DNA from: Rhodobacterales bacterium HTCC2255
GTDB taxonomy: Bacteria; Pseudomonadota; Alphaproteobacteria; Rhodobacterales; Rhodobacteraceae
Length of the DNA stretch: 64,000 nt
Direction: 5' to 3'
Assembly: GCA_000153745.1 (NCBI GenBank)
Contig: DS022282.1
Span: 230,027-294,026, forward strand
Positions 1 to 64,000 of this stretch are shown here, piece by piece. A program made the translations under genes and the position numbers. How positions within the stretch are numbered: position 1 is the stretch's first letter; each line of letters begins with the position of its first letter. Below the pieces are notes generated by a model. It was not told the DNA's origin, did no database searches, and saw only the letters and a list, made by a program, of their open reading frames with translations.

Positions 1-263
<263 letters not shown>

Positions 264-371
264 TGTCTTTTAACATGTTGTAAAGTATGTATTTATATGA
301 AAGTTAACATAATATATATTATCGGATATCGTTATTGTAATTAAAAGCTATATGTATATATGCTCCCTCAT

Positions 372-1643
372 TCAATCGATGCTTAAACCACTTGGTACAG
401 ACTTTGGAATACCAATACGCTCTATGGTATCTCCTGTAAGCGTACCCATAAATAAAACCAAATCGTTTATTTCGGAATCAGATAATTTAATTGGTTCGAT
501 ATCAATAAAAGAACTTTGTCTAATCATCTCTCTAACATCTTCCTGAATAATAAAATCATTCATATTTAAATGCTGAATACTTGGTAGACTTACATATTCT
601 TGTTTCCACAGCCCCTTCTCTTTTAATGGATTTAAATGATGTTGAATGATTCCTTTAAGATCAGGATATGCACCATTATGACCATATGGAGCTGAAAGTT
701 TAATATTTCTTAACATTGGAGTTCTAAATCTATATGCATCTGACAAATCATCTGTCTCAGCCATATGGCCGGTATCTCTGGGTAAAGGATCAAAAATTCT
801 AGTTCTACCTGGCCCAAATGATGGAAGACTTATTGAATAAAACTTTTGGTCTGAAAGTAATTTTCCATTATGACAATCATTACATTTGGCTTTGCCAAAA
901 AATAAATTCATACCTGATTTTTCAGAATTTGTTAAAATCATTTTGTTTCCAGATATAAATTTGTCATATCTTGAGTCATTAGATTTCCACTCAGTCGATA
1001 TGAACGCCGCTAAAGCATTTGCAATATCGACAATATTTACCTGAGTATAATGACTAATATGTTCATATGAGCTAACAAATTTGGATCCATAATCATTAAT
1101 ATTCCGCACCCTTTTTGCTATAATTGGCCATGGAGCGTCTATTCGATCATGTGCTGCACCTGCCACGTCATTTTCACCAGGGTTTCCGGCCATTTCAAAT
1201 TGAGAAACCAGTGGAAATATTGCTTGAGCTGCTAATATTGAATCAAATCCAACTGGCAACCATTCTTCAGCTGGGCTATCAAATATATTTTCATATGTAT
1301 CTTTTTTTGATAATCTGCCATCATGAAATAAAACATTTATATCTTTTGAGCCTAAGTTCCATAAAGCTGTAGAGTTTCGTGGTATTCTTTTTTTTATTAA
1401 ATCACTTCCAACTGTTCGTTTCGGTCCTAGTCCTACACCCCCCTCACCTATCCCCAGAGGCAATCCATCGCTTGTGCCATGTTTTGGATGGTGACAAGTA
1501 CCACAAGAAATATTTCTATTTCCTGATAAAATTTTATCATAAAACAAGAGTTGCCCAAGTTGAATCTGATCAGGTGTAAATGTTGGAAAATCATCATCAG
1601 TTAATGCTTGTGGTAATTTATTAGCTTCAGCTATACCAGACAT
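372..1643 (-). CDS. Di-heme cytochrome c peroxidase (CcpA/MauG family)
   Basis: Predicted periplasmic di-heme c-type protein of the bacterial cytochrome c peroxidase/MauG family, 423 residues from the ATG at 1643. Two heme-attachment motifs are visible: CGTCH at about residues 47-51 and CNDCH at about 254-258. Other family segments are LGQLLFYDKILSGN before heme 1, LFHDGRLS, and RFRTPMLRNIKLSAPYGHNG near the C-terminus. Members reduce peroxide or oxidise a protein cofactor; the substrate here is unknown. The start is unresolved. The same frame stays open upstream and encodes a hydrophobic stretch (LIILLLMSG) ending in AEA that looks like a signal peptide, but no ATG, GTG or TTG precedes it before the frame runs into the divergent Sel1 gene. 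Confidence 0.8.
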   Translation of the reverse strand: MSGIAEANKLPQALTDDDFPTFTPDQIQLGQLLFYDKILSGNRNISCGTCHHPKHGTSDGLPLGIGEGGVGLGPKRTVGSDLIKKRIPRNSTALWNLGSKDINVLFHDGRLSKKDTYENIFDSPAEEWLPVGFDSILAAQAIFPLVSQFEMAGNPGENDVAGAAHDRIDAPWPIIAKRVRNINDYGSKFVSSYEHISHYTQVNIVDIANALAAFISTEWKSNDSRYDKFISGNKMILTNSEKSGMNLFFGKAKCNDCHNGKLLSDQKFYSISLPSFGPGRTRIFDPLPRDTGHMAETDDLSDAYRFRTPMLRNIKLSAPYGHNGAYPDLKGIIQHHLNPLKEKGLWKQEYVSLPSIQHLNMNDFIIQEDVREMIRQSSFIDIEPIKLSDSEINDLVLFMGTLTGDTIERIGIPKSVPSGLSID

Positions 1644-1661
1644 TAAAAGTAGGATTATTAG

Positions 1662-2132
1662 ATGCGATATATACTGATATTTTTTATGATTATTTCCACG
1701 CCTTGCTTTGCGGGCATCGAAAAAGCTCGTGACCTTATGGAAAGTGGAGATTTTAAAGAGGCCTACAATGAATTGTTGCCCGCTGCACGATCTGGTAACG
1801 CTGATGCTGAAGAACTTATTGGCGTAATGTACGCAATGGGACAAGGCGTTGAAAAAGATGATCAAAGAGCTTTTGAATGGTATTTGCGCGCGTCTATGAA
1901 GGGTCATCCAGGAGCCCAATCCGGGATTGGATGGTACTATGAGGTTGGTCGTGGTGTCGTTGGTATAGATTTGGTCAGATCTTATATGTGGTATACCCTT
2001 AGTGCAATCGGAGGTGACCCTGACGCAGCTATCTCGCTGGAAGAGGTAGTTAAAAAAATGTCTAAAGAAGAAATTAATAAAGCTCATATTTTGGTCAATG
2101 ATTATAAAGTTTGGATGTATCCATTTAGATAA
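1662..2132 (+). CDS. Secreted Sel1-repeat (TPR-like) protein
   Basis: A 156-residue exported protein. The first 17 residues (MRYILIFFMIISTPCFA) form a typical signal peptide. It is followed by Sel1/TPR-like repeats: A-EELIGVMYAMGQGVEKDDQRAFEWYLRAS at about residues 49-79 and AQSGIGWYYEVGRGVVGIDLVRSYMWYTLSA at about 86-116. Sel1 repeats act as protein-interaction scaffolds; the partner is unknown. The ATG at 1662 is supported by a Shine-Dalgarno-like AGGA 8 bases upstream. It is divergent from the di-heme peroxidase with only 18 bases between the two start codons, so the two may share a control region or a periplasmic function. It ends at a strong bidirectional hairpin. Confidence 0.85.
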   Translation: MRYILIFFMIISTPCFAGIEKARDLMESGDFKEAYNELLPAARSGNADAEELIGVMYAMGQGVEKDDQRAFEWYLRASMKGHPGAQSGIGWYYEVGRGVVGIDLVRSYMWYTLSAIGGDPDAAISLEEVVKKMSKEEINKAHILVNDYKVWMYPFR

Positions 2133-2141
2133 AGTTTTTAT

Positions 2142-2170
2142 TTAAGAGCGCGGAAAATCCGCGCTCTTAA
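2142..2170. terminator. Bidirectional hairpin terminator between sel1 and dctP
   Basis: A perfect 13-bp inverted repeat (2142-2154 with 2158-2170, GC-rich core AGAGCGCGG/CCGCGCTCT) with a three-base loop. It lies between two convergent genes and would serve both the Sel1 gene and the TRAP operon ending at 2176. Confidence 0.85.
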
Positions 2171-2175
2171 GTGTA

Positions 2176-3237
2176 CTAATTTAAGTCAGCGGCACGAGCA
2201 CTTCCGACTTCTGAGTTTGCTTCACTTACAGCATCGGTAAGTGCAGTAAATATCTCATCACCACGATTTACGTTATTTTTAAACCAATCATAAACTGGTG
2301 TTGCTGCTTCTGCAAAAGCAGCTTTTTGTGAAGGCGTTGGAACATATAAGTCTCCACCACCGGCTACAAAGTCTGCATATGCTTGAATTGATTTACGTTT
2401 AGGTGAAGCAAATGTTGCTTGTTGAAGAGCATAAAAACCATCATTTACAACTGCACGCATATCTTCCGGCATTGATGTGAAGGTTTTGTTAGACATCCAC
2501 CATAGTGCACCCATATATGCGTGACCATCTAATGTTACATATTGTAATCCAGCATCTGGAAATTTCATACCCATAATATCAGTGATGCCATTTTTAGAAC
2601 CTTCTACTACACCAGTTTGGAATGATGTAAATAATTCAGGCCATGGGATTGGAGTTGGGGAAGCACCTAGTGCTTTAACCAATTCTTGAGGTAAATCAGC
2701 AACAACAGTTCTTATTTTTAGCCCTGCCATATCGCTTGGCTCAGCAACTCTACGACGAGTATTAGCAAAGTTTCTCCAACCACCAGTATTACCAATAGTC
2801 ATTAAACGTATTGAATCATCAGAATCCTCAAGTGCCATTGAGCGCATTTTTCTAGTAAAATCTCCAGATAAAACATGTTCCGCTATGCGGTCATCTGCCA
2901 TTAAGTATGGTAAATCTAGAACTTGTACATATGGGAATATGCCTGCAGCGCCACCAGATGTAGAAATATAAACATCTATGGATCCATCAGCTACGCCTTG
3001 TAAACATTCAGCGCCATTTGAGCAAAGTTGGGTACCAATAAATAATTCAACTTCTATTGCTCCGTTAGATGCTGCTTCTACGTAATTTTTAAATACGACA
3101 AGACCATCATAATCCTCATCATTTTCATTTGAATTCGCAGTTGCACGAATTTTAAAAGTGTCTGCAACAACACCAGTAAATGATGAACCTGCTAAGATAG
3201 CAGCTATTGTTAAAGTTTTAATTGTTTTTGTGAGCAT
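2176..3237 (-). CDS. dctP: TRAP transporter periplasmic substrate-binding protein (DctP family)
   Basis: Periplasmic solute receptor of a TRAP transporter, 353 residues. It has a signal peptide (MLTKTIKTLTIAAILAGSSFTGVVA) and the DctP-family core. The conserved binding-site region includes LKIRTVVADLPQELVKALGASPTPIPWPELFTSFQTGVVEG at about residues 185-225, whose family arginine (IRT) binds a carboxylate or similar anion. The ATG at 3237 is chosen because GGGAGGAAC sits just upstream; an upstream in-frame start would add 11 residues. It is the last gene of a six-gene operon with the small and large TRAP membrane subunits and three oxidative enzymes, suggesting the ligand is the substrate of those enzymes, perhaps an organosulfonate rather than a C4-dicarboxylate (inference). 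Confidence 0.9.
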   Translation of the reverse strand: MLTKTIKTLTIAAILAGSSFTGVVADTFKIRATANSNENDEDYDGLVVFKNYVEAASNGAIEVELFIGTQLCSNGAECLQGVADGSIDVYISTSGGAAGIFPYVQVLDLPYLMADDRIAEHVLSGDFTRKMRSMALEDSDDSIRLMTIGNTGGWRNFANTRRRVAEPSDMAGLKIRTVVADLPQELVKALGASPTPIPWPELFTSFQTGVVEGSKNGITDIMGMKFPDAGLQYVTLDGHAYMGALWWMSNKTFTSMPEDMRAVVNDGFYALQQATFASPKRKSIQAYADFVAGGGDLYVPTPSQKAAFAEAATPVYDWFKNNVNRGDEIFTALTDAVSEANSEVGSARAADLN

Positions 3238-3259
3238 TTTGTTCCTCCCTAATACTCGT

Positions 3260-4549
3260 TTATTGTACAAAGCCTGTAAGCCTTGGTATAGTCATTGAAA
3301 GCGCAGGTATGTATGTGATTAAAAAAATCACAACGATTTCTACCGCCAGAAACGGTAGTATCGCTTTTGCAATTGCTTCGACGCGCTCGCCCGAAACTGC
3401 AGATGCAACAAAAAGTACTAATCCCATTGGTGGTGTCGCCAGTCCAACTGTTAGATTAACACTCATAATAATAGCAAAATGGATTGGATCTATTCCTAAA
3501 TTTATAAAAATTGGACCTAAAATTGGGCCTAGGATGATTATTGCAGGCCCGGCATCCAAAAACATTCCTACTATGAAAAGTAAAATATTAATTAAAAATA
3601 ATAATAATAGTGGGTTACTCGTTAGTGTAAGTATAAAAGCCGCTAATTGCTCAGGTGCATGACTAAGGCTAACAACAGTTTTGAATGCCATTGCGGCACC
3701 AACCAAAAGTAATACTACAGATGATGTTATTCCTGCTCTAGTTATCACACCCGACAAATCACTAATCTTCAAACTTCGTAATACAAATATTCCAATGAAT
3801 AATGCGTATGCAACGGCAACAGCGGCCGCTTCAGTTGGAGTAAATATCCCACCTAGAATACCACCAAGAATAATTACAGGCGTTAATAAAGGAAAAAATG
3901 CTTTTAAACTTGCTTTTCCTCGTTCTGGCCACGTATATTTATTAGTTGCTATTGGAAAATCATATTTATTGGCCATGAATTTGACCATTAACATTAATCC
4001 AATACCAACCATGGCTCCTGGTATAACACCAGCTAAAAATAATGCTGCTACGCTTTCTCCCATTACATATGCGTATATAATCATAATACCAGAAGGTGGT
4101 ATGATTGGGCCTATTACAGAACTTGCTGCGGTAATAGCTGCTGCAAATTTCCTTGAATATCCCTGTTTTTCCATGGCTGGAATTAACATTGAACCCAGAG
4201 CAGAAGTATCTGCAACTGCTGAGCCTGACAATCCAGCAAATAACATGGATGATAAAACATTTACATGCGCTAACCCGCCCCTTAGGTGCCCCATAAATGC
4301 TTGAGAGAATTCTACAAGACGCATGGTTATTCCCCCCCTGTTCATAAGCTCACCCGCGAGCATGAAAAAAGGGATTGCCATTAAAGGAAAACTATCAATT
4401 CCATTATATACGTTTCTATACAATAAAGTGATGTCTCGTTCTTGACCATTCAAATATAAAAGTAGACCTGGAGCAGCTAAAAGGCCAAAGAAGACAGGTA
4501 AACCAATTAGTAGAAAAAACAAAAATACAGGTAAAAACCAAATCAACAT
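3260..4549 (-). CDS. dctM: TRAP transporter large membrane subunit (DctM family)
   Basis: Large transmembrane subunit of a TRAP transporter, 429 residues with about 12 hydrophobic segments. It carries the DctM signatures SSMLFAGLSGSAVADTSALGSMLIPAM and ASSVIGPIIPPSGIMIIYA in the first half, and GMFLDAGPAIIILGPILGPI and NLTVGLATPPMGLVLFV in the second. It uses a sodium or proton gradient to import the ligand delivered by DctP. Its ATG overlaps the stop codon of the dctQ gene in a TAATG arrangement, indicating translational coupling; dctP follows 22 bases after the stop. Confidence 0.93.
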   Translation of the reverse strand: MLIWFLPVFLFFLLIGLPVFFGLLAAPGLLLYLNGQERDITLLYRNVYNGIDSFPLMAIPFFMLAGELMNRGGITMRLVEFSQAFMGHLRGGLAHVNVLSSMLFAGLSGSAVADTSALGSMLIPAMEKQGYSRKFAAAITAASSVIGPIIPPSGIMIIYAYVMGESVAALFLAGVIPGAMVGIGLMLMVKFMANKYDFPIATNKYTWPERGKASLKAFFPLLTPVIILGGILGGIFTPTEAAAVAVAYALFIGIFVLRSLKISDLSGVITRAGITSSVVLLLVGAAMAFKTVVSLSHAPEQLAAFILTLTSNPLLLLFLINILLFIVGMFLDAGPAIIILGPILGPIFINLGIDPIHFAIIMSVNLTVGLATPPMGLVLFVASAVSGERVEAIAKAILPFLAVEIVVIFLITYIPALSMTIPRLTGFVQ

Positions 4550-5157
4550 TATGTAATCTCCATGCTTGTATCATCATGGATTTTTGGTAGTAAATTACCT
4601 TTACCTAGTTTAAAAATTATATTTCTTCCTATTAATTCTAAATTTACCAGTATTAATAATACACACCCAATTAACAAAGACATCATCATCCAAGATCTTG
4701 GTATTCTGTACCAATTTTGTAAATCGATAGACACTGGGATATACAAAGATGCTGTAGCAAACCTTCCACCGAAGCCTGTTACTTCTGCATATCCAATTTG
4801 AACTGAAGTAATCAACACAAGTAAAGATAATAATAAAAGAACCATGGATAATATTACATTAATAATGCTTGGAATAAATTGATTTATGAAATCAATAGCA
4901 ACAAATCCACCACGTCTAAAAGCTGTTGGAGCCATTAGTCCTGTCATCCATAACATGCAAAATCTTGCAGCTTCATCTGGCCAAGGGAGTGCATTGTTCA
5001 GAATATATCTGAAAAATACTTGAATTAAAATTGCAACAACCATTAAGACTACTGCTAATACTCCAAGGTTTCTGCAAATTCTTAGAATAAAATTGTTAAA
5101 TTTACATAACACTTGCATGATAAATATCAACAAAGACATATTTTGCATTCCCCCCAT
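4549..5157 (-). CDS. dctQ: TRAP transporter small membrane subunit (DctQ family)
   Basis: Small membrane subunit of the TRAP transporter, about 200 residues with four hydrophobic segments. It has the DctQ-type motif QVFFRYILNNALPWPDEAARFCMLWMTGLMAPTAFRRGGFVAIDF at about residues 45-90. It stabilises the DctM subunit. The start is uncertain: ATGs at 5157, 5148 and 5139 are all in frame, and a G-rich stretch that could act as ribosome site fits the ATG at 5139 best. It lies 22 bases downstream of the flavin reductase gene and is translationally coupled to dctM. Confidence 0.88.
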   Translation of the reverse strand: MGGMQNMSLLIFIMQVLCKFNNFILRICRNLGVLAVVLMVVAILIQVFFRYILNNALPWPDEAARFCMLWMTGLMAPTAFRRGGFVAIDFINQFIPSIINVILSMVLLLLSLLVLITSVQIGYAEVTGFGGRFATASLYIPVSIDLQNWYRIPRSWMMMSLLIGCVLLILVNLELIGRNIIFKLGKGNLLPKIHDDTSMEIT

Positions 5158-5179
5158 CTATAAATGTAAGCATTTCTAT

Positions 5180-5686
5180 TCATTTTCCTAGTTCTTTAGA
5201 TTTAATTTCTCCAAATTCACCAGAATAAAATGATAATGCATTACCTGTACTTTCAAGAGCATTGTCTACTTTTCCTATAATGATTTTATGATCGCCTGCA
5301 TCATGCATATCAAATTTGCGACAATGAAATCTTGCCAAGCAATTATCAATTAAAGGAACACCCTCATTTGATGTGCTGTGTGCAATTGTATCAAAAGCAT
5401 TTTTATTTTTAACAAATTCACTACATAATTGATATTGATCAGAGTTAAGTACATGAACTGCAAAATATTCTGCAGCTTCAAAATATTTAAATCTTGAAGA
5501 TTTTTTATCAGGAGCCCACATAATTAAAGCAGGATCTAACGAAATAGATGAAAAACTGTTTACTGTCATGCCAATATGGCCGTCTAAACTATCACATGAA
5601 ACAATGGTTACTCCTGTTGCAAATCTACTAAATGCATTACGTAGCATTTTTGTATTACTAGAATTAGGTGTGAATTCCGTAAACAT
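5180..5686 (-). CDS. Flavin reductase (NAD(P)H:FMN, HpaC/DIM6 family), SmoA-like
   Basis: A 168-residue flavin reductase-like protein of the FMN-binding split-barrel family. The family signature is clear: LRNAFSRFATGVTIVSC near the N-terminus, GMTVNSFSSISLDPALIMW, then FAVHVLNSDQ. Such proteins make free reduced flavin for a two-component monooxygenase. The ATG at 5686 is preceded by TGGAGG at an ideal distance, whereas the in-frame ATG at 5707 has no ribosome site. It sits in one operon with an SsuD-like monooxygenase and an aldo/keto reductase, so it most probably supplies FMNH2 to that monooxygenase. This matches the role of SmoA in the oxidative sulfoquinovose pathway (inference). Confidence 0.85.
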   Translation of the reverse strand: MFTEFTPNSSNTKMLRNAFSRFATGVTIVSCDSLDGHIGMTVNSFSSISLDPALIMWAPDKKSSRFKYFEAAEYFAVHVLNSDQYQLCSEFVKNKNAFDTIAHSTSNEGVPLIDNCLARFHCRKFDMHDAGDHKIIIGKVDNALESTGNALSFYSGEFGEIKSKELGK

Positions 5687-5706
5687 GTCTATGCCTCCAT
5701 CGGCCA

Positions 5707-6597
5707 TTATGCCACTTCCCTACCTAGTGCTGCAGTATATAAATCAAACCATGTAATTCGATCCATTTTAACTTTAAGTGCATCACTTATTCTTAAAATT
5801 CGGTCGATATTATTAGTTCCCATAATTGGAATTATATTAGCTGGATGACTTAATAAAAACGATATAGCTACTGCCGAGCGATCTACGTTATGTTGCAATC
5901 CAATTTGATCCATTTTTTCTGTAAGTTCGGAGTTCCCAGTCATTAGTTTACCGCCACCTAATGGCGACCATGCCATAATTGGCGATGCATTTTTTTGATG
6001 AAAAGCAACATCTCCATTTGAAAAAGCATCGACAGATTGCAAAGATAATTCTATTTGATTTGTATATAGTTTATTAACCATACCAGATTGCAATAATTCC
6101 CAATCATATGGTTTGAAATTTGATACACCTACCGCACCAACTTTTCCAGATTTGATCAATGCATCAAGAGCATGACCTGTTTCATTATGATCCATATAAG
6201 GATCAGGTCTATGAATTAACAACATATCTATATGGTCAATGTTCATATTTTTTAATGATGAATTTACAGATGCATCGATATGTTTTTTTGATGTATCGTA
6301 ATACTTAACAGGTACATCTGCATATTTTCCACATGGTGCAACTATTCCACATTTTGTAACAATTTCAATTTTATTTCTTAAAGATTTGTCTTCTTTTAAT
6401 GCTAGACCAAACATTTCCTCTGCAGAATAATCACCGTAAATATCCGCCTGGTCAAATGTTGTAATACCTTGTTCGAGACATAAGTTAATTTTATCTTTTA
6501 CAGATTTAACACCATTATTTTCACCATCGGCTAGGCGCCACATTCCATATATGATTTGACTAAATTCTAATGTGTCGTTTATCTTAATTCTATTCAT
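5707..6597 (-). CDS. Aldo/keto reductase, SmoB-like candidate
   Basis: A 296-residue NAD(P)H-dependent aldo/keto reductase of the YdhF-like group. The catalytic tetrad is visible: Asp and Tyr in FDQADIYGDYSAEEMFG (about residues 49-65), Lys in IEIVTKCGI and His in IDMLLIHRPDPYMD. The coenzyme-binding ends include GAVGVSNFKPYDWELL, WSPLGGGKL and PIMGTNNIDRI. It would reduce an aldehyde, plausibly the one released when the neighbouring monooxygenase removes sulfite from a CH2-sulfonate. In sulfo-SMO pathways the reductase SmoB does this with 6-dehydroglucose. It is coupled to the gene upstream by a TAATG overlap. The substrate is inferred. Confidence 0.85.
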   Translation of the reverse strand: MNRIKINDTLEFSQIIYGMWRLADGENNGVKSVKDKINLCLEQGITTFDQADIYGDYSAEEMFGLALKEDKSLRNKIEIVTKCGIVAPCGKYADVPVKYYDTSKKHIDASVNSSLKNMNIDHIDMLLIHRPDPYMDHNETGHALDALIKSGKVGAVGVSNFKPYDWELLQSGMVNKLYTNQIELSLQSVDAFSNGDVAFHQKNASPIMAWSPLGGGKLMTGNSELTEKMDQIGLQHNVDRSAVAISFLLSHPANIIPIMGTNNIDRILRISDALKVKMDRITWFDLYTAALGREVA

Positions 6598-7751
6598 TAT
6601 TTTCTAATTCCTATACCTAGAGGTGTTGAAGGAGTTTCATTTGGAACACGCCCATAAACATTTGGTAGTGAACATGTTTTAAGATATGGTAAAACTTTAG
6701 AACCGAAATGTTTTGCTTCATCAATGTGCGGATAACCCGAAAAAATAAAAGCTCTTATACCCATTTTTTCGTATTCATCTATCTTAGACAATATTTGATC
6801 TGATGATCCGACTAACGCTGCTCCACACCCAGAACGAGCACGCCCTACTCCAGTCCATAGGTTTGGTTCTATATAACCATATTTATCAGCAATCTCTCTA
6901 TTTTTTGATTGATGTGAAACTCCCAAAGATGTCGAGTCTAATGCCCTATCACGTATCATTTTGCCATATTCATCATCTAATTTTGATGTTATGTATTCTG
7001 CATATTCTTGTGCCTCTTGCTCAGTATCACGTACTATAACATGCACTCTTAGACCATAATCTAATGTTCTTTTATATTTTTTTGCAATATCATTAACTGC
7101 TCGCATACGATTTGCTAGCTCTTCTTTTTTTTCTGGCCACATTAAGTATACATCACAATGTTCGCCGCAAAGCTCTAATGCTGAAGGTGAATAACCCCCA
7201 AAATATAATAATGGACCATTTTTTTGATAAGGAACCACAGGTGAAGTATCAATATTTTCAAAATTATATATATTACCTTTGTGATTTATAAAATCTTTTG
7301 TCCAAGCCTGTTTCAAAATTTCGACAACTTCTCGGGACCTTTGATATCTATATGTACTGTCTTCTGTTTGCCCAGGGAAATCAGAACTTATTATATTTAT
7401 TGTCAATCTGCCACTTAACATGTGATCGAGTGTCGCAATTGTTCTCGCAAGCATAATTGGCTGCATTTCGCCACATCTAACAGCAGCAAGTAAATTGATA
7501 TCAGTTGTTAAAGGTGCACAACCTGCGACAAACGATAAAGTATCTTGCCCTACTTGATAAGATGAAGGACATAGAATGTTATTAAATTTATGTTTCTCAG
7601 CTTCTGTGACAATTTTGGAACAATGATCCCAGCTTGATCTTAAATTTCCATCTGGAACGCCTAGAAATTGATAATCATCTGAACAGAGTGCCGAAAACCA
7701 TGAAATTTCACTTGAATCTAGATTTGATGATTTGATTGGCACGACGGTCAT
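6597..7751 (-). CDS. LLM-class flavin-dependent monooxygenase, SsuD/SmoC-like sulfonate monooxygenase
   Basis: A 384-residue luciferase-like FMNH2-dependent monooxygenase resembling alkanesulfonate monooxygenase SsuD. It shows ARTIATLDHMLSGRLTINIISSDFPGQTE (about residues 102-130), the YFGGYSPSALELC strand and the SsuD-type segment GVGRARSGCGAALVGSSDQI near residue 300. SsuD relatives cleave a C-sulfonate bond to give aldehyde and sulfite. Co-transcription with a flavin reductase, an aldo/keto reductase and a TRAP importer supports oxidative desulfonation of an imported sulfonate; sulfoquinovose is the leading candidate because this enzyme trio matches SmoA-SmoB-SmoC. It is the first gene of the operon and diverges from a GntR regulator. 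Confidence 0.85.
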   Translation of the reverse strand: MTVVPIKSSNLDSSEISWFSALCSDDYQFLGVPDGNLRSSWDHCSKIVTEAEKHKFNNILCPSSYQVGQDTLSFVAGCAPLTTDINLLAAVRCGEMQPIMLARTIATLDHMLSGRLTINIISSDFPGQTEDSTYRYQRSREVVEILKQAWTKDFINHKGNIYNFENIDTSPVVPYQKNGPLLYFGGYSPSALELCGEHCDVYLMWPEKKEELANRMRAVNDIAKKYKRTLDYGLRVHVIVRDTEQEAQEYAEYITSKLDDEYGKMIRDRALDSTSLGVSHQSKNREIADKYGYIEPNLWTGVGRARSGCGAALVGSSDQILSKIDEYEKMGIRAFIFSGYPHIDEAKHFGSKVLPYLKTCSLPNVYGRVPNETPSTPLGIGIRK

Positions 7752-7778
7752 TATATTTACTTTCAGTAATTGTTAGGG

Positions 7779-7810
7779 ATTGATTAGCATCCCAAACTAT
7801 GTAAATCAAT
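7779..7810. promoter_or_regulatory. Candidate operator in the divergent promoter region
   Basis: The 90-base gap between the monooxygenase operon and the GntR gene contains ATTGATT at 7779-7785 and its exact inverse AATCAAT at 7804-7810, 18 bases apart. A further ATCAAT copy follows at about 7816. The position suits a site for the adjacent GntR regulator, but short AT-rich repeats also arise by chance. Confidence 0.3.
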
Positions 7811-7841
7811 GGTGTATCAATTTTAGGTTTTGAGATTAATA

Positions 7842-8552
7842 ATGATTACTTCAAATGAAAATTTTTATAATTTACCAAAATATATACAAATATCTGAATT
7901 GTTAATACGAGATATTGTGTCTGGAAGATTAATCGATGGAGAAAGATTACCACCAGAAAGAGTGCTGGCTAGCACCCTAAATGTAACAGTAACAACACTG
8001 CGTAAGTCACTGAAAGTAATAGCTAAAAAAGGAATGATTAAACAAATTCAAGGATCTGGTAACTATGTATGTCATGGTGTTAAGGATGACAGTGTTTATG
8101 CTATGTTTAGACTTGAATTGCTTGATGGTGGAGGATTACCAAGCGCAAAATTCATTGAAATAAAGCAATTAGATAAACCCTCAAATATTCCAGACTTTGG
8201 AACATCAAGCAAAGCTACAAGAATGCGAAGAATAAGATATCTAAATAAAACAATCATAGGACTTGAAGAAATTTGGTTAGATTCTGATGAAGGAATTGTT
8301 AAAAAAAATCAAGTATCAGATTCGCTGTATCATTATTATAGGACACGGTTAGGTTTTTGGATAACACATGCAGAAGATAGGGTAAGTATTAAGCCCCTTC
8401 CCGATTGGACACCTAAGGATTTTTCTTTGCCTCATGGTACTATTACAGGTTTTATAGAACGATTTAGTTGGTCTGAGAAATCAAAGCCAATTGAATATTC
8501 AAAAACGTGGTACGATACAAATAACGCACATTATGTGCAAAGATTAAAATAG
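7842..8552 (+). CDS. GntR-family regulator (HutC/UTRA type)
   Basis: A 236-residue regulator with an N-terminal GntR winged helix (LPKYIQISELLIRDIVSGRLIDGERLPPERVLASTLNVTVTTLRKSLKVIAKKGMIKQIQGSGNYV, about residues 10-75). A C-terminal UTRA-like effector domain begins near VYAMFRLELLDGGGLPSAKFIEI. UTRA domains bind small ligands, often sugars or their derivatives. The ATG at 7842 is preferred over a TTG 12 bases upstream. The gene is divergent from the monooxygenase-TRAP operon and 8 bases from the Gfo/Idh gene, so it likely represses both until the substrate or a product appears. SmoR/SmoD-like in role by context only. Confidence 0.85.
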   Translation: MITSNENFYNLPKYIQISELLIRDIVSGRLIDGERLPPERVLASTLNVTVTTLRKSLKVIAKKGMIKQIQGSGNYVCHGVKDDSVYAMFRLELLDGGGLPSAKFIEIKQLDKPSNIPDFGTSSKATRMRRIRYLNKTIIGLEEIWLDSDEGIVKKNQVSDSLYHYYRTRLGFWITHAEDRVSIKPLPDWTPKDFSLPHGTITGFIERFSWSEKSKPIEYSKTWYDTNNAHYVQRLK

Positions 8553-8560
8553 GAATTTTT

Positions 8561-9679
8561 ATGACAAAAGTAATACACTACGGAATAATTGGCTGTGGCA
8601 TGATGGGGCAAGAACACTTAAGAAATATAGCTTTATTAAAAGATACTAATGTAAAAGCAATATACGAGCCAGATATAGAAATGGCAAAAAAAGCTTACGC
8701 ACTTGCTCCCAATGCAATTTTCACTCATACTATCAATGACTTATTGAGTATAGATGATATTGATTGTTTACTGATTGTTAGTCCAAATTTTTGTCATATT
8801 GATCAATTAATGCAGATATTAGATAAAAGACATATTCCTATTCTAATTGAAAAGCCACTTTTCACTAACGAAAACGATGTGGCTAAATTAAAAAAATTTA
8901 GAGATGCATATAAATCTCATGTTTGGGTCGCAATGGAGTATCGATATATGCCGCCAATTCAAGCGCTTAGTGAAAAAATTCTACAATCAACTGGAAAAAT
9001 CAATATGCTCACAATCAAAGAGCATCGCTTTCCTTTTCTAGAAAAAGTAAATGATTGGAATAGGTTTAATAAATATTCTGGTGGAACATTAGTTGAAAAA
9101 TGTTGTCATTTTTTTGATTTAATGAGGTTACTTATAAAGTCTGAACCGATAAGGATAATGGCTAGTGCAAGTCAATCAGTTAATCATTTAGATGAATCAT
9201 ACGATGGCAAAACTCCAGATATAATTGATAATGCTTATGTAATTGTTGAATTTAAGAATAATGTCAGAGCTATGCTTGAATTATGTATGTTTGCAGAAGG
9301 GTCAAGGTATCAAGAAGAAATTTCTGCTGTTGGGCCAATTGGCAAAATAGAAGCATTAGTGCCAGGTCCAGGAAGGTTTTGGCCTGAGCATCTAGGCCCT
9401 GCCCCAACTCCAAAATTAATTATTAGCCCAAGAAAACCTCAAGGGCCAATACATGAAGATATATTTGTAGATGAAGAGTTACTAAATGCCGGTGATCATA
9501 ATGGATCGACCTTTTTTCAGCATCAAAAATTCCTTGAATTAGTCAGAGGTAACTTACAGTTGCCTGAAGTTTCGCTTCTTGATGGGTGGAAAGCAGTTGC
9601 GATGGGATTAGCAGCACAAAAGAGCGCTGAAACTGGATTATCAGTAGATTTGCTTGATAAAAACAATTATCCAACCTAA
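8561..9679 (+). CDS. Gfo/Idh/MocA-family NAD-dependent protein, possible NAD-dependent sulfoquinovosidase
   Basis: A 372-residue two-domain protein. The N-terminal Rossmann fold starts with GIIGCGMMGQEHLRNI, has the family motif IEKPLF near residue 107 and VAMEYRYMPP near residue 125. The C-terminal domain includes EHRFPFLEKVNDWNRF and SGGTLVEKCCHFFDLMRLL, with the His-x3-Asp type active-site region at about residues 178-192. Family members are sugar dehydrogenases, but some are NAD-dependent glycosidases; the sulfoquinovosidases of family GH188 have this fold. Beside a sulfo-SMO-like enzyme trio, and with no GH31 sulfoquinovosidase in the window, that role is attractive but unproven. A plain sugar dehydrogenase is the alternative. 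AGGA 8 bases before the ATG supports the start. Confidence 0.8.
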   Translation: MTKVIHYGIIGCGMMGQEHLRNIALLKDTNVKAIYEPDIEMAKKAYALAPNAIFTHTINDLLSIDDIDCLLIVSPNFCHIDQLMQILDKRHIPILIEKPLFTNENDVAKLKKFRDAYKSHVWVAMEYRYMPPIQALSEKILQSTGKINMLTIKEHRFPFLEKVNDWNRFNKYSGGTLVEKCCHFFDLMRLLIKSEPIRIMASASQSVNHLDESYDGKTPDIIDNAYVIVEFKNNVRAMLELCMFAEGSRYQEEISAVGPIGKIEALVPGPGRFWPEHLGPAPTPKLIISPRKPQGPIHEDIFVDEELLNAGDHNGSTFFQHQKFLELVRGNLQLPEVSLLDGWKAVAMGLAAQKSAETGLSVDLLDKNNYPT

Positions 9680-9795
9680 CCAGATAATTTAATAAGTAGA
9701 AAAGAAATGTTTTTGAGCCATATATAGTTAATGCAATTCAATGTGGTCGATATAACCGTCATGTGTAGTTGTAGCTAATTCTAAGGGTGTGCACG

Positions 9796-11331
9796 ATGAC
9801 ATTAAGGCTAATATTAGGTGATCAACTTAGTGAAACTATATCCAGTTTACGAGACGTAGATAAATTAAATGACAATATTTTAATTTGCGAAGTAAAATCT
9901 GAAGCAACGTATGTTAAACACCACAAGAAAAAAATTGCATTTCTATTCTCTGCTATGCGACATTTTTCAAAATTTCTTGAAGGTTTGAACTACAATTTAA
10001 CTTACATAAAGTATGATGATTCAGGAAATAGTGGTAGCCTTTATGGCGAAGTGAAAAGAGCTATTCTAACTAATAATCATGAAAAAATTGTTATCACAAA
10101 ACCAAACGAATTTAGATTGTACTTAGAAATGCTAGAATGGGAAAATAAGTTAAATATTCCTGTTGAAATAAGAGATGATGATAGATTTCTTTGCTCTACT
10201 GATGAATTTAACACTTGGGCAAGTGACAGAAAACAGCTCAGGATGGAGTATTTTTATCGAAATATGAGACGGAAATACGATATTTTGATGGAAGGTGATG
10301 AACCTATTGGGGGTCAATGGAATTTTGACAGCGAAAACCGAAAACCACCAAAAAACGGCTTGGATGTTCCTAAAAGTTATTCAACACAACCTGATAAAAT
10401 TACAATGGAGGTTATTAATCTTGTTGAAAAGTCTTTCAATGACCATTTTGGAGACTTAAAACCATTTAACTTTGCAGTGACACGACAGCAAGCTTTGGTT
10501 GTATTAGATGAATTTATAGATAAGCGATTATCTATGTTTGGTGATTTTCAAGATGCCATGATTGAGGGTGAACCTTGGATGTTTCATAGTCATATAAGTT
10601 TTTATTTAAATTGCGGCCTACTCACACCATTAGAATGTATAAAGGCTGTAGAAAGAGCTTATTACGACAATAGAGCGCCACTTAATGCTGTTGAAGGTTT
10701 CATAAGGCAAGTTTTGGGATGGAGAGAATATATTAGAGGTGTGTATTGGTATAAAATGCCAACTTACAAAAGTGAAAACTTTTTGGAAGCACACAGAAAA
10801 TTACCTGAATTCTATTGGACAGGCCAAACTGACATGAATTGTTTGAAACAATGCATTAATGAAACAAAAGAAAACTCTTATGCACACCATATACAAAGAC
10901 TTATGGTGCTTGGTAATTTTGTTTTATTGGCTGGTATTAATCCAGATGATGTTCATGAATGGTATCTTTCAGTTTACTCAGATGCATATGAATGGGTTGA
11001 GTTGCCAAATGTAACTGGTATGATTTTATACGCAGATGGTGGCATTCTGGCATCAAAGCCATATGCTGCTAGTGGCGCTTATATAAATAGAATGTCAAAT
11101 TACTGTAAAAATTGTCATTACAAAGTGAGTTCAAAAACTGGAGAAGATGCATGTCCATTTAATTATTTATATTGGGATTTTTTAATAAGAAATGAAACTA
11201 AGCTAAGAAATAATCCTAGAATGGGCCTTATTTATAGAAATTTAGATAAAATGAAATTAGATAAGTATGAAGCCATTAAATCTGATAGTAATATTTTTCT
11301 TAAACATATTGATAAAAATGAAAAAATCTAA
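9796..11331 (+). CDS. phrB: Iron-sulfur bacterial cryptochrome/(6-4) photolyase (FeS-BCP, PhrB type)
   Basis: A 511-residue FAD enzyme of the FeS-BCP group, whose Agrobacterium member repairs (6-4) photoproducts with light. The N-terminal half begins LRLILGDQLSETI. The FAD domain includes NAVEGFIRQVLGWREYIRGVYW and HHIQRLMVLGNF. The four [4Fe-4S] ligands are all present: Cys349 (DMNCLKQC), Cys437 and Cys440 (YCKNCHY) and Cys453 (EDACPF). Their spacing matches, one residue shifted, Agrobacterium PhrB (350/438/441/454, from memory). The ATG at 9796 has AAGG 8 bases upstream; a GTG at 9787 is less likely. Its 3' end overlaps the DUF2256 gene by 14 bases. Confidence 0.93.
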   Translation: MTLRLILGDQLSETISSLRDVDKLNDNILICEVKSEATYVKHHKKKIAFLFSAMRHFSKFLEGLNYNLTYIKYDDSGNSGSLYGEVKRAILTNNHEKIVITKPNEFRLYLEMLEWENKLNIPVEIRDDDRFLCSTDEFNTWASDRKQLRMEYFYRNMRRKYDILMEGDEPIGGQWNFDSENRKPPKNGLDVPKSYSTQPDKITMEVINLVEKSFNDHFGDLKPFNFAVTRQQALVVLDEFIDKRLSMFGDFQDAMIEGEPWMFHSHISFYLNCGLLTPLECIKAVERAYYDNRAPLNAVEGFIRQVLGWREYIRGVYWYKMPTYKSENFLEAHRKLPEFYWTGQTDMNCLKQCINETKENSYAHHIQRLMVLGNFVLLAGINPDDVHEWYLSVYSDAYEWVELPNVTGMILYADGGILASKPYAASGAYINRMSNYCKNCHYKVSSKTGEDACPFNYLYWDFLIRNETKLRNNPRMGLIYRNLDKMKLDKYEAIKSDSNIFLKHIDKNEKI

Positions 11332-11452
11332 CTTACCCACTAAAGTTTGTGTAAAGTGCGATCGTCCATTCACATGGCGTAAAAAATGGAAAAATGTATG
11401 GAATGAAGTAAAATATTGTTCTGAAAGATGTAAACGTGAAAAGAACACTTGA
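11318..11452 (+). CDS. DUF2256 small zinc-ribbon-like protein
   Basis: A 44-residue protein with two CxxC-type pairs, VCVKCDRPFTWRKKW and VKYCSERCKREK, matching DUF2256. The four cysteines probably bind zinc. DUF2256 genes commonly neighbour photolyase/cryptochrome genes; the molecular role is unknown. The ATG at 11318 lies inside the end of the upstream photolyase gene, and the stop overlaps the start of the next photolyase gene by 17 bases, so the three genes appear translationally coupled. An upstream in-frame start at 11267 would only add sequence overlapping the photolyase and is not favoured. Confidence 0.85.
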   Translation: MKKSNLPTKVCVKCDRPFTWRKKWKNVWNEVKYCSERCKREKNT

Positions 11453-12995
11453 TGCGATAAATATTGTTTGGTTCAAACGAGATCTCAGAACTAACGACCA
11501 TGCACCTTTATTAAACGCTTCACAGCAGAATACCCCTATATTACCGATTTATGTAGTAGAGCCAGATTATTGGAAAACTGAGAGCAGTTCACGTAAGCAT
11601 TGGCACTTCATATATGACTGTCTTGTCGATTTAAATAATGAATTAAATGACTTAGGTCAGCCTTTAATTGTACAAACAGGTGATGTTGTAGATATCTTTA
11701 TACAGATAAGTGAAATATTTGACATAAAAAACATATATTCTCATGAAGAGACTGGCAATATGTGGACATACGAGCGTGACAAAAGAGTGCAAGTTTGGTG
11801 CAAAAAAAATGCCATAGGTCAGAAGGAATACCCATCAAACGGAGTTGTTAGAAAACTTTCATCACGAGATGATTGGTCTAAAATTCGCAACAAAAGAATG
11901 TCAGAAAAAATTTATCCAAAACCTGATTATATTAATCCAATCAAAAAAAATGTTTACAGTACAATACCCAATAAAGATGATGAATTATTTGGTACTCCCA
12001 TCATTGGAAGAGTACAAAGAGGTGGAAGAATAAAAGCAATATGTGATTTGAAGAGTTTTTTAAATGAGAGGTCTAGCAATTATTTATATCATATATCGGC
12101 ACCTGGAAAATCAGAAAAATATTGTTCTCGACTATCAGCACACTTAACTTGGGGGTCTTTATCAGTAAGAGAAATTGTTCAATCTATAAAAAAACGTAGA
12201 TTACAGTTTTGTGATGATGATAAAAAAATTTATGGTAGAAATTTGTCAGCCTTTAATTCAAGATTAGCTTGGCGTTGTCATTTTATACAAAAGATTGAAT
12301 CTCAACCAAATATTGAAACACATTGCATGCATTCGGCTTTTGAAAGTTTGCGTAAAATTGATCCTGATGACAATAAATTCCTTGCATGGTCTAAAGGTAA
12401 CACTGGTTATCCTTTTGTTGATGCATGTATGCGAAACTTAATATCTGAGGGATGGATTACGTTTAGAATGAGGGCAATGTTAGTAAGTTTTGCAAGTTAT
12501 CAACTTTGGATTGATTGGCGTTTATCAGGCAATTACTTAGCAAAGCTTTTCACAGATTTTGAGCCAGGTATTCACTTTAGCCAACTGCAGATGCAATCTG
12601 GTGTGACTGGTATAAATGCAATGAGAGTTTATAACCCAATAAAACAATCTATTGAGCATGATATAAACGGTCATTTTATTAAAAAATGGGTTCCAGAGTT
12701 AATTGATCTACCTGAGAAATTTATACATGAACCATGGAAATATCATAATAATTTGGTAGATAATTGCAGTGTACAAATTGGACGTGATTATCCTTTTCCT
12801 ATTGTGGATCATGAACATGAGGCACGAATTGCGAAACAAAAGATCTCTAATGTAAGAAAAAATGAATTGTTTAAATATGAGTCACGTTTAGTATTTGAAA
12901 AACATGGAAGTAGAAAATCTAGGTCGAAAAGAAAATTTAATACTAATCAAAAATCAAAAGTATCAATTGATAATAAACAGTTAAAACTTTTTTGA
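11436..12995 (+). CDS. Second cryptochrome/deoxyribodipyrimidine photolyase family protein
   Basis: A 519-residue flavoprotein of the photolyase/cryptochrome family. The N-terminal photolyase domain opens with NIVWFKRDLRTNDHAPLL. The FAD-binding domain carries SRLSAHLTWGSLSVREI, WRCHFIQKIE, GNTGYPFVDACMRNLISEGWITFRMRAMLVSFASYQLWIDWR and the segment FEPGIHFSQLQMQSGVTGINAMRVYNP. The C-terminus is lysine/arginine-rich. Repair of cyclobutane dimers or a sensory role are both possible; pairing with an FeS-BCP enzyme would give cover for both major UV lesions (inference). Its ATG lies within the DUF2256 gene. The light-harvesting cofactor cannot be told from sequence. Confidence 0.88.
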   Translation: MKRTLDAINIVWFKRDLRTNDHAPLLNASQQNTPILPIYVVEPDYWKTESSSRKHWHFIYDCLVDLNNELNDLGQPLIVQTGDVVDIFIQISEIFDIKNIYSHEETGNMWTYERDKRVQVWCKKNAIGQKEYPSNGVVRKLSSRDDWSKIRNKRMSEKIYPKPDYINPIKKNVYSTIPNKDDELFGTPIIGRVQRGGRIKAICDLKSFLNERSSNYLYHISAPGKSEKYCSRLSAHLTWGSLSVREIVQSIKKRRLQFCDDDKKIYGRNLSAFNSRLAWRCHFIQKIESQPNIETHCMHSAFESLRKIDPDDNKFLAWSKGNTGYPFVDACMRNLISEGWITFRMRAMLVSFASYQLWIDWRLSGNYLAKLFTDFEPGIHFSQLQMQSGVTGINAMRVYNPIKQSIEHDINGHFIKKWVPELIDLPEKFIHEPWKYHNNLVDNCSVQIGRDYPFPIVDHEHEARIAKQKISNVRKNELFKYESRLVFEKHGSRKSRSKRKFNTNQKSKVSIDNKQLKLF

Positions 12996-13013
12996 ATGTT
13001 TGATATTGAAATC

Positions 13014-13448
13014 TCATTCTTTAATAGCTTCCATAACGACATGTGTTGATGTGTTTGAAACACAAGGCAAAGACGAAATTTTTTCGCCTAAGGTATGCCT
13101 ATAATCCATAATATTCTTTGTTCGTACTTTCAAAAGATAATCAAATTTTCCAGCAATCATATGACATTGCTCAATTTCTGGTATCTCTTGCACTGCTTCG
13201 TTAAATGATTTCAGTGCAGTATCTCTTGTGTCATTGAGCTTTACCTCGGTGAAAGCAATGTGATTTTGATCTAATTTGCTGTTATTTAGAACAGCTTTAA
13301 AGCCCTTAATAATGCCACTTTTTATTAAGCTTTTAACTCTTAACTGACATGGAGTTTTTGAAAGACCAACCCTTTCTGATAAATCTGAGTTAGTTATTCG
13401 CCCATCTTTTTCCAGTATTTTCAATATTCTGAAATCTATTTTATCCAT
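13014..13448 (-). CDS. putR: Lrp/AsnC-family regulator, PutR-like
   Basis: A 144-residue Lrp/AsnC regulator with an N-terminal helix-turn-helix (MDKIDFRILKILEKDGRITNSDLSERVGLSKTPCQLRVKSL) and a C-terminal RAM ligand domain (about residues 66-142, with GKFDYLLKVRTKNIMDYR). It is divergent from putA. In alphaproteobacteria such as Rhodobacter and Agrobacterium an Lrp-type PutR activates putA in response to proline, and the PutA here lacks its own DNA-binding domain. The same role is likely. It also ends next to the end of the photolyase gene, convergently. Confidence 0.88.
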   Translation of the reverse strand: MDKIDFRILKILEKDGRITNSDLSERVGLSKTPCQLRVKSLIKSGIIKGFKAVLNNSKLDQNHIAFTEVKLNDTRDTALKSFNEAVQEIPEIEQCHMIAGKFDYLLKVRTKNIMDYRHTLGEKISSLPCVSNTSTHVVMEAIKE

Positions 13449-13467
13449 TTAACTAAATTTTCCCTTA

Positions 13468-13488
13468 TTTTAGTTTTTATAACTAAAA
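13468..13488. promoter_or_regulatory. Inverted repeat between putR and putA, candidate Lrp-type operator
   Basis: TTTTAGTT (13468-13475) and its exact inverse AACTAAAA (13481-13488) flank a five-base TTTAT spacer. It lies 20 bases upstream of the regulator start and about 100 bases upstream of putA. AT-rich dyads of this kind are typical Lrp-family sites, so it may serve autoregulation and putA activation. Confidence 0.45.
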
Positions 13489-13588
13489 ATACACCTTAAA
13501 TAAAATTAATATTAATATAAATTCATGATATATAGTATCTAAGTCTATATAATATATATTAGAATAAGTGCAAACAGAGGTTAGTTTT

Positions 13589-16500
13589 ATGAATGCACTA
13601 GATCAAATTAGACAGAAAATACGTCAGCACCATCTAATTGATGAAAGAATATTAGTTCCAGAATTAATTAATTTGATAAGCTTACAAAGCACTGAAAAAA
13701 AAGAAATTGCGTTGAATGCAACTGAATTAGTAGAAATACTTAGGTTAGATAAAAATCCTGGAGTTATGGAAGTCTTCTTAGCAGAATATGGGCTTTCAAA
13801 CGATGAAGGTATTTCATTAATGTGTTTAGCTGAAGCGCTTTTGAGAGTTCCAGATGTTGCAACTATTGATAGCTTAATTAAAGACAAATTGACTAATAGA
13901 GGTTGGGTTGAACATATTGGGAATTCTGAGAGTACACTTGTCAACGCATCTACATGGGCATTGATGCTTACAGGTAAAGTCTTAAAGAATACAAAAGAGC
14001 CAAAAATATATAATAGTATTCATTCCTTAATTAAAAAGTTTGGAGAACCATTTATAAGAAAAGCAGTAAGAGCTGCAATGAAAGAAATGGGTAACCAATT
14101 TGTACTTGGTCAATCAATTGAGAATGCTATTAAAAGAGGAAAGTCGCAGCAAAATATTGGATATACATTTTCATATGATATGTTGGGAGAAGCTGCCTTA
14201 ACAAATAGAGACGCAATCACGTATACAAAAGCCTATGCTGACACTATTTCTTATTTGTCAAACTACTGTACAAATAATGACATTAGAGCCAATCCTGGCA
14301 TTTCAATAAAATTATCTGCACTGTTCCCTCGCTACGAATTAGTTCATAAAGAAGCTGTTTTAGATATATTAGGAGAACGTTTATTTGACCTCGCTTTGAT
14401 GGCAAAAAAAGCAAATATGGGATTAAATATCGATGCAGAAGAAGCCGCAAGATTAGATTTATCTTTAGATATAATCGAGAAAGTATTTTCAAATCCACAA
14501 TTATCAGGTTGGAGTGGTTTTGGCGTGGTAGTCCAGTCATACAGCAAGAGAACTTTAGTTGTAATAGATTGGCTTTATGCTTTATCAAAAAAATATGAAC
14601 AAAAGATTATGGTCCGATTAGTAAAAGGAGCATATTGGGACACAGAAATAAAACTTTCACAATCTGCAGGCATGTCAGATTTCCCAGTTTTCACATCAAA
14701 GGCTGCTACAGACATTTCTTATCTAGCATGTGTAAGCAAACTATTTGAAATGACAGATTATATTTTTCCACAATTTGCTACTCACAATGCTCATACAATT
14801 TTTTCAATACTTAAAATTGCAAAAAATAATAAAAATTATGAATTTCAACGGCTTCATGGAATGGGAGAAGCATTATATCGTCAAATAATTCAAAATCATA
14901 AGGTAAAATGTAGAATATATGCACCTGTTGGCGTCCATGATGATTTACTGGCTTATTTGGTTAGAAGATTATTGGAAAATGGTGCAAATTCGTCATTTGT
15001 AAATCAAATATTGGACAAAAGAATTAATTCTTCTGAAGTTGTAATGGACCCTATACATAAATGGAAAACATCTATCTCTGAATTAAACAAAGTAATAAAG
15101 CCAAATGAAATATATCTACCATCAAGAATTAATTCATCTGGATATGATTTAAATAATGTTACTGAACTAAATCACATAGATAAAAAACGTGAAAAATTTA
15201 AACATAAAAAATGGATTTTATCGTCACAACTAGTATCTGAACCTTCAGGTTCAATTACATCAATTGTAAATCCATATAAAAGTAGTGATATAGTTGGTAA
15301 GGTTAAAAATTCTACTGTCTTAGATGTAAATAAATCTATAGAAAATGCATACCTTTGGACAATAACAAATGAAGAAAAATCTATCATATTAAATAAGATT
15401 GCTGATTTATATGAAGAAAATTTCAGTGAGTTTTTTGCAATTTTATGTCGAGAAGCAGGAAAAACAATAAGTGATTCCATATCAGAAATTAGAGAAGCTG
15501 TTGATTTTATTCGATATTACTCATTTGAAGCTAATAAATTAACTAACTCAAAACCACGTGGAAAAATTGTTTGTATATCTCCATGGAATTTCCCATTAGC
15601 TATTTTTACAGGGCAAATAATTGCGGCTTTATCAGTGGGAAATGCTGTATTAGCCAAACCTGCGGATTTAACCCCAATAATAGCCATTCGAGCAGTTGAA
15701 CTAATGTATGAGGCAGGTGTGCCAAAAAGTTCATTGCAATTGTTAATTGGGGACGGTCCTGTCATCGGTAATGCACTAGTGACTAGCAAACTTATTGATG
15801 GGATATGTTTTACGGGATCAACGAAAATTGCGAAATTAATAAATAAAAATTCTGTATCTAAAGGAAATCCTTATGTATCCTTAATTGCTGAAACTGGAGG
15901 TATTAATGCTATGATAGTAGATAGCACTGCTTTACCAGAACAAGCTGTTAAAGACATTATAGTCAGTTCATTTCAGTCCGCTGGTCAACGCTGTTCAGCG
16001 CTTAGAATGCTATACATACAAGAAGACATAGTTAATAATTTTTTAGAAATGCTTTATGGCGCAATGGATGAATTAATAATTAATGATCCGTGGTCTGCTA
16101 ATACAGATATTGGACCAATCATTAGTAGTAGTGCTGCCAAAGACATTAAAAAATATATTGATTTAGCTAACGTAAATAAAAAAGTTTTACATCAAGTTAA
16201 AACTCCCACCCAAGGATCATTTGTAAAGCCAACTGTGATTAAAGTTAAATCAATAACAGAATTAAAAAAAGAAATATTTGGACCTGTTTTGCATGTAGCA
16301 ACATTCAAGGCTGGCGATATTTCAAGAATAGTAAATGATATTAATAATACAGGTTATGGATTAACATTTGGAATACATTCTAGAATAGACGCAAGAATTC
16401 ATTATCTTTGCGAAAATTTAAATATTGGAAATATTTATGTAAACCGAAATCAAATTGGTGCAGTTGTTGGCTCTCAACCTTTTGGAGGAGAAGGTTTATC

Positions 16501-17038
16501 TGGTACTGGGCCAAAAGCTGGAGGGCCTTCTTATCTTTATCAGTTTATTAAAGATGATGATGTAAAAACTTATAATTATAATGATAAAAATACTACATTG
16601 GAAAATGCACAATTATTAATTGATGATTGTTCACAGATTGGAAGAAAAGTATTGAATAGTACCTCTCTTCCAGGCCCCACTGGAGAATCTAACATTCTTA
16701 CTACTTACCCGAAAGGAGTTGTTTTATGTTTAGGTCCCACAAAAACTATAGCTGAAATTCAAGCAGAGAATGTCCGTAAAAATGGTAGCATAGCTTGTAT
16801 AATTTTAGGGTTAAGCCTAAGGAGTTTGCGAGAATTAAAAAATTTTTCGGCGGTCATACTTTCGTCTACAACTGAAGATGTACGAGATGCAAAAAAAGCA
16901 CTTGCAGATCGAAATGGTAATATTATTCCATTAATAACGAATGCTAAAAATTTACAAAATATGAAAATTGAACGACATGTCTGTATCGACACAACAGCAG
17001 CTGGTGGCAACGTTGATTTATTAATTAACGCGAATTAA
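13589..17038 (+). CDS. putA: Bifunctional proline dehydrogenase / glutamate-5-semialdehyde dehydrogenase PutA
   Basis: A 1149-residue bifunctional enzyme that oxidises proline to glutamate using FAD and then NAD. The PRODH domain spans about residues 150-470 with ISIKLSALFPRYE, IDAEEAARLDLSLD and VRLVKGAYWDTEIK. The P5C dehydrogenase domain spans about 540-990 with GKIVCISPWNFPLAIFTGQ, catalytic-region Glu768 (AETGG) and Cys802 (GQRCSALR), and VNRNQIGAVVGSQPFGG. A C-terminal ALDH-like tail follows. There is no N-terminal ribbon-helix-helix domain, so it is not an autorepressor like enterobacterial PutA; the adjacent Lrp-type gene would regulate it. AGAGG precedes the ATG at 13589; an upstream GTG is less likely. 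Confidence 0.95.
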   Translation: MNALDQIRQKIRQHHLIDERILVPELINLISLQSTEKKEIALNATELVEILRLDKNPGVMEVFLAEYGLSNDEGISLMCLAEALLRVPDVATIDSLIKDKLTNRGWVEHIGNSESTLVNASTWALMLTGKVLKNTKEPKIYNSIHSLIKKFGEPFIRKAVRAAMKEMGNQFVLGQSIENAIKRGKSQQNIGYTFSYDMLGEAALTNRDAITYTKAYADTISYLSNYCTNNDIRANPGISIKLSALFPRYELVHKEAVLDILGERLFDLALMAKKANMGLNIDAEEAARLDLSLDIIEKVFSNPQLSGWSGFGVVVQSYSKRTLVVIDWLYALSKKYEQKIMVRLVKGAYWDTEIKLSQSAGMSDFPVFTSKAATDISYLACVSKLFEMTDYIFPQFATHNAHTIFSILKIAKNNKNYEFQRLHGMGEALYRQIIQNHKVKCRIYAPVGVHDDLLAYLVRRLLENGANSSFVNQILDKRINSSEVVMDPIHKWKTSISELNKVIKPNEIYLPSRINSSGYDLNNVTELNHIDKKREKFKHKKWILSSQLVSEPSGSITSIVNPYKSSDIVGKVKNSTVLDVNKSIENAYLWTITNEEKSIILNKIADLYEENFSEFFAILCREAGKTISDSISEIREAVDFIRYYSFEANKLTNSKPRGKIVCISPWNFPLAIFTGQIIAALSVGNAVLAKPADLTPIIAIRAVELMYEAGVPKSSLQLLIGDGPVIGNALVTSKLIDGICFTGSTKIAKLINKNSVSKGNPYVSLIAETGGINAMIVDSTALPEQAVKDIIVSSFQSAGQRCSALRMLYIQEDIVNNFLEMLYGAMDELIINDPWSANTDIGPIISSSAAKDIKKYIDLANVNKKVLHQVKTPTQGSFVKPTVIKVKSITELKKEIFGPVLHVATFKAGDISRIVNDINNTGYGLTFGIHSRIDARIHYLCENLNIGNIYVNRNQIGAVVGSQPFGGEGLSGTGPKAGGPSYLYQFIKDDDVKTYNYNDKNTTLENAQLLIDDCSQIGRKVLNSTSLPGPTGESNILTTYPKGVVLCLGPTKTIAEIQAENVRKNGSIACIILGLSLRSLRELKNFSAVILSSTTEDVRDAKKALADRNGNIIPLITNAKNLQNMKIERHVCIDTTAAGGNVDLLINAN

Positions 17039-17071
17039 AATATATACTTAAGTTAAATATACAATATACGC

Positions 17072-18376
17072 TTATGATTTTTCAGGTAAAAGCCCTCGCG
17101 GACTGAACCTTAATACCAATAATAATATAATACCCATTGTCATTAATCGCATATGTGCAGCAGAATTTATTAAGTGTAATCTAAGTCCGCTATCTTCGGA
17201 CATCCCAGAGGTTATAACATTCATAAGTAATAATCCAAGTGGTTCAGCTTCTATCCAAAAAAACCAAATAACAAACCCACCAAGTATAGCGCCCCAATTA
17301 TTTCCAGAGCCACCCACAATAACCATGATCCATATTAAAAATGTAAATCTTAATGGCTGATATGATGTAGGTGTAAGTTGCCCATCTAATGTAGTAAGCA
17401 TTGCACCTGCAATTCCCACTACAACAGACCCTAATACGAATACCTGTAAATGCCTCTTAGTAACATTCTTACCCATAGCATTTGCAGATACTTCGTTGTC
17501 ACGAATTGCACGCATCATTCTACCCCATGGGGATTTTAATGCAGTTTCTGATAGCCATAATACAATCAAAAGCATTACTATAAATAATCCAGCGTAACAG
17601 ATTTTAACGAAAATACTTGAAAACCCAACTGGATCAGTACCAAACCAATTGCTCATATCAAGAAACCATTCAGTTGTCTGAAGGTTGACTTCATATGGCA
17701 CAGGCCTTGGCATCCCAATTACATTTTTTACACCTCTAGTCATCCAATCTTCATGTTTTAGGACAGCTATAATAATTTCAGATATACCAAGAGTTGCAAT
17801 AGCAAGATAATCAGATCTCAAGCCTAAAGTAATTTTACCGATCACCCATGCTGCAATACCTGCAAATAGGCCACCAATTGGCCAAGATATAACAATAGGT
17901 AACCCTAATCCGCCTAAATAACCAGATTTTGCAGGATTTATACTTTCAATTGCATGAGTTGCAGGTCCAAAGATATACCTGGATAAAAAGAAACCAATAA
18001 TACAAATAGCTACTATAGAAATTGTTCTATATTTACCTATTTTCATTTTTTTATATGTAAAGACAGCTAAAGCTATTGAGATAACAGCTAGTAATAACCC
18101 ACCAAGCGCTCCCCATCCACCCTTGTCCCAGGCCCCCTCAATAGGCGGCATTGCGACCAATACTGCAGCAAGGCCACCTAATGCTGCGAAACCCATAATT
18201 CCAACATTGAATAAGCCAGCATATCCCCATTGAATGTTTACTCCTAGAGCCATTATTGCACTTATTAGGCACAGGTTTAGTATTGATAATGAAACATTCC
18301 AGCTTTGGAAAAGTCCCACTCCTAATAATAGCAATGCCATGATTGTGAAATATAGAATGTTTCGATTAAGCGTCAT
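17072..18376 (-). CDS. livM: Branched-chain amino-acid type ABC transporter permease LivM
   Basis: A 434-residue inner-membrane permease of the LivM family with about ten hydrophobic segments. Signatures are LNLCLISAIMALGVNIQWGYAGLFNVGIMGFAALGG near the N-terminus, LRSDYLAIATLGISEIIIAVLKHE, SPWGRMMRAIRDNEVSANAMGKNV and VGGSGNNWGAILGGFVIW. It is longer than many LivM proteins through an inserted glycine- and tryptophan-rich hydrophobic region at about residues 75-125. Its ATG overlaps the livH stop in a TAATG arrangement. It is the last gene of the livKGFHM operon. Substrate may be branched-chain amino acids or another amino acid or amide. Confidence 0.9.
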   Translation of the reverse strand: MTLNRNILYFTIMALLLLGVGLFQSWNVSLSILNLCLISAIMALGVNIQWGYAGLFNVGIMGFAALGGLAAVLVAMPPIEGAWDKGGWGALGGLLLAVISIALAVFTYKKMKIGKYRTISIVAICIIGFFLSRYIFGPATHAIESINPAKSGYLGGLGLPIVISWPIGGLFAGIAAWVIGKITLGLRSDYLAIATLGISEIIIAVLKHEDWMTRGVKNVIGMPRPVPYEVNLQTTEWFLDMSNWFGTDPVGFSSIFVKICYAGLFIVMLLIVLWLSETALKSPWGRMMRAIRDNEVSANAMGKNVTKRHLQVFVLGSVVVGIAGAMLTTLDGQLTPTSYQPLRFTFLIWIMVIVGGSGNNWGAILGGFVIWFFWIEAEPLGLLLMNVITSGMSEDSGLRLHLINSAAHMRLMTMGIILLLVLRFSPRGLLPEKS

Positions 18377-19389
18377 TAAACTGACTTTCCTGCAAAAATT
18401 CCGGTTGGTTTAAAAAGTAATACCAAAACTAGTATTATAAAACTTACAGCAAATTTATAATCCGTTGCTAATAACTGCACTAGACCATCTGGCTTCCAAT
18501 CGCCTGGCACAATATAAGCAACAAACTTTTTGTATGGATAAGTAATCATAATCTCTGAAAACGCTATAACAAATCCACCTGCTATAGCCCCTAAAGGATT
18601 ACCTAACCCACCAACAATTGCAGATGCAAATATTGGAAGCAATAGCATAAAATAAGTGAAAGGCTTAAAGGATTTGTCTAAACCATATAAGGTTCCTGCA
18701 ATTGTAGCTAATATAGCAACCAATATCCAAGTAACTGAGACTACTTTATCTGGGCTTATACCAGATAATAATGCCAAATCTTCATTATCTGAAAAAGCTC
18801 TCATTGATTTACCTGTACGAGTTTTATTTAAGAACCAAAACAATGCCATGACAACAATTACAGCAGTAATAACGGTCAATCCTTGAGAAACTTTTATAGA
18901 AACACCTTCTGCTGTGCCTAAATATTGTTTCATAGCTTTTGCTTTTATTATAAATCTTTCACCATCGGCAAATCTCTGATCATTTGGCCCAATTATAAAA
19001 CGTACTATACCATTCAGAACAAACATAATTCCAACTGAGGCAATAAGATATGTTACTGGAATAGCCTTTTTTTCTCTGTAAAATTTATATACGAATTTAT
19101 CTGATCCAAGGAGAAATATAGCAGTAGCTATTATACCAAAGGGTAGTGCAAGAATTGCTGTTGGTAGAGGACCTAGATTAATTCCATATGATTGGAACAG
19201 CCAAGTAAATAATATAACGACCATTGTACCAAATGCCATTATATCACCATGTGCAAAGTTAGAAAAACGTAATATGCCATAAACCAAAGTAACGCCTACT
19301 GCGCCTAAGGCTAATTGAGATCCGTAGGCAATTGCTGGCACAAATACAAAATTAGACATTAGAAAGAACGCGTTGAGTAGATCTTCCAT
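18376..19389 (-). CDS. livH: Branched-chain amino-acid type ABC transporter permease LivH
   Basis: A 337-residue inner-membrane permease of the LivH family. The typical opening GSQLALGAVGVTLVYGILRFSNFAHGDIMAFGTMV is at about residues 23-57. GIMFVLNGIVRFIIGPNDQRF, the cytoplasmic loop RTGKSMRAFSDNEDLALLSGISPDKVV and AIVGGLGNPLGAIAGGFVIAFSE follow. It forms the membrane channel with LivM. GGAG lies upstream of the ATG. An 84-base gap separates it from livF. Confidence 0.92.
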   Translation of the reverse strand: MEDLLNAFFLMSNFVFVPAIAYGSQLALGAVGVTLVYGILRFSNFAHGDIMAFGTMVVILFTWLFQSYGINLGPLPTAILALPFGIIATAIFLLGSDKFVYKFYREKKAIPVTYLIASVGIMFVLNGIVRFIIGPNDQRFADGERFIIKAKAMKQYLGTAEGVSIKVSQGLTVITAVIVVMALFWFLNKTRTGKSMRAFSDNEDLALLSGISPDKVVSVTWILVAILATIAGTLYGLDKSFKPFTYFMLLLPIFASAIVGGLGNPLGAIAGGFVIAFSEIMITYPYKKFVAYIVPGDWKPDGLVQLLATDYKFAVSFIILVLVLLFKPTGIFAGKSV

Positions 19390-19473
19390 TAAAATTCTCC
19401 GCCTTTGATTATATTTAAAGTTAAATACATACCTTTAAATTGATCATTTTTTATAAAATAAGCTATAAACACA

Positions 19474-20178
19474 TTATCCTCCAAGAAAGCTTTTTCTAAC
19501 TTCAGGATTGTTAAGTAAAACCTGGCCAGTATCAGTGAATTTATTTCTGCCTTGTACCATTACGTAACCTTTATCCGCAATATTTAAGGCTTGTCGTGCA
19601 TTTTGTTCTACCATTAAAATTGTGATACCGGTCCTGGCAACCTCTATAATATTATCAAATAATTCATCCATGACTATCGGTGAAACTCCTGCAGTAGGTT
19701 CATCGAGCATTAATACTTTTGGTTGTGTCATTAACGCGCGCCCGACTGCCACTTGTTGTCTTTGACCCCCAGACAATTCACCAGCATTTTGACTTCTTTT
19801 ATCCTTAAGAATTGGAAATAAATCAAAAACTTCATCCATAGTTTTACTTATATCGTCACGTCTTAAAAAGGCTCCCATTTCTAAATTTTCTTCAACACTC
19901 ATAGTTGGAAAAACGTTTGATGTTTGAGGAACAAATGCCATACCTTTTGCCACACGAGCTTGTGGAGATAAACTTGTAATATTTTCACCATCTAAAAGAA
20001 TAGAGCCTGTGTGTATATTAAGCATACCAAAGATTGCTTTCATAGCCGTTGATTTACCTGCCCCATTGGGTCCAACTATGACTGCTATTTCACCTTTTTC
20101 GGCAATTATATTACATCCATGTAAAATATCTGCAGCGCCGTATCCACCGGTCATATTATCTCCAACTAAATAGCTCAT
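19474..20178 (-). CDS. livF: Branched-chain amino-acid type ABC transporter ATPase LivF
   Basis: A 234-residue ABC ATPase. Walker A is GPNGAGKST (about residues 38-46), the signature is LSGGQRQQVAVGRALM, and Walker B is PKVLMLDEPTAGVSP with a downstream switch histidine position replaced by glutamine in MVEQNARQAL, as is usual for LivF. It works with LivG to drive import through LivHM. Its ATG overlaps the livG stop (ATGA), so the two are translationally coupled. Confidence 0.92.
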   Translation of the reverse strand: MSYLVGDNMTGGYGAADILHGCNIIAEKGEIAVIVGPNGAGKSTAMKAIFGMLNIHTGSILLDGENITSLSPQARVAKGMAFVPQTSNVFPTMSVEENLEMGAFLRRDDISKTMDEVFDLFPILKDKRSQNAGELSGGQRQQVAVGRALMTQPKVLMLDEPTAGVSPIVMDELFDNIIEVARTGITILMVEQNARQALNIADKGYVMVQGRNKFTDTGQVLLNNPEVRKSFLGG

Positions 20179-20951
20179 GATGCAGCCTTATTTTTTAATC
20201 CAGTTCCAAGGTAAGCTTCGATGACTTGTTCATTAGATTTAATTTCATCTATAGTTCCTTTTGCAAGAACTCCACCTTCAGCCATTACGATAACAGGATC
20301 ACAAAGTCGTCCAATAAACTCCATGTCATGCTCAATAACACAAAATGTGTACCCTCGCTCTTTGTTAAGTCGTATTATTGCATCGCCAATTGTGTTTAAT
20401 AATGTGCGGTTCACACCAGCTCCAACTTCATCAAGAAAAACAATTTTAGCATCAACCATCATAGTTCTGCCAAGTTCTAATAACTTTTTTTGACCTCCAG
20501 ACAAATTACCAGCTAATTCATCAGCAACGTGTGAAATTTCTAAAAACTCTATAACCTCATCTGCCTTATTTCGTAACAAAACTTCTTCTGCACGAATTTT
20601 TGATGGTTTGAGCCAAACGTCTAGAAGTTTCTCTCCTGATTGTTCACCTGGAACCATCATAAGATTTTCACGAACAGTCATAGTGCTAAATTCATGAGCA
20701 ATTTGGAAAGTACGTAACAACCCTTTATGAAATAATTGGTGGGGTTCAAGGCCAGTTATATCTTTACCGTCTAGATATACTGTACCTTTTGAAGGCTTAT
20801 AAACTCCTGCGATAACATTAAATAATGTTGTTTTGCCCGCACCATTAGGACCTACTAAACCTGTGATAGATCCTTCTTCAATAGTTAAAGAAGCATCATT
20901 TACAGCGGTAAAACCACCGAATTTCTTTGTAAGATTTTTTACTGTTATCAT
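20175..20951 (-). CDS. livG: Branched-chain amino-acid type ABC transporter ATPase LivG
   Basis: A 258-residue ABC ATPase of the LivG type. Walker A is VGPNGAGKTTLFNVIAGVY (about residues 33-51), the signature LSGGQKKLLELGRTMM, Walker B KIVFLDEVGAGVN with an unusual VGAG where most have P-x-G, and the switch histidine is in CVIEHDMEFIGRLCDPVIVMAEG. The YxxVIEHDMxF segment is characteristic of LivG. It follows livK after a hairpin, so it is probably expressed at a lower level than the binding protein. Confidence 0.92.
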   Translation of the reverse strand: MITVKNLTKKFGGFTAVNDASLTIEEGSITGLVGPNGAGKTTLFNVIAGVYKPSKGTVYLDGKDITGLEPHQLFHKGLLRTFQIAHEFSTMTVRENLMMVPGEQSGEKLLDVWLKPSKIRAEEVLLRNKADEVIEFLEISHVADELAGNLSGGQKKLLELGRTMMVDAKIVFLDEVGAGVNRTLLNTIGDAIIRLNKERGYTFCVIEHDMEFIGRLCDPVIVMAEGGVLAKGTIDEIKSNEQVIEAYLGTGLKNKAAS

Positions 20952-20974
20952 ATTGCTGTTCCAGAAATAAAAGA

Positions 20975-20992
20975 GGCCCCATAAATGGGGCC
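20975..20992 (-). terminator. Hairpin between livK and livG (attenuator)
   Basis: GGCCCCAT (20975-20982) and ATGGGGCC (20985-20992) form a strong stem with a two-base spacer. On the transcribed minus strand it is followed by TCTTTTATTT. It lies 24 bases after the livK stop and 24 bases before livG, consistent with partial termination or 3' end protection that keeps binding-protein mRNA in excess. Confidence 0.75.
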
Positions 20993-21015
20993 AATTTTAA
21001 GTTTTATTAATTTAA

Positions 21016-22197
21016 TTATCTATAACGATCAACAGAAATTTTAGCGTCTTTGATTGTTATTTCACGATAATTACCAGCACTTTCACCAGCACCGATTAAT
21101 TCAACGTTAGATGCGCCAACATAATCAATTTCACCACCAGAAGCTAATATTTCCATACCTTTTGCTAATTCACCAGGAAGTATTTGTTCACCAGGTGCGT
21201 TTGCGACATCAAATACTTTACCTTTGTAGTCTGCTGGATTTTTCGAACCTGCTGCCTGCATAGCTAATAGGATAAGTGCTGCAGCATCATAACTTTCAGC
21301 TGCGAACGGAGAAGTAGCATCAAACGAGTCTCCTGCAATTGAAACTAATGTAGCTGCGCCTTCACTGTCAGTGCCAGGAGCTTGACCAAAAGATCCATCT
21401 AAGTCTGTACCAATTGCTTCTGGTAGTGAGTCACCAACCATACCATCTGGAAGAACGAATGTATCGAAAGCACCTGTATCTAGTGATGCTTGAATAATTC
21501 CCTTACCACCTTGATCCAAATAACCAGCAACAACTAATATTTCACCACCCGCAGCAGCTAAAGCACCAACCTCAGCTGAATAATCTGCTTTTCCATCTTC
21601 GTGTGATGCATTTATAGTAACTTCACCACCAGCAGCTTCAAAAGCAGCAGCAAATGCGTCAGCTAAACCTTTACCATAGTCATTATTAGTATAAGTAAGT
21701 GCAACAGAGTTATATCCCCGTTCCATAATGATATCGCTCATAACAACTCCCTGGCGAGCATCAGAAGGCGCCGTACGGAAGAATAAACCATTGTCTTCAA
21801 TTGTTGAAAGAGCTGGTGATGTCGCTGAAGGTGATATCATTACCATTCCATTTGGCATAGCAACATTTGTCAAAGTTGCTGTAGTTACACCAGAACAATC
21901 GCCACCAACAATACCTGAAACTTTATCTGAAGTGATCAAACGTTCTGCTGCTGCAGTCGCAGCACCAGCATCCACGCAAGTAGTATCAGCACGAATTGCA
22001 GTTACTGTTGAACCATTCATGAATGAACCAGATGCAGATACTTCAGCTATAGCTGCTTCAGCACCAGGCCCCATTTGTGCTACTAAACTTTCAATTGGCC
22101 CTGTAAAGCCAAGGAATACTCCAATTTTAACATCGTCTGCAGAAACTGCAGTTGCCATAGCTGCAGAAGCTACAGTCGCTAAAAGTAATTTTTTCAT
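21016..22197 (-). CDS. livK: Branched-chain amino-acid type ABC transporter substrate-binding protein LivK
   Basis: A 393-residue periplasmic binding protein of the LivJ/LivK type. The signal peptide MKKLLLATVASAAMATAVSA is followed by DDVKIGVFLGFTGPIESLVAQMGPGAEAAIAEV. Further family segments are SGIVGGDCSGVTTATLTNVAMPNGMVMISPSATSPALS, YGKGLADAFAAAFEAAGG and FAAESYDAAALILLAMQ. The ATG at 22197 is preceded by GGGAGA; an in-frame ATG 18 codons upstream would spoil the signal peptide. It heads the livKGFHM operon. The ligand is some amino acid or related amide; the pocket cannot be read reliably. Confidence 0.9.
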   Translation of the reverse strand: MKKLLLATVASAAMATAVSADDVKIGVFLGFTGPIESLVAQMGPGAEAAIAEVSASGSFMNGSTVTAIRADTTCVDAGAATAAAERLITSDKVSGIVGGDCSGVTTATLTNVAMPNGMVMISPSATSPALSTIEDNGLFFRTAPSDARQGVVMSDIIMERGYNSVALTYTNNDYGKGLADAFAAAFEAAGGEVTINASHEDGKADYSAEVGALAAAGGEILVVAGYLDQGGKGIIQASLDTGAFDTFVLPDGMVGDSLPEAIGTDLDGSFGQAPGTDSEGAATLVSIAGDSFDATSPFAAESYDAAALILLAMQAAGSKNPADYKGKVFDVANAPGEQILPGELAKGMEILASGGEIDYVGASNVELIGAGESAGNYREITIKDAKISVDRYR

Positions 22198-22228
22198 TTC
22201 TTTCTCCCAAAAAGATTTTTTGAATGTT

Positions 22229-22251
22229 TTGTGTATTAATAAAATACACAA
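22229..22251. promoter_or_regulatory. Perfect inverted repeat upstream of livK
   Basis: TTGTGTATT (22229-22237) and AATACACAA (22243-22251) form a perfect nine-base dyad with a five-base centre, ending 31 bases before the livK start. It could be an operator or a hairpin in the 5' untranslated RNA. The rest of the 287-base gap up to the acyl-CoA ligase gene is AT-rich with nothing else recognisable. Confidence 0.45.
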
Positions 22252-22484
22252 CTATAATTCTAAGTATTCTAATGTTGAACAGATTATGCTGAGTGTCTAG
22301 TAGAAATTTTAAAAACGACTAAAAATTATATTTAGTTTCGAGAAAATAAAGTAAATTTTAACATTATATTTTAAATTTAATGGATTTTCAGATAATTTTG
22401 TATTTAAAATAAAAAATAATAATACAAATAAACAATTAATAGAATCGAGAATTATTTCATTAAATGATAGTATATGCAGAATGA

Positions 22485-24008
22485 CTAATTTGTAATTTCG
22501 AGTAATTTAATACGTTGTATTTTTCCAGAAGGCCCTTTTGGCAACTCATCAAGAAAATATATACGGTCTGGAGCTTTAAATTTACCCAGTTTTGAACGAC
22601 AAAGCTCAATGAATTCATCCTCAGAGGCGATACTATTAATGGACAGCCTTATTGCTGCTTCAATTCTTTGGCCATAAATATCGCAAGGAATAGCAAACGC
22701 AGCTGCTTCAATTACATCTTTGTGTGCATATAATGCATCATCTATTTCTCTAGGAGATATATTCTCCCCTCCCTTGATAATTAATTCCTTTAATCTGCCA
22801 GAGACAAAAACATATCCATCATCATCCATATATCCTAGATCACCCGTAAGTAGCCATCCACCATTTATAAATGTTGATTGCGTAGCTTCAATATTATCAA
22901 GATACTCAAGCATTATGTTGGGTCCCTTTACAGCTATTTCTCCAATGATATTTACCAATTGATCCGAGCCATCATCTTTTAAAATTTTAACATCATTTCC
23001 AAATGCTATACCAGGTGATCCAATTTTACGTTGTTTTGGTGGTAAAGGATTTGATAAAATTTGAGCAGCTGTTTCTGTTAATCCCATAGTTTCTATTATA
23101 GGTACTCCAAATCTATTTTCAAAATTTGACTGTGTATCAATAGCCAAAGGAGCAGATGCTGATCTACCAAAACGTAGGTTCTTACAAACAATTTTGCTAG
23201 GATCATTTTTCCCATGTAAAAGGTGTGATATGATTGTTGGAACCACTGAAAACCATGTAATTGTATATTTTTCACAGTCTTGCCAAAACTTTGAACTTGA
23301 AAACTTTGGACAAATAACACTTGATCCACCAGATATCAAAGGAGCCATCACAGTCACACAAAGTCCATTTATATGATAAAGTGGAAGAACGCACAGCGCC
23401 CTATCATTTGGATCCAATTCATGAGCAACCGAAGTTGTCCAGCCACCTGCTAATAGACTGGAATGTGTATGAATAACACCTTTTGGTACGCCAGTAGTTC
23501 CTGAAGTATACATTAATAATGCATGATCATCTGGCGTTAAGTCGTGAAATTGAATATTATTTTTAATATTTTCAAATGTGTTATTTTTGACATTTATAGT
23601 TGTTGGGTTTGCATTCGTTTCTTCAAGAGCATTTGATAGTATTTCAGATTGTTCATCATCATATAATATATAATTACATTTACTATGTGAAATTGCATGT
23701 CCAAGTGCCGCTGGACCAGCCGCAAGATTAAGTGGGGTCACCCTAAATCCACCATAAATAATTGCATAAAAGATTTGTAGCGCATTGCTTCCATTTGACA
23801 TGCAGATCGCAACACTTTCGCCTTTCTTTATATCTAACTGAATAAGAAATTTTGAAATAGAAATAACTTTTTTTAATAAACCTGACCATGTAAGATCAGA
23901 GCTATTATCTGAGAATTGATAGCATATCCTATCAGGTGATTTTTCAGCATGGTAGTTCAACCAGTCACGTATAGTACCATCTGGTTTAGATTTAGGTGAG
24001 TAAATCAT
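22485..24008 (-). CDS. AMP-forming acyl-CoA synthetase, sulfoacetate-CoA ligase (SauT)-like candidate
   Basis: A 507-residue ANL-superfamily adenylate-forming ligase. The P-loop MYTSGTTGVPKGVIHTHSSL lies at about residues 165-184, the ETMGLTETAAQILSNP motif at about 310, and the hinge region GWLLTGDLGYMDDDGYVFVSGRLKELIIKGGENISPREID at about 390-425. The catalytic C-terminal lysine is in PKGPSGKIQRIK. It activates a carboxylate to its CoA thioester. It is translationally coupled (ATGA) to a CoA-acylating aldehyde dehydrogenase, the same enzyme pair as SauT-SauS of sulfoacetate degradation in Cupriavidus necator. With Xsc and Pta in this window, sulfoacetate is a reasonable substrate; another short acid is possible. 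Confidence 0.8.
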   Translation of the reverse strand: MIYSPKSKPDGTIRDWLNYHAEKSPDRICYQFSDNSSDLTWSGLLKKVISISKFLIQLDIKKGESVAICMSNGSNALQIFYAIIYGGFRVTPLNLAAGPAALGHAISHSKCNYILYDDEQSEILSNALEETNANPTTINVKNNTFENIKNNIQFHDLTPDDHALLMYTSGTTGVPKGVIHTHSSLLAGGWTTSVAHELDPNDRALCVLPLYHINGLCVTVMAPLISGGSSVICPKFSSSKFWQDCEKYTITWFSVVPTIISHLLHGKNDPSKIVCKNLRFGRSASAPLAIDTQSNFENRFGVPIIETMGLTETAAQILSNPLPPKQRKIGSPGIAFGNDVKILKDDGSDQLVNIIGEIAVKGPNIMLEYLDNIEATQSTFINGGWLLTGDLGYMDDDGYVFVSGRLKELIIKGGENISPREIDDALYAHKDVIEAAAFAIPCDIYGQRIEAAIRLSINSIASEDEFIELCRSKLGKFKAPDRIYFLDELPKGPSGKIQRIKLLEITN

Positions 24009-25414
24009 TTTCCAGCATTACTCCAGTATTTATCAAAGATATCAGAGAGTAAGGGTTCATTATGTGGTATTTCATTTACTATTTTTGTTACATTTAAAAA
24101 GTGTTTCCAGTGCAAATTGTCGTCAATAGAGTTCCCACCCCAACTGCCACATCCCATTGATAATGAAAAAGGCATACCATTATTAAAAGAACCGCCAGTA
24201 GCAAAGCAATGTGCTTGATTAACGATTACTCTACAAGTTGGCAATCTCATTGCTAATTCATTTGCTCTAAGTTGCACTTTTGTATGAATGCCAATTGAGT
24301 GCCCTGCTCCATAATGTTTTAACATTTTTTCAGCTTTAATAATGGAGTCTGAAAAATCTTTTGCTCTGTAAATAGAAATTACACGGGATAGCTTTTCACC
24401 AGAGAGTGGGTAGCCTTCACCAATTCCATCTGTTTCAATTCCAATAATTTTTGTATCTTCAGGGACATTGCTTTCTAAACCTAAAGCAACAATTAATTTT
24501 TTTGCATCTTGAGCTACAGCATCTCTATTTAATTGACCTTTTTTCCACAATCGTTCTGTTATTTTTTTTTGTAAGGATTTTTCTAGAGTTACACATCCTA
24601 CTAAAGACAACTCTTTAATAAACGCATCATAAATTTCATCGATGATAATAAGTGAGTTTTCAGATGAGCATGATGTAGCGTTATCGAATGTTTTTGAGGC
24701 GGCTATTTTTACTGCTGCATCTTTTAAATTCGATGTTTCATCAATAATAACAGTTACATTTCCAGCACCAACACCAATTGCAGGAGTTCCAGACGTATAA
24801 GCTCTGCGAACATTGTTTTGAGATCCTGTAACTATAACTAGATCAGTCTCCTCTAACATTTGTTGGGTTTTTATTTTTGTTCCAGGTGCAGGTATCATTT
24901 GAACGAGATCTTTATTTATCCCACACTTTTCAAATTCTGCATGAATAAAATGTATGAGACGCTCGCACCCAGCTATACCTTTTGGAGATGGTGAGATTAT
25001 AATTGCATTACCACATTTTAAAGAGTTTATAATATTATTTGCGGGAGTTGCTATTGGGTTTGTTGATGGAACCACGGCCCCAATTACACCAATTGCTCTG
25101 GCAATTTTAATAATTCCCTTATCAATATTTTCATCAATAACGCCATAAGATTTTACTTTAGAGATATCTCTTAATAAGCCTAATGTTTTACGATGATTTT
25201 TTGTAATTTTATCTTCTATATTACCCAAACCAGTACTTAAAACAGCTAATGTAGCTAGTTCTTTATTTCTACTTGGCTCCATAATTGCCCAACCAACTGC
25301 TTGAGCAGCAGTATCATATTTTTCTTGCGAACCATTCTTTTCAAAGTCAGTTTGAGCTATTCTTGCTCTTTTTATGATTTGATTTACTTCTTGAATTTCT
25401 GATTGATCTGGCAT
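24005..25414 (-). CDS. CoA-acylating aldehyde dehydrogenase, sulfoacetaldehyde dehydrogenase (SauS)-like candidate
   Basis: A 469-residue CoA-acylating aldehyde dehydrogenase of the EutE/PduP/SauS group. The catalytic cysteine is Cys249 in KTFDNATSCSSENS. Other signatures are GVIGAVVPSTNPIATPANNIINSLKCGNAIIISPSPK at about residues 113-150, GVGAGNVTVIID, and the C-terminal CFATGGSFNNGMPFSLSMGCGSWGGNS with no EutE-type N-terminal targeting peptide. Working in the reductive direction it would turn the acyl-CoA from the coupled ligase into the aldehyde. The product sulfoacetaldehyde would feed Xsc (57173-58951). It follows tctC after a hairpin. Confidence 0.82.
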   Translation of the reverse strand: MPDQSEIQEVNQIIKRARIAQTDFEKNGSQEKYDTAAQAVGWAIMEPSRNKELATLAVLSTGLGNIEDKITKNHRKTLGLLRDISKVKSYGVIDENIDKGIIKIARAIGVIGAVVPSTNPIATPANNIINSLKCGNAIIISPSPKGIAGCERLIHFIHAEFEKCGINKDLVQMIPAPGTKIKTQQMLEETDLVIVTGSQNNVRRAYTSGTPAIGVGAGNVTVIIDETSNLKDAAVKIAASKTFDNATSCSSENSLIIIDEIYDAFIKELSLVGCVTLEKSLQKKITERLWKKGQLNRDAVAQDAKKLIVALGLESNVPEDTKIIGIETDGIGEGYPLSGEKLSRVISIYRAKDFSDSIIKAEKMLKHYGAGHSIGIHTKVQLRANELAMRLPTCRVIVNQAHCFATGGSFNNGMPFSLSMGCGSWGGNSIDDNLHWKHFLNVTKIVNEIPHNEPLLSDIFDKYWSNAGK

Positions 25415-25434
25415 TTGTTACCTATTTTCTTAAA

Positions 25435-25463
25435 ATAGAGGCAGAATAATTTTCCGCCTCTAT
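25435..25463 (-). terminator. Hairpin between tctC and the aldehyde dehydrogenase gene
   Basis: ATAGAGGC (25435-25442) pairs with GCCTCTAT (25456-25463). On the minus strand it is followed by TTTTAAG. It lies just downstream of the tctC stop and before the next operon gene, so it probably acts as an attenuator or RNA stabiliser for the binding-protein message. Confidence 0.65.
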
Positions 25464-25478
25464 ATCAGTTTTATAAAA

Positions 25479-26435
25479 TTAAAGACCTTTTAAAAGTTCT
25501 TCTAATGTTGTTTGACGTTTCGCCCACATATCTAAAACTTCAGCTCTGTTCATAATTTTCATTGGTGAACCACCTGCCTTCATTTTTTGCGCAACACGTT
25601 TATGTTTAAACATTTCAGGAACAACAGATGCTAATTTGTCAATAACTGCTTGTGGAGTTCCTTTTGGTACCATTACACCCCTGAAGTTTACTGATGTATT
25701 ATCAACGTCTAAACCTTGTTCCATCATAGTAGGTACATCTGGTAAAAATGCATTTCGCTCAAGATCAGCAACCCCAAGTATTTTTATTGTACCAGCTTTT
25801 TGTGCACGGAACGCATCTGATAAATTATTAACACCAGCGAGCACTTCTCCACTAATTACGGCTTTCATTGCTCCTGCACCACCAGATTTATTTGGTATGT
25901 ACAACATCTTTACACCAGCTGCTTTTTCTATTTGTAAAGCTGCAATATGATGTCCTACAAATAAACCAGCACCTGAAAATGTCAGCTTTCCTGGATTGGC
26001 TTTTGCAAAATCAACAACATCAGACATAGAATTGAAATTGCTGTCTTTTCCAACTACGAAAACCGCGGGATCAGAACCCCAATTTGCAATCGGTTCAAAG
26101 CTATCTGTAGAATAATCAACTCCGCCTTTTATAGATTGAGCAATAAAGTGTGGAACGTTATAACCGCCCATTGTGTATCCATCTTTTTCTGCATTGTTTG
26201 CAAACCAATTCCACCCTACTCTACCACCTGCACCAGGCTTGTTTATGATAGCTACAGGCATTCCAAGCATATCATCATTACCTGCAGGGATTGTTGCTAT
26301 TCTAGCCTGAAAGTCAGTTGCTCCACCTGCCCCATAAGGTATCATCAATAAAACTGGCCTTTCAGGATATTCTGCTTTCGCAACTCCTGATATTCCAATT
26401 AGCGAAACTGCTAATGCTGCTATAATCTTTTTCAT
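25479..26435 (-). CDS. tctC: Tripartite tricarboxylate transporter binding protein TctC
   Basis: A 318-residue periplasmic binding protein of the TctC/Bug family. The signal peptide MKKIIAALAVSLIGISGVAKA precedes EYPERPVLLMIPYGAGGATDFQAR, the family opening that forms the carboxylate pocket. Next come INKPGAGGRVGWNWFA, LTFSGAGLFVGHHIAALQIEKAAGVKMLYIPNKSGGAGAMKAVISGEVLAG and GTIKILGVADLERNAFLPDVPTMMEQG. Binding proteins of this family take up diverse carboxylates. Here the likely ligand is the acid activated by the downstream CoA ligase. GGGAGGAG lies upstream of the ATG. Confidence 0.93.
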   Translation of the reverse strand: MKKIIAALAVSLIGISGVAKAEYPERPVLLMIPYGAGGATDFQARIATIPAGNDDMLGMPVAIINKPGAGGRVGWNWFANNAEKDGYTMGGYNVPHFIAQSIKGGVDYSTDSFEPIANWGSDPAVFVVGKDSNFNSMSDVVDFAKANPGKLTFSGAGLFVGHHIAALQIEKAAGVKMLYIPNKSGGAGAMKAVISGEVLAGVNNLSDAFRAQKAGTIKILGVADLERNAFLPDVPTMMEQGLDVDNTSVNFRGVMVPKGTPQAVIDKLASVVPEMFKHKRVAQKMKAGGSPMKIMNRAEVLDMWAKRQTTLEELLKGL

Positions 26436-26474
26436 GTTTTTCTCCTCCCTAGAGATTTATGCTGTATTATACAG

Positions 26475-26930
26475 CTAAATGAACATTCCCCGCGGTGTAT
26501 AGACCACTAGGATCTTCGCAAAGAGTGTGTACATAATGGCAATAAAGCATGCCGTTATTATTATTCTTTTCACCCATGAGTTAACGCTCGAATATGACTC
26601 AGGGTCATAAGCTGTTAAAAGTAAAAAGAATGCGATGGCAGTTGCTGTATAAAATCCTAAGAATTTTGCAGCAAAAAAAAGATAAATCGAAGAGATTAAC
26701 ATTCCTGGTAACATGTTTCTAAACATATTTAATGTAAGCCCGTTTCCAGCTTTCGATAAGCCCAACAAGGCTTTAAAAAATGTCCACAAAGACAATGTTA
26801 AGAAAAACACTGAAATGACTCGAGGAAATAAATAGGCATCTGATGGTTGTCTGGTAAAACTAATATAGCAAACAATAAATGCTAAACCTGCAACAAATCC
26901 TGATGATAATTTATGTTGGAAAATATTCAT
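26475..26930 (-). CDS. tctB: Tripartite tricarboxylate transporter small membrane subunit TctB
   Basis: A 151-residue membrane protein with four hydrophobic segments, matching TctB by size and position: FVAGLAFIVCYISFT, DAYLFPRVISVFFLTLSLWTFFKALL, LISSIYLFFAAKFLGFYTATAIAFFLLLTAY and ITACFIAIMYTLFAKILVVYTPRGMF. The ATG overlaps the tctA stop (TAATG). It completes a TctA-TctB-TctC importer. Confidence 0.88.
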   Translation of the reverse strand: MNIFQHKLSSGFVAGLAFIVCYISFTRQPSDAYLFPRVISVFFLTLSLWTFFKALLGLSKAGNGLTLNMFRNMLPGMLISSIYLFFAAKFLGFYTATAIAFFLLLTAYDPESYSSVNSWVKRIIITACFIAIMYTLFAKILVVYTPRGMFI

Positions 26931-28420
26931 TATGATTGCCTTTTAGTATTAATTTCTGACCAAATAGAAAATCCTACTGAAAGTATAACAATCGATACGA
27001 GCAAAATATTTAATCCACCTGTAAAGAAATAAACAAAAGGTCCATTTTGTGCAGTTGAAATCAAGGATCCTGTTACAAAATTACTTTCTGCGATGGGTCC
27101 TAATATTAGTCCCAATACCAAAGGAGCAGCTGAAAATCCAAAACGCTCAAGAAAGTACATCATAGTCCCTAAAACTACCATTACATAAACATCGCCCATG
27201 GATTGTTGCACTGCAAAAGAGCCGAAAGCAGCGAGACCTAAAACTATAGCTGCCATAATAAACTGAGGGACTTGTGCAACACGGGCTGCTAAAGAAGCTA
27301 TATAAATACCAAATATACACATTAAAATTTGACCAATAAGCATAGAATTAATGAAAGGCCAAATAACTTCAGGATATTGCTGGAATAATGTAGGACCAGG
27401 AAAAATTCCATGTATAATTAATCCGCCTAATAAAACTGCAGCAGTTGGACTACCAGGAATTGAAAGTGTCAGTAGTGGCACCAAAGATGGACCTACCATT
27501 GCATTGTTTGCTGACTCAGCAGCTATAACGCCTTCAGAATGTCCAGTTCCAAACTTCTTTTTTTCAGGAGAGAATTTTTTTGCCTGGTCGTAAGCTAATA
27601 ATCCTGCAATTTGACCACCTACACCAGGTATTAATCCTATTAGGGATCCAATACTTGTACCTATTATTAATGCTCTTTTACGAGAAAATACTTCTTGAAA
27701 AGCTTTTGCTATTGGATGTTTTTTAACTTGAATTTGCTCAATATCATTTTGAAAGCGACCCTTAGCAAACATTGTTATAACTTGTGGAATTGCAAATAAA
27801 CCAATTAACGCTGGAATAATATTTACACCTCCAGCAATTGCTGGATGAAATACAAATCTCTTTACACCTTGAATGTCATCAAAACCAATTGTAGCGAGCC
27901 ACATTCCAATACAGCCAGACAATAAACCTTTAACTACGGAACCAGCTTCAAGAGAGCCAATTACTGTTACACCAATGATTGCCAACCAAAATGTATGTGA
28001 ATAACCAAAAGAATTAGCCATTTTTGCCAACACTGGCGTCAAGAAAATTAATAAAAAAACACCAAATATCCCACCTATTAGCGATGCAATAAATGATAAT
28101 TGTAAAGCTTTTGCGCCCTCACCCTTTCGAGCCATTGCATTGCCATCAAGTGTGGTAGCTATATTCGCAGGGGCACCTGGGATTTTCAATAGGATTGCAC
28201 TAACGGCACCTCCAGCAACAGTTGACGTATATGCAGCTCCCAATAATATCAATCCATGAACTGGCGTCATATTAAATGTAAATGGTATTAACAGTGCAAC
28301 AGTCATAGTAGGAGATAAGCCCGGTGTGGCTCCCATTATTAATCCACCGATTGTTCCACCAATTAGCAACAGCATTGATGTAAAAGTAAAAACTTCACCA
28401 AAATAAAAAATGAAATCCAT
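26930..28420 (-). CDS. tctA: Tripartite tricarboxylate transporter large membrane subunit TctA
   Basis: A 496-residue polytopic permease of the TctA family with about 12 hydrophobic segments. The family signature GATPGLSPTMTVALLIPFTFNMTPVHGLILLGAAYTSTVAGGAVSAILLKIPGAPANIATTLDG is at about residues 30-93. A second copy-like region is SLIGLIPGVGGQIAGLLAYDQAKKF with AAESANNAMVGPSLVPLLTLSIPGSPTAAVLLGGL. It is the first gene of tctABC-sauS/T-like operon and diverges from a LacI-family regulator with a consensus operator in the 82-base gap. Confidence 0.95.
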   Translation of the reverse strand: MDFIFYFGEVFTFTSMLLLIGGTIGGLIMGATPGLSPTMTVALLIPFTFNMTPVHGLILLGAAYTSTVAGGAVSAILLKIPGAPANIATTLDGNAMARKGEGAKALQLSFIASLIGGIFGVFLLIFLTPVLAKMANSFGYSHTFWLAIIGVTVIGSLEAGSVVKGLLSGCIGMWLATIGFDDIQGVKRFVFHPAIAGGVNIIPALIGLFAIPQVITMFAKGRFQNDIEQIQVKKHPIAKAFQEVFSRKRALIIGTSIGSLIGLIPGVGGQIAGLLAYDQAKKFSPEKKKFGTGHSEGVIAAESANNAMVGPSLVPLLTLSIPGSPTAAVLLGGLIIHGIFPGPTLFQQYPEVIWPFINSMLIGQILMCIFGIYIASLAARVAQVPQFIMAAIVLGLAAFGSFAVQQSMGDVYVMVVLGTMMYFLERFGFSAAPLVLGLILGPIAESNFVTGSLISTAQNGPFVYFFTGGLNILLVSIVILSVGFSIWSEINTKRQS

Positions 28421-28469
28421 AAACTAATCCCCATATAATGATTCTATGTATATTTAATGAAAATAGTTA

Positions 28470-28483
28470 TGCAAACGTTTTCA
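28470..28483. promoter_or_regulatory. LacI-family operator between tctA and its regulator
   Basis: TGCAAACGTTTTCA fits the LacI/GalR-family consensus TGNAANCGNTTNCA at every defined position, with the central CG that this family contacts. It lies in the 82-base divergent gap, 19 bases before the regulator gene and 50 before tctA, so the regulator encoded next door probably controls both directions from here. Confidence 0.8.
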
Positions 28484-28500
28484 TTTCGTATATAACGAAA
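28484..28500. promoter_or_regulatory. Second dyad directly before the LacI-family gene
   Basis: TTTCGT (28484-28489) and ACGAAA (28495-28500) form a perfect inverted repeat around ATATA, directly abutting the LacI operator and two bases before the regulator's ATG. It may be a second operator or a hairpin over the ribosome-binding region. Confidence 0.4.
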
Positions 28501-28502
28501 CT

Positions 28503-29528
28503 ATGAAAAAAAATACAAATGTTGATATTATAGATGTAGCTATAAAAGCAGGTGTTTCACCTGCAACTGTATCACGTTCATTTAATCACCCAAACAAAGT
28601 TCTTAAAAGTACACGAAAAAAAATAGAAAAAGCAATTTTTCAAACAGGCTATATAAGAAATAGAGCAGCGCAAGCTATACAAGGTAAACGCAGCGGGACA
28701 GTAGGTTTAATTGTTCCTACATTAGATAACGCAATATTCTCAAATTTAATCCAAGCTTTTTCAGTAGAAATGAGAAAACATGGATTTACAATGTTAGTTG
28801 CAACAAATGGTTATGATTTGAATGACGAATATAAATTATTAAGAAGTTTACTTGAACATAGAGTTGAGGGTGTCGCGTTAATAGGCCATGATCATTCTGA
28901 GGAAACTTACAATCTTCTTGATATTAGAAATGTCCCAGTTGTATCAATGTGGAATTACAAAGAAGAATCAAAGATTTCTTGCGTTGGTGGTGAAAATAAA
29001 GAAGCTGGTATTGAAATTGCTAAACACATTATTAGCTTGGGTCATAAAAAAATTGCCATTGCATTTCCTAACGTTAAAGAAAATGACAGGGCAAGAGACA
29101 GACAAATTGGTGTCATAGAGTATTTAAATTCAAAAAATATATGTATTCCTGAATATTGGAATATAAAAACTGAATATTCAGTTAATGATGCCAGAAATTG
29201 TGCTGAAGAATTATTTAAAAATCATCCTCTTCCAACAGCTATAATTGCTGGCAATGATGTTATCGCAAAAGGTATAATTTATGCAGCTCAAGCTAATGGG
29301 TTAAATGTGCCTGGTGATATATCAATTACAGGTATTGGTGATTTTTCAAGCTCAGAGTCCTCCTTTCCGAGCATTACAACTGTTAGAATGCGTCCAAATA
29401 AAGTTGGCGTAAAAGCTGCTAACGTTCTCTTAGAACGAATAAATGGAGACAGAGAGGCCGAGCCAATCAGAATAAAAGTTAGCGTAGAAGTAAAAGCTCG
29501 GGAAAGCACAAAATTGATTACGAACTAA
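28503..29528 (+). CDS. LacI-family transcriptional regulator of the tct operon
   Basis: A 341-residue LacI/GalR regulator. The helix-turn-helix and hinge helix are NVDIIDVAIKAGVSPATVSRSFNHPNKVLKSTRKKIEKAIFQTGYIRNRAAQAIQGKRSGTVGLIVP at residues 6-72. The periplasmic-binding-like effector domain follows with GHKKIAIAFP, TAIIAGNDVIAKGIIYAAQANGLNVPGDISITGIGDF and SITTVRMRPNKVGVKAANVL. It is divergent from tctABC and the SauS/SauT-like genes, and a consensus operator lies between them. The effector may be the transported acid or its CoA ester. Its stop overlaps the stop of the convergent permease gene (CTAA). Confidence 0.92.
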   Translation: MKKNTNVDIIDVAIKAGVSPATVSRSFNHPNKVLKSTRKKIEKAIFQTGYIRNRAAQAIQGKRSGTVGLIVPTLDNAIFSNLIQAFSVEMRKHGFTMLVATNGYDLNDEYKLLRSLLEHRVEGVALIGHDHSEETYNLLDIRNVPVVSMWNYKEESKISCVGGENKEAGIEIAKHIISLGHKKIAIAFPNVKENDRARDRQIGVIEYLNSKNICIPEYWNIKTEYSVNDARNCAEELFKNHPLPTAIIAGNDVIAKGIIYAAQANGLNVPGDISITGIGDFSSSESSFPSITTVRMRPNKVGVKAANVLLERINGDREAEPIRIKVSVEVKARESTKLITN

Positions 29529-30316
29529 ATATGTTTATTTAATCTTTTATCTATTGAATTGAAAATATAAATTATAATTAGGGTAAAAATAATAAAAAAT
29601 ATCGCAATAATAGGATAAGGCACAAAAGGATTGAATGTTTTATCAGCAAAATAACTTGCGTAATATAATGAATCCCCTTTTTGTTGCCAAGCTGGAAAGC
29701 TTGAAAAGAAAACGAGTGCTGTTGCATGAAACAAAAAAATTGCTTCATTAGTATACGATGACCAGGACAATCTAAGCATTGTTGGTAAAATAATTCGTTT
29801 GTTTATTTGCTTATCGGTCAAGCCAAGTGATTGAGCTGCTTCAATATCACCAATTGGAATTGATTGAATCGCTCCATAAAATATTTGTGCACTGTAAGCA
29901 GTTGTATTTAAGAATAAGACAATCAATGCTCCTAACCATGCTCGGGTTAACCATCTTGTTTCAATAGTGATTTCAGCAATTAGTAAATTTAAATCAATTC
30001 CAACTTTTGGTAATAAAACAAATGTTTCATAAACAATAAAAAATTGAATGAATAATGGAGATCCCCTCAGTAAAAAAATGAATATTGAAGATGGTATTCT
30101 AAACAACGCAACTGAACTATTCTTGGCAAAAGCAATCGTTGTTGCAGCAAAAAATCCAAGAAATAGTGCAATTACAGCAAAATAAATATTCCAGATCATT
30201 CCTGAACCAATTAAAACAATCTGGTCACATAATGATATATCCGCTTTCGGTAATCCTCTTACTCCAAGTCCTATCGCCCTAAGTCCATAATCAGTTAATG
30301 TTTGAAAGCAGCTCAT
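29525..30316 (-). CDS. Polar amino-acid ABC transporter permease (HisM/OccM type)
   Basis: A 263-residue inner-membrane permease of the HisMQ family. Signatures are SIFIFLLRGSPLFIQFFIVYETFVLLPKVG, ALIVLFLNTTAYSAQIFYGAIQSIPIGDIEAAQSLGLTDKQINKRIILPTMLRLSWSSYTNEAIFLFHATAL, the typical EAA loop near residues 155-175. It overlaps the preceding permease gene (ATGA) and pairs with it. It resembles the permeases of opine and basic amino-acid systems (Occ, Noc, His), fitting the opine-oxidase-like genes upstream. The last gene of a seven-gene minus-strand run. Confidence 0.88.
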   Translation of the reverse strand: MSCFQTLTDYGLRAIGLGVRGLPKADISLCDQIVLIGSGMIWNIYFAVIALFLGFFAATTIAFAKNSSVALFRIPSSIFIFLLRGSPLFIQFFIVYETFVLLPKVGIDLNLLIAEITIETRWLTRAWLGALIVLFLNTTAYSAQIFYGAIQSIPIGDIEAAQSLGLTDKQINKRIILPTMLRLSWSSYTNEAIFLFHATALVFFSSFPAWQQKGDSLYYASYFADKTFNPFVPYPIIAIFFIIFTLIIIYIFNSIDKRLNKHI

Positions 30317-31203
30317 GATGAACTTTTTCCACTATTTTTATTGTTCATTCCGCTTAATGTCGCCTGCCCTTTTGTAACTTTTAAAGTCAGTTTATTGAAA
30401 AATATTTCGCTCAACCAAGACAAAAGTAGATAAAATACTAGCAATACAATGAAATACCCCAATCTCCAATCTTCGTGAGGATAGGTAAATCTAGCGGTTT
30501 TAGTGCCACCAAGCTCCCTTGCCCAATATACGATATCTTGCACTCCTAGTAAAAATAATAACGGTGTAGCTTTAATCAGTATCATCCAAAGATTTGATAA
30601 TCCTGGTAAGGCATATGCCCACATTTGTGGAAATTGAATGCGCATGAATATTTGTTTTCTTGACATTCCATAAGCAACTCCAGTTTCAATTTGAGCTCGA
30701 GGAATAGCGTTTATTGCGCCATTTATTGTATTTGCCGCAAATGCGCCAAAAACTATCGAGAAGGCTAAAGCCGCTAAAAAAAACCCATATGTTTCATGAA
30801 TCCATTGTTCTGTTGATCCCATAGGCATTTTTGCTAATTGACAGACTACAAAATCATTTCCTTGTCTAATTGGATCAGTCCAATCTGGGCATTTGATTTT
30901 ATGCCTAAGATATTCAATGCCTTGATCTAAGGCAATTGGCACAAATAGGAAAAATATAATATCAGGCACTCCACGGACAATAGATGTGTATGTTATCCCA
31001 AATAATCTTATGGGGTATAGCTTAGATTGCCTTGCAACTGCACCCATAAAACCAAAAATTAAAATCAAGGGAACGGTTACACCGAGTAATGCAAAAACAA
31101 CTAAAAAACTTTTGTAAAAACTAATATGCTTTACTGTTGTGAGGTAACAAGACCACCAATAAAATCCATCAAGGCTTTGTGGATCTACACAATAATCAAA
31201 CAT
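30313..31203 (-). CDS. Polar amino-acid ABC transporter permease (HisQ/OccQ type)
   Basis: A 296-residue inner-membrane permease of the HisMQ family. Signatures are SIVRGVPDIIFFLFVPIALDQGIEYL, the EAA loop INGAINAIPRAQIETGVAYGMSRKQIFMRIQFPQMWAYALPGLSNLWMILIKATPLLFLLGVQDIVYWA, and a basic C-terminal tail. It is longer than usual HisQ because of an inserted segment with two cysteines (about residues 95-140) that would face the periplasm. It is preceded by a hairpin after the binding-protein gene and is coupled to the second permease by an ATGA overlap. Confidence 0.88.
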   Translation of the reverse strand: MFDYCVDPQSLDGFYWWSCYLTTVKHISFYKSFLVVFALLGVTVPLILIFGFMGAVARQSKLYPIRLFGITYTSIVRGVPDIIFFLFVPIALDQGIEYLRHKIKCPDWTDPIRQGNDFVVCQLAKMPMGSTEQWIHETYGFFLAALAFSIVFGAFAANTINGAINAIPRAQIETGVAYGMSRKQIFMRIQFPQMWAYALPGLSNLWMILIKATPLLFLLGVQDIVYWARELGGTKTARFTYPHEDWRLGYFIVLLVFYLLLSWLSEIFFNKLTLKVTKGQATLSGMNNKNSGKSSS

Positions 31204-31217
31204 ATTATACCTTAAAT

Positions 31218-31250
31218 TTTCTTAAGGCACATAAATAGTGCCTTAAGAAA
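31218..31250 (-). terminator. Hairpin between the binding-protein and permease genes
   Basis: A perfect 13-base stem: TTTCTTAAGGCAC (31218-31230) with GTGCCTTAAGAAA (31238-31250) around ATAAATA. It is placed 15 bases after the binding-protein stop and 14 bases before the permease start. It resembles the hairpins that keep hisJ-type messages abundant relative to the permease part. Confidence 0.75.
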
Positions 31251-31265
31251 TTCATGCTGTAAAAA

Positions 31266-32003
31266 TTAATACTCTACAGAGCGGCCATCAAACCACTTTG
31301 CAATTAGTTTTGTTAATGTTCCATCAGCTTTCATTGATGCTATTGCAGTGTTCATTGTAGCTTTAAGTTCCGTATCACTTTCTCTGATACCCATTCCAAT
31401 ACCACCACCAATAGCAACAGGTGAGCCTACAAAAGCTAATTCTCCATTTGAAGCATTAACAATATCAGCTAAATAAGCATCATCCGCCAATACTGCATCA
31501 GCTTCACCGTTTCTAACTGCAGCTACAGTTTCTTCTGGTGTTGCGAATTCAACTACTGTTGCAGATGAGCTTGCAATATATGCGGCTTGTATTGTTGAAG
31601 TTTGAGCAGCAACAACTCCATTAACAACATCAGCAGATGCACCCGCTAAAGCAACATATGTTGATGGATCTGGTGGGAAATATTCAGAAGTGAAATCAAT
31701 CACTTCATCACGCTCAGAAGTAATAGACATTCCAGCTATGATAGTATCATAGTTACCAGATACTAAATTTGGAATAATTGAATCCCAATCATTTATTACC
31801 CATGTACAATTAAGATTTGCTCTTTTACATAGCTCATCACCAACTTCTCGTTCGAAACCATCTACTTCACCACTGTCATTTACAAAATTATAAGGAGGGT
31901 AAGCACCTTCAGTACCCATTCTTATAGTGTGACCATCTGCGAATGCAGATGAAGTAAATGCAGCAATTAAAGCTGCTCCTGTTATTAGTTTAGTTAAAGT
32001 CAT
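31266..32003 (-). CDS. Polar amino-acid/opine-type periplasmic binding protein
   Basis: A 245-residue family-3 periplasmic solute-binding protein. The signal peptide MTLTKLITGAALIAAFTSSAFA is followed by DGHTIRMGTEGAYPPYNFVNDSGEVDGFEREVGDELCKRANLNCTWVINDWDSIIPNLVSGNYDTIIAGMSITSERDEVIDFTSEYF, the classic opening with the ligand-contacting aspartate and SIT/ERxxxI motif. It lies between the ATPase and permease genes of one transporter. AAGGAG precedes the ATG at 32003; an upstream in-frame ATG would remove a recognisable signal peptide. Ligand probably a basic amino acid or amino-acid derivative such as an opine (inference from context). Confidence 0.9.
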   Translation of the reverse strand: MTLTKLITGAALIAAFTSSAFADGHTIRMGTEGAYPPYNFVNDSGEVDGFEREVGDELCKRANLNCTWVINDWDSIIPNLVSGNYDTIIAGMSITSERDEVIDFTSEYFPPDPSTYVALAGASADVVNGVVAAQTSTIQAAYIASSSATVVEFATPEETVAAVRNGEADAVLADDAYLADIVNASNGELAFVGSPVAIGGGIGMGIRESDTELKATMNTAIASMKADGTLTKLIAKWFDGRSVEY

Positions 32004-32022
32004 AATTTTCTCCTTATTTTGA

Positions 32023-32793
32023 CTATAATGAACTTGCCAAGAAATCTCGACATCGTTCAGAATTTGCATTTCCAAACACCTGCTTTGGTGTTCCCTCTTC
32101 TTCTACTTGACCTTGATGGATAAACATTATGCGATCACTGACTTCTTTTGCAAACCCCATCTCGTGTGTAACCACAATCATTGTTCGTCCTTCTTCAGCC
32201 AAATCTTTCATAACTCGTAATACTTCCCCTACAAGTTCTGGATCAAGTGCACTCGTCGGTTCATCGAATAGGAGCGCCTTTGGTTCCATAGCCAGGGCAC
32301 GCGCAATAGCAACACGCTGCTGTTGTCCGCCAGATAGTTGGCTAGGATAAAAACATATTTTATCATCAATTCCAACTTTTTTTAAATATTTTACAGCTCT
32401 AAACTCCGCTTCTTCAGGTGTTAAATTTAAAACCTGAATTGGTCCTTCCATCACATTTTGCAAGACAGACATATGGGACCAAAGATTAAAGCTTTGAAAA
32501 ACCATACCTAATTGACTTCTCAGTCTTTGTATTTGTTTTGTATCTATTATGTGGTTACCTTTTTTATTTTTATCTACGATAACCTCTTCTCCGTCCAAAA
32601 TTACACGGCCATTATCGGGTGTTTCAAGAAAATTAATGCAGCGTAAAAATGTGCTTTTACCTGATCCTGAACTTCCAATTATTGAAACCACGTCTCCTTT
32701 GCTTGCCTTTAGGGTCAATCCACGCAAAACTTTTAAATTGCCAAAACTTTTATGAATATTTTCAGCTATGAGTGTATAATTATAATCTTTCAC
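32023..32793 (-). CDS. Polar amino-acid ABC transporter ATPase (HisP/OccP type)
   Basis: A 256-residue ABC ATPase. Walker A is [18 protein letters not shown] (about residues 36-53), the Q-loop is [23 protein letters not shown], the signature [40 protein letters not shown], and the switch histidine is in [28 protein letters not shown]. This is the HisP/OccP subgroup. The start is GTG at 32793. It follows the oxidase genes by 104 bases and precedes the binding-protein gene by 19 bases, so transporter and oxidase probably form one operon. Confidence 0.92.
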
Positions 32794-32897
32794 GATTTTC
32801 CCTTAAATAATTGATCAACTAAGAACTGTCTTTTGCTTAAAGGTCAATACATATATAGAAAGAATTTGATTGTTTGAAACAATTCCTTTGCATTATT

Positions 32898-34274
32898 TCA
32901 ATCTAATTTCATTTTAGACAATTCACCCAAGGTGATAGGTTTAATTGGAGATCGAGCTTTTGGTGCCAAGATATTAATGTCATTTTGCGAAATATTATTG
33001 AGCATGATCCCCCTAACGATTGCATCACACATACGACCTTGACATTGCCCCATACCACTTCGAATAGATGTTTTAAGCTGGCGGACACCAGTAATTCCCT
33101 CATTTAACCCAAGCTTAATCTCTCCTACAGTTTTCTCCTCACATCTACAAACAATTGTCTCGTCACTTGGTGATAGAGTTTCTTGAGGTACAGCAAATAG
33201 TGTGTCTAGAAATAAGCGTATTGAATTAGTAAAAAACAAACTAAAACTTATACTAAAAGATTGTTTTTTATAAAGATTAAAATTAATTTTCCCAGTTTCA
33301 TACAAAATTTTTGTAGCAACTATTTTACCATATAAGACTGCAGCTTCTGATCCATTTATGCCTCCACAATCGCCAGCTATATATAATCCATCAATATTTG
33401 TTTTACCCCATTTATCAATAATAGGTTGGAATGCTAATTGTGACGTATTCCAAGAATGATCTACTCCTACGGATCGACTAATCTCTGTTGATGGAATAAC
33501 ACCTTGGTGTATCAATAATAATTTTGTTGTCAGTGATTTTCTTATTCCTTTATGTGAAAATAAAAATTTTATTGATCCGTTACCACTTGATTGCGCTTCA
33601 AGCCTCGAGACAGATTTATAGCGAGGAACACCCGCAGATTTGATTTTATAAATAAACATGAAACCCATAATTAAAGATTTCATGTTTAATAATGCTTTAG
33701 GCAAATGAATTAAGGAATTTATCATCATTCGTAGTGTTTGTGTTTCTAGTAAAGCTTTGGGTGGACAATTAGCTTCAATCATCTGTGTAGCTACAAGATA
33801 TAATAATGGACCAGACCCAACTAAAACAGAATCTTTTGGGAAAATACCTGATGATTTCATCAAAATTTGAGCTGATCCTATTGTCATTACTCCAGGTAAA
33901 GTCCAACCAGGGAAAGGAAATGGGCGTTCTTGCGCACCATTTGCAAGCACAATGTGTACTGCTGTTGAAACCTTACTTTCACCATTTTGAGACCAAAGTA
34001 CGCGTTTATTTGCTTCAACACGCCAAACAGTTGCTCCAAAACATTTTGTAATTTTAATATGATTAAGAGCATCGACTAAATTAATACCAGAAGAATAGGA
34101 TTTTCCAAACCAACTTTGTTTTGAATGGTTTTGTTTGACATTGCGATATATTTGCCCCCCCGCGTGAGGTTGCTCATCTAATAGAAGCACATCTAATCCA
34201 CCATTTGCAGCAGTCAAAGCCGCTGACATTCCCGCTGGACCAGCACCTATAATGATTATATCAAAATCAGTCAT
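32898..34274 (-). CDS. FAD/NAD-dependent oxidoreductase, opine-oxidase A / HcnB-like subunit
   Basis: A 458-residue flavoprotein with an N-terminal FAD site (DFDIIIIGAGPAGMSAALTAANGGLDVLLLDE), a second nucleotide site around DSVLVGSGPLLYLVATQM, IDGLYIAGDCGGINGSEAAVLYG, and a C-terminal BFD-like [2Fe-2S] domain with VCRCEE and GMGQCQGRMC. This architecture is that of OoxA/NoxA, HcnB and D-hydroxyproline dehydrogenase subunits. It probably forms a heteromeric dehydrogenase with the next two genes. The ATG at 34274 overlaps the small Fe-S gene by eight bases. The linked OccP/Q/M/J-like transporter suggests an opine-like or imino-acid substrate (inference). Confidence 0.85.
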   Translation of the reverse strand: MTDFDIIIIGAGPAGMSAALTAANGGLDVLLLDEQPHAGGQIYRNVKQNHSKQSWFGKSYSSGINLVDALNHIKITKCFGATVWRVEANKRVLWSQNGESKVSTAVHIVLANGAQERPFPFPGWTLPGVMTIGSAQILMKSSGIFPKDSVLVGSGPLLYLVATQMIEANCPPKALLETQTLRMMINSLIHLPKALLNMKSLIMGFMFIYKIKSAGVPRYKSVSRLEAQSSGNGSIKFLFSHKGIRKSLTTKLLLIHQGVIPSTEISRSVGVDHSWNTSQLAFQPIIDKWGKTNIDGLYIAGDCGGINGSEAAVLYGKIVATKILYETGKINFNLYKKQSFSISFSLFFTNSIRLFLDTLFAVPQETLSPSDETIVCRCEEKTVGEIKLGLNEGITGVRQLKTSIRSGMGQCQGRMCDAIVRGIMLNNISQNDINILAPKARSPIKPITLGELSKMKLD

Positions 34275-34584
34275 CTTTGCTAATTCCAATGCTTCGCAAG
34301 CCAATCTGGCGCTTCACAACCATTTGATCATGAACCAAAACCATACAGGATTGTATGTTTGGATTACCATCTACTTCGACTAAGCAATCGAAACAAACTC
34401 CCATCATACAAAATGCTGTTCGTAAGGCGCCAGTTTCGGTTATCCGAGAAGCCTCGCCAAAATTAGAAAGTATAGCTGCTGCTAATGTGGTGCCCTTAGG
34501 AACAGTTACAATTTCGCCAAAGAGTGTAAAGTTCACGTCGTTAGTACTTTTTATTAATGTTTTAAATCTAGAATCTGTTTTCAT
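34267..34584 (-). CDS. Small [2Fe-2S] subunit, HcnA-like
   Basis: A 105-residue ferredoxin-like protein with the cysteine pattern CMMGVCFDC then QSC, typical of the small [2Fe-2S] subunit (HcnA type) of three-part FAD dehydrogenases. It should pass electrons between the two flavoprotein subunits. The gene overlaps both neighbours: 17 bases with the upstream oxidase gene and eight bases with the downstream one, so the three proteins are made together. Confidence 0.85.
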   Translation of the reverse strand: MKTDSRFKTLIKSTNDVNFTLFGEIVTVPKGTTLAAAILSNFGEASRITETGALRTAFCMMGVCFDCLVEVDGNPNIQSCMVLVHDQMVVKRQIGLRSIGISKDD

Positions 34585-35674
34585 TGAATGCCTCTAAATT
34601 TGGAGCTCTAACATTATTTTCAATCCAATCAGATAAAATCGAAGCATGAAGTGATGCTAATGTTACCCCGCTATGGCAAGTAATTAAATATGCGCCTGGA
34701 TATTCTTCTGACTGAGCATAAACAGGGTAACCATCTGGTGACATTACTCGCAACGCACCCCACGCGCGAAGTACCCTTACATTGGAAAGAGCTGGATATA
34801 TTTCCACTGCATGTCGAGCTAAATCTACCATAATATCTAATGTTTCATTATCATCCATACCGACATCAGCATGTGTTCCACCAATTTGTATACCACCCTC
34901 GTCTACTTGCCTTATTGTGCTTGATATAAAAGGTAATTGGTCTCCAAGTTTTTCAGTAATTAATAATTCTCCCCTTTCAGGACGAATATTAGTTTTGAAA
35001 GCTAATTGATCAGCTAATTTTATTGCACCCAATCCAGCACAAAGTATAACTTTTTCAGAACTAGTAACGCTTCCATTTGCTAAAATTAAACTGAAACCGC
35101 CATCTTTATTTGAAGTGATTTTTTTTACACTAGCATTTGATTTAATTTGACCACCTAAAACTTTTACTGCTCGCCGCAAGGCTCTTAAGAACCGTAATGG
35201 ATTAATATGTCCGTCAAGTTGCGAAAAAGTGGCTCCTACAACTTTTGATCCTATTCCAGGTATTTGATTGCGAAGCTCATCACCGGAAAGAGCTTCATAA
35301 TTAAATCTATTTCCAGCATGTCCCTTCTGAATTTCCAGCATACTAATGAAGTTATTCAATTTATCAGGATCAGTAAAAAATTCAAATCCTCCGTTTTGAT
35401 CTAGTGAGACATCCAACCCAGATAAGTCATTCAAATTTTTAGAAAAATCTTCCCAAGCAGCAATAGCATCAACAGTTAATTTAGCGTATGGAGCAAAGTT
35501 CCACCCTTTCCCTTGCCCCCAAACTAACCCAAAGTTACCAAATGAAGCACGTGCATCACTATCTTCACCATCACAAACAATTACTTTATGTCCAGATTGT
35601 AGCAATCCTATAGCAACAGATAATCCTACGACACCTCCACCAATAATTGCTATCTCTGATTGATTATTGAGCAT
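34568..35674 (-). CDS. FAD-dependent amino/imino-acid oxidoreductase, opine-oxidase B / HcnC-like subunit
   Basis: A 368-residue DAO-family flavoprotein. The FAD-binding motif EIAIIGGGVVGLSVAIGLLQSGHKVIVCD is at the N-terminus, followed by DARASFGNFGLVWGQGKGWNF. The C-terminal half has RVLRAWGALRVMSPDGYPVYAQ and LITCHSGVTLASLHASILSDWI. Such subunits oxidise the C-N bond of secondary amines or amino acids (opines, hydroxyproline, glycine in HcnC). It is the first gene of the operon and is divergent from the glycine-riboswitch-controlled gcv operon, with only about 140 bases before the riboswitch. Confidence 0.85.
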   Translation of the reverse strand: MLNNQSEIAIIGGGVVGLSVAIGLLQSGHKVIVCDGEDSDARASFGNFGLVWGQGKGWNFAPYAKLTVDAIAAWEDFSKNLNDLSGLDVSLDQNGGFEFFTDPDKLNNFISMLEIQKGHAGNRFNYEALSGDELRNQIPGIGSKVVGATFSQLDGHINPLRFLRALRRAVKVLGGQIKSNASVKKITSNKDGGFSLILANGSVTSSEKVILCAGLGAIKLADQLAFKTNIRPERGELLITEKLGDQLPFISSTIRQVDEGGIQIGGTHADVGMDDNETLDIMVDLARHAVEIYPALSNVRVLRAWGALRVMSPDGYPVYAQSEEYPGAYLITCHSGVTLASLHASILSDWIENNVRAPNLEAFNENRF

Positions 35675-35817
35675 TTATCTTATAATTTCTTTTGTTAATA
35701 TTTTTTAATATAAATCAGTAATATAATAAAATAATTTGATCAGGTAAAATATTTTATGATTAGTATCTCTTAAATATAAAGTTGATTTTATAACAAAACA
35801 GTTTTAAATATTAAAAA

Positions 35818-35967
35818 TCGAATCTGGGAGACACTGACTTTCAGGGCCGAAGGAGCAACCGCCTCGGAAACTCTCAGGCAAAAGGACCGTATTCGACAAA
35901 AAACTCTGGAGAGTGACACATTTGTGTCCGCCGAAGGGATAGCGATCTCAGGCAACCACGACAGAGG
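35818..35967 (+). ncRNA. Tandem glycine riboswitch
   Basis: Two glycine aptamers lie head to tail upstream of gcvT. Aptamer I (about 35818-35896) is closed by TCGAAT/ATTCGA and contains the signatures GCCGAAGGAGCAACCGCC and CTCTCAGGCAAAAGGACC. Aptamer II (about 35904-35966) is closed by CTCTG/CAGAG and contains CCGCCGAAGGGATAGCGA and CTCAGGCAACCACGACAGAGG. Glycine riboswitches normally turn on glycine cleavage genes when glycine is high. The 3' strand of the aptamer II closing stem overlaps a perfect AGGAGG at 35965-35970. This fills most of the 358-base gap between the oxidase gene and gcvT; 35675-35817 is AT-rich and must hold the two promoters. Confidence 0.95.
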
Positions 35968-36032
35968 AGGCACTAGTGGTGAACTATGTTCATCTAAACA
36001 GTGCTGATTTTTCAGCTATTTATGGAGATAAC

Positions 36033-37169
36033 ATGGCTGATTATATTCAAACAGCTCTATATGATTTACACATTTCGCTTGGAGCAAAAATGGTACCCTT
36101 TGCTGGTTATGAGATGCCTGTTCAATACCCAACAGGTGTAATGAAAGAGCATATTCATACACGAAATGAAGTTGGGCTATTTGATGTTAGCCATATGGGA
36201 CAAGTAATTATTAAACCAAAAAATGGAAACTTATCAGATATTGCAGCATCATTAGAAAAATTAATTCCAATTGATATTATTGATTTACCAAAATATCACC
36301 AAAGGTACGGCTTTTTAACTAATAAACATGGCGGTATTATCGATGATTTAATGGTATCAAATCAAGGTGATCATTTATTTTTGGTAATAAATGCTGGTTG
36401 TAAAAAAACTGATGTTGAACATCTAAGAGATAATTTGGATGATAATTGTGAATTAGAATTACTTGAAAACCGCTCATTAATAGCATTGCAGGGTCCTAAA
36501 GCTGAAAAAGTTCTTTCGAAATTTTCCAATCAAATAATTGATATGTTTTTTATGGATACATTAAAAGTACAATTACAAGGGTTCGAAGTCTGGATCTCCA
36601 GATCTGGGTATACTGGTGAAGACGGGTTCGAAATATCAATACCAAATGATAACATAATTGAATTTACTGAACAGTTATTAGAAATCGAAGATGTATTACC
36701 GATCGGCTTGGGTGCTAGAGATAGTTTAAGATTAGAAGCAGGTTTATGTCTATACGGTCATGATATAGATCAAAACTCATCACCCACTGAAGCAGGATTA
36801 AATTGGGCAATCTCAAAAAAACGTCGTGCCAGTGGAACACGAAGTGGTAATTTTCTTGGGTCTGAAAGAATTTTAAATGAAATTTCAAATGGTACTGATA
36901 TAAAGCGAGTTGGAATTGTTCCAATCGGACGTGCCCCGATGCGTGAAGGTGTTGAATTATTTAAAGATAGAAATGACACAATTCCGATAGGGAAAGTAAC
37001 ATCAGGAGGTTTTGGTCCTATTGTAGAAAGAGCAATATCAATGGGCTACCTGGATACAAGATATACAAAAGTTAATACAAAAATATTTGCAGAAATCAGA
37101 GGTAAACGAATGGAAGCAGTGGTCACATCCCTGCCCTTTACCAAATTAAATTTTAAACGTTCAAATTGA
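36033..37169 (+). CDS. gcvT: Glycine cleavage system T protein (aminomethyltransferase)
   Basis: A 378-residue aminomethyltransferase that moves the glycine-derived one-carbon unit from lipoyl-H protein to tetrahydrofolate, releasing ammonia. Signatures are [32 protein letters not shown] near the N-terminus, [48 protein letters not shown] and [19 protein letters not shown]. The ATG at 36033 has GGAG seven bases upstream and gives the normal family length. An alternative in-frame GTG at 35976 has a perfect AGGAGG at five bases and would add 19 residues. First gene of the riboswitch-controlled gcvTHP operon. Confidence 0.93.
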
Positions 37170-37179
37170 GGAGATAATT

Positions 37180-37539
37180 ATGAAATTTACAGAAGAGCAT
37201 GAATGGCTACTTAAAGAAGATGACCATGTAATAGTTGGAATAACAGAACATGCCGCAGAAGCTTTAGGTGACCTTGTTTTTGTTGAATTACCTGATGTTG
37301 GTACAGCTGTTTCGAAAGGTGATGAGATTGTTGTAATAGAAAGTGTAAAAGCTGCTTCTGATATCACTGCGCCACTTGATGGTGAGATTATAGAAGTTAA
37401 CGAACAATTGACTGAAAAACCTGAATTAGTAAATGATGATCCTCTTGGCGCTGCCTGGTTTTTCAAAATGAAACTAACTGATCCATCTGAGATTGATGGT
37501 TTAATGGATGAAGATGCTTATAAAGAATTAATCGGCTAA
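37180..37539 (+). CDS. gcvH: Glycine cleavage system H protein
   Basis: A 119-residue lipoyl carrier protein of the glycine cleavage system. It begins [10 protein letters not shown] and the lipoylated lysine is in [24 protein letters not shown] at about residue 60. It shuttles the aminomethyl group between GcvP and GcvT. GAGGAG lies upstream of the start, 10 bases after gcvT. No lipoamide dehydrogenase gene is in this window. Confidence 0.96.
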
Positions 37540-37554
37540 AATGGAAACTGTATC

Positions 37555-40398
37555 ATGAGCTATAATATTACTGACTATAAACCATATGATTTTGCAAATA
37601 GACGACACATCGGGCCTTCTCCATTAGAAACTAAAGAAATGTTAGATATAGTTGGAGCTAATGATCTTGACGATTTGATAGAGCAAACAATTCCTGTAGA
37701 TATTCGCCAGAAAAAACCACTCCAATATACTCCTGGGTTATCAGAGTCTGAACTATTAAATTACATGCGAGATGTCAGTAAAATGAATCGTGTGGTCACT
37801 TCTCTAATCGGGCAAGGTTATCATGATACATTTACTCCACCTGCAATTCAAAGAAACATTCTTGAAAACCCGGCCTGGTATACTGCATATACTCCATATC
37901 AACCGGAAATTTCTCAAGGAAGATTAGAAGCATTATTAAATTTTCAAACTATGATCATTGATTTGACTGGCTTGGAAGTTGCAAATGCATCACTTCTTGA
38001 TGAAGCGACCGCTTGTGCGGAAGCTATGACAATGGCTCAACGAGTTTCAAAGTCTAAATCAACTGTTTTTTTTGTTGATGAAGCATGCCATCCACAAAAT
38101 ATTGATTTAATAAAAACTCGCGCAGAACCGTTAGGAATCAAATTAATAATTGGATCACCAGATGATCTAAATGAAGATGATGTTTTTGGTGCAATATTTC
38201 AATATCCAGGCACATATGGCCATGTTAGGGATTTCACTCGGATAATAGAAAAACTGCATTCTACAAAAGCTATTGCGATAATGGCTGCTGATCCTTTGGC
38301 ACTTACATTGCTAAAAGAACCTGGTGCAATGGGGGCAGATATTGTTGTTGGGAATACACAAAGATTCGGTGTTCCATTGGGTAATGGGGGTCCACATGCA
38401 GCATATATGGCTACTAAAGATGCATTCAAAAGGAGCATGCCTGGGCGAATAGTGGGGGTCTCAATAGACAGCCATGGAAATAAAGCATATAGACTTGCGC
38501 TTCAAACTCGTGAACAGCACATACGTCGCGAAAAAGCCACTTCAAACGTGTGCACTGCTCAAGCTTTGTTAGCTGTAATGGCTTCAATGTATGGTGTATT
38601 TCATGGGCCACTTGGATTAAAAGCTATTGCGCAAAGAATTCATCTAAAAACTACTAAACTTGCCGCTGGGCTAGAAAAACTAGGTTTTAAAATTGATCCA
38701 AATACATTTTTTGATACAATTACTGTTGATGTGGGTGGATTACAATCTGTTGTGATCAAATCTGCTTTAAATGAAGATATAAATTTGAGAGCAGTTGGGA
38801 AAACTAAAATTGGTATTTCTTTGAATGAAATGACAACTGACAGAACACTTGTATCTGTGTGGCGTGCTTTTGGGCTTTCTCCAGAAGATTATCCTTCAGA
38901 TTCTGTTTATAATTTACCAAAGGATATGGAAAGAAAATCTGATTATATGGAGCATTCTATATTCCATATGAATCGTTCTGAAGCAGAAATGACACGATAC
39001 ATGCGCCGTTTAGCAGATAGAGATCTAGCACTAGATAGGACTATGATACCTTTAGGGTCATGTACAATGAAGTTAAATTCTACAGCTGAAATGATGCCGA
39101 TTTCTTGGGAAGGATTTTCTAAAATTCATCCATTTGCACCAAAAAATCAGATGGCTGGATACGATCTTATGATTAAGGATCTTTCGAAAAAGCTATGTGA
39201 AATAACAGGTTACGACGCAATTTCAATGCAACCCAACTCGGGTGCACAAGGTGAATACGCAGGATTAATGACAATAAGAGCTTTTCATAAATCAAATGGA
39301 GAAGAAGAGCGTAACATATGTTTAATTCCGATGTCTGCCCATGGAACAAATCCAGCAAGCGCCCAAATGGTTGGATATAAAGTTATTACTGTTTCTACAG
39401 CACAAAATGGCGATATTGATATTGATGATTTCCGATCAAAAGCAGAAGAGCATAATGATAAACTTGCGGCTGTAATGATAACTTATCCATCGACACATGG
39501 GGTTTTCGAAGAAAGTGTTAGAGAAATTTGCAAGATCACACATGATCATGGTGGTCAAGTATATATGGATGGTGCAAATATGAATGCAATGGTTGGATTA
39601 TCCCAACCAGGTGAGATTGGATCTGATGTATCTCATTTAAATTTACACAAAACTTTCTGTATCCCACATGGTGGAGGTGGTCCAGGAATGGGCCCAATCG
39701 GCGTAAAGTCACATCTCATACCCTTTTTACCGGGTCATTCTAGTCAGAATACGTCTGGTGCGGTTTCTGCTGCGCAATATGGTTCTCCAAGTTTATTGCC
39801 AATATCCTGGGCATATTGTTTAATGATGGGATCAGAAGGTCTTGCTAGCGCTACAAAATACGCAATTTTAAACGCAAATTACATTGCTACAAGGCTGAAG
39901 GGCTCCTATGACGTATTATTTAAAGGTCCTTCTGGACGTGTCGCACATGAATGCATAATTGATACTCGGCCAATGGCAGATTATGGTGTTAGTGTTGATG
40001 ATATTGCAAAGCGACTTATAGATTGTGGCTTCCATGCACCTACTATGTCTTTCCCAGTATCAGGTACTCTTATGATTGAACCTACTGAATCCGAACCAAA
40101 AGCTGAATTAGATAGATTTTGCGATGCAATGTTAGGCATTAAAGAGGAAGCAGATGCAGTGAAAAATGGTAAATATCCTAAAGATAACAATCCATTATCC
40201 AACGCTCCTCATACTATGAGTGATTTAGTTAGTGATTGGGATAGGCCTTATAGCCGTGAACAAGCATGTTTTCCTCCAGGATCATTTAAAATTGATAAAT
40301 ATTGGGCACCAGTCAACAGGGTAGATAATGCACATGGAGACAAAAATCTGATATGTTCCTGCCCTCCTATGGATGAATATTTAGAAGCTGCTGAATGA
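37555..40398 (+). CDS. gcvP: Glycine dehydrogenase (decarboxylating), P protein
   Basis: A 947-residue single-chain P protein, the PLP-dependent decarboxylase of glycine cleavage. It starts with [22 protein letters not shown] and carries [23 protein letters not shown] in the first half. The second half has [41 protein letters not shown] and the PLP-lysine motif [23 protein letters not shown] near residue 700. Both halves are fused, as in E. coli. It ends the gcv operon at a strong hairpin terminator. Confidence 0.97.
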
Positions 40399-40406
40399 AC
40401 ACATTT

Positions 40407-40432
40407 TAGTGCCCAGTTTAAATTGGGCACTA
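40407..40432. terminator. Bidirectional hairpin terminator between gcvP and hemF
   Basis: TAGTGCCCA (40407-40415) pairs with TGGGCACTA (40424-40432) around an eight-base loop, flanked by TTTT and ATTTTAAA. It separates the convergent gcv operon and hemF. Confidence 0.85.
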
Positions 40433-40461
40433 TTTTAAATCATATAAACATATTTTAGTAA

Positions 40462-41346
40462 TTAGGGCCATTTTGCAACTGGTGGTAAGCTCATTAATAC
40501 TGCACTTGGATCATGGCCTGATTGAAGTCCAAAATGTGTTCCACGATCATAAACTAAATTAAACTCGGCATATTTTCCGCGTTTTATCAGTTGCACTTCA
40601 CGTTCAGCGTCTGTCCAACTGTTCGCTTGGTTTTTTTCGCACAATGGAACATAAGCAGCAAGGAATGCCTTTCCTACATCTTTTGTAAAATTAAAATCAG
40701 CATTCCAATTGCCAGTGTTTAAATCATCAAAAAATATTCCGCCTACTCCACGGGTTTCATTCCAATGTTTTATTAAAAAGTATTCGTCAGCCCATTTCTT
40801 ATATTTTGGATAATATTCGGGGTTATATTTATCACAGGTTTTTTTTAAGACTTTATGAAAAAATTTAGTTTCTTCAGCTACTTCAATCATTGGATTAAGA
40901 TCTGTCCCTCCACCAAACCAACTAGCAACTGGAGTCCAAAACATACGTGTATTCATATGCACAGCTGGTACTTTTGGGCTATTCATATGTGCTACAAGAG
41001 ATATCCCAGAGGCCCAAAAAATAGGATTATCTTCTATTCCTGTCATTTCTTTTCTTGATGCCATAGATTTTTGCATGAGGGGATTTAGTTTTCCATATAC
41101 TGTCGAAATATTAACACCAACTTTTTCAAAAACACGCCCTCCTCGCATAACTGACATCAGCCCACCACCACCACTTCCTTCATCACGCTTGGTTTCGGTA
41201 AGTTCAAATTTTCCTGGTGGTAGATCACAATGTGGGCCAGTGGATTGGTTGTTCTCAATATTTTCAAAAGACATACAAATTTCATTTCTTAAATTAGAAA
41301 ACCAATTTTCTACTTCTTCTTTTTGCTTTTGAGATGCTAATACCAT
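40462..41346 (-). CDS. hemF: Oxygen-dependent coproporphyrinogen III oxidase
   Basis: A 294-residue aerobic coproporphyrinogen oxidase of heme synthesis, making protoporphyrinogen IX with oxygen. Conserved segments include RDEGSGGGGLMSVMRGGRVFEKVGVNISTVYG at about residues 54-85, SLVAHMNSPKVPAVHMNTRMF, WFGGGTDLNPMIE, GVGGIFFDDLNTGNW and KRGKYAEFNLVYDRGTHFGLQSGHDPSAVLMSLPPVAKW. AAGGG precedes the ATG. It is divergent from idi with a 122-base gap. Confidence 0.96.
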   Translation of the reverse strand: MVLASQKQKEEVENWFSNLRNEICMSFENIENNQSTGPHCDLPPGKFELTETKRDEGSGGGGLMSVMRGGRVFEKVGVNISTVYGKLNPLMQKSMASRKEMTGIEDNPIFWASGISLVAHMNSPKVPAVHMNTRMFWTPVASWFGGGTDLNPMIEVAEETKFFHKVLKKTCDKYNPEYYPKYKKWADEYFLIKHWNETRGVGGIFFDDLNTGNWNADFNFTKDVGKAFLAAYVPLCEKNQANSWTDAEREVQLIKRGKYAEFNLVYDRGTHFGLQSGHDPSAVLMSLPPVAKWP

Positions 41347-41468
41347 TTAAAACCCTTTCATTTGTTACGGTTTAATATGACATTTGGTAAATGAAAAGGA
41401 TGATTAGTCTGGACTTGCAATTAACACTATTGTTTTATGTAAACACGTTCTTCATATGGCACTTTAAA

Positions 41469-41999
41469 ATGACAATACTTATACCCGCCTACGACAATGG
41501 TCAGTTACAGCCCATTGAAAAAATGTTGGTGCACAAAAAAGGCTTAAAACACCTAGCTATTTCAATTTTCATTATTGCAGATGGTAAGATATTATTACAA
41601 CGACGAGCTTTTTCAAAATACCATACACCAGGATTGTGGACAAATACTTGCTGTACTCATCCGTATTGGAATGAAAATACTAATACATCCGCTTTGAGGA
41701 GGCTTGAAGAAGAGCTAGGGATGAAAAATATAAATTTAACAAAACGTAATACAGTTGAATATCGTTCTGAAGTACCTCCTGATTTAATTGAACATGAAGT
41801 TGTTGATATTTTTGTTGGAAAGTGCAAATCAAATCATCCCATTGAAATAAATCCAAATGAAGTATTAGAAATAAAATGGCTATCATTAAGACAAATTAAA
41901 GAGGATATAAAACAATATCCAGAAACATATACGGCTTGGATAAAAATTTACATGAAATTACATGCTGCAGATATATTTAAAGATACTGATTTTTTGTAA
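41469..41999 (+). CDS. idi: Isopentenyl-diphosphate delta-isomerase, type I
   Basis: A 176-residue NUDIX-fold isomerase interconverting IPP and DMAPP for isoprenoids such as quinones and carotenoids. It starts MTILIPAYDNGQLQPIEKM. The active-site cysteine is in LWTNTCCTHPYWNENT, and the metal-binding glutamates are in ALRRLEEELGM and SEVPPDLIEHEVVDIF. The ATG at 41469 gives the usual family length; the longer frame from 41391 adds an unlikely hydrophobic extension in the hemF promoter region. Confidence 0.93.
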   Translation: MTILIPAYDNGQLQPIEKMLVHKKGLKHLAISIFIIADGKILLQRRAFSKYHTPGLWTNTCCTHPYWNENTNTSALRRLEEELGMKNINLTKRNTVEYRSEVPPDLIEHEVVDIFVGKCKSNHPIEINPNEVLEIKWLSLRQIKEDIKQYPETYTAWIKIYMKLHAADIFKDTDFL

Positions 42000-42122
42000 A
42001 TTTATTTTTGATATTTAAAGCAAATTTGCAAATAAAAAGACTTAATAATCTCAAATACTTGTTCTTTATTAGAATGCAGTTTAAGACGCATTTTATAATC
42101 TTAATCTTTTAAAGGCTCTGCA

Positions 42123-43433
42123 ATGATCCCTCGCTATTCTCGCCCAGAAATGGTCTCAATTTGGTCTCCAGAAACAAAATTTAGAATATGGTATGAAATT
42201 GAAGCACACGCATGTGATGCCCAAGCTAAAATCGGCGTAATACCAGAAAAATCTGCGCAAGCAGTTTGGAAAGCCAAAGATGTTGAATTCAACGTAGAGC
42301 GAATTGACGAGATCGAAGCTGTAACAAAACATGATGTAATTGCTTTTTTAACACATCTTTCCGAAATAATAGGCAGTGACGAAGCGCGATTTGTTCATCA
42401 AGGAATGACTTCATCAGACGTTTTAGACACATGCTTTAATGTGCAGTTAGTTCGAGCAGCTGACATGCTAATTGACGGCACAAATAAACTACTCTCTGCA
42501 TTAAAGAGACGTGCCTTTGAACACAAAAATACAATAAGAATAGGTCGCTCGCATGGGATACACGCAGAACCTACGACGATGGGTCTTACATTTGCACGTT
42601 TTTACGCAGAAATGGATAGAAACTTAAATAGGCTTAAAAAAGCGCGCATGGAGATAGCTACTGGGGCTATATCCGGTGCAGTGGGTACATTTGCTAATAT
42701 AGATCCATATGTTGAAGAACATGTGTGTAAAGAAATGGGTCTAGAAATTGAGCCTATATCAACCCAAGTCATACCAAGGGATCGCCATGCTGCATTTTTC
42801 GCTGCATTAGGTGTCGTAGCATCCAGCATAGAAAATATTTCAATCGAGATAAGACATATGCAGCGAACAGAAGTTCTTGAAGCAGAAGAGTTTTTTTCAA
42901 AAGGCCAAAAAGGCTCTTCCGCTATGCCACACAAAAGAAATCCCGTATTAACAGAAAACCTTACTGGCTTATCTAGACTGGTCAGAATGTGTGTAGTACC
43001 TGCTATGGAAAATGTAGCACTTTGGCATGAAAGAGATATTTCACATAGCTCTGTGGAACGTAATATCGGCCCAGATGCAACAATTACTTTAGACTTTGCA
43101 TTAGCAAGATTAACAATGGTTATAGATAAACTTGTAATATATCCAGAAAATATGATTGCTAATATGAATAAATTTAAAGGTCTTGTGCACTCTCAAAGAG
43201 TGTTATTAGCTCTGACCCAAAAAGGTTGTTCAAGAGAAGATAGTTATAAAATGGTTCAAAGAAATGCCATGAGAGTTTGGGAAGAAGGTGCAGACTTTAT
43301 GACAGAATTGAAAAATGACAAAGATGTAATGGAAGTCATGAATGAAGCTGAAATTGAAGATAAGTTTGATTTACAATATCATACAAAGCATGTTGATACC
43401 ATTTTCTCCAGAGTATTTAACTCTGAGGTTTAA
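42123..43433 (+). CDS. purB: Adenylosuccinate lyase
   Basis: A 436-residue lyase acting twice in purine synthesis, on SAICAR and adenylosuccinate, releasing fumarate. Family segments are IPRYSRPEMVSIWSPETKFRIWYEIE at the start, HEGMTSSDVLDT in the form HQGMTSSDVLDTC, RSHGIHAEPTTMG and the signature loop GSSAMPHKRNP near residue 262. VERNIGPDAT is similar to the usual SSVERIILPD. It starts the purB-purC-purS-purQ stretch, with a 131-base gap before purC. Confidence 0.96.
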   Translation: MIPRYSRPEMVSIWSPETKFRIWYEIEAHACDAQAKIGVIPEKSAQAVWKAKDVEFNVERIDEIEAVTKHDVIAFLTHLSEIIGSDEARFVHQGMTSSDVLDTCFNVQLVRAADMLIDGTNKLLSALKRRAFEHKNTIRIGRSHGIHAEPTTMGLTFARFYAEMDRNLNRLKKARMEIATGAISGAVGTFANIDPYVEEHVCKEMGLEIEPISTQVIPRDRHAAFFAALGVVASSIENISIEIRHMQRTEVLEAEEFFSKGQKGSSAMPHKRNPVLTENLTGLSRLVRMCVVPAMENVALWHERDISHSSVERNIGPDATITLDFALARLTMVIDKLVIYPENMIANMNKFKGLVHSQRVLLALTQKGCSREDSYKMVQRNAMRVWEEGADFMTELKNDKDVMEVMNEAEIEDKFDLQYHTKHVDTIFSRVFNSEV

Positions 43434-43564
43434 TCATTTTAATTTTTTCTAATTCTAAAGTTTTTATTCAATAGTTTCAAACAACAGTTCTTGTTCGATG
43501 CAATTCAATTATTTATATAGAAACAAATATAATTATTAGATTCTCATAAGATCGGAGGCCATAT

Positions 43565-44323
43565 ATGGCACGCGGTAAAAAAATCTACGAAGGCAAAGCA
43601 AAAACATTATATGAAGGGCCAGAGCCTGGAACGATTATTCAATACTTTAAAGATGATGCAACAGCGTTTAATGCGGTCAAAAAAGATACATTAGAGGGTA
43701 AAGGAGCACTAAATAATCTTCTATGTGAACATTTCATGATTGGACTAAATACCATTGGTTTACCAACTCATTTTATAAAGCGATTAAATGTACGTGAACA
43801 ATTAGTGCATAAAGTAGAAATTGTACCCTTAGAAATAATAGTTAGAAATGTTGCGGCAGGATCATTTTCAAAAATGTTCAATATCGAAGAAGGTACTCCC
43901 CTTCCACGACCAATTGTTGAATTTTGTCTAAAGGATGACTCTTTAGGTGATCCCTTGGTGTCTGAAGAACATATATTAGCTATGAATTGGGCAACATCAC
44001 ATGAAATTGATGATATGCGAGAAATAGCCCTTCGTGTTAATGATTTTTTAGCTGGCTTAATGTATGGGATTGGAATTAAATTAGTTGATTTTAAGATTGA
44101 AGTTGGAAGGCAATTTGAAGATGATATGCAGCGCTTAATTTTAGCTGATGAAATTAGTCCTGACAGTTGTAGACTATGGGATGTTGAAACTAACCAAAAA
44201 TTAGATAAAGATGTATTTCGCAGAGATCTAGGAAGCTTAACGGATGCCTACTCTGAAGTAGCAAGAAGACTTGGAATTTTACCAAAAAATGGTGGGTCTG
44301 CTGGCCCAAAATTAGTGGAGTAA
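43565..44323 (+). CDS. purC: SAICAR synthetase
   Basis: A 252-residue phosphoribosylaminoimidazole-succinocarboxamide synthase. Motifs are [14 protein letters not shown] at the start, [59 protein letters not shown] and [14 protein letters not shown]. It joins aspartate to CAIR. GGAGG just before the ATG supports the start. purS follows after four bases, so purC-purS-purQ form one operon. Confidence 0.96.
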
Positions 44324-44327
44324 ACTA

Positions 44328-44567
44328 ATGAAAGTACGTGTAAATGTTACACTAAAACCTGGTGTATTGGATCCTCAAGGTGCAGCGGTGCGCCATTCAC
44401 TAGGAGCACTTGGGTTTGATGGGGTTAATAAAGTCAGGCAAGGTAAAGTTATAGAGCTTGATCTTAATCAAAATGACCCAGAAAAGGCAAAATCACAGGT
44501 AGAAAATATGTGTGAAAAGTTATTAGCTAATACTGTTATTGAAAATTATTCTGTGGAAATTTTATAA
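44328..44567 (+). CDS. purS: FGAM synthetase subunit PurS
   Basis: A 79-residue small subunit of phosphoribosylformylglycinamidine synthase. It starts [33 protein letters not shown], the standard PurS sequence. It links the glutaminase PurQ with the synthetase PurL, which is not in the window. The stop overlaps the purQ ATG in a TAATG arrangement. Confidence 0.95.
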
Positions 44568-45244
44568 TGCGAGCTGCAGTCATACAGTTTCCAGGATCTA
44601 ATTGTGATCGTGACATGGCCGTTGCATTAAATAAATTTTGTTCAGAAAAAAAACCCGCACAAATGGTTTGGCATAAAGAAAGTGGCCTTCCTAAAAACTT
44701 AGATTTAGTTGCCATACCAGGTGGTTTTTCTTTTGGTGATTATCTTAGATGTGGAGCAATTGCTGCAAGATCACCCATAATGCACGCAGTAATTGATTTT
44801 GCAAAAAAAGGTGGGTTCGTCTTAGGCGTATGTAATGGATTTCAAGTGTTGACTGAAAGTGGCCTTTTGCCTGGGGCGTTAATGCGCAATTCAAATTTAA
44901 AATTTGTTTGTAAAAATATTAAATTAAATGTGGAAACTTCGTCTAGTAATTTTACTTCATGCTATTCAAAAAATGAAATAATAGACACTCCAATAGCACA
45001 TCATGACGGTAATTATAATGCGGATCAAAATACTCTAGACGAATTAAAAAATGAAGACCGCATTGCATTTTCTTATGTAAACAATCCCAATGGTTCAATG
45101 AATAATATTGCAGGAATACTATCAAATAACCGAAGAGTATTAGGCATGATGCCTCATCCTGAAAGATTGAATGATCCAATGCTTGGTGGCTTAGATGGGA
45201 ATAGATTATTCCAAAGTTTATCAGAATCATTAGTGACGAGCTAA
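44567..45244 (+). CDS. purQ: FGAM synthetase glutaminase subunit PurQ
   Basis: A 225-residue class I glutamine amidotransferase supplying ammonia to PurL. It opens [16 protein letters not shown]; the nucleophile cysteine is in [23 protein letters not shown] near residue 88, and the His-Glu pair is in MMPHPERL near residue 200. It is translationally coupled to purS. purL is not adjacent, since dctB follows after 71 bases. Confidence 0.95.
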
Positions 45245-45315
45245 TTCATTAGCAGTATTTAAAATAAAAACATAATAACTAGACCAACAGCAACTATCAC
45301 TTTAGGTTTAGTTTT

Positions 45316-47055
45316 ATGATACCACAGCAAGCAAATGAACCTTCACGCAGGTGGCCTAACTTAATTGTAAGGCTAGGTGTTATTTTGCTCATCATTTCAA
45401 CTATAACTATAATACTTTTATCAAATCTATATTTAACACAAAATTATAGTCAGGTAAAAAGAACTGAAGCAGAAAGAGAACTTTCATTATATTCTGGAAG
45501 ATTGATTTCTGAACTTCAAAGAATATCTGTTGTACCCCTTCTTTTATCCAGAGATACAGGTTTGATATCGGATATAAATACGAAGGACTATCAGTTAACT
45601 AGTCAAAGATTAATAACTTTTTCGGATGAAATTAGGGTTAAGTCTATTACATTATTAGAAAGGTTTGGTAGAATTGTTGCATCATCAGATCGTTCTGATT
45701 TAGGACAAAATCTAAGAGGGCAAAATTTCTTTTTCAATGCCATGAGGCAATCTGGTACGGTATTCACAATATCAGATAATGAAAAAGGTCGTAGAAGTTT
45801 TTTCTATTCACGAAAACTAGAATCCCAAGGCAAAGTTTTAGGCGTTATTGTAGTAGAGGTTGGACTTGATAATTTATTTACAACCTGGTCAGCAAATGAT
45901 GCAACAATCATGGTCACAAATTCAAAAGGAATAGTTGTTTTATCCACTGATCAAGATTTCTTAAATCAATCCTTAGAAACTGCTCTTCTTGCACAACCTA
46001 CATTGACGGCTTTGGAAAGAGCGATAAGAGCCACAGGTGATTGGAATGGTACTGAAGTTGATGCATATATAGAAGATCAAGCTTTATATAGGCTCGATAC
46101 TGCAATTCCATTTCAAGGATGGAGACTTACATATCTCACTCCCTTTCAATCTGTACGTGAAAAAGTAAATGGTGTTTTGGCCATTGGTATTACTGCATTA
46201 GCATTACTTATTGCTTTAGGGTTTTACTATCTCTCAAGAAGAGCCGCTAGACAATCTTTTCTTTTCAAGGCTGAAAGTGAAGAATTAAGAGCATTAAATG
46301 ACAGACTTTCAAATGAAATTACTCAAAGAGAACGTGCAGAACGTAATCTTCAAGTGGCAGAAGCATCACTTGAACAATCTTCTAAATTGGCCGCTCTCGG
46401 TGAAATGTCTGCAGCTGTGAGCCATGAATTAAACCAACCATTAGCGGCTATGAGAACATATTTAGCAGCAGCAAAGTTATTGTTAAGTAGAAGAAGATCT
46501 GATGAAGCTCTTTCAAGTTTTCAAAGAATTGACGATTTAATTGGTCGCATGGGTACAATTACACAACAATTAAAGTCATACTCCCGCAAAGGCAGTGATG
46601 ATTTAATTCCTGTTGATTTTATATCATCAATTAATACTTCAATTGCAATGATGGCTCCTCAATTGGGACAACAAGCAGTTGAAATAACCAAATCATTACC
46701 AGACACTCCAGTAAGTGTTTTGGCAGACCCAGTTAGATTAGAGCAAGTAGTAATAAATTTATTGAGAAATGCACTTGATGCTATGAAAGGACAAACAGAA
46801 CGGTATCTACAGATTTCTTTGACTGCTGGTGAAATGGCAACTTTAACTATCCAAGATAATGGTCCTGGTATAGAAAACCTTGATGAGATGTTTGAGCCTT
46901 TTTTCACAACAAAAAAACCTGGTGAAGGTGTTGGCTTAGGGTTAGCAATTAGTTCGTCTATTGCAAAAGATCTTGATGGGCGATTATTTGCCAGAAATGT
47001 GTCTCCAAGAGGTGCTGTCTTTGAATTCCAATTGCCACAAATAGTAGAAAAATAA
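45316..47055 (+). CDS. dctB: Sensor histidine kinase, DctB family
   Basis: A 579-residue membrane sensor kinase. A transmembrane helix (about residues 16-40) is followed by a periplasmic double-Cache-like sensor domain (about 41-285, with SDRSDLGQNLRGQNFFFNAM), a second transmembrane helix (about 287-305), a coiled-coil linker and the kinase core. The H-box is AVSHELNQPLAAMRTY with His370; N box NLLRNALDAM, G1 DNGPGIE, F box FFTTK, G2 GVGLGLAISSSIA. DctB senses C4-dicarboxylates in relatives. It pairs with the response regulator 24 bases downstream. The TRAP operon it would control need not be the one in this window. Confidence 0.9.
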   Translation: MIPQQANEPSRRWPNLIVRLGVILLIISTITIILLSNLYLTQNYSQVKRTEAERELSLYSGRLISELQRISVVPLLLSRDTGLISDINTKDYQLTSQRLITFSDEIRVKSITLLERFGRIVASSDRSDLGQNLRGQNFFFNAMRQSGTVFTISDNEKGRRSFFYSRKLESQGKVLGVIVVEVGLDNLFTTWSANDATIMVTNSKGIVVLSTDQDFLNQSLETALLAQPTLTALERAIRATGDWNGTEVDAYIEDQALYRLDTAIPFQGWRLTYLTPFQSVREKVNGVLAIGITALALLIALGFYYLSRRAARQSFLFKAESEELRALNDRLSNEITQRERAERNLQVAEASLEQSSKLAALGEMSAAVSHELNQPLAAMRTYLAAAKLLLSRRRSDEALSSFQRIDDLIGRMGTITQQLKSYSRKGSDDLIPVDFISSINTSIAMMAPQLGQQAVEITKSLPDTPVSVLADPVRLEQVVINLLRNALDAMKGQTERYLQISLTAGEMATLTIQDNGPGIENLDEMFEPFFTTKKPGEGVGLGLAISSSIAKDLDGRLFARNVSPRGAVFEFQLPQIVEK

Positions 47056-47078
47056 AAAGATATTCTTGGAGTAGCCGT

Positions 47079-48422
47079 ATGGCAGAACAAATAATGATTA
47101 CTATTGTAGATGACGAACAAGATATGCGTGAAAGTATATCTCAATGGCTAAGTTTATCCGGCTACAAGACCGTGACTTATGCCAGTGCGGATTTAGCATT
47201 GAAAAATATTGATCTTGATTATCCCGGAATAATTATTTCAGATATAAAAATGCCTGGCACTGATGGTATTTCATTTCTAAAAAAATTACAAAAAATCGAT
47301 AATGCCTTGCCTGTAATTTTAATTACTGGCCACGGAGATGTTTCAATGGCAGTAGAAGCAATGCGTATTGGAGCTTATGATTTTTTAGAAAAACCCTTTA
47401 ACCCAGAGAGAATGGCTGAACTAGCAAAACGTGCAGTTCAAACACGATATCTAACATTAGAAAATCGGTCATTACGCAGAGAGTTATCAGATGGCACAGT
47501 TTTATTAAGGAAATTAATGGGTACATCTGCATTGATGGGCCGCTTAAGAGAGGATATCCTGGATCTTGCTCAAGCAGATGGACATGTTTTAATATCAGGT
47601 GAAACAGGTACAGGGAAAAGTCTTATAGCACATGCACTTCATGCATGCGGACCAAGACAAGGCAAAAAATTTATAACAGTTAATTGTGCTGCGTATTCTG
47701 AGGATGAATTATCAAAAAGGTTGTTTGGTGAAGACACTGATGATGGTTCATTTATAGATATATCATTGGATGGAACACTTTGCTTAGAAGATATTGAAAG
47801 TATTCCATTTTCGATTCAAGCAAGGCTTTTGGCGCTTATAGCAAAATATGACCTTGGAAATGAAGGATCTAGACTTCGAATAATTGCTATATCAAACGAC
47901 ACTGAAGATACTCATCAGTCATTAGAAGAAACATTACGACAAGATTTATATTATAGGTTAGCAGCAATGCAAATAACCCCCCCACCATTGAAGTCTCGAG
48001 GTGAAGACATACTACTTTTATTCAATCGTTATCTTGAGAATTTTGCAGATGAATATGGATGTGAGAAACCTGCAGTGGCTGCAGAAGACGCAGCTCAATT
48101 ATTACAGGCTAACTGGGAAGGTAATATCAGACAGCTAATTAACCTCGCAGAGAGGACAGTATTACAAAGTCGTCGTGGAAGTTATTCCATTACAGAAATG
48201 TTACCTTCAAACGAAAATAATGAAGAAAATAATGAAAAAGCAATCGCAAAACCACTTAAGGAGCATGTAGAAGCTTTTGAAAGGATGCTAATAGATAACA
48301 CTATGAGAAGACACAAAGGCTCGATACAATCTGTAATGGCTGAACTGTCACTTCCTAGAAGAACATTAAACGAAAAAATGGCTAAGTACGGTCTCTCGCG
48401 ATCAAATTATGTGGGATCATAA
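47079..48422 (+). CDS. dctD: Response regulator, DctD/NtrC family, without GAFTGA loop
   Basis: A 447-residue regulator. Receiver domain residues 1-120 with phospho-acceptor Asp55 (ISDIKMPGTDG) and KPF; AAA+ domain with Walker A GETGTGKS (174-181) and Walker B-like GTLCLEDIES; C-terminal Fis-type helix-turn-helix (HKGSIQSVMAELSLPRRTLNEKM). Between KRLFGE (about residue 217) and DGTLCLEDI only about a dozen residues remain, and the GAFTGA loop needed to contact sigma-54 is absent. It therefore probably acts with sigma-70, as NtrC does in Rhodobacter capsulatus, which lacks this loop. It is cotranscribed with the DctB-like kinase. Confidence 0.88.
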   Translation: MAEQIMITIVDDEQDMRESISQWLSLSGYKTVTYASADLALKNIDLDYPGIIISDIKMPGTDGISFLKKLQKIDNALPVILITGHGDVSMAVEAMRIGAYDFLEKPFNPERMAELAKRAVQTRYLTLENRSLRRELSDGTVLLRKLMGTSALMGRLREDILDLAQADGHVLISGETGTGKSLIAHALHACGPRQGKKFITVNCAAYSEDELSKRLFGEDTDDGSFIDISLDGTLCLEDIESIPFSIQARLLALIAKYDLGNEGSRLRIIAISNDTEDTHQSLEETLRQDLYYRLAAMQITPPPLKSRGEDILLLFNRYLENFADEYGCEKPAVAAEDAAQLLQANWEGNIRQLINLAERTVLQSRRGSYSITEMLPSNENNEENNEKAIAKPLKEHVEAFERMLIDNTMRRHKGSIQSVMAELSLPRRTLNEKMAKYGLSRSNYVGS

Positions 48423-48446
48423 TTAGTTTTCTATATGTATAATATC

Positions 48447-49082
48447 TTATGCTAATGAAAGTGCGGTTTCTAGATCCCCATATCCAGTATATCTTCTTTC
48501 AAGTGGCAAATTCATTTTTTTTGATATTTCATAAGCTTTTTGTTCGAGCTGATTATTTTTTGTTTGAGCTTGATAAACCAGTTTTGTATAATTTCCAAAA
48601 TAGACATCGATTAACTCCGGGTGCTTATCTAAGCCCATAGGTTTCCAGACGAAAGCATCAAATTGATTCACCAAAAAATCTGTTAAATAAAATGCTGAGA
48701 TCTCATCTTCAGCATTTTGAGTAAACTTATCATTGCCTTCAAAAAAAGAATAGCAATGGGGGCCTTTAATCATTTTCACCCCCAATTCATTACACTTTTT
48801 TTCTAACAATCCACCAGTGCCACAATCCGCGTATGCAATAAAAATATTTTTGTAATTCGAAATATGTTTTTTTACTGCAAGTTCAACTGCAGTGGTAATT
48901 TTTTCTGGATATAGGTGATATTTAGCTGGCAAACATGTTAAATCCATGTGATGCCAATTATTTATCTTTATCAAGTCAATTATTTCTCTAGCCAAAGCAC
49001 CACATGCTATGATCAACACTTTGTCAATTTTTGGCATTGAATTCACTATGCCAATATCTGTTAAATAATCATCTGAATGCAT
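48447..49082 (-). CDS. DUF1638 protein linked to corrinoid methyltransferase genes
   Basis: A 211-residue protein of the DUF1638 family. Recognisable stretches are VLIIACGALAREIIDLIKINNWHHMDLTCLPAKYHLYPEKITTAVE at about residues 22-67, IFIAYADCGTGG and KGPHCYSFFEG, containing conserved cysteines and a histidine. Its function is not established. It follows the corrinoid protein gene by 36 bases on the same strand; such genes often accompany cobalamin-dependent methyltransferases, which suggests a role in cofactor or methyl-group handling (inference). The ATG at 49082 is preferred over an upstream TTG. Convergent with dctD. Confidence 0.8.
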   Translation of the reverse strand: MHSDDYLTDIGIVNSMPKIDKVLIIACGALAREIIDLIKINNWHHMDLTCLPAKYHLYPEKITTAVELAVKKHISNYKNIFIAYADCGTGGLLEKKCNELGVKMIKGPHCYSFFEGNDKFTQNAEDEISAFYLTDFLVNQFDAFVWKPMGLDKHPELIDVYFGNYTKLVYQAQTKNNQLEQKAYEISKKMNLPLERRYTGYGDLETALSLA

Positions 49083-49118
49083 ATAATTATATTCCAAAAA
49101 AATTATTTCATTTTGTAA

Positions 49119-49817
49119 TTACATACTTAATTGATTATGCTTTTTAGCCATAAATTCTTTTGCAGTTTCAACTGCAACTGCAGCATCCCGACAATAAGCG
49201 TCTGCTCCAATAGCTTTACCAAATTCTTCATTTAATGGTGCGCCACCGACTAAAACAACATAATCATCCCTCATGCCCTTTTCAACCATAGTGTCTATGA
49301 CTACTTTCATATATGGCATTGTGGTAGTTAACAAAGCTGACATACCTAAGATATCATATTCTCCATCTTCAAGCTCTTGTACATAATTTTCTACAGGATT
49401 GTTTATTCCAAGATCTTTTACTTCAAAACCTGCACCTTCCATCATCATTGTAACTAGGTTTTTACCAATATCATGAATATCACCCTTAACTGTACCAATA
49501 AGCATATTTCCAAGACGTGGGGCACCAGTTTCTGCAAGCAAAGGTTTTAATATAGCCATACCACCCTTCATAGCATTTGCAGCTAACAAAACTTCAGGGA
49601 CAAATAGAATACCATCGCGGAAATCAATACCCACAATACGCATTCCTTCGACTAAAGCTTTTGTTAATACATCATACGGCATCCAACCACGCCCAAGAAG
49701 AATGTTTACGCTCTCTTCTATTTCTTCTTTCATTCCATCATACAAATCATCATGCATTTGTAATGTTAATTCTTCATCACTTAAATCTGCTAATATAATA
49801 TCTTGTTCATCAGACAT
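49119..49817 (-). CDS. Corrinoid (B12-binding) methyl-carrier protein
   Basis: A 232-residue corrinoid protein. A helical cap domain (about residues 15-95, ELTLQMHDDLYDGMKEEIEESVNILLGRGWMPYDVLTKALVEGM) is followed by a B12-binding domain. That domain carries the cobalt-ligand motif GDIHDIGKN (DxHxxG, about residue 110), LGMSALLTTTMPYM and VLVGGAPLNEEF. It carries a methyl group between methyltransferases. Beside a homocysteine methyltransferase gene it most probably supplies the middle module of a methionine synthase made of separate proteins, as described in Phaeobacter. The ATG at 49817 has GGAAG upstream. Confidence 0.9.
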   Translation of the reverse strand: MSDEQDIILADLSDEELTLQMHDDLYDGMKEEIEESVNILLGRGWMPYDVLTKALVEGMRIVGIDFRDGILFVPEVLLAANAMKGGMAILKPLLAETGAPRLGNMLIGTVKGDIHDIGKNLVTMMMEGAGFEVKDLGINNPVENYVQELEDGEYDILGMSALLTTTMPYMKVVIDTMVEKGMRDDYVVLVGGAPLNEEFGKAIGADAYCRDAAVAVETAKEFMAKKHNQLSM

Positions 49818-49932
49818 GGTATTCACTTCCATATTTACAAAACTAATGTTGAGTTTAATTTCGTAATTTTTTATTATTTATTCTCTACAGTTTGCGACAA
49901 AAGCAGTTCTTACACCGACCAAATTATTAAAA

Positions 49933-50940
49933 TTATCTACGTTGTCCACGACGTACACGCGCTGGTTTTGGCCCATCACCTGTACCGTCTGTTTCTGATG
50001 AAAAAGGTCCTAATGCTTTTGATATTTCAGATAAACTTGGCACATCTCTAACCTCATAATTATCTAAAGCCCTTCTCATGGCTTTTAAATGTGCTGGCAT
50101 TGTTCCACAACAGCCACCAATTATAGTCGCACCACATGCTCTTGCCAAAACAGCATATTCCGCCATAACTTCCGGTGTTCCATCATAATGAATATGCCCA
50201 TCAACATATTTTGGTATTCCGGCATTACCTTTTGCTATTATAGGCCTATCCGCATTTTCATTTAATCCTAATACTGTTCTTAATAAATCTGAGGCTCCAA
50301 CACCACAATTTGCACCAAAACCAATTGGAGCATATTTCATTTTTTTTACTAAATTGGACATATCATGGCTTGTAACACCCATCATTGTTCTACCGGCTGT
50401 ATCAAAACTCATTGTACCAACCCATGGGGCATTAATATTTTCTATTGCTTCTGATGCTGCAATGAATTCTTCAGGGCTAGAAATTGTTTCTACCCAGATC
50501 AAATCTGCACCACCATCCATTAAACCTTGCGCAGTAACTTGGAACATTTGAACTGCTTCATTGTGACTAAGCCAACCAGCATCACCCATAATATCACCTG
50601 TGGGACCAATTGAACCAGCAACCAATATCTCTCTCCCAGATTTATCAGCTACTTCTCTTCCAAGCTTTGATGCTGCTAGAGACAATTCATATGCACGATC
50701 TTCTGAATTATGTAATTTTAATCTCGATGCATTTCCTCCAAATGAATTTGTAAGAAACAAATCACAGCCTGAATCAACAGATCCTTGATATAAGGATCTT
50801 ATCTTATCTGGTTCATCTACATTCCAAAATTCTGGAGGATCACCAGCTTCAAGTCCTAAATTAAAAAGATTTGTTCCAGTAGCACCATCTGCCAATAGAA
50901 AACCCTTTTTAGCAATTATTTCATCAATAATATCAGACAT
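49933..50940 (-). CDS. bmt: Homocysteine S-methyltransferase (betaine-homocysteine methyltransferase-like; split MetH module)
   Basis: A 335-residue methyltransferase matching the N-terminal homocysteine-binding module of MetH and BHMT. It shows LADGATGTNLFNLGLEAGDPPEFWN near the N-terminus, VAGSIGPTGDIMGDAGWLSHNEAV, and the zinc-binding cysteines in FGANCGVGASD and IIGGCCGTMPAHLKAM. In databases such proteins are often called betaine-homocysteine methyltransferases, but together with the corrinoid gene downstream a methionine-synthase role is more likely. The pterin-binding and reactivation modules are not in this window. The C-terminus ends in a basic tail (ARVRRGQRR). Confidence 0.88.
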   Translation of the reverse strand: MSDIIDEIIAKKGFLLADGATGTNLFNLGLEAGDPPEFWNVDEPDKIRSLYQGSVDSGCDLFLTNSFGGNASRLKLHNSEDRAYELSLAASKLGREVADKSGREILVAGSIGPTGDIMGDAGWLSHNEAVQMFQVTAQGLMDGGADLIWVETISSPEEFIAASEAIENINAPWVGTMSFDTAGRTMMGVTSHDMSNLVKKMKYAPIGFGANCGVGASDLLRTVLGLNENADRPIIAKGNAGIPKYVDGHIHYDGTPEVMAEYAVLARACGATIIGGCCGTMPAHLKAMRRALDNYEVRDVPSLSEISKALGPFSSETDGTGDGPKPARVRRGQRR

Positions 50941-51037
50941 AATTTACCCATTAAAAGTCGCACAAAAATCTTTTATTTAATATAGACTAAAGTGGGAAAA
51001 ACAATAGATTAAGCAAGTGGAAAAAATCACATAATGA

Positions 51038-51445
51038 TTATGAAGCAGTTTCAAGATATGTTTTAATTCTTTTTATCATCGAGCTTAGACCATTAGATCT
51101 TTGCGTAGAAAGATTTGCACCCAACCCTAAATCATCAAAGACTTCCAACGCATTAATATCTATAGCTTTTTCAATTGTATTACCATTGTAAAGAACAGAT
51201 AGTATTGAAACTAATCCACTTACAATTATTGCGTCAGATGCTCCCTTGAAATAAAATCTTCCATCGCGCAATTGAGGCAAAAGCCAAACTTGTGAAGCAC
51301 ATCCGTCTATCTTTACACTATCGGTTCTTAATGATTCATCTAAGGCATCGTAATCTCTTCCGAGCTCTATAATGTATAGGTACTTTTCTTCCCAATCATC
51401 TAAAAGTTCAAATGTTTCAGAAATTTCTTCAAAAGTAATAGCCAT
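51038..51445 (-). CDS. sufE: Cysteine desulfuration protein SufE
   Basis: A 135-residue sulfur acceptor that stimulates SufS. It starts ITFEEISETFELLDDWEEKYLYIIELGRDYDAL; the active cysteine is in VKIDGCASQVWLLPQL at about residue 49, and GLVSILSVLYNG and LGANLSTQRSNGLSSMIKRIK follow. It lies alone among unrelated genes, about 51 kb from the sufS end at the left edge of the window. Confidence 0.95.
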   Translation of the reverse strand: MAITFEEISETFELLDDWEEKYLYIIELGRDYDALDESLRTDSVKIDGCASQVWLLPQLRDGRFYFKGASDAIIVSGLVSILSVLYNGNTIEKAIDINALEVFDDLGLGANLSTQRSNGLSSMIKRIKTYLETAS

Positions 51446-51492
51446 GACATTCCATTATTAAAGATTTACAATATTAAGAGTGATATATCTCT

Positions 51493-52653
51493 TTACTTGA
51501 TCTCGACAACAATAACATTTTTACCGTTTGCAGATAGAGCAACTTTTCCATCTCTCAGGCGCATTGCATCCTTACCAAATACTTCATTACGCCATCCTTT
51601 GAAGACATTCAGATCTTTTTCACCACTTGCAATTTGATCTAAATCAGCAGATGTTGCAATAAGTTTAGCCGCAACACCAAATTCTTCAGCTTTAGCCTTT
51701 AAAAGAACACGTAAAAGCTCAGAAAGCCCTTCCTTACCTTGAGCTTTTTCTTTTTGAGGGGTTTGGCGCTCCACGTCGTTAGATTTATATTTATCGGCTT
51801 GTCTTATTGAATTAAGGATTCCTTCAGCTATCTGACCTTTTCGCGCATCACGTAACAATAATCTTGATTTGGTTAAATCTTCTAAACTTTTAGGTCGAGT
51901 AGCTGCTAATTCCATCATACAGTCGTCTTTGTATACTCTATTGCGAGGAATATTTTTTTGTTGTGCATATTTCTCCCTGAACATTGCAAGTTCAGCTATT
52001 GCAGCAAGCATTTTCCATGAGCTAGAACGTGTTTTAACTCTTCGCCAAGCGTATTTTGGATCAATAGTATAAGTTTCTGGATCCATGAGAATTTTTAGTT
52101 CTTCTTCAACCCATGCTTGTCTTTTATTATTCTTAATTTTATTTGATAAAAATTCATAAATTTCTCTGAGATATGTCACATCACCAATTGCATAATGCAT
52201 TTGCTTATTGCTTAGAGGACGTGCAGACCAATCAGTAAACCGTGATGATTTATCAAGTCCTTCATTGCAAATTGAACGTACCAATTTTTCATAACCAACT
52301 TGTTCTCCAAAACCGCAAACCATCGCAGCAACTTGCGTATCAAAAAAAGGAAAAGGAATTATTTTTTTATCTATAAAAAAGATTTCTAAATCTTGCCTGG
52401 CGGCATGAAAAACTTTGACGACGTTAGGATTTTTAAAAAGTTCGTACAATGGATCTAATGAAAGATCAGGTGAAAGTGGATCAATTAAAACCGCAGAGTC
52501 TTCTGTGTTTCCAGGATGTGCCATCTGAACCAGACAAAGTTTAGAATAGTAAGTTCTTTCACGCAAGAATTCTGTGTCTAATGTCACATATTCATATGCA
52601 GAACATTTTTTGCAAAAATCAATTAATTCTTGTGTTTTTGTTATTATAATCAT
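51493..52653 (-). CDS. rnd: Ribonuclease D
   Basis: A 386-residue 3'-5' exoribonuclease for tRNA and small RNA maturation. The DEDD catalytic residues are seen in YVTLDTEFLRERTYYSKLCLVQMA, KVFHAARQDLEIFF and QMHYAIGDVTYLREIYE. A C-terminal HRDC domain (about residues 210-290, NIPRNRVYKDDCMMELAATRPKSLEDL) binds RNA. The ATG at 52653 is preferred over an upstream TTG. Divergent from bpt across a 127-base gap. Confidence 0.93.
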   Translation of the reverse strand: MIIITKTQELIDFCKKCSAYEYVTLDTEFLRERTYYSKLCLVQMAHPGNTEDSAVLIDPLSPDLSLDPLYELFKNPNVVKVFHAARQDLEIFFIDKKIIPFPFFDTQVAAMVCGFGEQVGYEKLVRSICNEGLDKSSRFTDWSARPLSNKQMHYAIGDVTYLREIYEFLSNKIKNNKRQAWVEEELKILMDPETYTIDPKYAWRRVKTRSSSWKMLAAIAELAMFREKYAQQKNIPRNRVYKDDCMMELAATRPKSLEDLTKSRLLLRDARKGQIAEGILNSIRQADKYKSNDVERQTPQKEKAQGKEGLSELLRVLLKAKAEEFGVAAKLIATSADLDQIASGEKDLNVFKGWRNEVFGKDAMRLRDGKVALSANGKNVIVVEIK

Positions 52654-52780
52654 CTTCAAACTAATATGGACAATGAATATATTTCACAAGACAATACCTC
52701 AAAAATATTTATTATTGTAAAATTAAGTATTAATATCAATATTATTGATCATCTGACAACCTGTTGATAATCTTGATAAT

Positions 52781-53596
52781 ATGAAACATAGTTTACCATT
52801 CGTCCCACAATTTTATGTAACAGCGCCTCAACCTTGTCCTTATTTAGAAAATAAGATTGAACGTAAACTCTTTACAGGCCTCAATGATAACAATGGTATT
52901 GCATTAAATAATACATTATCTTCCCAAGGCTTTAGACGGTCTCAAAATGTGTTGTATCGACCTGCGTGCATAGGGTGTTCAGCATGTATATCCGCAAGAA
53001 TACGAGTTAAGGATTTTAGATTTACTAAATCTCAAAAACGAATTTTAAATAAAAATTCAAACCTAGTTAGAGGTTATCACTCTTCTATAGCTACTGATGA
53101 ACAATACGAACTTTTTAATAAATATTTAAATACCAGACATTCAAATGGTGGAATGTCAGAAATGACCATATTTGAATATTCATCAATGTTAGAAGAAACA
53201 CCAGTAAATACAAAAATTATTGAATATCATTCAAAAACAAAAAATGGCCGCCATAAGCTCGATTGTGTAAGTTTAACTGATGTATTAAATGATGGATTAT
53301 CAATGGTTTATTCTTTTTTTAATCCAGAAATGTCTAAATTAAGTTTAGGTAAATTTATGATACTTGATCATATAAATATAGCATCTAATATGAACTTAGA
53401 ATATTTATACTTAGGGTACTGGGTTCCTGGTAGCGATAAAATGGATTATAAATCCAAATTTTCAGCGTTAGAATTATACATTGATGGTGAGTGGCAATTT
53501 GTAAATGATGCTTCTAATATAAATATTGGAAAATTTAATGGATCTGAACAATCTATAACAGATCAAGTCTCATCATTAGCACTGCCCACTAAATAA
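52781..53596 (+). CDS. bpt: Aspartate/glutamate leucyltransferase Bpt (N-end rule)
   Basis: A 271-residue leucyl/arginyl-tRNA-protein transferase of the ATE/Bpt family. It adds leucine to proteins with N-terminal Asp or Glu, marking them for ClpS-ClpAP. Motifs are FYVTAPQPCPYLENKIERKLFTGL, SQGFRRSQNVLYRPACIGCSACISARI (conserved cysteine pair), LNTRHSNGGMSEM, LSMVYSFFNPEMSKLSLGKFMILDHI and YLYLGYWVPGSDKMDYKSKFSALEL. It is a single gene upstream of the ilv operon. Confidence 0.92.
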   Translation: MKHSLPFVPQFYVTAPQPCPYLENKIERKLFTGLNDNNGIALNNTLSSQGFRRSQNVLYRPACIGCSACISARIRVKDFRFTKSQKRILNKNSNLVRGYHSSIATDEQYELFNKYLNTRHSNGGMSEMTIFEYSSMLEETPVNTKIIEYHSKTKNGRHKLDCVSLTDVLNDGLSMVYSFFNPEMSKLSLGKFMILDHINIASNMNLEYLYLGYWVPGSDKMDYKSKFSALELYIDGEWQFVNDASNINIGKFNGSEQSITDQVSSLALPTK

Positions 53597-53706
53597 AAAC
53601 AGCGCAATATAAATACTTTTTGATACAAATATGTGAATTTTTATTACGTTTTATTATAATTATTGTAATTTTATTACAAAATATAACTTTTTTTACACTT
53701 TTTTAC

Positions 53707-53734
53707 TTGACCACAGTTTCCATACTAATAATGT
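53707..53734 (+). promoter_or_regulatory. Candidate sigma-70 promoter upstream of ilvI
   Basis: TTGACC at 53707-53712 and TAATGT at 53729-53734 are separated by 16 bases, about 105 bases before the ilvI start. The downstream leader contains ATGTTT/AAACAT (53781-53795), a small inverted repeat, but no run of Leu, Ile or Val codons typical of a peptide-controlled attenuator. Confidence 0.4.
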
Positions 53735-53838
53735 GCAAAATTAATTATATGAAATAAAGTATAAAGAAGTGTTAAATAATATGTTTAAAAAACATTTTTC
53801 TAATAAAACTTTTCGCCTAAAACGGAGTACATTTTAAG

Positions 53839-55596
53839 ATGTCTAAAACTATGACTGGTGCACAGATGGTAATTCAAGCACTTAAAGATCAAGGTGTTGA
53901 TACAATTTTCGGTTATCCAGGCGGGGCTGTATTACCAATATATGATGAAATATTTCAACAAAGTGACATTAAACATATCTTAGTAAGGCATGAACAAGGA
54001 GCAACACACGCTGCTGAAGGTTATGCACGTTCAACTGGCAAGCCTGGAGTAGTTTTGGTAACATCTGGTCCAGGTGCAACAAACGCGGTTACAGGTATGA
54101 CTGATGCTCTAATGGATTCAATTCCAATGGTTGTATTAACAGGCCAAGTTCCAACATTCATGATAGGATCAGATGCATTCCAAGAGGCTGATACGGTAGG
54201 AATTACAAGGCCCTGCACAAAACACAATTGGTTGGTGAAAGAGACAGACAAACTCTCTGAAACAATTCATCAAGCATTTCATATAGCGACTTCGGGGCGC
54301 CCTGGCCCTGTTTTAATCGATATTCCAAAAGATGTACAATTTGCAACAGGTACGTATACAGAAAAATCTAAATCGAAAATAGATCATTATAATCCTCAAA
54401 GAAGAGGAGATTTAGATGCTATTACAGAATTAGTAGAACTAATCGAAAAAGCGGAAAGGCCAGTTTTATATACAGGTGGCGGTGTAATTAATTCTGGAAA
54501 TCAAGCAAGTCAATTACTCAGAGAACTAGTACAAGAAACTAATTTCCCAATTACTTCTACACTTATGGGCCTTGGATCTTATCCTGCCTCAGGTAAAAAT
54601 TGGCTTGGTATGCTTGGTATGCACGGAACATACGAAGCAAACCTTTCAATGCATGGTTGCGACTTGCTCATTAATATTGGCGCACGTTTTGATGATCGAA
54701 TAACTGGAGTTTTAGATAAATTCAGTCCTCACTCAAAGAAAGCACATATTGATATAGATGCTTCATCAATTAACAAAGTAATATCTGTTGATATACCAAT
54801 ATTAGGTGATGTTGCTTGTGTTTTAGAGGATTTGTTAAAAATATGGAAATCTCGAGGTAATAAAACTAATTCTGCCAAAATTTTAGATTGGTGGTCTCAG
54901 ATAAATAAATGGCGAGAACGTAAATGTTTATCGTATAAAAACTCTGATACAATAATAAAACCACAATATGCTTTAGAGCGTTTAGAATTTCTCACAAAAG
55001 ATCATCCAAACCGCTTTATAACTACAGAAGTTGGTCAGCATCAAATGTGGGCAGCACAATATTTAGGTTTTGAAGATCCTCATAGGTGGATGACTTCTGG
55101 GGGATTAGGTACAATGGGATATGGTGTCCCAGCATCTGTTGGCGTTCAAGTTGCTCATAATGATGGCCTCGTAATTAACATTGCAGGTGAAGCATCTTGG
55201 TTAATGAATATGCAAGAGATGGGTACATGCACACAATATAATTTACCCGCTAAGCAGTTCATATTAAATAATGAACGGTTAGGTATGGTGAGGCAATGGC
55301 AAGAGTTACTACATGGGGAAAGATATTCTAATTCTTGGTCTGAAAGCTTACCCGATTTTGTAAAATTAGCTGAAGCATTTGGAGCTAAAGGTATTCAATG
55401 TTCTGATCCTAAAAAACTTGATGATGCAATAATTGAAATGCTAGATTATGACGGCCCTGTAATTTTTGATTGTTTAGTAGAAAAGCACGAAAATTGTTTT
55501 CCTATGATACCATCAGGTAAAGCACATAATGAAATGTTGATGGGTGATGATAAAACTGAAAATGCAATAGGTTCAAGTGGCGCTGTAATGGTATAA
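53839..55596 (+). CDS. ilvI: Acetolactate synthase large subunit
   Basis: A 585-residue ThDP enzyme making acetolactate or acetohydroxybutyrate for branched-chain amino acids. Family segments are MTGAQMVIQALKDQGVDTIFGYPGGAVLPIYDEIF, HILVRHEQGATHAAEGYAR with the catalytic glutamate, GKPGVVLVTSGPGATNAVTGMTDALMDSIPMVVLTGQV, and GIRFDDRITG in the form GARFDDRITG. The ThDP-Mg motif reads GEASW...NN rather than the usual GDxS (residues about 452-476). CGGAG lies before the ATG. ilvH follows after 51 bases. Confidence 0.95.
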   Translation: MSKTMTGAQMVIQALKDQGVDTIFGYPGGAVLPIYDEIFQQSDIKHILVRHEQGATHAAEGYARSTGKPGVVLVTSGPGATNAVTGMTDALMDSIPMVVLTGQVPTFMIGSDAFQEADTVGITRPCTKHNWLVKETDKLSETIHQAFHIATSGRPGPVLIDIPKDVQFATGTYTEKSKSKIDHYNPQRRGDLDAITELVELIEKAERPVLYTGGGVINSGNQASQLLRELVQETNFPITSTLMGLGSYPASGKNWLGMLGMHGTYEANLSMHGCDLLINIGARFDDRITGVLDKFSPHSKKAHIDIDASSINKVISVDIPILGDVACVLEDLLKIWKSRGNKTNSAKILDWWSQINKWRERKCLSYKNSDTIIKPQYALERLEFLTKDHPNRFITTEVGQHQMWAAQYLGFEDPHRWMTSGGLGTMGYGVPASVGVQVAHNDGLVINIAGEASWLMNMQEMGTCTQYNLPAKQFILNNERLGMVRQWQELLHGERYSNSWSESLPDFVKLAEAFGAKGIQCSDPKKLDDAIIEMLDYDGPVIFDCLVEKHENCFPMIPSGKAHNEMLMGDDKTENAIGSSGAVMV

Positions 55597-55647
55597 TTGC
55601 AATTTAATACAACATGATCTTAACAGATTTATGTAAAAGGAAATAAT

Positions 55648-56208
55648 ATGAATGCTTTGACATTAAAAAAAGGCTCTTCTAAAAAAAGTGCATATAACCT
55701 CAAGAATACATCTAGTGATATATTGGAAACGCATACATTAGCAGTATTAGTTGACAATGAAGCTGGTGTATTAGCCAGAGTTATAGGACTGTTCTCTGGT
55801 CGTGGCTATAATATAGAAAGTTTAACGGTAGCAGAAACAAATCATATTGATAATTTATCAAGAATTACAATTGTAACCACAGGAACACCGTCAGTTATTA
55901 TCCAAATTAAAGCTCAATTAGCTAGGATGGTAGCAGTCCATGATGTTCATGATTTAACCGTTGAAGGTCCCTCAGTGGAACGTGAACTAGCAATGGTCAA
56001 GGTAGTATCAAGCGGTGAAAGTAGAGTTGAAGCTTTACGCACATCAGAAATATTTCGCGCATCAGTAGTAGATACAACACTTGAAAGTTTTGTTTTTGAA
56101 TTAACTGGAACCCCTGAAAAAATTGATGCATTTGTGGAGCTAATGACACCATTAGGACTAGTTGATGTCGCTAGAACTGGTGTTGCTGCAATTTCCCGAG
56201 GTCTTTAA
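55648..56208 (+). CDS. ilvH: Acetolactate synthase small (regulatory) subunit
   Basis: A 186-residue regulatory subunit with an N-terminal ACT domain (ETHTLAVLVDNEAGVLARVIGLFSGRGYNIESLTVAET, about residues 27-65) that binds valine. The C-terminal domain includes VVSSGESRVEALRTSEIFRASVVDTTLESFVFELTGTPEKIDAF and ends ARTGVAAISRGL. The family signature RELAMVKV is present. A lysine/serine-rich extension of about 25 residues precedes the ACT domain. It ends convergently with pta. Confidence 0.95.
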   Translation: MNALTLKKGSSKKSAYNLKNTSSDILETHTLAVLVDNEAGVLARVIGLFSGRGYNIESLTVAETNHIDNLSRITIVTTGTPSVIIQIKAQLARMVAVHDVHDLTVEGPSVERELAMVKVVSSGESRVEALRTSEIFRASVVDTTLESFVFELTGTPEKIDAFVELMTPLGLVDVARTGVAAISRGL

Positions 56209-56231
56209 TACATTAATATACATATTAAAGT

Positions 56232-57170
56232 CTAATTTGCATTAGACCAAATAGATGCAAGTGAGATAGATGATAATCGTGCCGCAGAACTATCTGCTCT
56301 ACTGGTAAGAAGTATTGGAACTTTTCCGCCTACAACTATACCACCCGCACATGCACCTGTCATGTAGACCATTGATTTAAACAGTGTATTGCCTGATACT
56401 ATCTCTGGAACTATTATACCGTTAGCAAAGCCTGCAACAGGATCATCCTTCAAACCCTTAATAACTTTAGATTTTTCAGAAAGTATTAAATCTAGGGCTA
56501 ATGGCCCCGAAAAATAAGCGTCAGGAATTTGCTGTTTTGCCCATTTAGATAATTCTGCACCTTCAATTGAACTTAAAACAGAAGGTATTACTGACTCAGT
56601 AGCACTTAAAAATGCAATCTTTGGATGCTTTATTCCAAGTGCATTAAGTAATTTAACCACAGAAATAGTTGCATCTTTTCTCGTTTCTATATCTGGATTA
56701 ACGTTTACTGCTGCATCTGAAATTACAATTGGTGGCCCACCTTCGGGATGACTCATTGCAAATAAATGAACAAATTTAGAACCTATTCTTAATCCCGCAT
56801 CACGATTTAATGCAGCCTTCATAAAAACATCAGTATGAAGTTGACCTTTCATAAGGACGTCAGCCTCGCCTACCCCACAAAGATTAGCCGAAATTGATGC
56901 TGCTTCTGTCTCGCCATTAGCATTTATTATTTTATAATTAGAAATATCCCACGATAACTTTGATGCTTCTAAATTTATATCATCAGCTTCACCAACAAAA
57001 ATTGGTGTCATGATACCTTCATTTGTTGCTTCATAAGCTGCCAGCATAGGTAATGCTGCACCAGCTCTTGCAATTGCAACTCTAGGAACTTTGCCCAATT
57101 TAGCACGTGTTAAAAAATCAGCGGGACAGATTGGATCTGCCCCGCTGATAAACTTATTTTCGTTATTCAA
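56232..57170 (-). CDS. pta: Phosphate acetyltransferase linked to xsc
   Basis: A 312-residue phosphate acetyltransferase domain protein (short Pta/PTB family). It shows PRVAIARAGAALPMLAAYEATNEGIMTPIFVGE, EADVLMKGQLHTDVFMKAALNRDAGLR, SHPEGGPPIVISDAAVNVNPDIETRKDATISV and FANGIIVPEIVSGNTLFKSMVYMTGACAGGIVVGGKVPILLTSRADS. It converts acetyl phosphate to acetyl-CoA. It starts two bases after the xsc stop; xsc-pta pairs are the standard lower pathway for taurine, isethionate or sulfoacetate carbon in roseobacters. Confidence 0.93.
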   Translation of the reverse strand: MNNENKFISGADPICPADFLTRAKLGKVPRVAIARAGAALPMLAAYEATNEGIMTPIFVGEADDINLEASKLSWDISNYKIINANGETEAASISANLCGVGEADVLMKGQLHTDVFMKAALNRDAGLRIGSKFVHLFAMSHPEGGPPIVISDAAVNVNPDIETRKDATISVVKLLNALGIKHPKIAFLSATESVIPSVLSSIEGAELSKWAKQQIPDAYFSGPLALDLILSEKSKVIKGLKDDPVAGFANGIIVPEIVSGNTLFKSMVYMTGACAGGIVVGGKVPILLTSRADSSAARLSSISLASIWSNAN

Positions 57171-57172
57171 AA

Positions 57173-58951
57173 TTATGCGCCTTTTTGAGGGATCATATCA
57201 TTTTTTGAGATCCCAGCAACCGATACAGGAGCTTTCATTGCATCTCTACGGAATGGTTCACCTAACTCTTTATTCAATATAATTTCAATAAATGTTGTTT
57301 TACCTTCATTCATTTGAGCTTTTATTGCGGCATCTAATTTATCAGTTAAATCATCCATTGATGTTGCTTGTACACCGACAAGTCCACATGCATTAGCAAT
57401 AGCTGCATAAGATACATCTTCATCAAGTTCAGTACCAACAAAATTATCATCAAACCATAATGTAGTATTACGTTTTTCAGCACCCCATTGGTAATTTCTA
57501 AATATCACCATAGTTATAGCTGGCCATTCACCTCGCCCAACCGCTGTCATTTCATTCATAGAAATACCAAATGCACCATCACCAGCAAAGCCAATTACAG
57601 GAACATTAGGTTGTGCAATTTTTGCACCAGCAATTGCAGGGAAGCCATAACCACATGGGCCAAATAACCCAGGAGCTAAATATTTTCTTCCCTCTTGAAA
57701 CGATGGATAAGCATTACCAATAGCACAGTTGTTACCAATATCTGAAGAAATTATAGCATTATTTGGCATAGCAGCTTGTATTGCTCTCCAAGCCATTCTT
57801 GGAGACATATGATCAGGTTTATCTGATCGAGCGCGCTCATTCCATGTTGTTCCTGGATCATCATCTTCATGATCCATAGATGTTAATTCTTGAGCCCAAG
57901 CTGATTTTGTTTTTGCAATTGTTGCTTTTCGATCGGCCCTATTAGTTTCTCCAGCATGATCAGATAAGCTTGATAATAATTCTTCAGCTACTTTTTTAGC
58001 ATCACCAACTATACCAACGGTTACATCTTTAGTTAACCCAATACGATCTGCATTTATATCAACTTGAATAATTTTTGCATCTTTTGGCCAATAATCAATA
58101 CCATAACCTGGTAATGTTGAGAAAGGATTTAACCTTGTACCTAATGCTAAAACCACATCTGCTTTTGAGATCAACTCCATTCCTGCTTTAGAACCATTGT
58201 ATCCCAATGGTCCCGCAAATAATGGGTGATTACCAGGAAACGCATCATTGTGTTGATATCCACAGCATACTGGCGCATCTAATCTTTCAGCAAGTGCTGC
58301 AGAAGCTGGTATCCCACTTGAAAGGACAACACCCGCACCATTCAAAATAACTGGAAATTTTGCATTTGATAATAATTCAGCAGCTTGATTTAAAGCATCT
58401 GATCCACCAGAAGGACGTTCAAACTCAACAACTTTTGGTAATTCAATATCAATTACTTGTGTCCAGAAATCACGTGGAATATTAATTTGTGCTGGGCCTG
58501 ATGCTCGTTTAGCCTGTAAAATAACTCTATTGAGTGTCTCTGCAATACGAGAAGGATCACGTACTTCCTCTTGGTAGGCAACACAATCAGCAAATAAGTT
58601 CATTTGCTCCATCTCTTGGAAACCACCCTGGCCAATAGTTTTATTTGCAGCTTGAGGAGTAACTAGCAACAGAGGAGTGTGATTCCAATAAGCAGTTTTA
58701 ACGGGTGTCACAAAATTAGTAATACCGGGACCATTTTGAGCAACCATCATAGACATTTTTCCAGATGCTCTTGTGTATCCATCAGCCATCATACCAGCAT
58801 TACATTCATGAGCTGCATCCCAAAAATTAATTCCTGCTGCTGGGAATAAGTCTGAGATTGGCATCATTGCGGATCCAATGATTCCAAATGCATGTTCTAT
58901 TCCATGCATTTGTAATACTTTTACAAATGCTTCTTCAGTTGTCATTTTCAT
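57173..58951 (-). CDS. xsc: Sulfoacetaldehyde acetyltransferase
   Basis: A 592-residue ThDP enzyme converting sulfoacetaldehyde and phosphate to acetyl phosphate and sulfite. It opens MKMTTEEAFVKVLQMHGIEHAFGIIGSAMMPISDLFPAAGI and carries FWDAAHECNAGMMADGYTRASGKM with the catalytic glutamate, and the ThDP motif GFAGDGAFGISMNEMTAVGRGEWPAITMVIFRNYQWGAEKRN, which is the Xsc rather than the acetolactate-synthase form. It is cotranscribed with pta. A 21-base dyad lies 107 bases upstream. No taurine or isethionate genes are next to it, so sulfoacetaldehyde could come from the SauS-like enzyme at 24005-25414. Confidence 0.95.
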   Translation of the reverse strand: MKMTTEEAFVKVLQMHGIEHAFGIIGSAMMPISDLFPAAGINFWDAAHECNAGMMADGYTRASGKMSMMVAQNGPGITNFVTPVKTAYWNHTPLLLVTPQAANKTIGQGGFQEMEQMNLFADCVAYQEEVRDPSRIAETLNRVILQAKRASGPAQINIPRDFWTQVIDIELPKVVEFERPSGGSDALNQAAELLSNAKFPVILNGAGVVLSSGIPASAALAERLDAPVCCGYQHNDAFPGNHPLFAGPLGYNGSKAGMELISKADVVLALGTRLNPFSTLPGYGIDYWPKDAKIIQVDINADRIGLTKDVTVGIVGDAKKVAEELLSSLSDHAGETNRADRKATIAKTKSAWAQELTSMDHEDDDPGTTWNERARSDKPDHMSPRMAWRAIQAAMPNNAIISSDIGNNCAIGNAYPSFQEGRKYLAPGLFGPCGYGFPAIAGAKIAQPNVPVIGFAGDGAFGISMNEMTAVGRGEWPAITMVIFRNYQWGAEKRNTTLWFDDNFVGTELDEDVSYAAIANACGLVGVQATSMDDLTDKLDAAIKAQMNEGKTTFIEIILNKELGEPFRRDAMKAPVSVAGISKNDMIPQKGA

Positions 58952-59057
58952 ATTAAATTTCCTTTAAGAGATGCACATAGGCTATTTTGATAATTCTGAT
59001 GCGCTTATATTATTTTTATCATTAAATTTGCAAACACTTTCACCCAAAATTAAGCAC

Positions 59058-59078
59058 TTTTACGACAATGTCGCAAAA
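59058..59078. promoter_or_regulatory. Near-perfect dyad upstream of xsc, candidate operator
   Basis: TTTT-A-CGACA (59058-59067), a single central A (59068), then TGTCG-C-AAAA (59069-59078). All ten arm positions but one pair. It is in the 223-base gap between xsc and pgi, 107 bases upstream of the xsc start, and is the only GC-containing structured element there; the rest of the gap is AT-rich. It probably binds a dimeric regulator of xsc-pta, not encoded next to it. Confidence 0.5.
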
Positions 59079-59174
59079 CAACTTATACAAATAATGATAT
59101 GACACTAGGTAAAATGTATAAAAAACGTTAAAAAAAATTACCAAATTTAATTTGAAATAAAATGTATATATATT

Positions 59175-60812
59175 TTATTTTCGTAACTCATTGATTTTTT
59201 TGAGTAATGGTTGAGTAGCGACGTGTAATTTAGAAATTGATTCATTTCCTTCTATAACATTTCCTATGTCAACGGCAGCAACCTTACCCAACTCAACTCC
59301 CCACTGATCAAAAGAGTTAACTCCCCATATAATTCCCTGTACGAATACTTTATGTTCATACATTGCAATAAGCCTGCCTAAAGAAAATGGTGATAATTCT
59401 TTATATATAATCGATGTACTTGGTTTATTACCCTTAAAATGTCTATGTGGGGTAAGATTTTTTGCTTTTTCAGCATCAATATTATTCTTTAGCATTTCAG
59501 CTAGAACTTTATCTTTTGTTTTCCCAAAGGCCAAGGCTTCAGACTGTGCTAAAAAATTCGCTATTAATTTTTCATGATGGTTGATTAACTTATTTGTAGT
59601 TTTAGCAGCAATTATGAAATCTACAGGGACTATATTAGTTCCCTGATGTAATAATTGAAAAAATGAATGCTGAGCATTAGTACCAGCTTCACCCCAAACA
59701 ATTGGAGCAGTTTCAATTGAAACATCTGATCCATCTTTTGCAACAGATTTACCGTTACTTTCCATATCCATTTGTTGGATATATGCAGGAAAACGATCTA
59801 ATCTCTGATCATATGGTATTATCGCTAAAGTTGGTAACTTCATAAAATTTCGACGCCAGACACCAATTAAACCCAATAAAACTGGTAAATTTTTATCTAA
59901 TGGAGCAGTTTTAAAATGAATATCCATATCTCTAAAACCTGCTAAAAGTTCACGGAAATTTTTAGATCCTATTGATAGTGCTATTGGTAGTCCAATTGAA
60001 GCGCACATTGAATATCTGCCCCCAACCCAATCCCAGAATCCAAAAACATTTTCATTTTTAATTCCGAATTCTTTTGTGGCTTTAAGATTAGTAGATAACG
60101 CAACCATGTTGTGGCTAATTTCGCTTTCAGTTAGCTCAGTTAAAAGCCAATCTTTTGCTGTTTTTGCATTAGTCATGGTTTCAATAGTTGTAAACGTTTT
60201 TGAAGCTATGAGAATTAATGTTCTTTTTGGATCTAACCCATATGTTGTATCTAAAAAATCATTACCATCAACATTCGAAATAAAATGTAAATTAGGGCCA
60301 TCATTTGAGAAGGCACTTAGTGCATTTACACTCATTACTGGACCTAAGTCAGACCCGCCTATTCCAATGTTAATTATATCAGTAAATGATTGTCCATAAG
60401 CATTAGAAATTTTACCTGACCTAATTGAATCAGAAAATATCATAAATTTATTTAATATATTATCTACTACATCAGAGGTAGGCTTTCCATCAACTTCATA
60501 GGCATCTTTAGAATTTGCTCTAAGTGCAACATGCATTACCGCTCGGTTTTCGGTATTATTAATGTGTTCACCAGAAAACATTGCATCGCGTTGTTGCTCA
60601 ACATCACATTCTTTAGCAAGCTTTATTAGATTATCAAGTACACTATTATCTATAAATTCTTTAGAAAAATCTAAATGAAGATCATCTTTACTAAATGAAA
60701 ATTTAGTAAATCTGTTTGGATTTTTTGAAAATAAATCGTTTAAATGAACACCTTTTAAACGTTCCAAGTCATTGTTAAGGTTTTCCCATGAAACAGTATT
60801 TTTGATATTCAT
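59175..60812 (-). CDS. pgi: Glucose-6-phosphate isomerase
   Basis: A 545-residue isomerase between glucose-6-P and fructose-6-P. Typical segments are FSGEHINNTENRAVMHVALR at about residues 80-99, INIGIGGSDLGPVMSVNAL, FGFWDWVGGRYSMCASIGLPIALSIG (PGI signature), YIQQMDMESNGKSV, WGEAGTNAQHSFFQLLHQGTNIVPVDFI and the second signature GRLIAMYEHKVFVQGIIWGVNSFDQWGVELGK. Its ATG overlaps the eda stop (ATGA). It is the last of the zwf-edd-eda-pgi set, allowing fructose-6-P or cycling carbon to enter the Entner-Doudoroff route. Confidence 0.96.
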   Translation of the reverse strand: MNIKNTVSWENLNNDLERLKGVHLNDLFSKNPNRFTKFSFSKDDLHLDFSKEFIDNSVLDNLIKLAKECDVEQQRDAMFSGEHINNTENRAVMHVALRANSKDAYEVDGKPTSDVVDNILNKFMIFSDSIRSGKISNAYGQSFTDIINIGIGGSDLGPVMSVNALSAFSNDGPNLHFISNVDGNDFLDTTYGLDPKRTLILIASKTFTTIETMTNAKTAKDWLLTELTESEISHNMVALSTNLKATKEFGIKNENVFGFWDWVGGRYSMCASIGLPIALSIGSKNFRELLAGFRDMDIHFKTAPLDKNLPVLLGLIGVWRRNFMKLPTLAIIPYDQRLDRFPAYIQQMDMESNGKSVAKDGSDVSIETAPIVWGEAGTNAQHSFFQLLHQGTNIVPVDFIIAAKTTNKLINHHEKLIANFLAQSEALAFGKTKDKVLAEMLKNNIDAEKAKNLTPHRHFKGNKPSTSIIYKELSPFSLGRLIAMYEHKVFVQGIIWGVNSFDQWGVELGKVAAVDIGNVIEGNESISKLHVATQPLLKKINELRK

Positions 60813-61459
60813 GACAACTCTCTAACTGCATCTTTAGCTAAATCTTCAATTTTCTGCCAGTCTCTGTTCGATATAGCTTCTTTTGGTGCGACCCATGAAC
60901 CACCAACGCACTCCACGTTTGATGAATCAAGATAATTTACAGCATTCTTTTGGGATATACCACCGGTTGGACAAAACGTAATTTGTGGTAAAGGAGAAGA
61001 AAGTGACTTTATAAATGCTGCTCCACCAGCTGCTTCTGCTGGAAAGAATTTTTGGACACTATAACCTTTTTCTAAAAGTGCCATTGCTTCACTTGCTGAA
61101 CTTGCGCCTGCAAGTAATGGCAAACCAGCTTCTTCACAGGCATCAATAAGTTTATCCGTAGCACCAGGTGCAACGCCAAAAGTTGCACCAGCATCAACAG
61201 CATTTTTTACATCATTATATGTTATAAGAGTACCAGCTCCAACAATGCCACCTTTAATTTTTGACATTTCAGTAATGGCTTGAAGCGCACATTTAGTTCT
61301 TAGTGTAACTTCTAATACTGGCAACCCACCTGCAACAAGTGCTTCACCAAGATCTCTTGCAGAAGAAATATCTTCAATTATCAACACAGGTATAACTGGA
61401 GCAATTTTACATAATTCTAAGTTTCTAATACTGGCATCTTTTGATGAGATTTTCGTCAT
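60809..61459 (-). CDS. eda: KDPG aldolase
   Basis: A 216-residue 2-dehydro-3-deoxy-phosphogluconate aldolase (class I) that cleaves KDPG to pyruvate and glyceraldehyde-3-P. It has APVIPVLIIEDISSARDLGEALVAGGLPVLEVTLRT with the catalytic-site glutamate, GIVGAGTLITYNDVKNAVDAGATFGVAPGAT, and the Schiff-base lysine in VQKFFPAEAAGG near residue 137, then FCPTGGISQKNAVNYL. It is 12 bases after edd and coupled to pgi. Confidence 0.96.
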   Translation of the reverse strand: MTKISSKDASIRNLELCKIAPVIPVLIIEDISSARDLGEALVAGGLPVLEVTLRTKCALQAITEMSKIKGGIVGAGTLITYNDVKNAVDAGATFGVAPGATDKLIDACEEAGLPLLAGASSASEAMALLEKGYSVQKFFPAEAAGGAAFIKSLSSPLPQITFCPTGGISQKNAVNYLDSSNVECVGGSWVAPKEAISNRDWQKIEDLAKDAVRELS

Positions 61460-61471
61460 TTAAATTTCTTT

Positions 61472-63280
61472 CTAAAAATTAAAAACAGAGGCGCCTGCTT
61501 TTGCAGGGCCAGCATTATTCCTAAATATATCAAACAGTTCTCTGCCAACACCAAAATTATTATTGCTTAAATCAGGGTGGTTAACTTTTCTATCAAAAAC
61601 TTTAATATTTTCTACATTTATGGAGCCATTTATTGCATCTACAGTAACAATATCTCCATTTTGAAGATATGCAATTGGGCCTTCATCCAATGCCTCAGGT
61701 GACATATGTATAGCGGCTGGTACTTTACCTGATGCACCAGACATTCTTCCATCGGTTATCAATGCAACTTTAAGACCTCTAGATTGCAGAACAGACATAG
61801 ATGGAGTTAAATTATGAAGTTCTGGCATTCCATTCGCACGTGGTCCTTGATACCTTACAGCAATAATAACATCATGAGTAAATTCACCAGCACGAAAAGC
61901 ATCTATTACTGACTGCTGATCATTAAAAACTCTTACAGGCGCAGTAATTTTTCGCCTAGATTTTTCTACTGCAGAGACCTTCATTACTGCACTACCCAAA
62001 TTTCCATTCAAATCCGCTAGTCCACCAGTTTCTTGAAATGGTTCTGCTGTTGTCGATATAATTTTAGAATTAAGGCTAGAAGAAACACCAGAATGCCAGC
62101 CAAGTTCACCATTTATAATTTTTGGTTCTTTTGTATATGCTTCTAGGCCAGTGCCCATGATTGTCTGAGTGTCAGAATGTAATAAATCAGCCCCTAATAA
62201 TTCTGTGATAACTAATCCTAAGCCACCCGCAGCATGGAAGTGATTAACATCAGCCAATCCATTAGGATATACCTTTGCCAAAAGTGGGATTACTTTAGAT
62301 ATTTCGGCAAAATCAGACCAATCAATAATAATGCCAGATGCTCGAGCCATAGCAATTAAATGAATCAATAAATTAGTCGATCCACCAGTAGCCATTAATC
62401 CCACTATTCCATTTACATAAGCTTTTTCATCTAAAATTTTAGATACAGGAATGTAATTTGAATTTAAATCTGATATAGAAAGAGCGTGTTTTGCACCAAA
62501 ATCAGTTAATGCATCTCTTAGGGGTGTATTAGGATTTACAAAACTAGACCCTGGCAAGTGAAGGCCCATAAACTCCATAAGCATTTGATTTGTATTAGCT
62601 GTACCATAAAATGTGCATGTACCCGGGCCATGATAACTTGACATTTCTGATGCCATTAAATCTGAACGGTTAGCCTTTCCCTCAGCAAAATCCTGTCTAA
62701 TTTTTGCTTTTTCATCATTGCTTTGACCGGTGGTCATAGGACCTGCTGGTAAAAAAACTGCAGGCAAATGGCCAAATGTTGCTGCAGATATTATCATACC
62801 AGGCACAATCTTATCACAAACACCCAAATAGACTGTTGTATCAAAAACATTATGTGACAATCCAATCGCGGCTGACATAGCAATTGCATCACGGCTAAAA
62901 AGCGATAATTCCATACCAGTCTGACCTTGTGTAATGCCATCACACATAGCAGGCACACCAGCAGCAACTTGAGCAGTACCACCAACAAGTCTGGCAGCTT
63001 TTTTAATTATCTCTGGATATTTTTGAAAAGGCTGATGAGCTGAAAGCATATCATTGTAGGCATTTATAATTCCAATGTTCCCCCCTGCCTCATCAATTAA
63101 ACGTTTTTGATCTTCTGGCACGGGTGCATATGCATGTGCTTGATTTCCACAAGTTAAATGCGCCCTTTTTGGGCCTTCTTTTCGGGCACCATTCATTTTT
63201 TCAAGATAATCAGAACGAGTCGTCTCTGAACGCTTGGTAATTCTATCGGTTACACTTTTTATGGTTGGATTAATTATCAT
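61472..63280 (-). CDS. edd: 6-Phosphogluconate dehydratase
   Basis: A 602-residue Fe-S dehydratase of the Entner-Doudoroff pathway, making KDPG. Signatures are HLTCGNQAHAYAPVPEDQKRLIDEAGGNIGIINAYNDMLSAHQPFQKYPEIIKKAAR, GVPAMCDGITQGQTGMELSLFSRDAIAMSAAIGLSHNVFDTTVYLGVCDKIVPGM, HGPGTCTFYGTANTNQMLMEFMG with cluster cysteines, and LITDGRMSGASGKVPAAIHM. It sits between zwf and eda, 56 bases after zwf. Confidence 0.96.
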   Translation of the reverse strand: MIINPTIKSVTDRITKRSETTRSDYLEKMNGARKEGPKRAHLTCGNQAHAYAPVPEDQKRLIDEAGGNIGIINAYNDMLSAHQPFQKYPEIIKKAARLVGGTAQVAAGVPAMCDGITQGQTGMELSLFSRDAIAMSAAIGLSHNVFDTTVYLGVCDKIVPGMIISAATFGHLPAVFLPAGPMTTGQSNDEKAKIRQDFAEGKANRSDLMASEMSSYHGPGTCTFYGTANTNQMLMEFMGLHLPGSSFVNPNTPLRDALTDFGAKHALSISDLNSNYIPVSKILDEKAYVNGIVGLMATGGSTNLLIHLIAMARASGIIIDWSDFAEISKVIPLLAKVYPNGLADVNHFHAAGGLGLVITELLGADLLHSDTQTIMGTGLEAYTKEPKIINGELGWHSGVSSSLNSKIISTTAEPFQETGGLADLNGNLGSAVMKVSAVEKSRRKITAPVRVFNDQQSVIDAFRAGEFTHDVIIAVRYQGPRANGMPELHNLTPSMSVLQSRGLKVALITDGRMSGASGKVPAAIHMSPEALDEGPIAYLQNGDIVTVDAINGSINVENIKVFDRKVNHPDLSNNNFGVGRELFDIFRNNAGPAKAGASVFNF

Positions 63281-63336
63281 TTAATATCCTATTAAATTGA
63301 TCTTTTTTACTGTTTAATAATATTTAAAAATTATTA

Positions 63337-64000
63337 TTACTGCCAACTACGGCCATCTTGGGTCAATAATTCTTCTGCTTCCGCAGGCCCATTACACCCA
63401 ATATTATATTCAATTGGACCTATCTCAGATTTATTCCAATCAAGCATAATTTTATCAACCCAACTCCATGCTGCTTCAACTTCATCACCCCTCATGAACA
63501 AAGTTTGGTCACCTCGACAAGTGTCCATTATCAATCTTTCATAGGCTTCAATTGCGTCAACTTGTCCTGCAAGTTGCGCGAAAGTCATATCCAATGGGGC
63601 ATTAATTAATCGCATGCCACCTGGACCTGGTTCTTTTACGCCAATATGAAGCGTCATGCCCTCTTCTGGTTGAAGTCTAATTACAAGTTTATTTTGATAA
63701 TTTTCACCTAAATCAGGAAATATTGAATGAGCTAGAGGTTTGAATTCAATAACAATTTCTGATAATTTTTTTGACATTGCTTTACCAGTTCGTAAATAAA
63801 ATGGAACTCCAGCCCATCTCCAATTTGATATATGAGCTTTTAAGGCAACAAAGCTTTCTGTTTTTGAATTTGTATTATTCACGTGAAATTTAAATGAGTT
63901 GTCACCATTAACATATTGGCCTCTGACCGTATCTTTTAAATCAACAGGTTGTATAGCTCTTATAACTTTAAGTTTTTCATTCCGAATATCATCAGCGTCA
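63337..64000 (-). CDS. zwf: Glucose-6-phosphate 1-dehydrogenase, C-terminal part (truncated by window edge)
   Basis: The last 220 or so codons of G6P dehydrogenase; the frame is open through base 64000 (upstream codons read LKVIRAIQPVDLKDTVRGQY). C-terminal signatures are ESFVALKAHISNWRWAGVPFYLRTGKAMSKKLSEIVIEFKPL, RLQPEEGMTLHIGVKEPGPGG, DAIEAYERLIMDTCRGDQTLFMRGDEVEAAW and WGPxxA-like NGPAEAEELL. An internal GTG at 63882 is not the true start. The loop after GQY lacks the usual VPGYxEE and is about seven residues shorter than in E. coli. First gene of zwf-edd-eda-pgi within view. Confidence 0.93.
   Translation of the reverse strand, partial: DADDIRNEKLKVIRAIQPVDLKDTVRGQYVNGDNSFKFHVNNTNSKTESFVALKAHISNWRWAGVPFYLRTGKAMSKKLSEIVIEFKPLAHSIFPDLGENYQNKLVIRLQPEEGMTLHIGVKEPGPGGMRLINAPLDMTFAQLAGQVDAIEAYERLIMDTCRGDQTLFMRGDEVEAAWSWVDKIMLDWNKSEIGPIEYNIGCNGPAEAEELLTQDGRSWQ

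Follow-up and report, generated by a model that had tools for sequence, protein, structure and literature searches.

A predicted sulfo-SMO operon for sulfoquinovose with a TRAP importer and a GH188-type sulfoquinovosidase in Rhodobacterales bacterium HTCC2255

The window analysed here, a stretch of 64,000 nucleotides from Rhodobacterales bacterium HTCC2255, very probably carries a sulfolytic (sulfo-SMO) operon, complete in its parts, for using the head group of the sulfolipid. Judging from genome context, its TRAP system DctPQM would import sulfoquinovose (SQ) or sulfoquinovosyl glycerol (SQGro). SQ is a sulfur-containing sugar found in the membranes of plants and algae. Its yearly production and breakdown amount to about 10 billion tons (PMC10755693), and bacteria of the Roseobacter clade are listed as marine users of it (PMC10755693; PMC12890257); by which route they take it up is not stated in the portions of this literature consulted.

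In the proposed pathway, imported SQGro would be split into SQ and glycerol by the cytoplasmic SqgA, a GH188 member predicted to work with NAD+. SmoA would generate FMNH2, with which SmoC, together with O2, would cut the C-S bond to give sulfite and 6-dehydroglucose; SmoB would convert the latter to glucose, which would enter the Entner-Doudoroff route via glucokinase, Zwf, Edd and Eda. This is like the sulfo-SMO (sulfo-ASMO) pathway of Agrobacterium and Novosphingobium, reportedly the subject of Sharma 2022, which has the same core of SmoC, SmoB and flavin reductase and releases sulfite and glucose, and whose sulfoquinovosidase is a GH31 enzyme, in contrast to GH188 here. The pathway is treated in two reviews (PMC9594981; PMC12890257), and in the available part of the first its importer is described as an ABC system, whereas a TRAP system is found here. 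In the Roseobacter sulfo-SMO clusters of Kaur 2023, SMO enzymes are likewise joined to GH188 without GH31, and such SMO and GH188 clusters are described as near-universal in the clade (PMC10755693); no discussion of the importer or of the Sel1 and MauG genes was found in the part of that paper's text consulted.

All eight genes between 2176 and 9679 are present, intact and of the types given in the initial annotation, as confirmed by a Pfam domain search (Table 1). Because neighbouring genes overlap by one base (smoC/smoB, smoB/smoA, dctQ/dctM) or lie 22 bases apart (smoA-dctQ, dctM-dctP), smoC to dctP likely form one operon, in which the adjacent dctQ, dctM and dctP make up a full TRAP set. 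Two gene starts and the extent of the unit are corrected here. The dctP gene most likely begins at ATG 3237, preceded by GGGAGGAAC, rather than at 3270, and this start falls in the same column in 28 of 29 aligned relatives, an alignment that excludes relatives having longer open frames, with the remaining one (L139, from an EMP-type cluster) starting beside it. The most likely start of gntR is ATG 7842, and the conserved unit extends past 2176 to about 372, taking in a Sel1-repeat gene and a MauG-like gene. As had been pointed out, zwf, edd, eda and pgi are present in the same window, at 59175-63999, but they lie about 50 kb off and outside the operon, and zwf is represented by its C-terminal part, the rest running off the window edge.

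Table 1. Features of the locus, with coordinates in the window
Feature	Position	Strand	Domain evidence and assignment
smoC	6597-7751	-	Bac_luciferase PF00296; predicted FMNH2-dependent sulfoquinovose monooxygenase, 384 aa
smoB	5707-6597	-	Aldo_ket_red PF00248; predicted 6-dehydroglucose reductase, 296 aa
smoA	5180-5707	-	Flavin_Reduct PF01613, 117 bits; predicted FMNH2 supplier, 175 aa
dctQ	4549-5157	-	TRAP small permease; PF04290, 70.7 bits
dctM	3260-4549	-	TRAP large permease; PF06808, 395 bits
dctP	2176-3237 (ORF 2176-3270)	-	PF03480, 173 bits; start behind GGGAGG; predicted SQ/SQ-glyceride receptor
gntR	7842-8552 (ORF 7830-8552)	+	GntR/UTRA regulator, PF00392 and PF07702; divergent from smoC
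sqgA	8561-9679	+	Gfo/Idh/MocA, PF01408 and PF02894; GH188, predicted NAD+-dependent sulfoquinovosidase, 372 aa
Candidate operator TTGATACACCATTGAT	7805-7820	-	smoC-gntR gap
Sel1-repeat gene	1662-2132	+	PF08238; product probably secreted
MauG-like gene	372-1643, start uncertain	-	Di-heme cytochrome c peroxidase family; CCP_MauG PF03150, 110 bits

Gene order was compared across 80 named loci, which are near relatives, being the best-scoring 80 of at least 585 confirmed in the scan; for want of flanking DNA, 10 of the 80 were omitted from the importer counts and 21 from the MauG and Sel1 counts. Among these best 80, smoB follows smoC in all 70 loci with enough DNA, smoA is present in order in 66 of 70, the GH188 gene lies upstream in 71 of 73, and gntR stands beside smoC in all 73 loci having upstream DNA; by the conserved smoC-smoB-smoA-GH188 counts, the genes are grouped more than chance would allow. 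Behind smoA, in the same best 80 of at least 585, a TRAP system is found in 51 of 70 loci, an ABC system in 9, neither in 10 and both in none, the classes having been called by tblastn using a few query proteins, which leaves room for other importers in the 'neither' class. Far from being an oddity, the TRAP form is the most frequent one in this set of near relatives. Ruegeria sp. TM1040, a culturable relative, has the same operon, with TM1040_RS02205 as its DctP. The candidate operator in the smoC-gntR gap is the sole exact copy in its own genome, and TTGATACACYATTGAT occurs upstream of smoC in 52 of the 80 loci, with 54 copies over all 80 (best 80 of at least 585). The divergent promoters would be controlled by the GntR/UTRA protein, its probable site being TTGATACACYATTGAT.

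The pairing of importer and pathway was followed in a sample of 198 genomes of the family, by counts and Fisher tests that take related genomes as independent, with a DctP ortholog defined by at least 68% identity and at most 10 candidates scored per genome. A DctP ortholog is present in 72 of the 198, and SmoC in 54 of these 72, with both on one contig in 50, each 3.3-4.9 kb apart. Among the 18 DctP genomes without SmoC, some SQ marker lies near dctP in 16, and 12 show a kinase, an aldolase, an SQ-isomerase-like gene and GH188 near dctP. These 12 clusters, which share TRAP and GH188 with the sulfo-SMO form, are named sulfo-EMP type by gene make-up, because the isomerase-like gene scores 260 bits against an NCBIfam cut-off of 700. 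The sulfo-EMP/EMP2 pathway (isomerase, kinase, aldolase) cleaves a C-C bond, whereas sulfo-SMO cleaves C-S, and no sulfo-EMP cluster is found in the window. In the DctP tree, which has long branches for L157, L058 and L147, sequences from the two kinds of cluster are interleaved; the label 'emp' has to change 7 times, and well-supported branches force 6 or more of these changes. The TRAP-GH188 pair has been re-used repeatedly with a second SQ pathway. SmoC accompanies DctP (68% identity or more) in 10 of 10 plasmid records as well. Exceptions keep the pairing from being strict: 34 of 88 SmoC genomes and one of 11 plasmid records with SmoC (at least 73%) are without this DctP, and two of the 72 DctP orthologs (L147, L149) have neither an enzyme of an SQ pathway nor GH188 nearby.

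The two genes beyond dctP tend to accompany the importer. Of 41 TRAP loci among the best 80 of at least 585, 30 have Sel1 close to the importer genes, as against none of 18 loci without TRAP. The MauG-like protein has two CxxCH motifs and falls under the curated cut-offs of both TIGR03791 (MauG; 100.9 bits, cut-off 443.85) and TIGR03981 (Hxs-associated MauG-like; 265.8 bits, cut-off 340). Its ortholog was found in 56 of the 198 genomes. It is tentatively proposed that DctPQM, GH188, Sel1 and the MauG-like protein may form a portable module of marine Rhodobacterales for uptake of the sulfolipid head group, joined to either the sulfo-SMO or the sulfo-EMP type. If true, a TRAP system would serve for sulfosugar import, and SQ use would involve an as yet undescribed oxidation by a di-heme protein in the periplasm. 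That Sel1 and MauG-like genes sit beside the TRAP genes by chance, as passengers, is a real possibility, if short of a probable one: MauG is absent nearby in 12 of the 41 TRAP loci whose flanks are long enough (best 80 of at least 585) and in two of 13 EMP-type loci (L132, L145), two genomes (G511, G565) hold the MauG ortholog with neither SmoC nor DctP, no mechanism is known, and the MauG and Sel1 counts are not independent because related genomes share ancestry. Chance is harder to reconcile with the 54 of 56 MauG-ortholog genomes that hold SmoC or a DctP ortholog, G553 and G472 included, in which MauG has another place in the genome, with a MauG ortholog within 20 kb of SmoC or DctP in 45 of 56 genomes as against 4 of 58 for the paralog (among the matches listed), and with three loci (L104, L150, L151) in which MauG follows smoA without TRAP. 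The linkage suggests a further step in sulfolipid use, and no mention of a MauG-like step tied to sulfolipid use was found in the literature searched.

As to the cargo, TRAP and GH188 remain constant where the partner pathway is exchanged, which supports SQ or its glyceride as what DctPQM would carry, with two of 72 orthologs that do not fit. DctP reaches 116 bits with its best-scoring solved relative, whose name is uninformative, and 92 bits with the isethionate-binding DctP of the same type (PDB 8t9t), the ligand of which is a C2 sulfonate and no sulfosugar; a structure model built with 30 sequences has a pLDDT of 67, with residues 181-251 under 50. The low bit scores would also fit an operon whose enzymes degrade SQ while the TRAP system imports another co-occurring compound, such as another sulfonate, an acidic sugar or another sulfolipid breakdown product, as would the 19 of 70 SmoC loci without TRAP after smoA (best 80 of at least 585) and the orthologs away from SQ genes, one (L147) beside a cupin and an AMP-ligase gene, its sole likeness being a flavin reductase 40% identical to smoA, and one (L149) beside nagB-like and deacetylase-like genes. 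Such a division of labour is considered unlikely, given that SQ and its glycosides are the common ground of the SMO and EMP-type partners between which TRAP and GH188 stay constant, and that TRAP and ABC systems are mutually exclusive behind smoA (0 of 70 with both). With SQ or its glyceride as cargo, assigned by pathway swapping, the TRAP importer would serve as a metagenome marker for SQ uptake by SMO and EMP-type users alike, and DctP would be a directly testable receptor. No TRAP importer for SQ was found in the open-access literature searched, a scope that does not take in the Roseobacter SQ study Liu 2023; the available parts of two papers (PMC10507020; PMC6386719) are on taurine.

The monooxygenase and the aldo-keto reductase are of the SmoC and SmoB types, as the initial annotation had it. 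SmoC shares 70-71% identity with two crystal structures whose PDB entry titles, by which they were assigned, name sulfoquinovose-desulfurizing enzymes, and it groups with these, apart from SsuD and MsuD (31-33% identity). SmoB scores 370 bits over its whole length with 7bby/7bbz, which we take to be SmoB structures, and 189 bits with the next entry, while SmoA shows a flavin reductase domain only and is assigned by fold and position. SsuD and MsuD alkanesulfonate monooxygenases have their fold and flavin-dependent C-S cleavage in common with SmoC but come without sugar processing genes, and the best NCBIfam model for SmoC is an alkanesulfonate monooxygenase (TIGR03565). An operon for general organosulfonate desulfonation for sulfur, of the SsuD/MsuD kind, is nevertheless very improbable, as the score (232.9 bits) is far below the cut-off of 518.2, SmoC is nearer the SQ monooxygenase structures, and a GH188 sulfoquinovosidase gene is nearly always upstream (71 of 73 loci; best 80 of at least 585); SsuD-type sulfur scavenging was rejected on the first two of these points.

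The Gfo/Idh protein belongs by its sequence to GH188 and is a predicted NAD+-dependent sulfoquinovosidase. It scores 507 bits with 8zn9, an entry named merely 'Oxidoreductase, putative', 340 and 334 bits with 8qc3 and 8qc2 (SqgA of Kaur 2023) and 51 with the next; an inositol dehydrogenase was rejected, the IolG model giving 92 bits against a cut-off of 355. All eight published SQ-contacting residues are kept (K98, Y127, R156, L160, K162, E179, H183 and H313, equivalent in order to K107, Y136, R166, L170, K172, E189, H193 and H321 of ArSqgA, where R166, L170 and K172 contact the sulfonate; PMC10755693), while the closest aligned Glu to Glu163 of that paper stands one position further on. The four active-site blocks of GH188 are kept in 59 of 60 related frames, and three of the four in the remaining one. 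GH188 members assayed so far act on SQ glycosides, according to the available text of PMC10755693. That TRAP and Gfo/Idh proteins take the places of the ABC importer and GH31 stands in function, with no PF01055 match at E <= 0.001 in the genome; the role of GH188 in Roseobacter sulfo-SMO clusters is already published (Kaur 2023; PMC10755693). The lack of a GH31 match and the presence of a glucokinase gene in the genome both count for the sulfo-SMO/GH188 reading. Another 6-sulfo-hexose such as sulfofucose, for which a pathway exists in a Paracoccus (PMC12421959), is highly unlikely as the substrate, since the SQ-binding residues of literature GH188 members are conserved in SqgA (PMC10755693) and the published sulfofucose clusters, as far as the source was available, have different enzymes and an ABC transporter (PMC12421959).

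With regard to the sulfite, no exporter of the YeiH type was found within an 18 kb stretch around the locus; among the best 80 of at least 585 loci, 14 have one. Candidates for sulfite oxidation in the same genome comprise one DmsC-family match and one Mo-co_dimer match.

All of the genes that the initial annotation had assigned to a sulfo-SMO-like locus, in which sulfoquinovose (SQ) would undergo C-S cleavage, are present and intact in the window, and the series from smoC to dctP is spaced by overlaps of one base or gaps of 22 bases. The closest named relative of smoC among the matches listed (the best 80 of 585 confirmed SmoC-like loci) is from an Amylibacter MAG (92% identity), which points to the host, with its genome of 2.30 Mb, as a Roseobacter-group bacterium. 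The sulfo-SMO reading was correct, and the operon is of the Roseobacter type. SmoB (P0002) scores 370 bits against the structures 7bby/7bbz, which we take to be those of SmoB, with the next entry at 189 bits, and the Gfo/Idh protein (P0006) scores 340/334 bits against the GH188 structures 8qc3/8qc2. SmoA (P0003) is a flavin reductase by family match, and the SmoB and GH188 partner genes fit this reading at the level of sequence. The edd, eda, pgi and zwf genes, proposed to use the glucose product, do lie in the same window, and one glucokinase was found in the genome. The pathway itself is already established in the available text of two reviews (PMC9594981, PMC12890257).

Features of the sulfoquinovose locus and of other genes in the window (positions counted from the window start)
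Feature	Position	Strand	Remark
smoC	6597-7751	-	intact
smoB	5707-6597	-	intact
smoA	5180-5707	-	intact
dctQ	4549-5157	-	intact
dctM	3260-4549	-	intact
dctP	2176-3237	-	intact
gntR	7842-8552	+	intact, divergent from smoC side
Gfo/Idh gene (GH188)	8561-9679	+	intact, divergent from smoC side
Predicted operator	7805-7820		exact TTGATACACYATTGAT copy
Sel1-repeat gene	behind dctP, outside initially annotated range	opposite to dctP	family match
MauG-like gene	behind dctP, outside initially annotated range		two CxxCH heme motifs
Photolyase/cryptochrome-like genes	9787-12995		two, adjacent, read from ORFs
Likely sulfoacetate locus	22485-28420, 28503-29528		
xsc, phosphate acetyltransferase-like gene	56232-58951		
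edd, eda, pgi, zwf	59175-63999		zwf incomplete, reaching past window end

The Gfo/Idh protein had been proposed to take the place of a GH31 sulfoquinovosidase, and this holds: P0006 scores 507 bits against 8zn9, followed by 8qc3/8qc2 and then an entry at 51 bits, and GH31 had zero matches in the HTCC2255 genome. According to the available text of the founding paper of GH188 (Kaur et al. 2023; PMC10755693), the structure of FlSqgA is 8QC2 and that of ArSqgA is 8QC3, and ArSqgA touches SQ through R166, L170 and K172 at the sulfonate and through K107, Y136, E189, H193 and H321; their counterparts in P0006 are R156, L160 and K162, and K98, Y127, E179, H183 and H313. The four GH188 motif blocks are complete in 59 of 60 related reading frames, with three blocks in the remaining one, and GH188 lies upstream of smoC in 71/73 loci with enough DNA (from the best 80 of 585). 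The same text describes GH188 as near-universal in Roseobacter sulfo-SMO clusters, so the swap from GH31 to GH188 was already known (PMC10755693). Directly past the GH188 gene are the two photolyase/cryptochrome-like genes. A second SmoC-like group (L012, L013, L042-L051; ~50% identity), with a SmoB-like aldo/keto reductase alongside in 11/12 short loci and a GH188-like gene in 9/12 (tblastn), probably belongs to a wider sulfo-SMO family.

SQ importers have been described, in the available text of papers including PMC9594981, as ABC systems or, for sulfo-TAL, as SftA. No TRAP importer for SQ was found in the parts of the literature searched, and the main text of a survey of SQ pathways in aquatic genomes (PMC13372026), as available, is without 'TRAP', 'transporter' or 'permease'; since Liu 2023, on Roseobacter SQ use, may report such an importer, no priority is claimed. 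Of the 80 named loci, 70 extend 5.5 kb or more past smoC; in 51 of these the genes that follow include a TRAP system, in 9 an ABC system and in none both, while neither type was found in 10. The order from the Gfo/Idh gene through dctP is identical on the Ruegeria sp. TM1040 megaplasmid and a Rhizobium sp. SL42 plasmid, both with family-name annotation. Plasmid records with DctP at 68% identity or more carry SmoC at 73% or more in 10/10 cases, and the converse holds in 10/11; around two remoter plasmid DctP matches (48%, 41%), tblastn gave no hit for GH188, for any smo gene or for an SQ-isomerase-like gene.

The prediction of what DctP carries draws mainly on the swapping of pathways beside it. 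In a family sample of 198 genomes, each searched once, SmoC was found in 88, a DctP ortholog (at least 513.6 bits; next match 339) in 72, and both in 54, on the same contig and 3.3-4.9 kb apart in 50 of these and on separate contigs in 4. All 18 genomes with the DctP ortholog but without SmoC were inspected at the dctP locus. Twelve of these loci (L132-L140, L143, L145, L148) combine TRAP genes with GH188, an SQ-isomerase-like gene, a kinase of the PfkB family and an aldolase of the LacD/DeoC type, and by these predicted genes have the make-up of a sulfo-EMP cluster (C-C cleavage); a DeoR regulator is near 11 (exception L139) and an aldose epimerase near 7 (L133, L134, L137, L138, L139, L143, L148). 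Among the other six, L146 has kinase, isomerase and GH188, with no match for the aldolase; L141 has smoB, smoA, gntR and GH188; in L144, which lies where a contig ends, smoB and smoA are present; L142 has GH188 and gntR without a pathway enzyme; and L147 and L149 have neither pathway enzyme nor GH188 nearby, the sole smo-like neighbour in L147 being a flavin reductase resembling smoA (40%). An SQ marker thus accompanies DctP in 70/72 genomes (54 by SmoC in the genome, 16 by neighbourhood) and is absent in 2. Smo-type and EMP-type sequences are interleaved in the DctP tree (66 rows), where the label 'emp' needs 7 changes, of which well-supported branches force 6 or more, and 'smo' needs 6, with 4 or more so forced; 29 aligned relatives, four of them from EMP-type loci, share 68-87% identity with the window's DctP. 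Because the two chemistries are unlike and SQ or its glycoside is their common entry compound, we infer SQ or an SQ glycoside as the predicted cargo of DctPQM. The DctP structure model (pLDDT 67) was too weak for pocket analysis. A TRAP system as the predicted gate for SQ, with pathway swapping as the evidence, should interest specialists. In L144, where smoC is absent, a Rieske/ring-hydroxylating oxygenase gene (3010-4173, minus strand) lies upstream of smoB-smoA-dctQM-dctP on the opposite strand; this gene may encode a substitute oxygenase, or may have nothing to do with the pathway.

The Sel1 and MauG-like genes behind dctP tend to accompany the TRAP genes. Counting the named loci that extend 9.9 kb or more past smoC, MauG occurs in 29/41 with TRAP and 1/18 without, and Sel1 in 30/41 and 0/18; in EMP-type loci including L146, both lie within 3.2 kb of dctP in 11/13. 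The TM1040 megaplasmid has both (annotated 'tetratricopeptide repeat protein' and 'cytochrome c peroxidase'); the SL42 plasmid locus has neither. A MauG ortholog is present in 56/198 family genomes, 54 of which also hold a SmoC or DctP ortholog (exceptions G511, G565), and lies within 20 kb of one in 45/56; a control MauG paralog is equally near in 4/58 genomes, among the matches listed. The gene also occurs behind smoA where TRAP is absent (L104, L150, L151), and its product scores below threshold with both the MauG model and the Hxs-linked MauG model. A bold reading would make the MauG-like protein a periplasmic oxidation step tied to sulfolipid use; a dull one would make its gene a mere passenger. 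The link of Sel1 and di-heme proteins to TRAP genes is worth a specialist's testing. A suf iron-sulfur gene cluster (L161 1485-8290, on contig G000:C1 upstream of the window; named by reading sequences) adjoins the MauG-like gene, bordering the locus.

TTGATACACYATTGAT, whose exact copy in the window is unique in the genome, makes a reasonable candidate operator for the GntR/UTRA protein; it lies upstream of smoC in 52/80 named loci (best 80 of 585), with 54 copies in total across the 80, and no exact copy is present in 28.

Elsewhere in the window, the likely sulfoacetate locus holds a gene for SauS, a sulfoacetaldehyde dehydrogenase of the acylating kind (672 bits against a cut-off of 600), a putatively SauT-like acyl-CoA ligase, a LacI-family regulator, and a TctB-family gene between two genes without NCBIfam match that are probably TctC and TctA. 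The xsc region (sulfoacetaldehyde acetyltransferase, 924 bits, cut-off 676) is a second sulfonate route within these 64 kb, and adjoins the pgi-eda-edd-zwf cluster.
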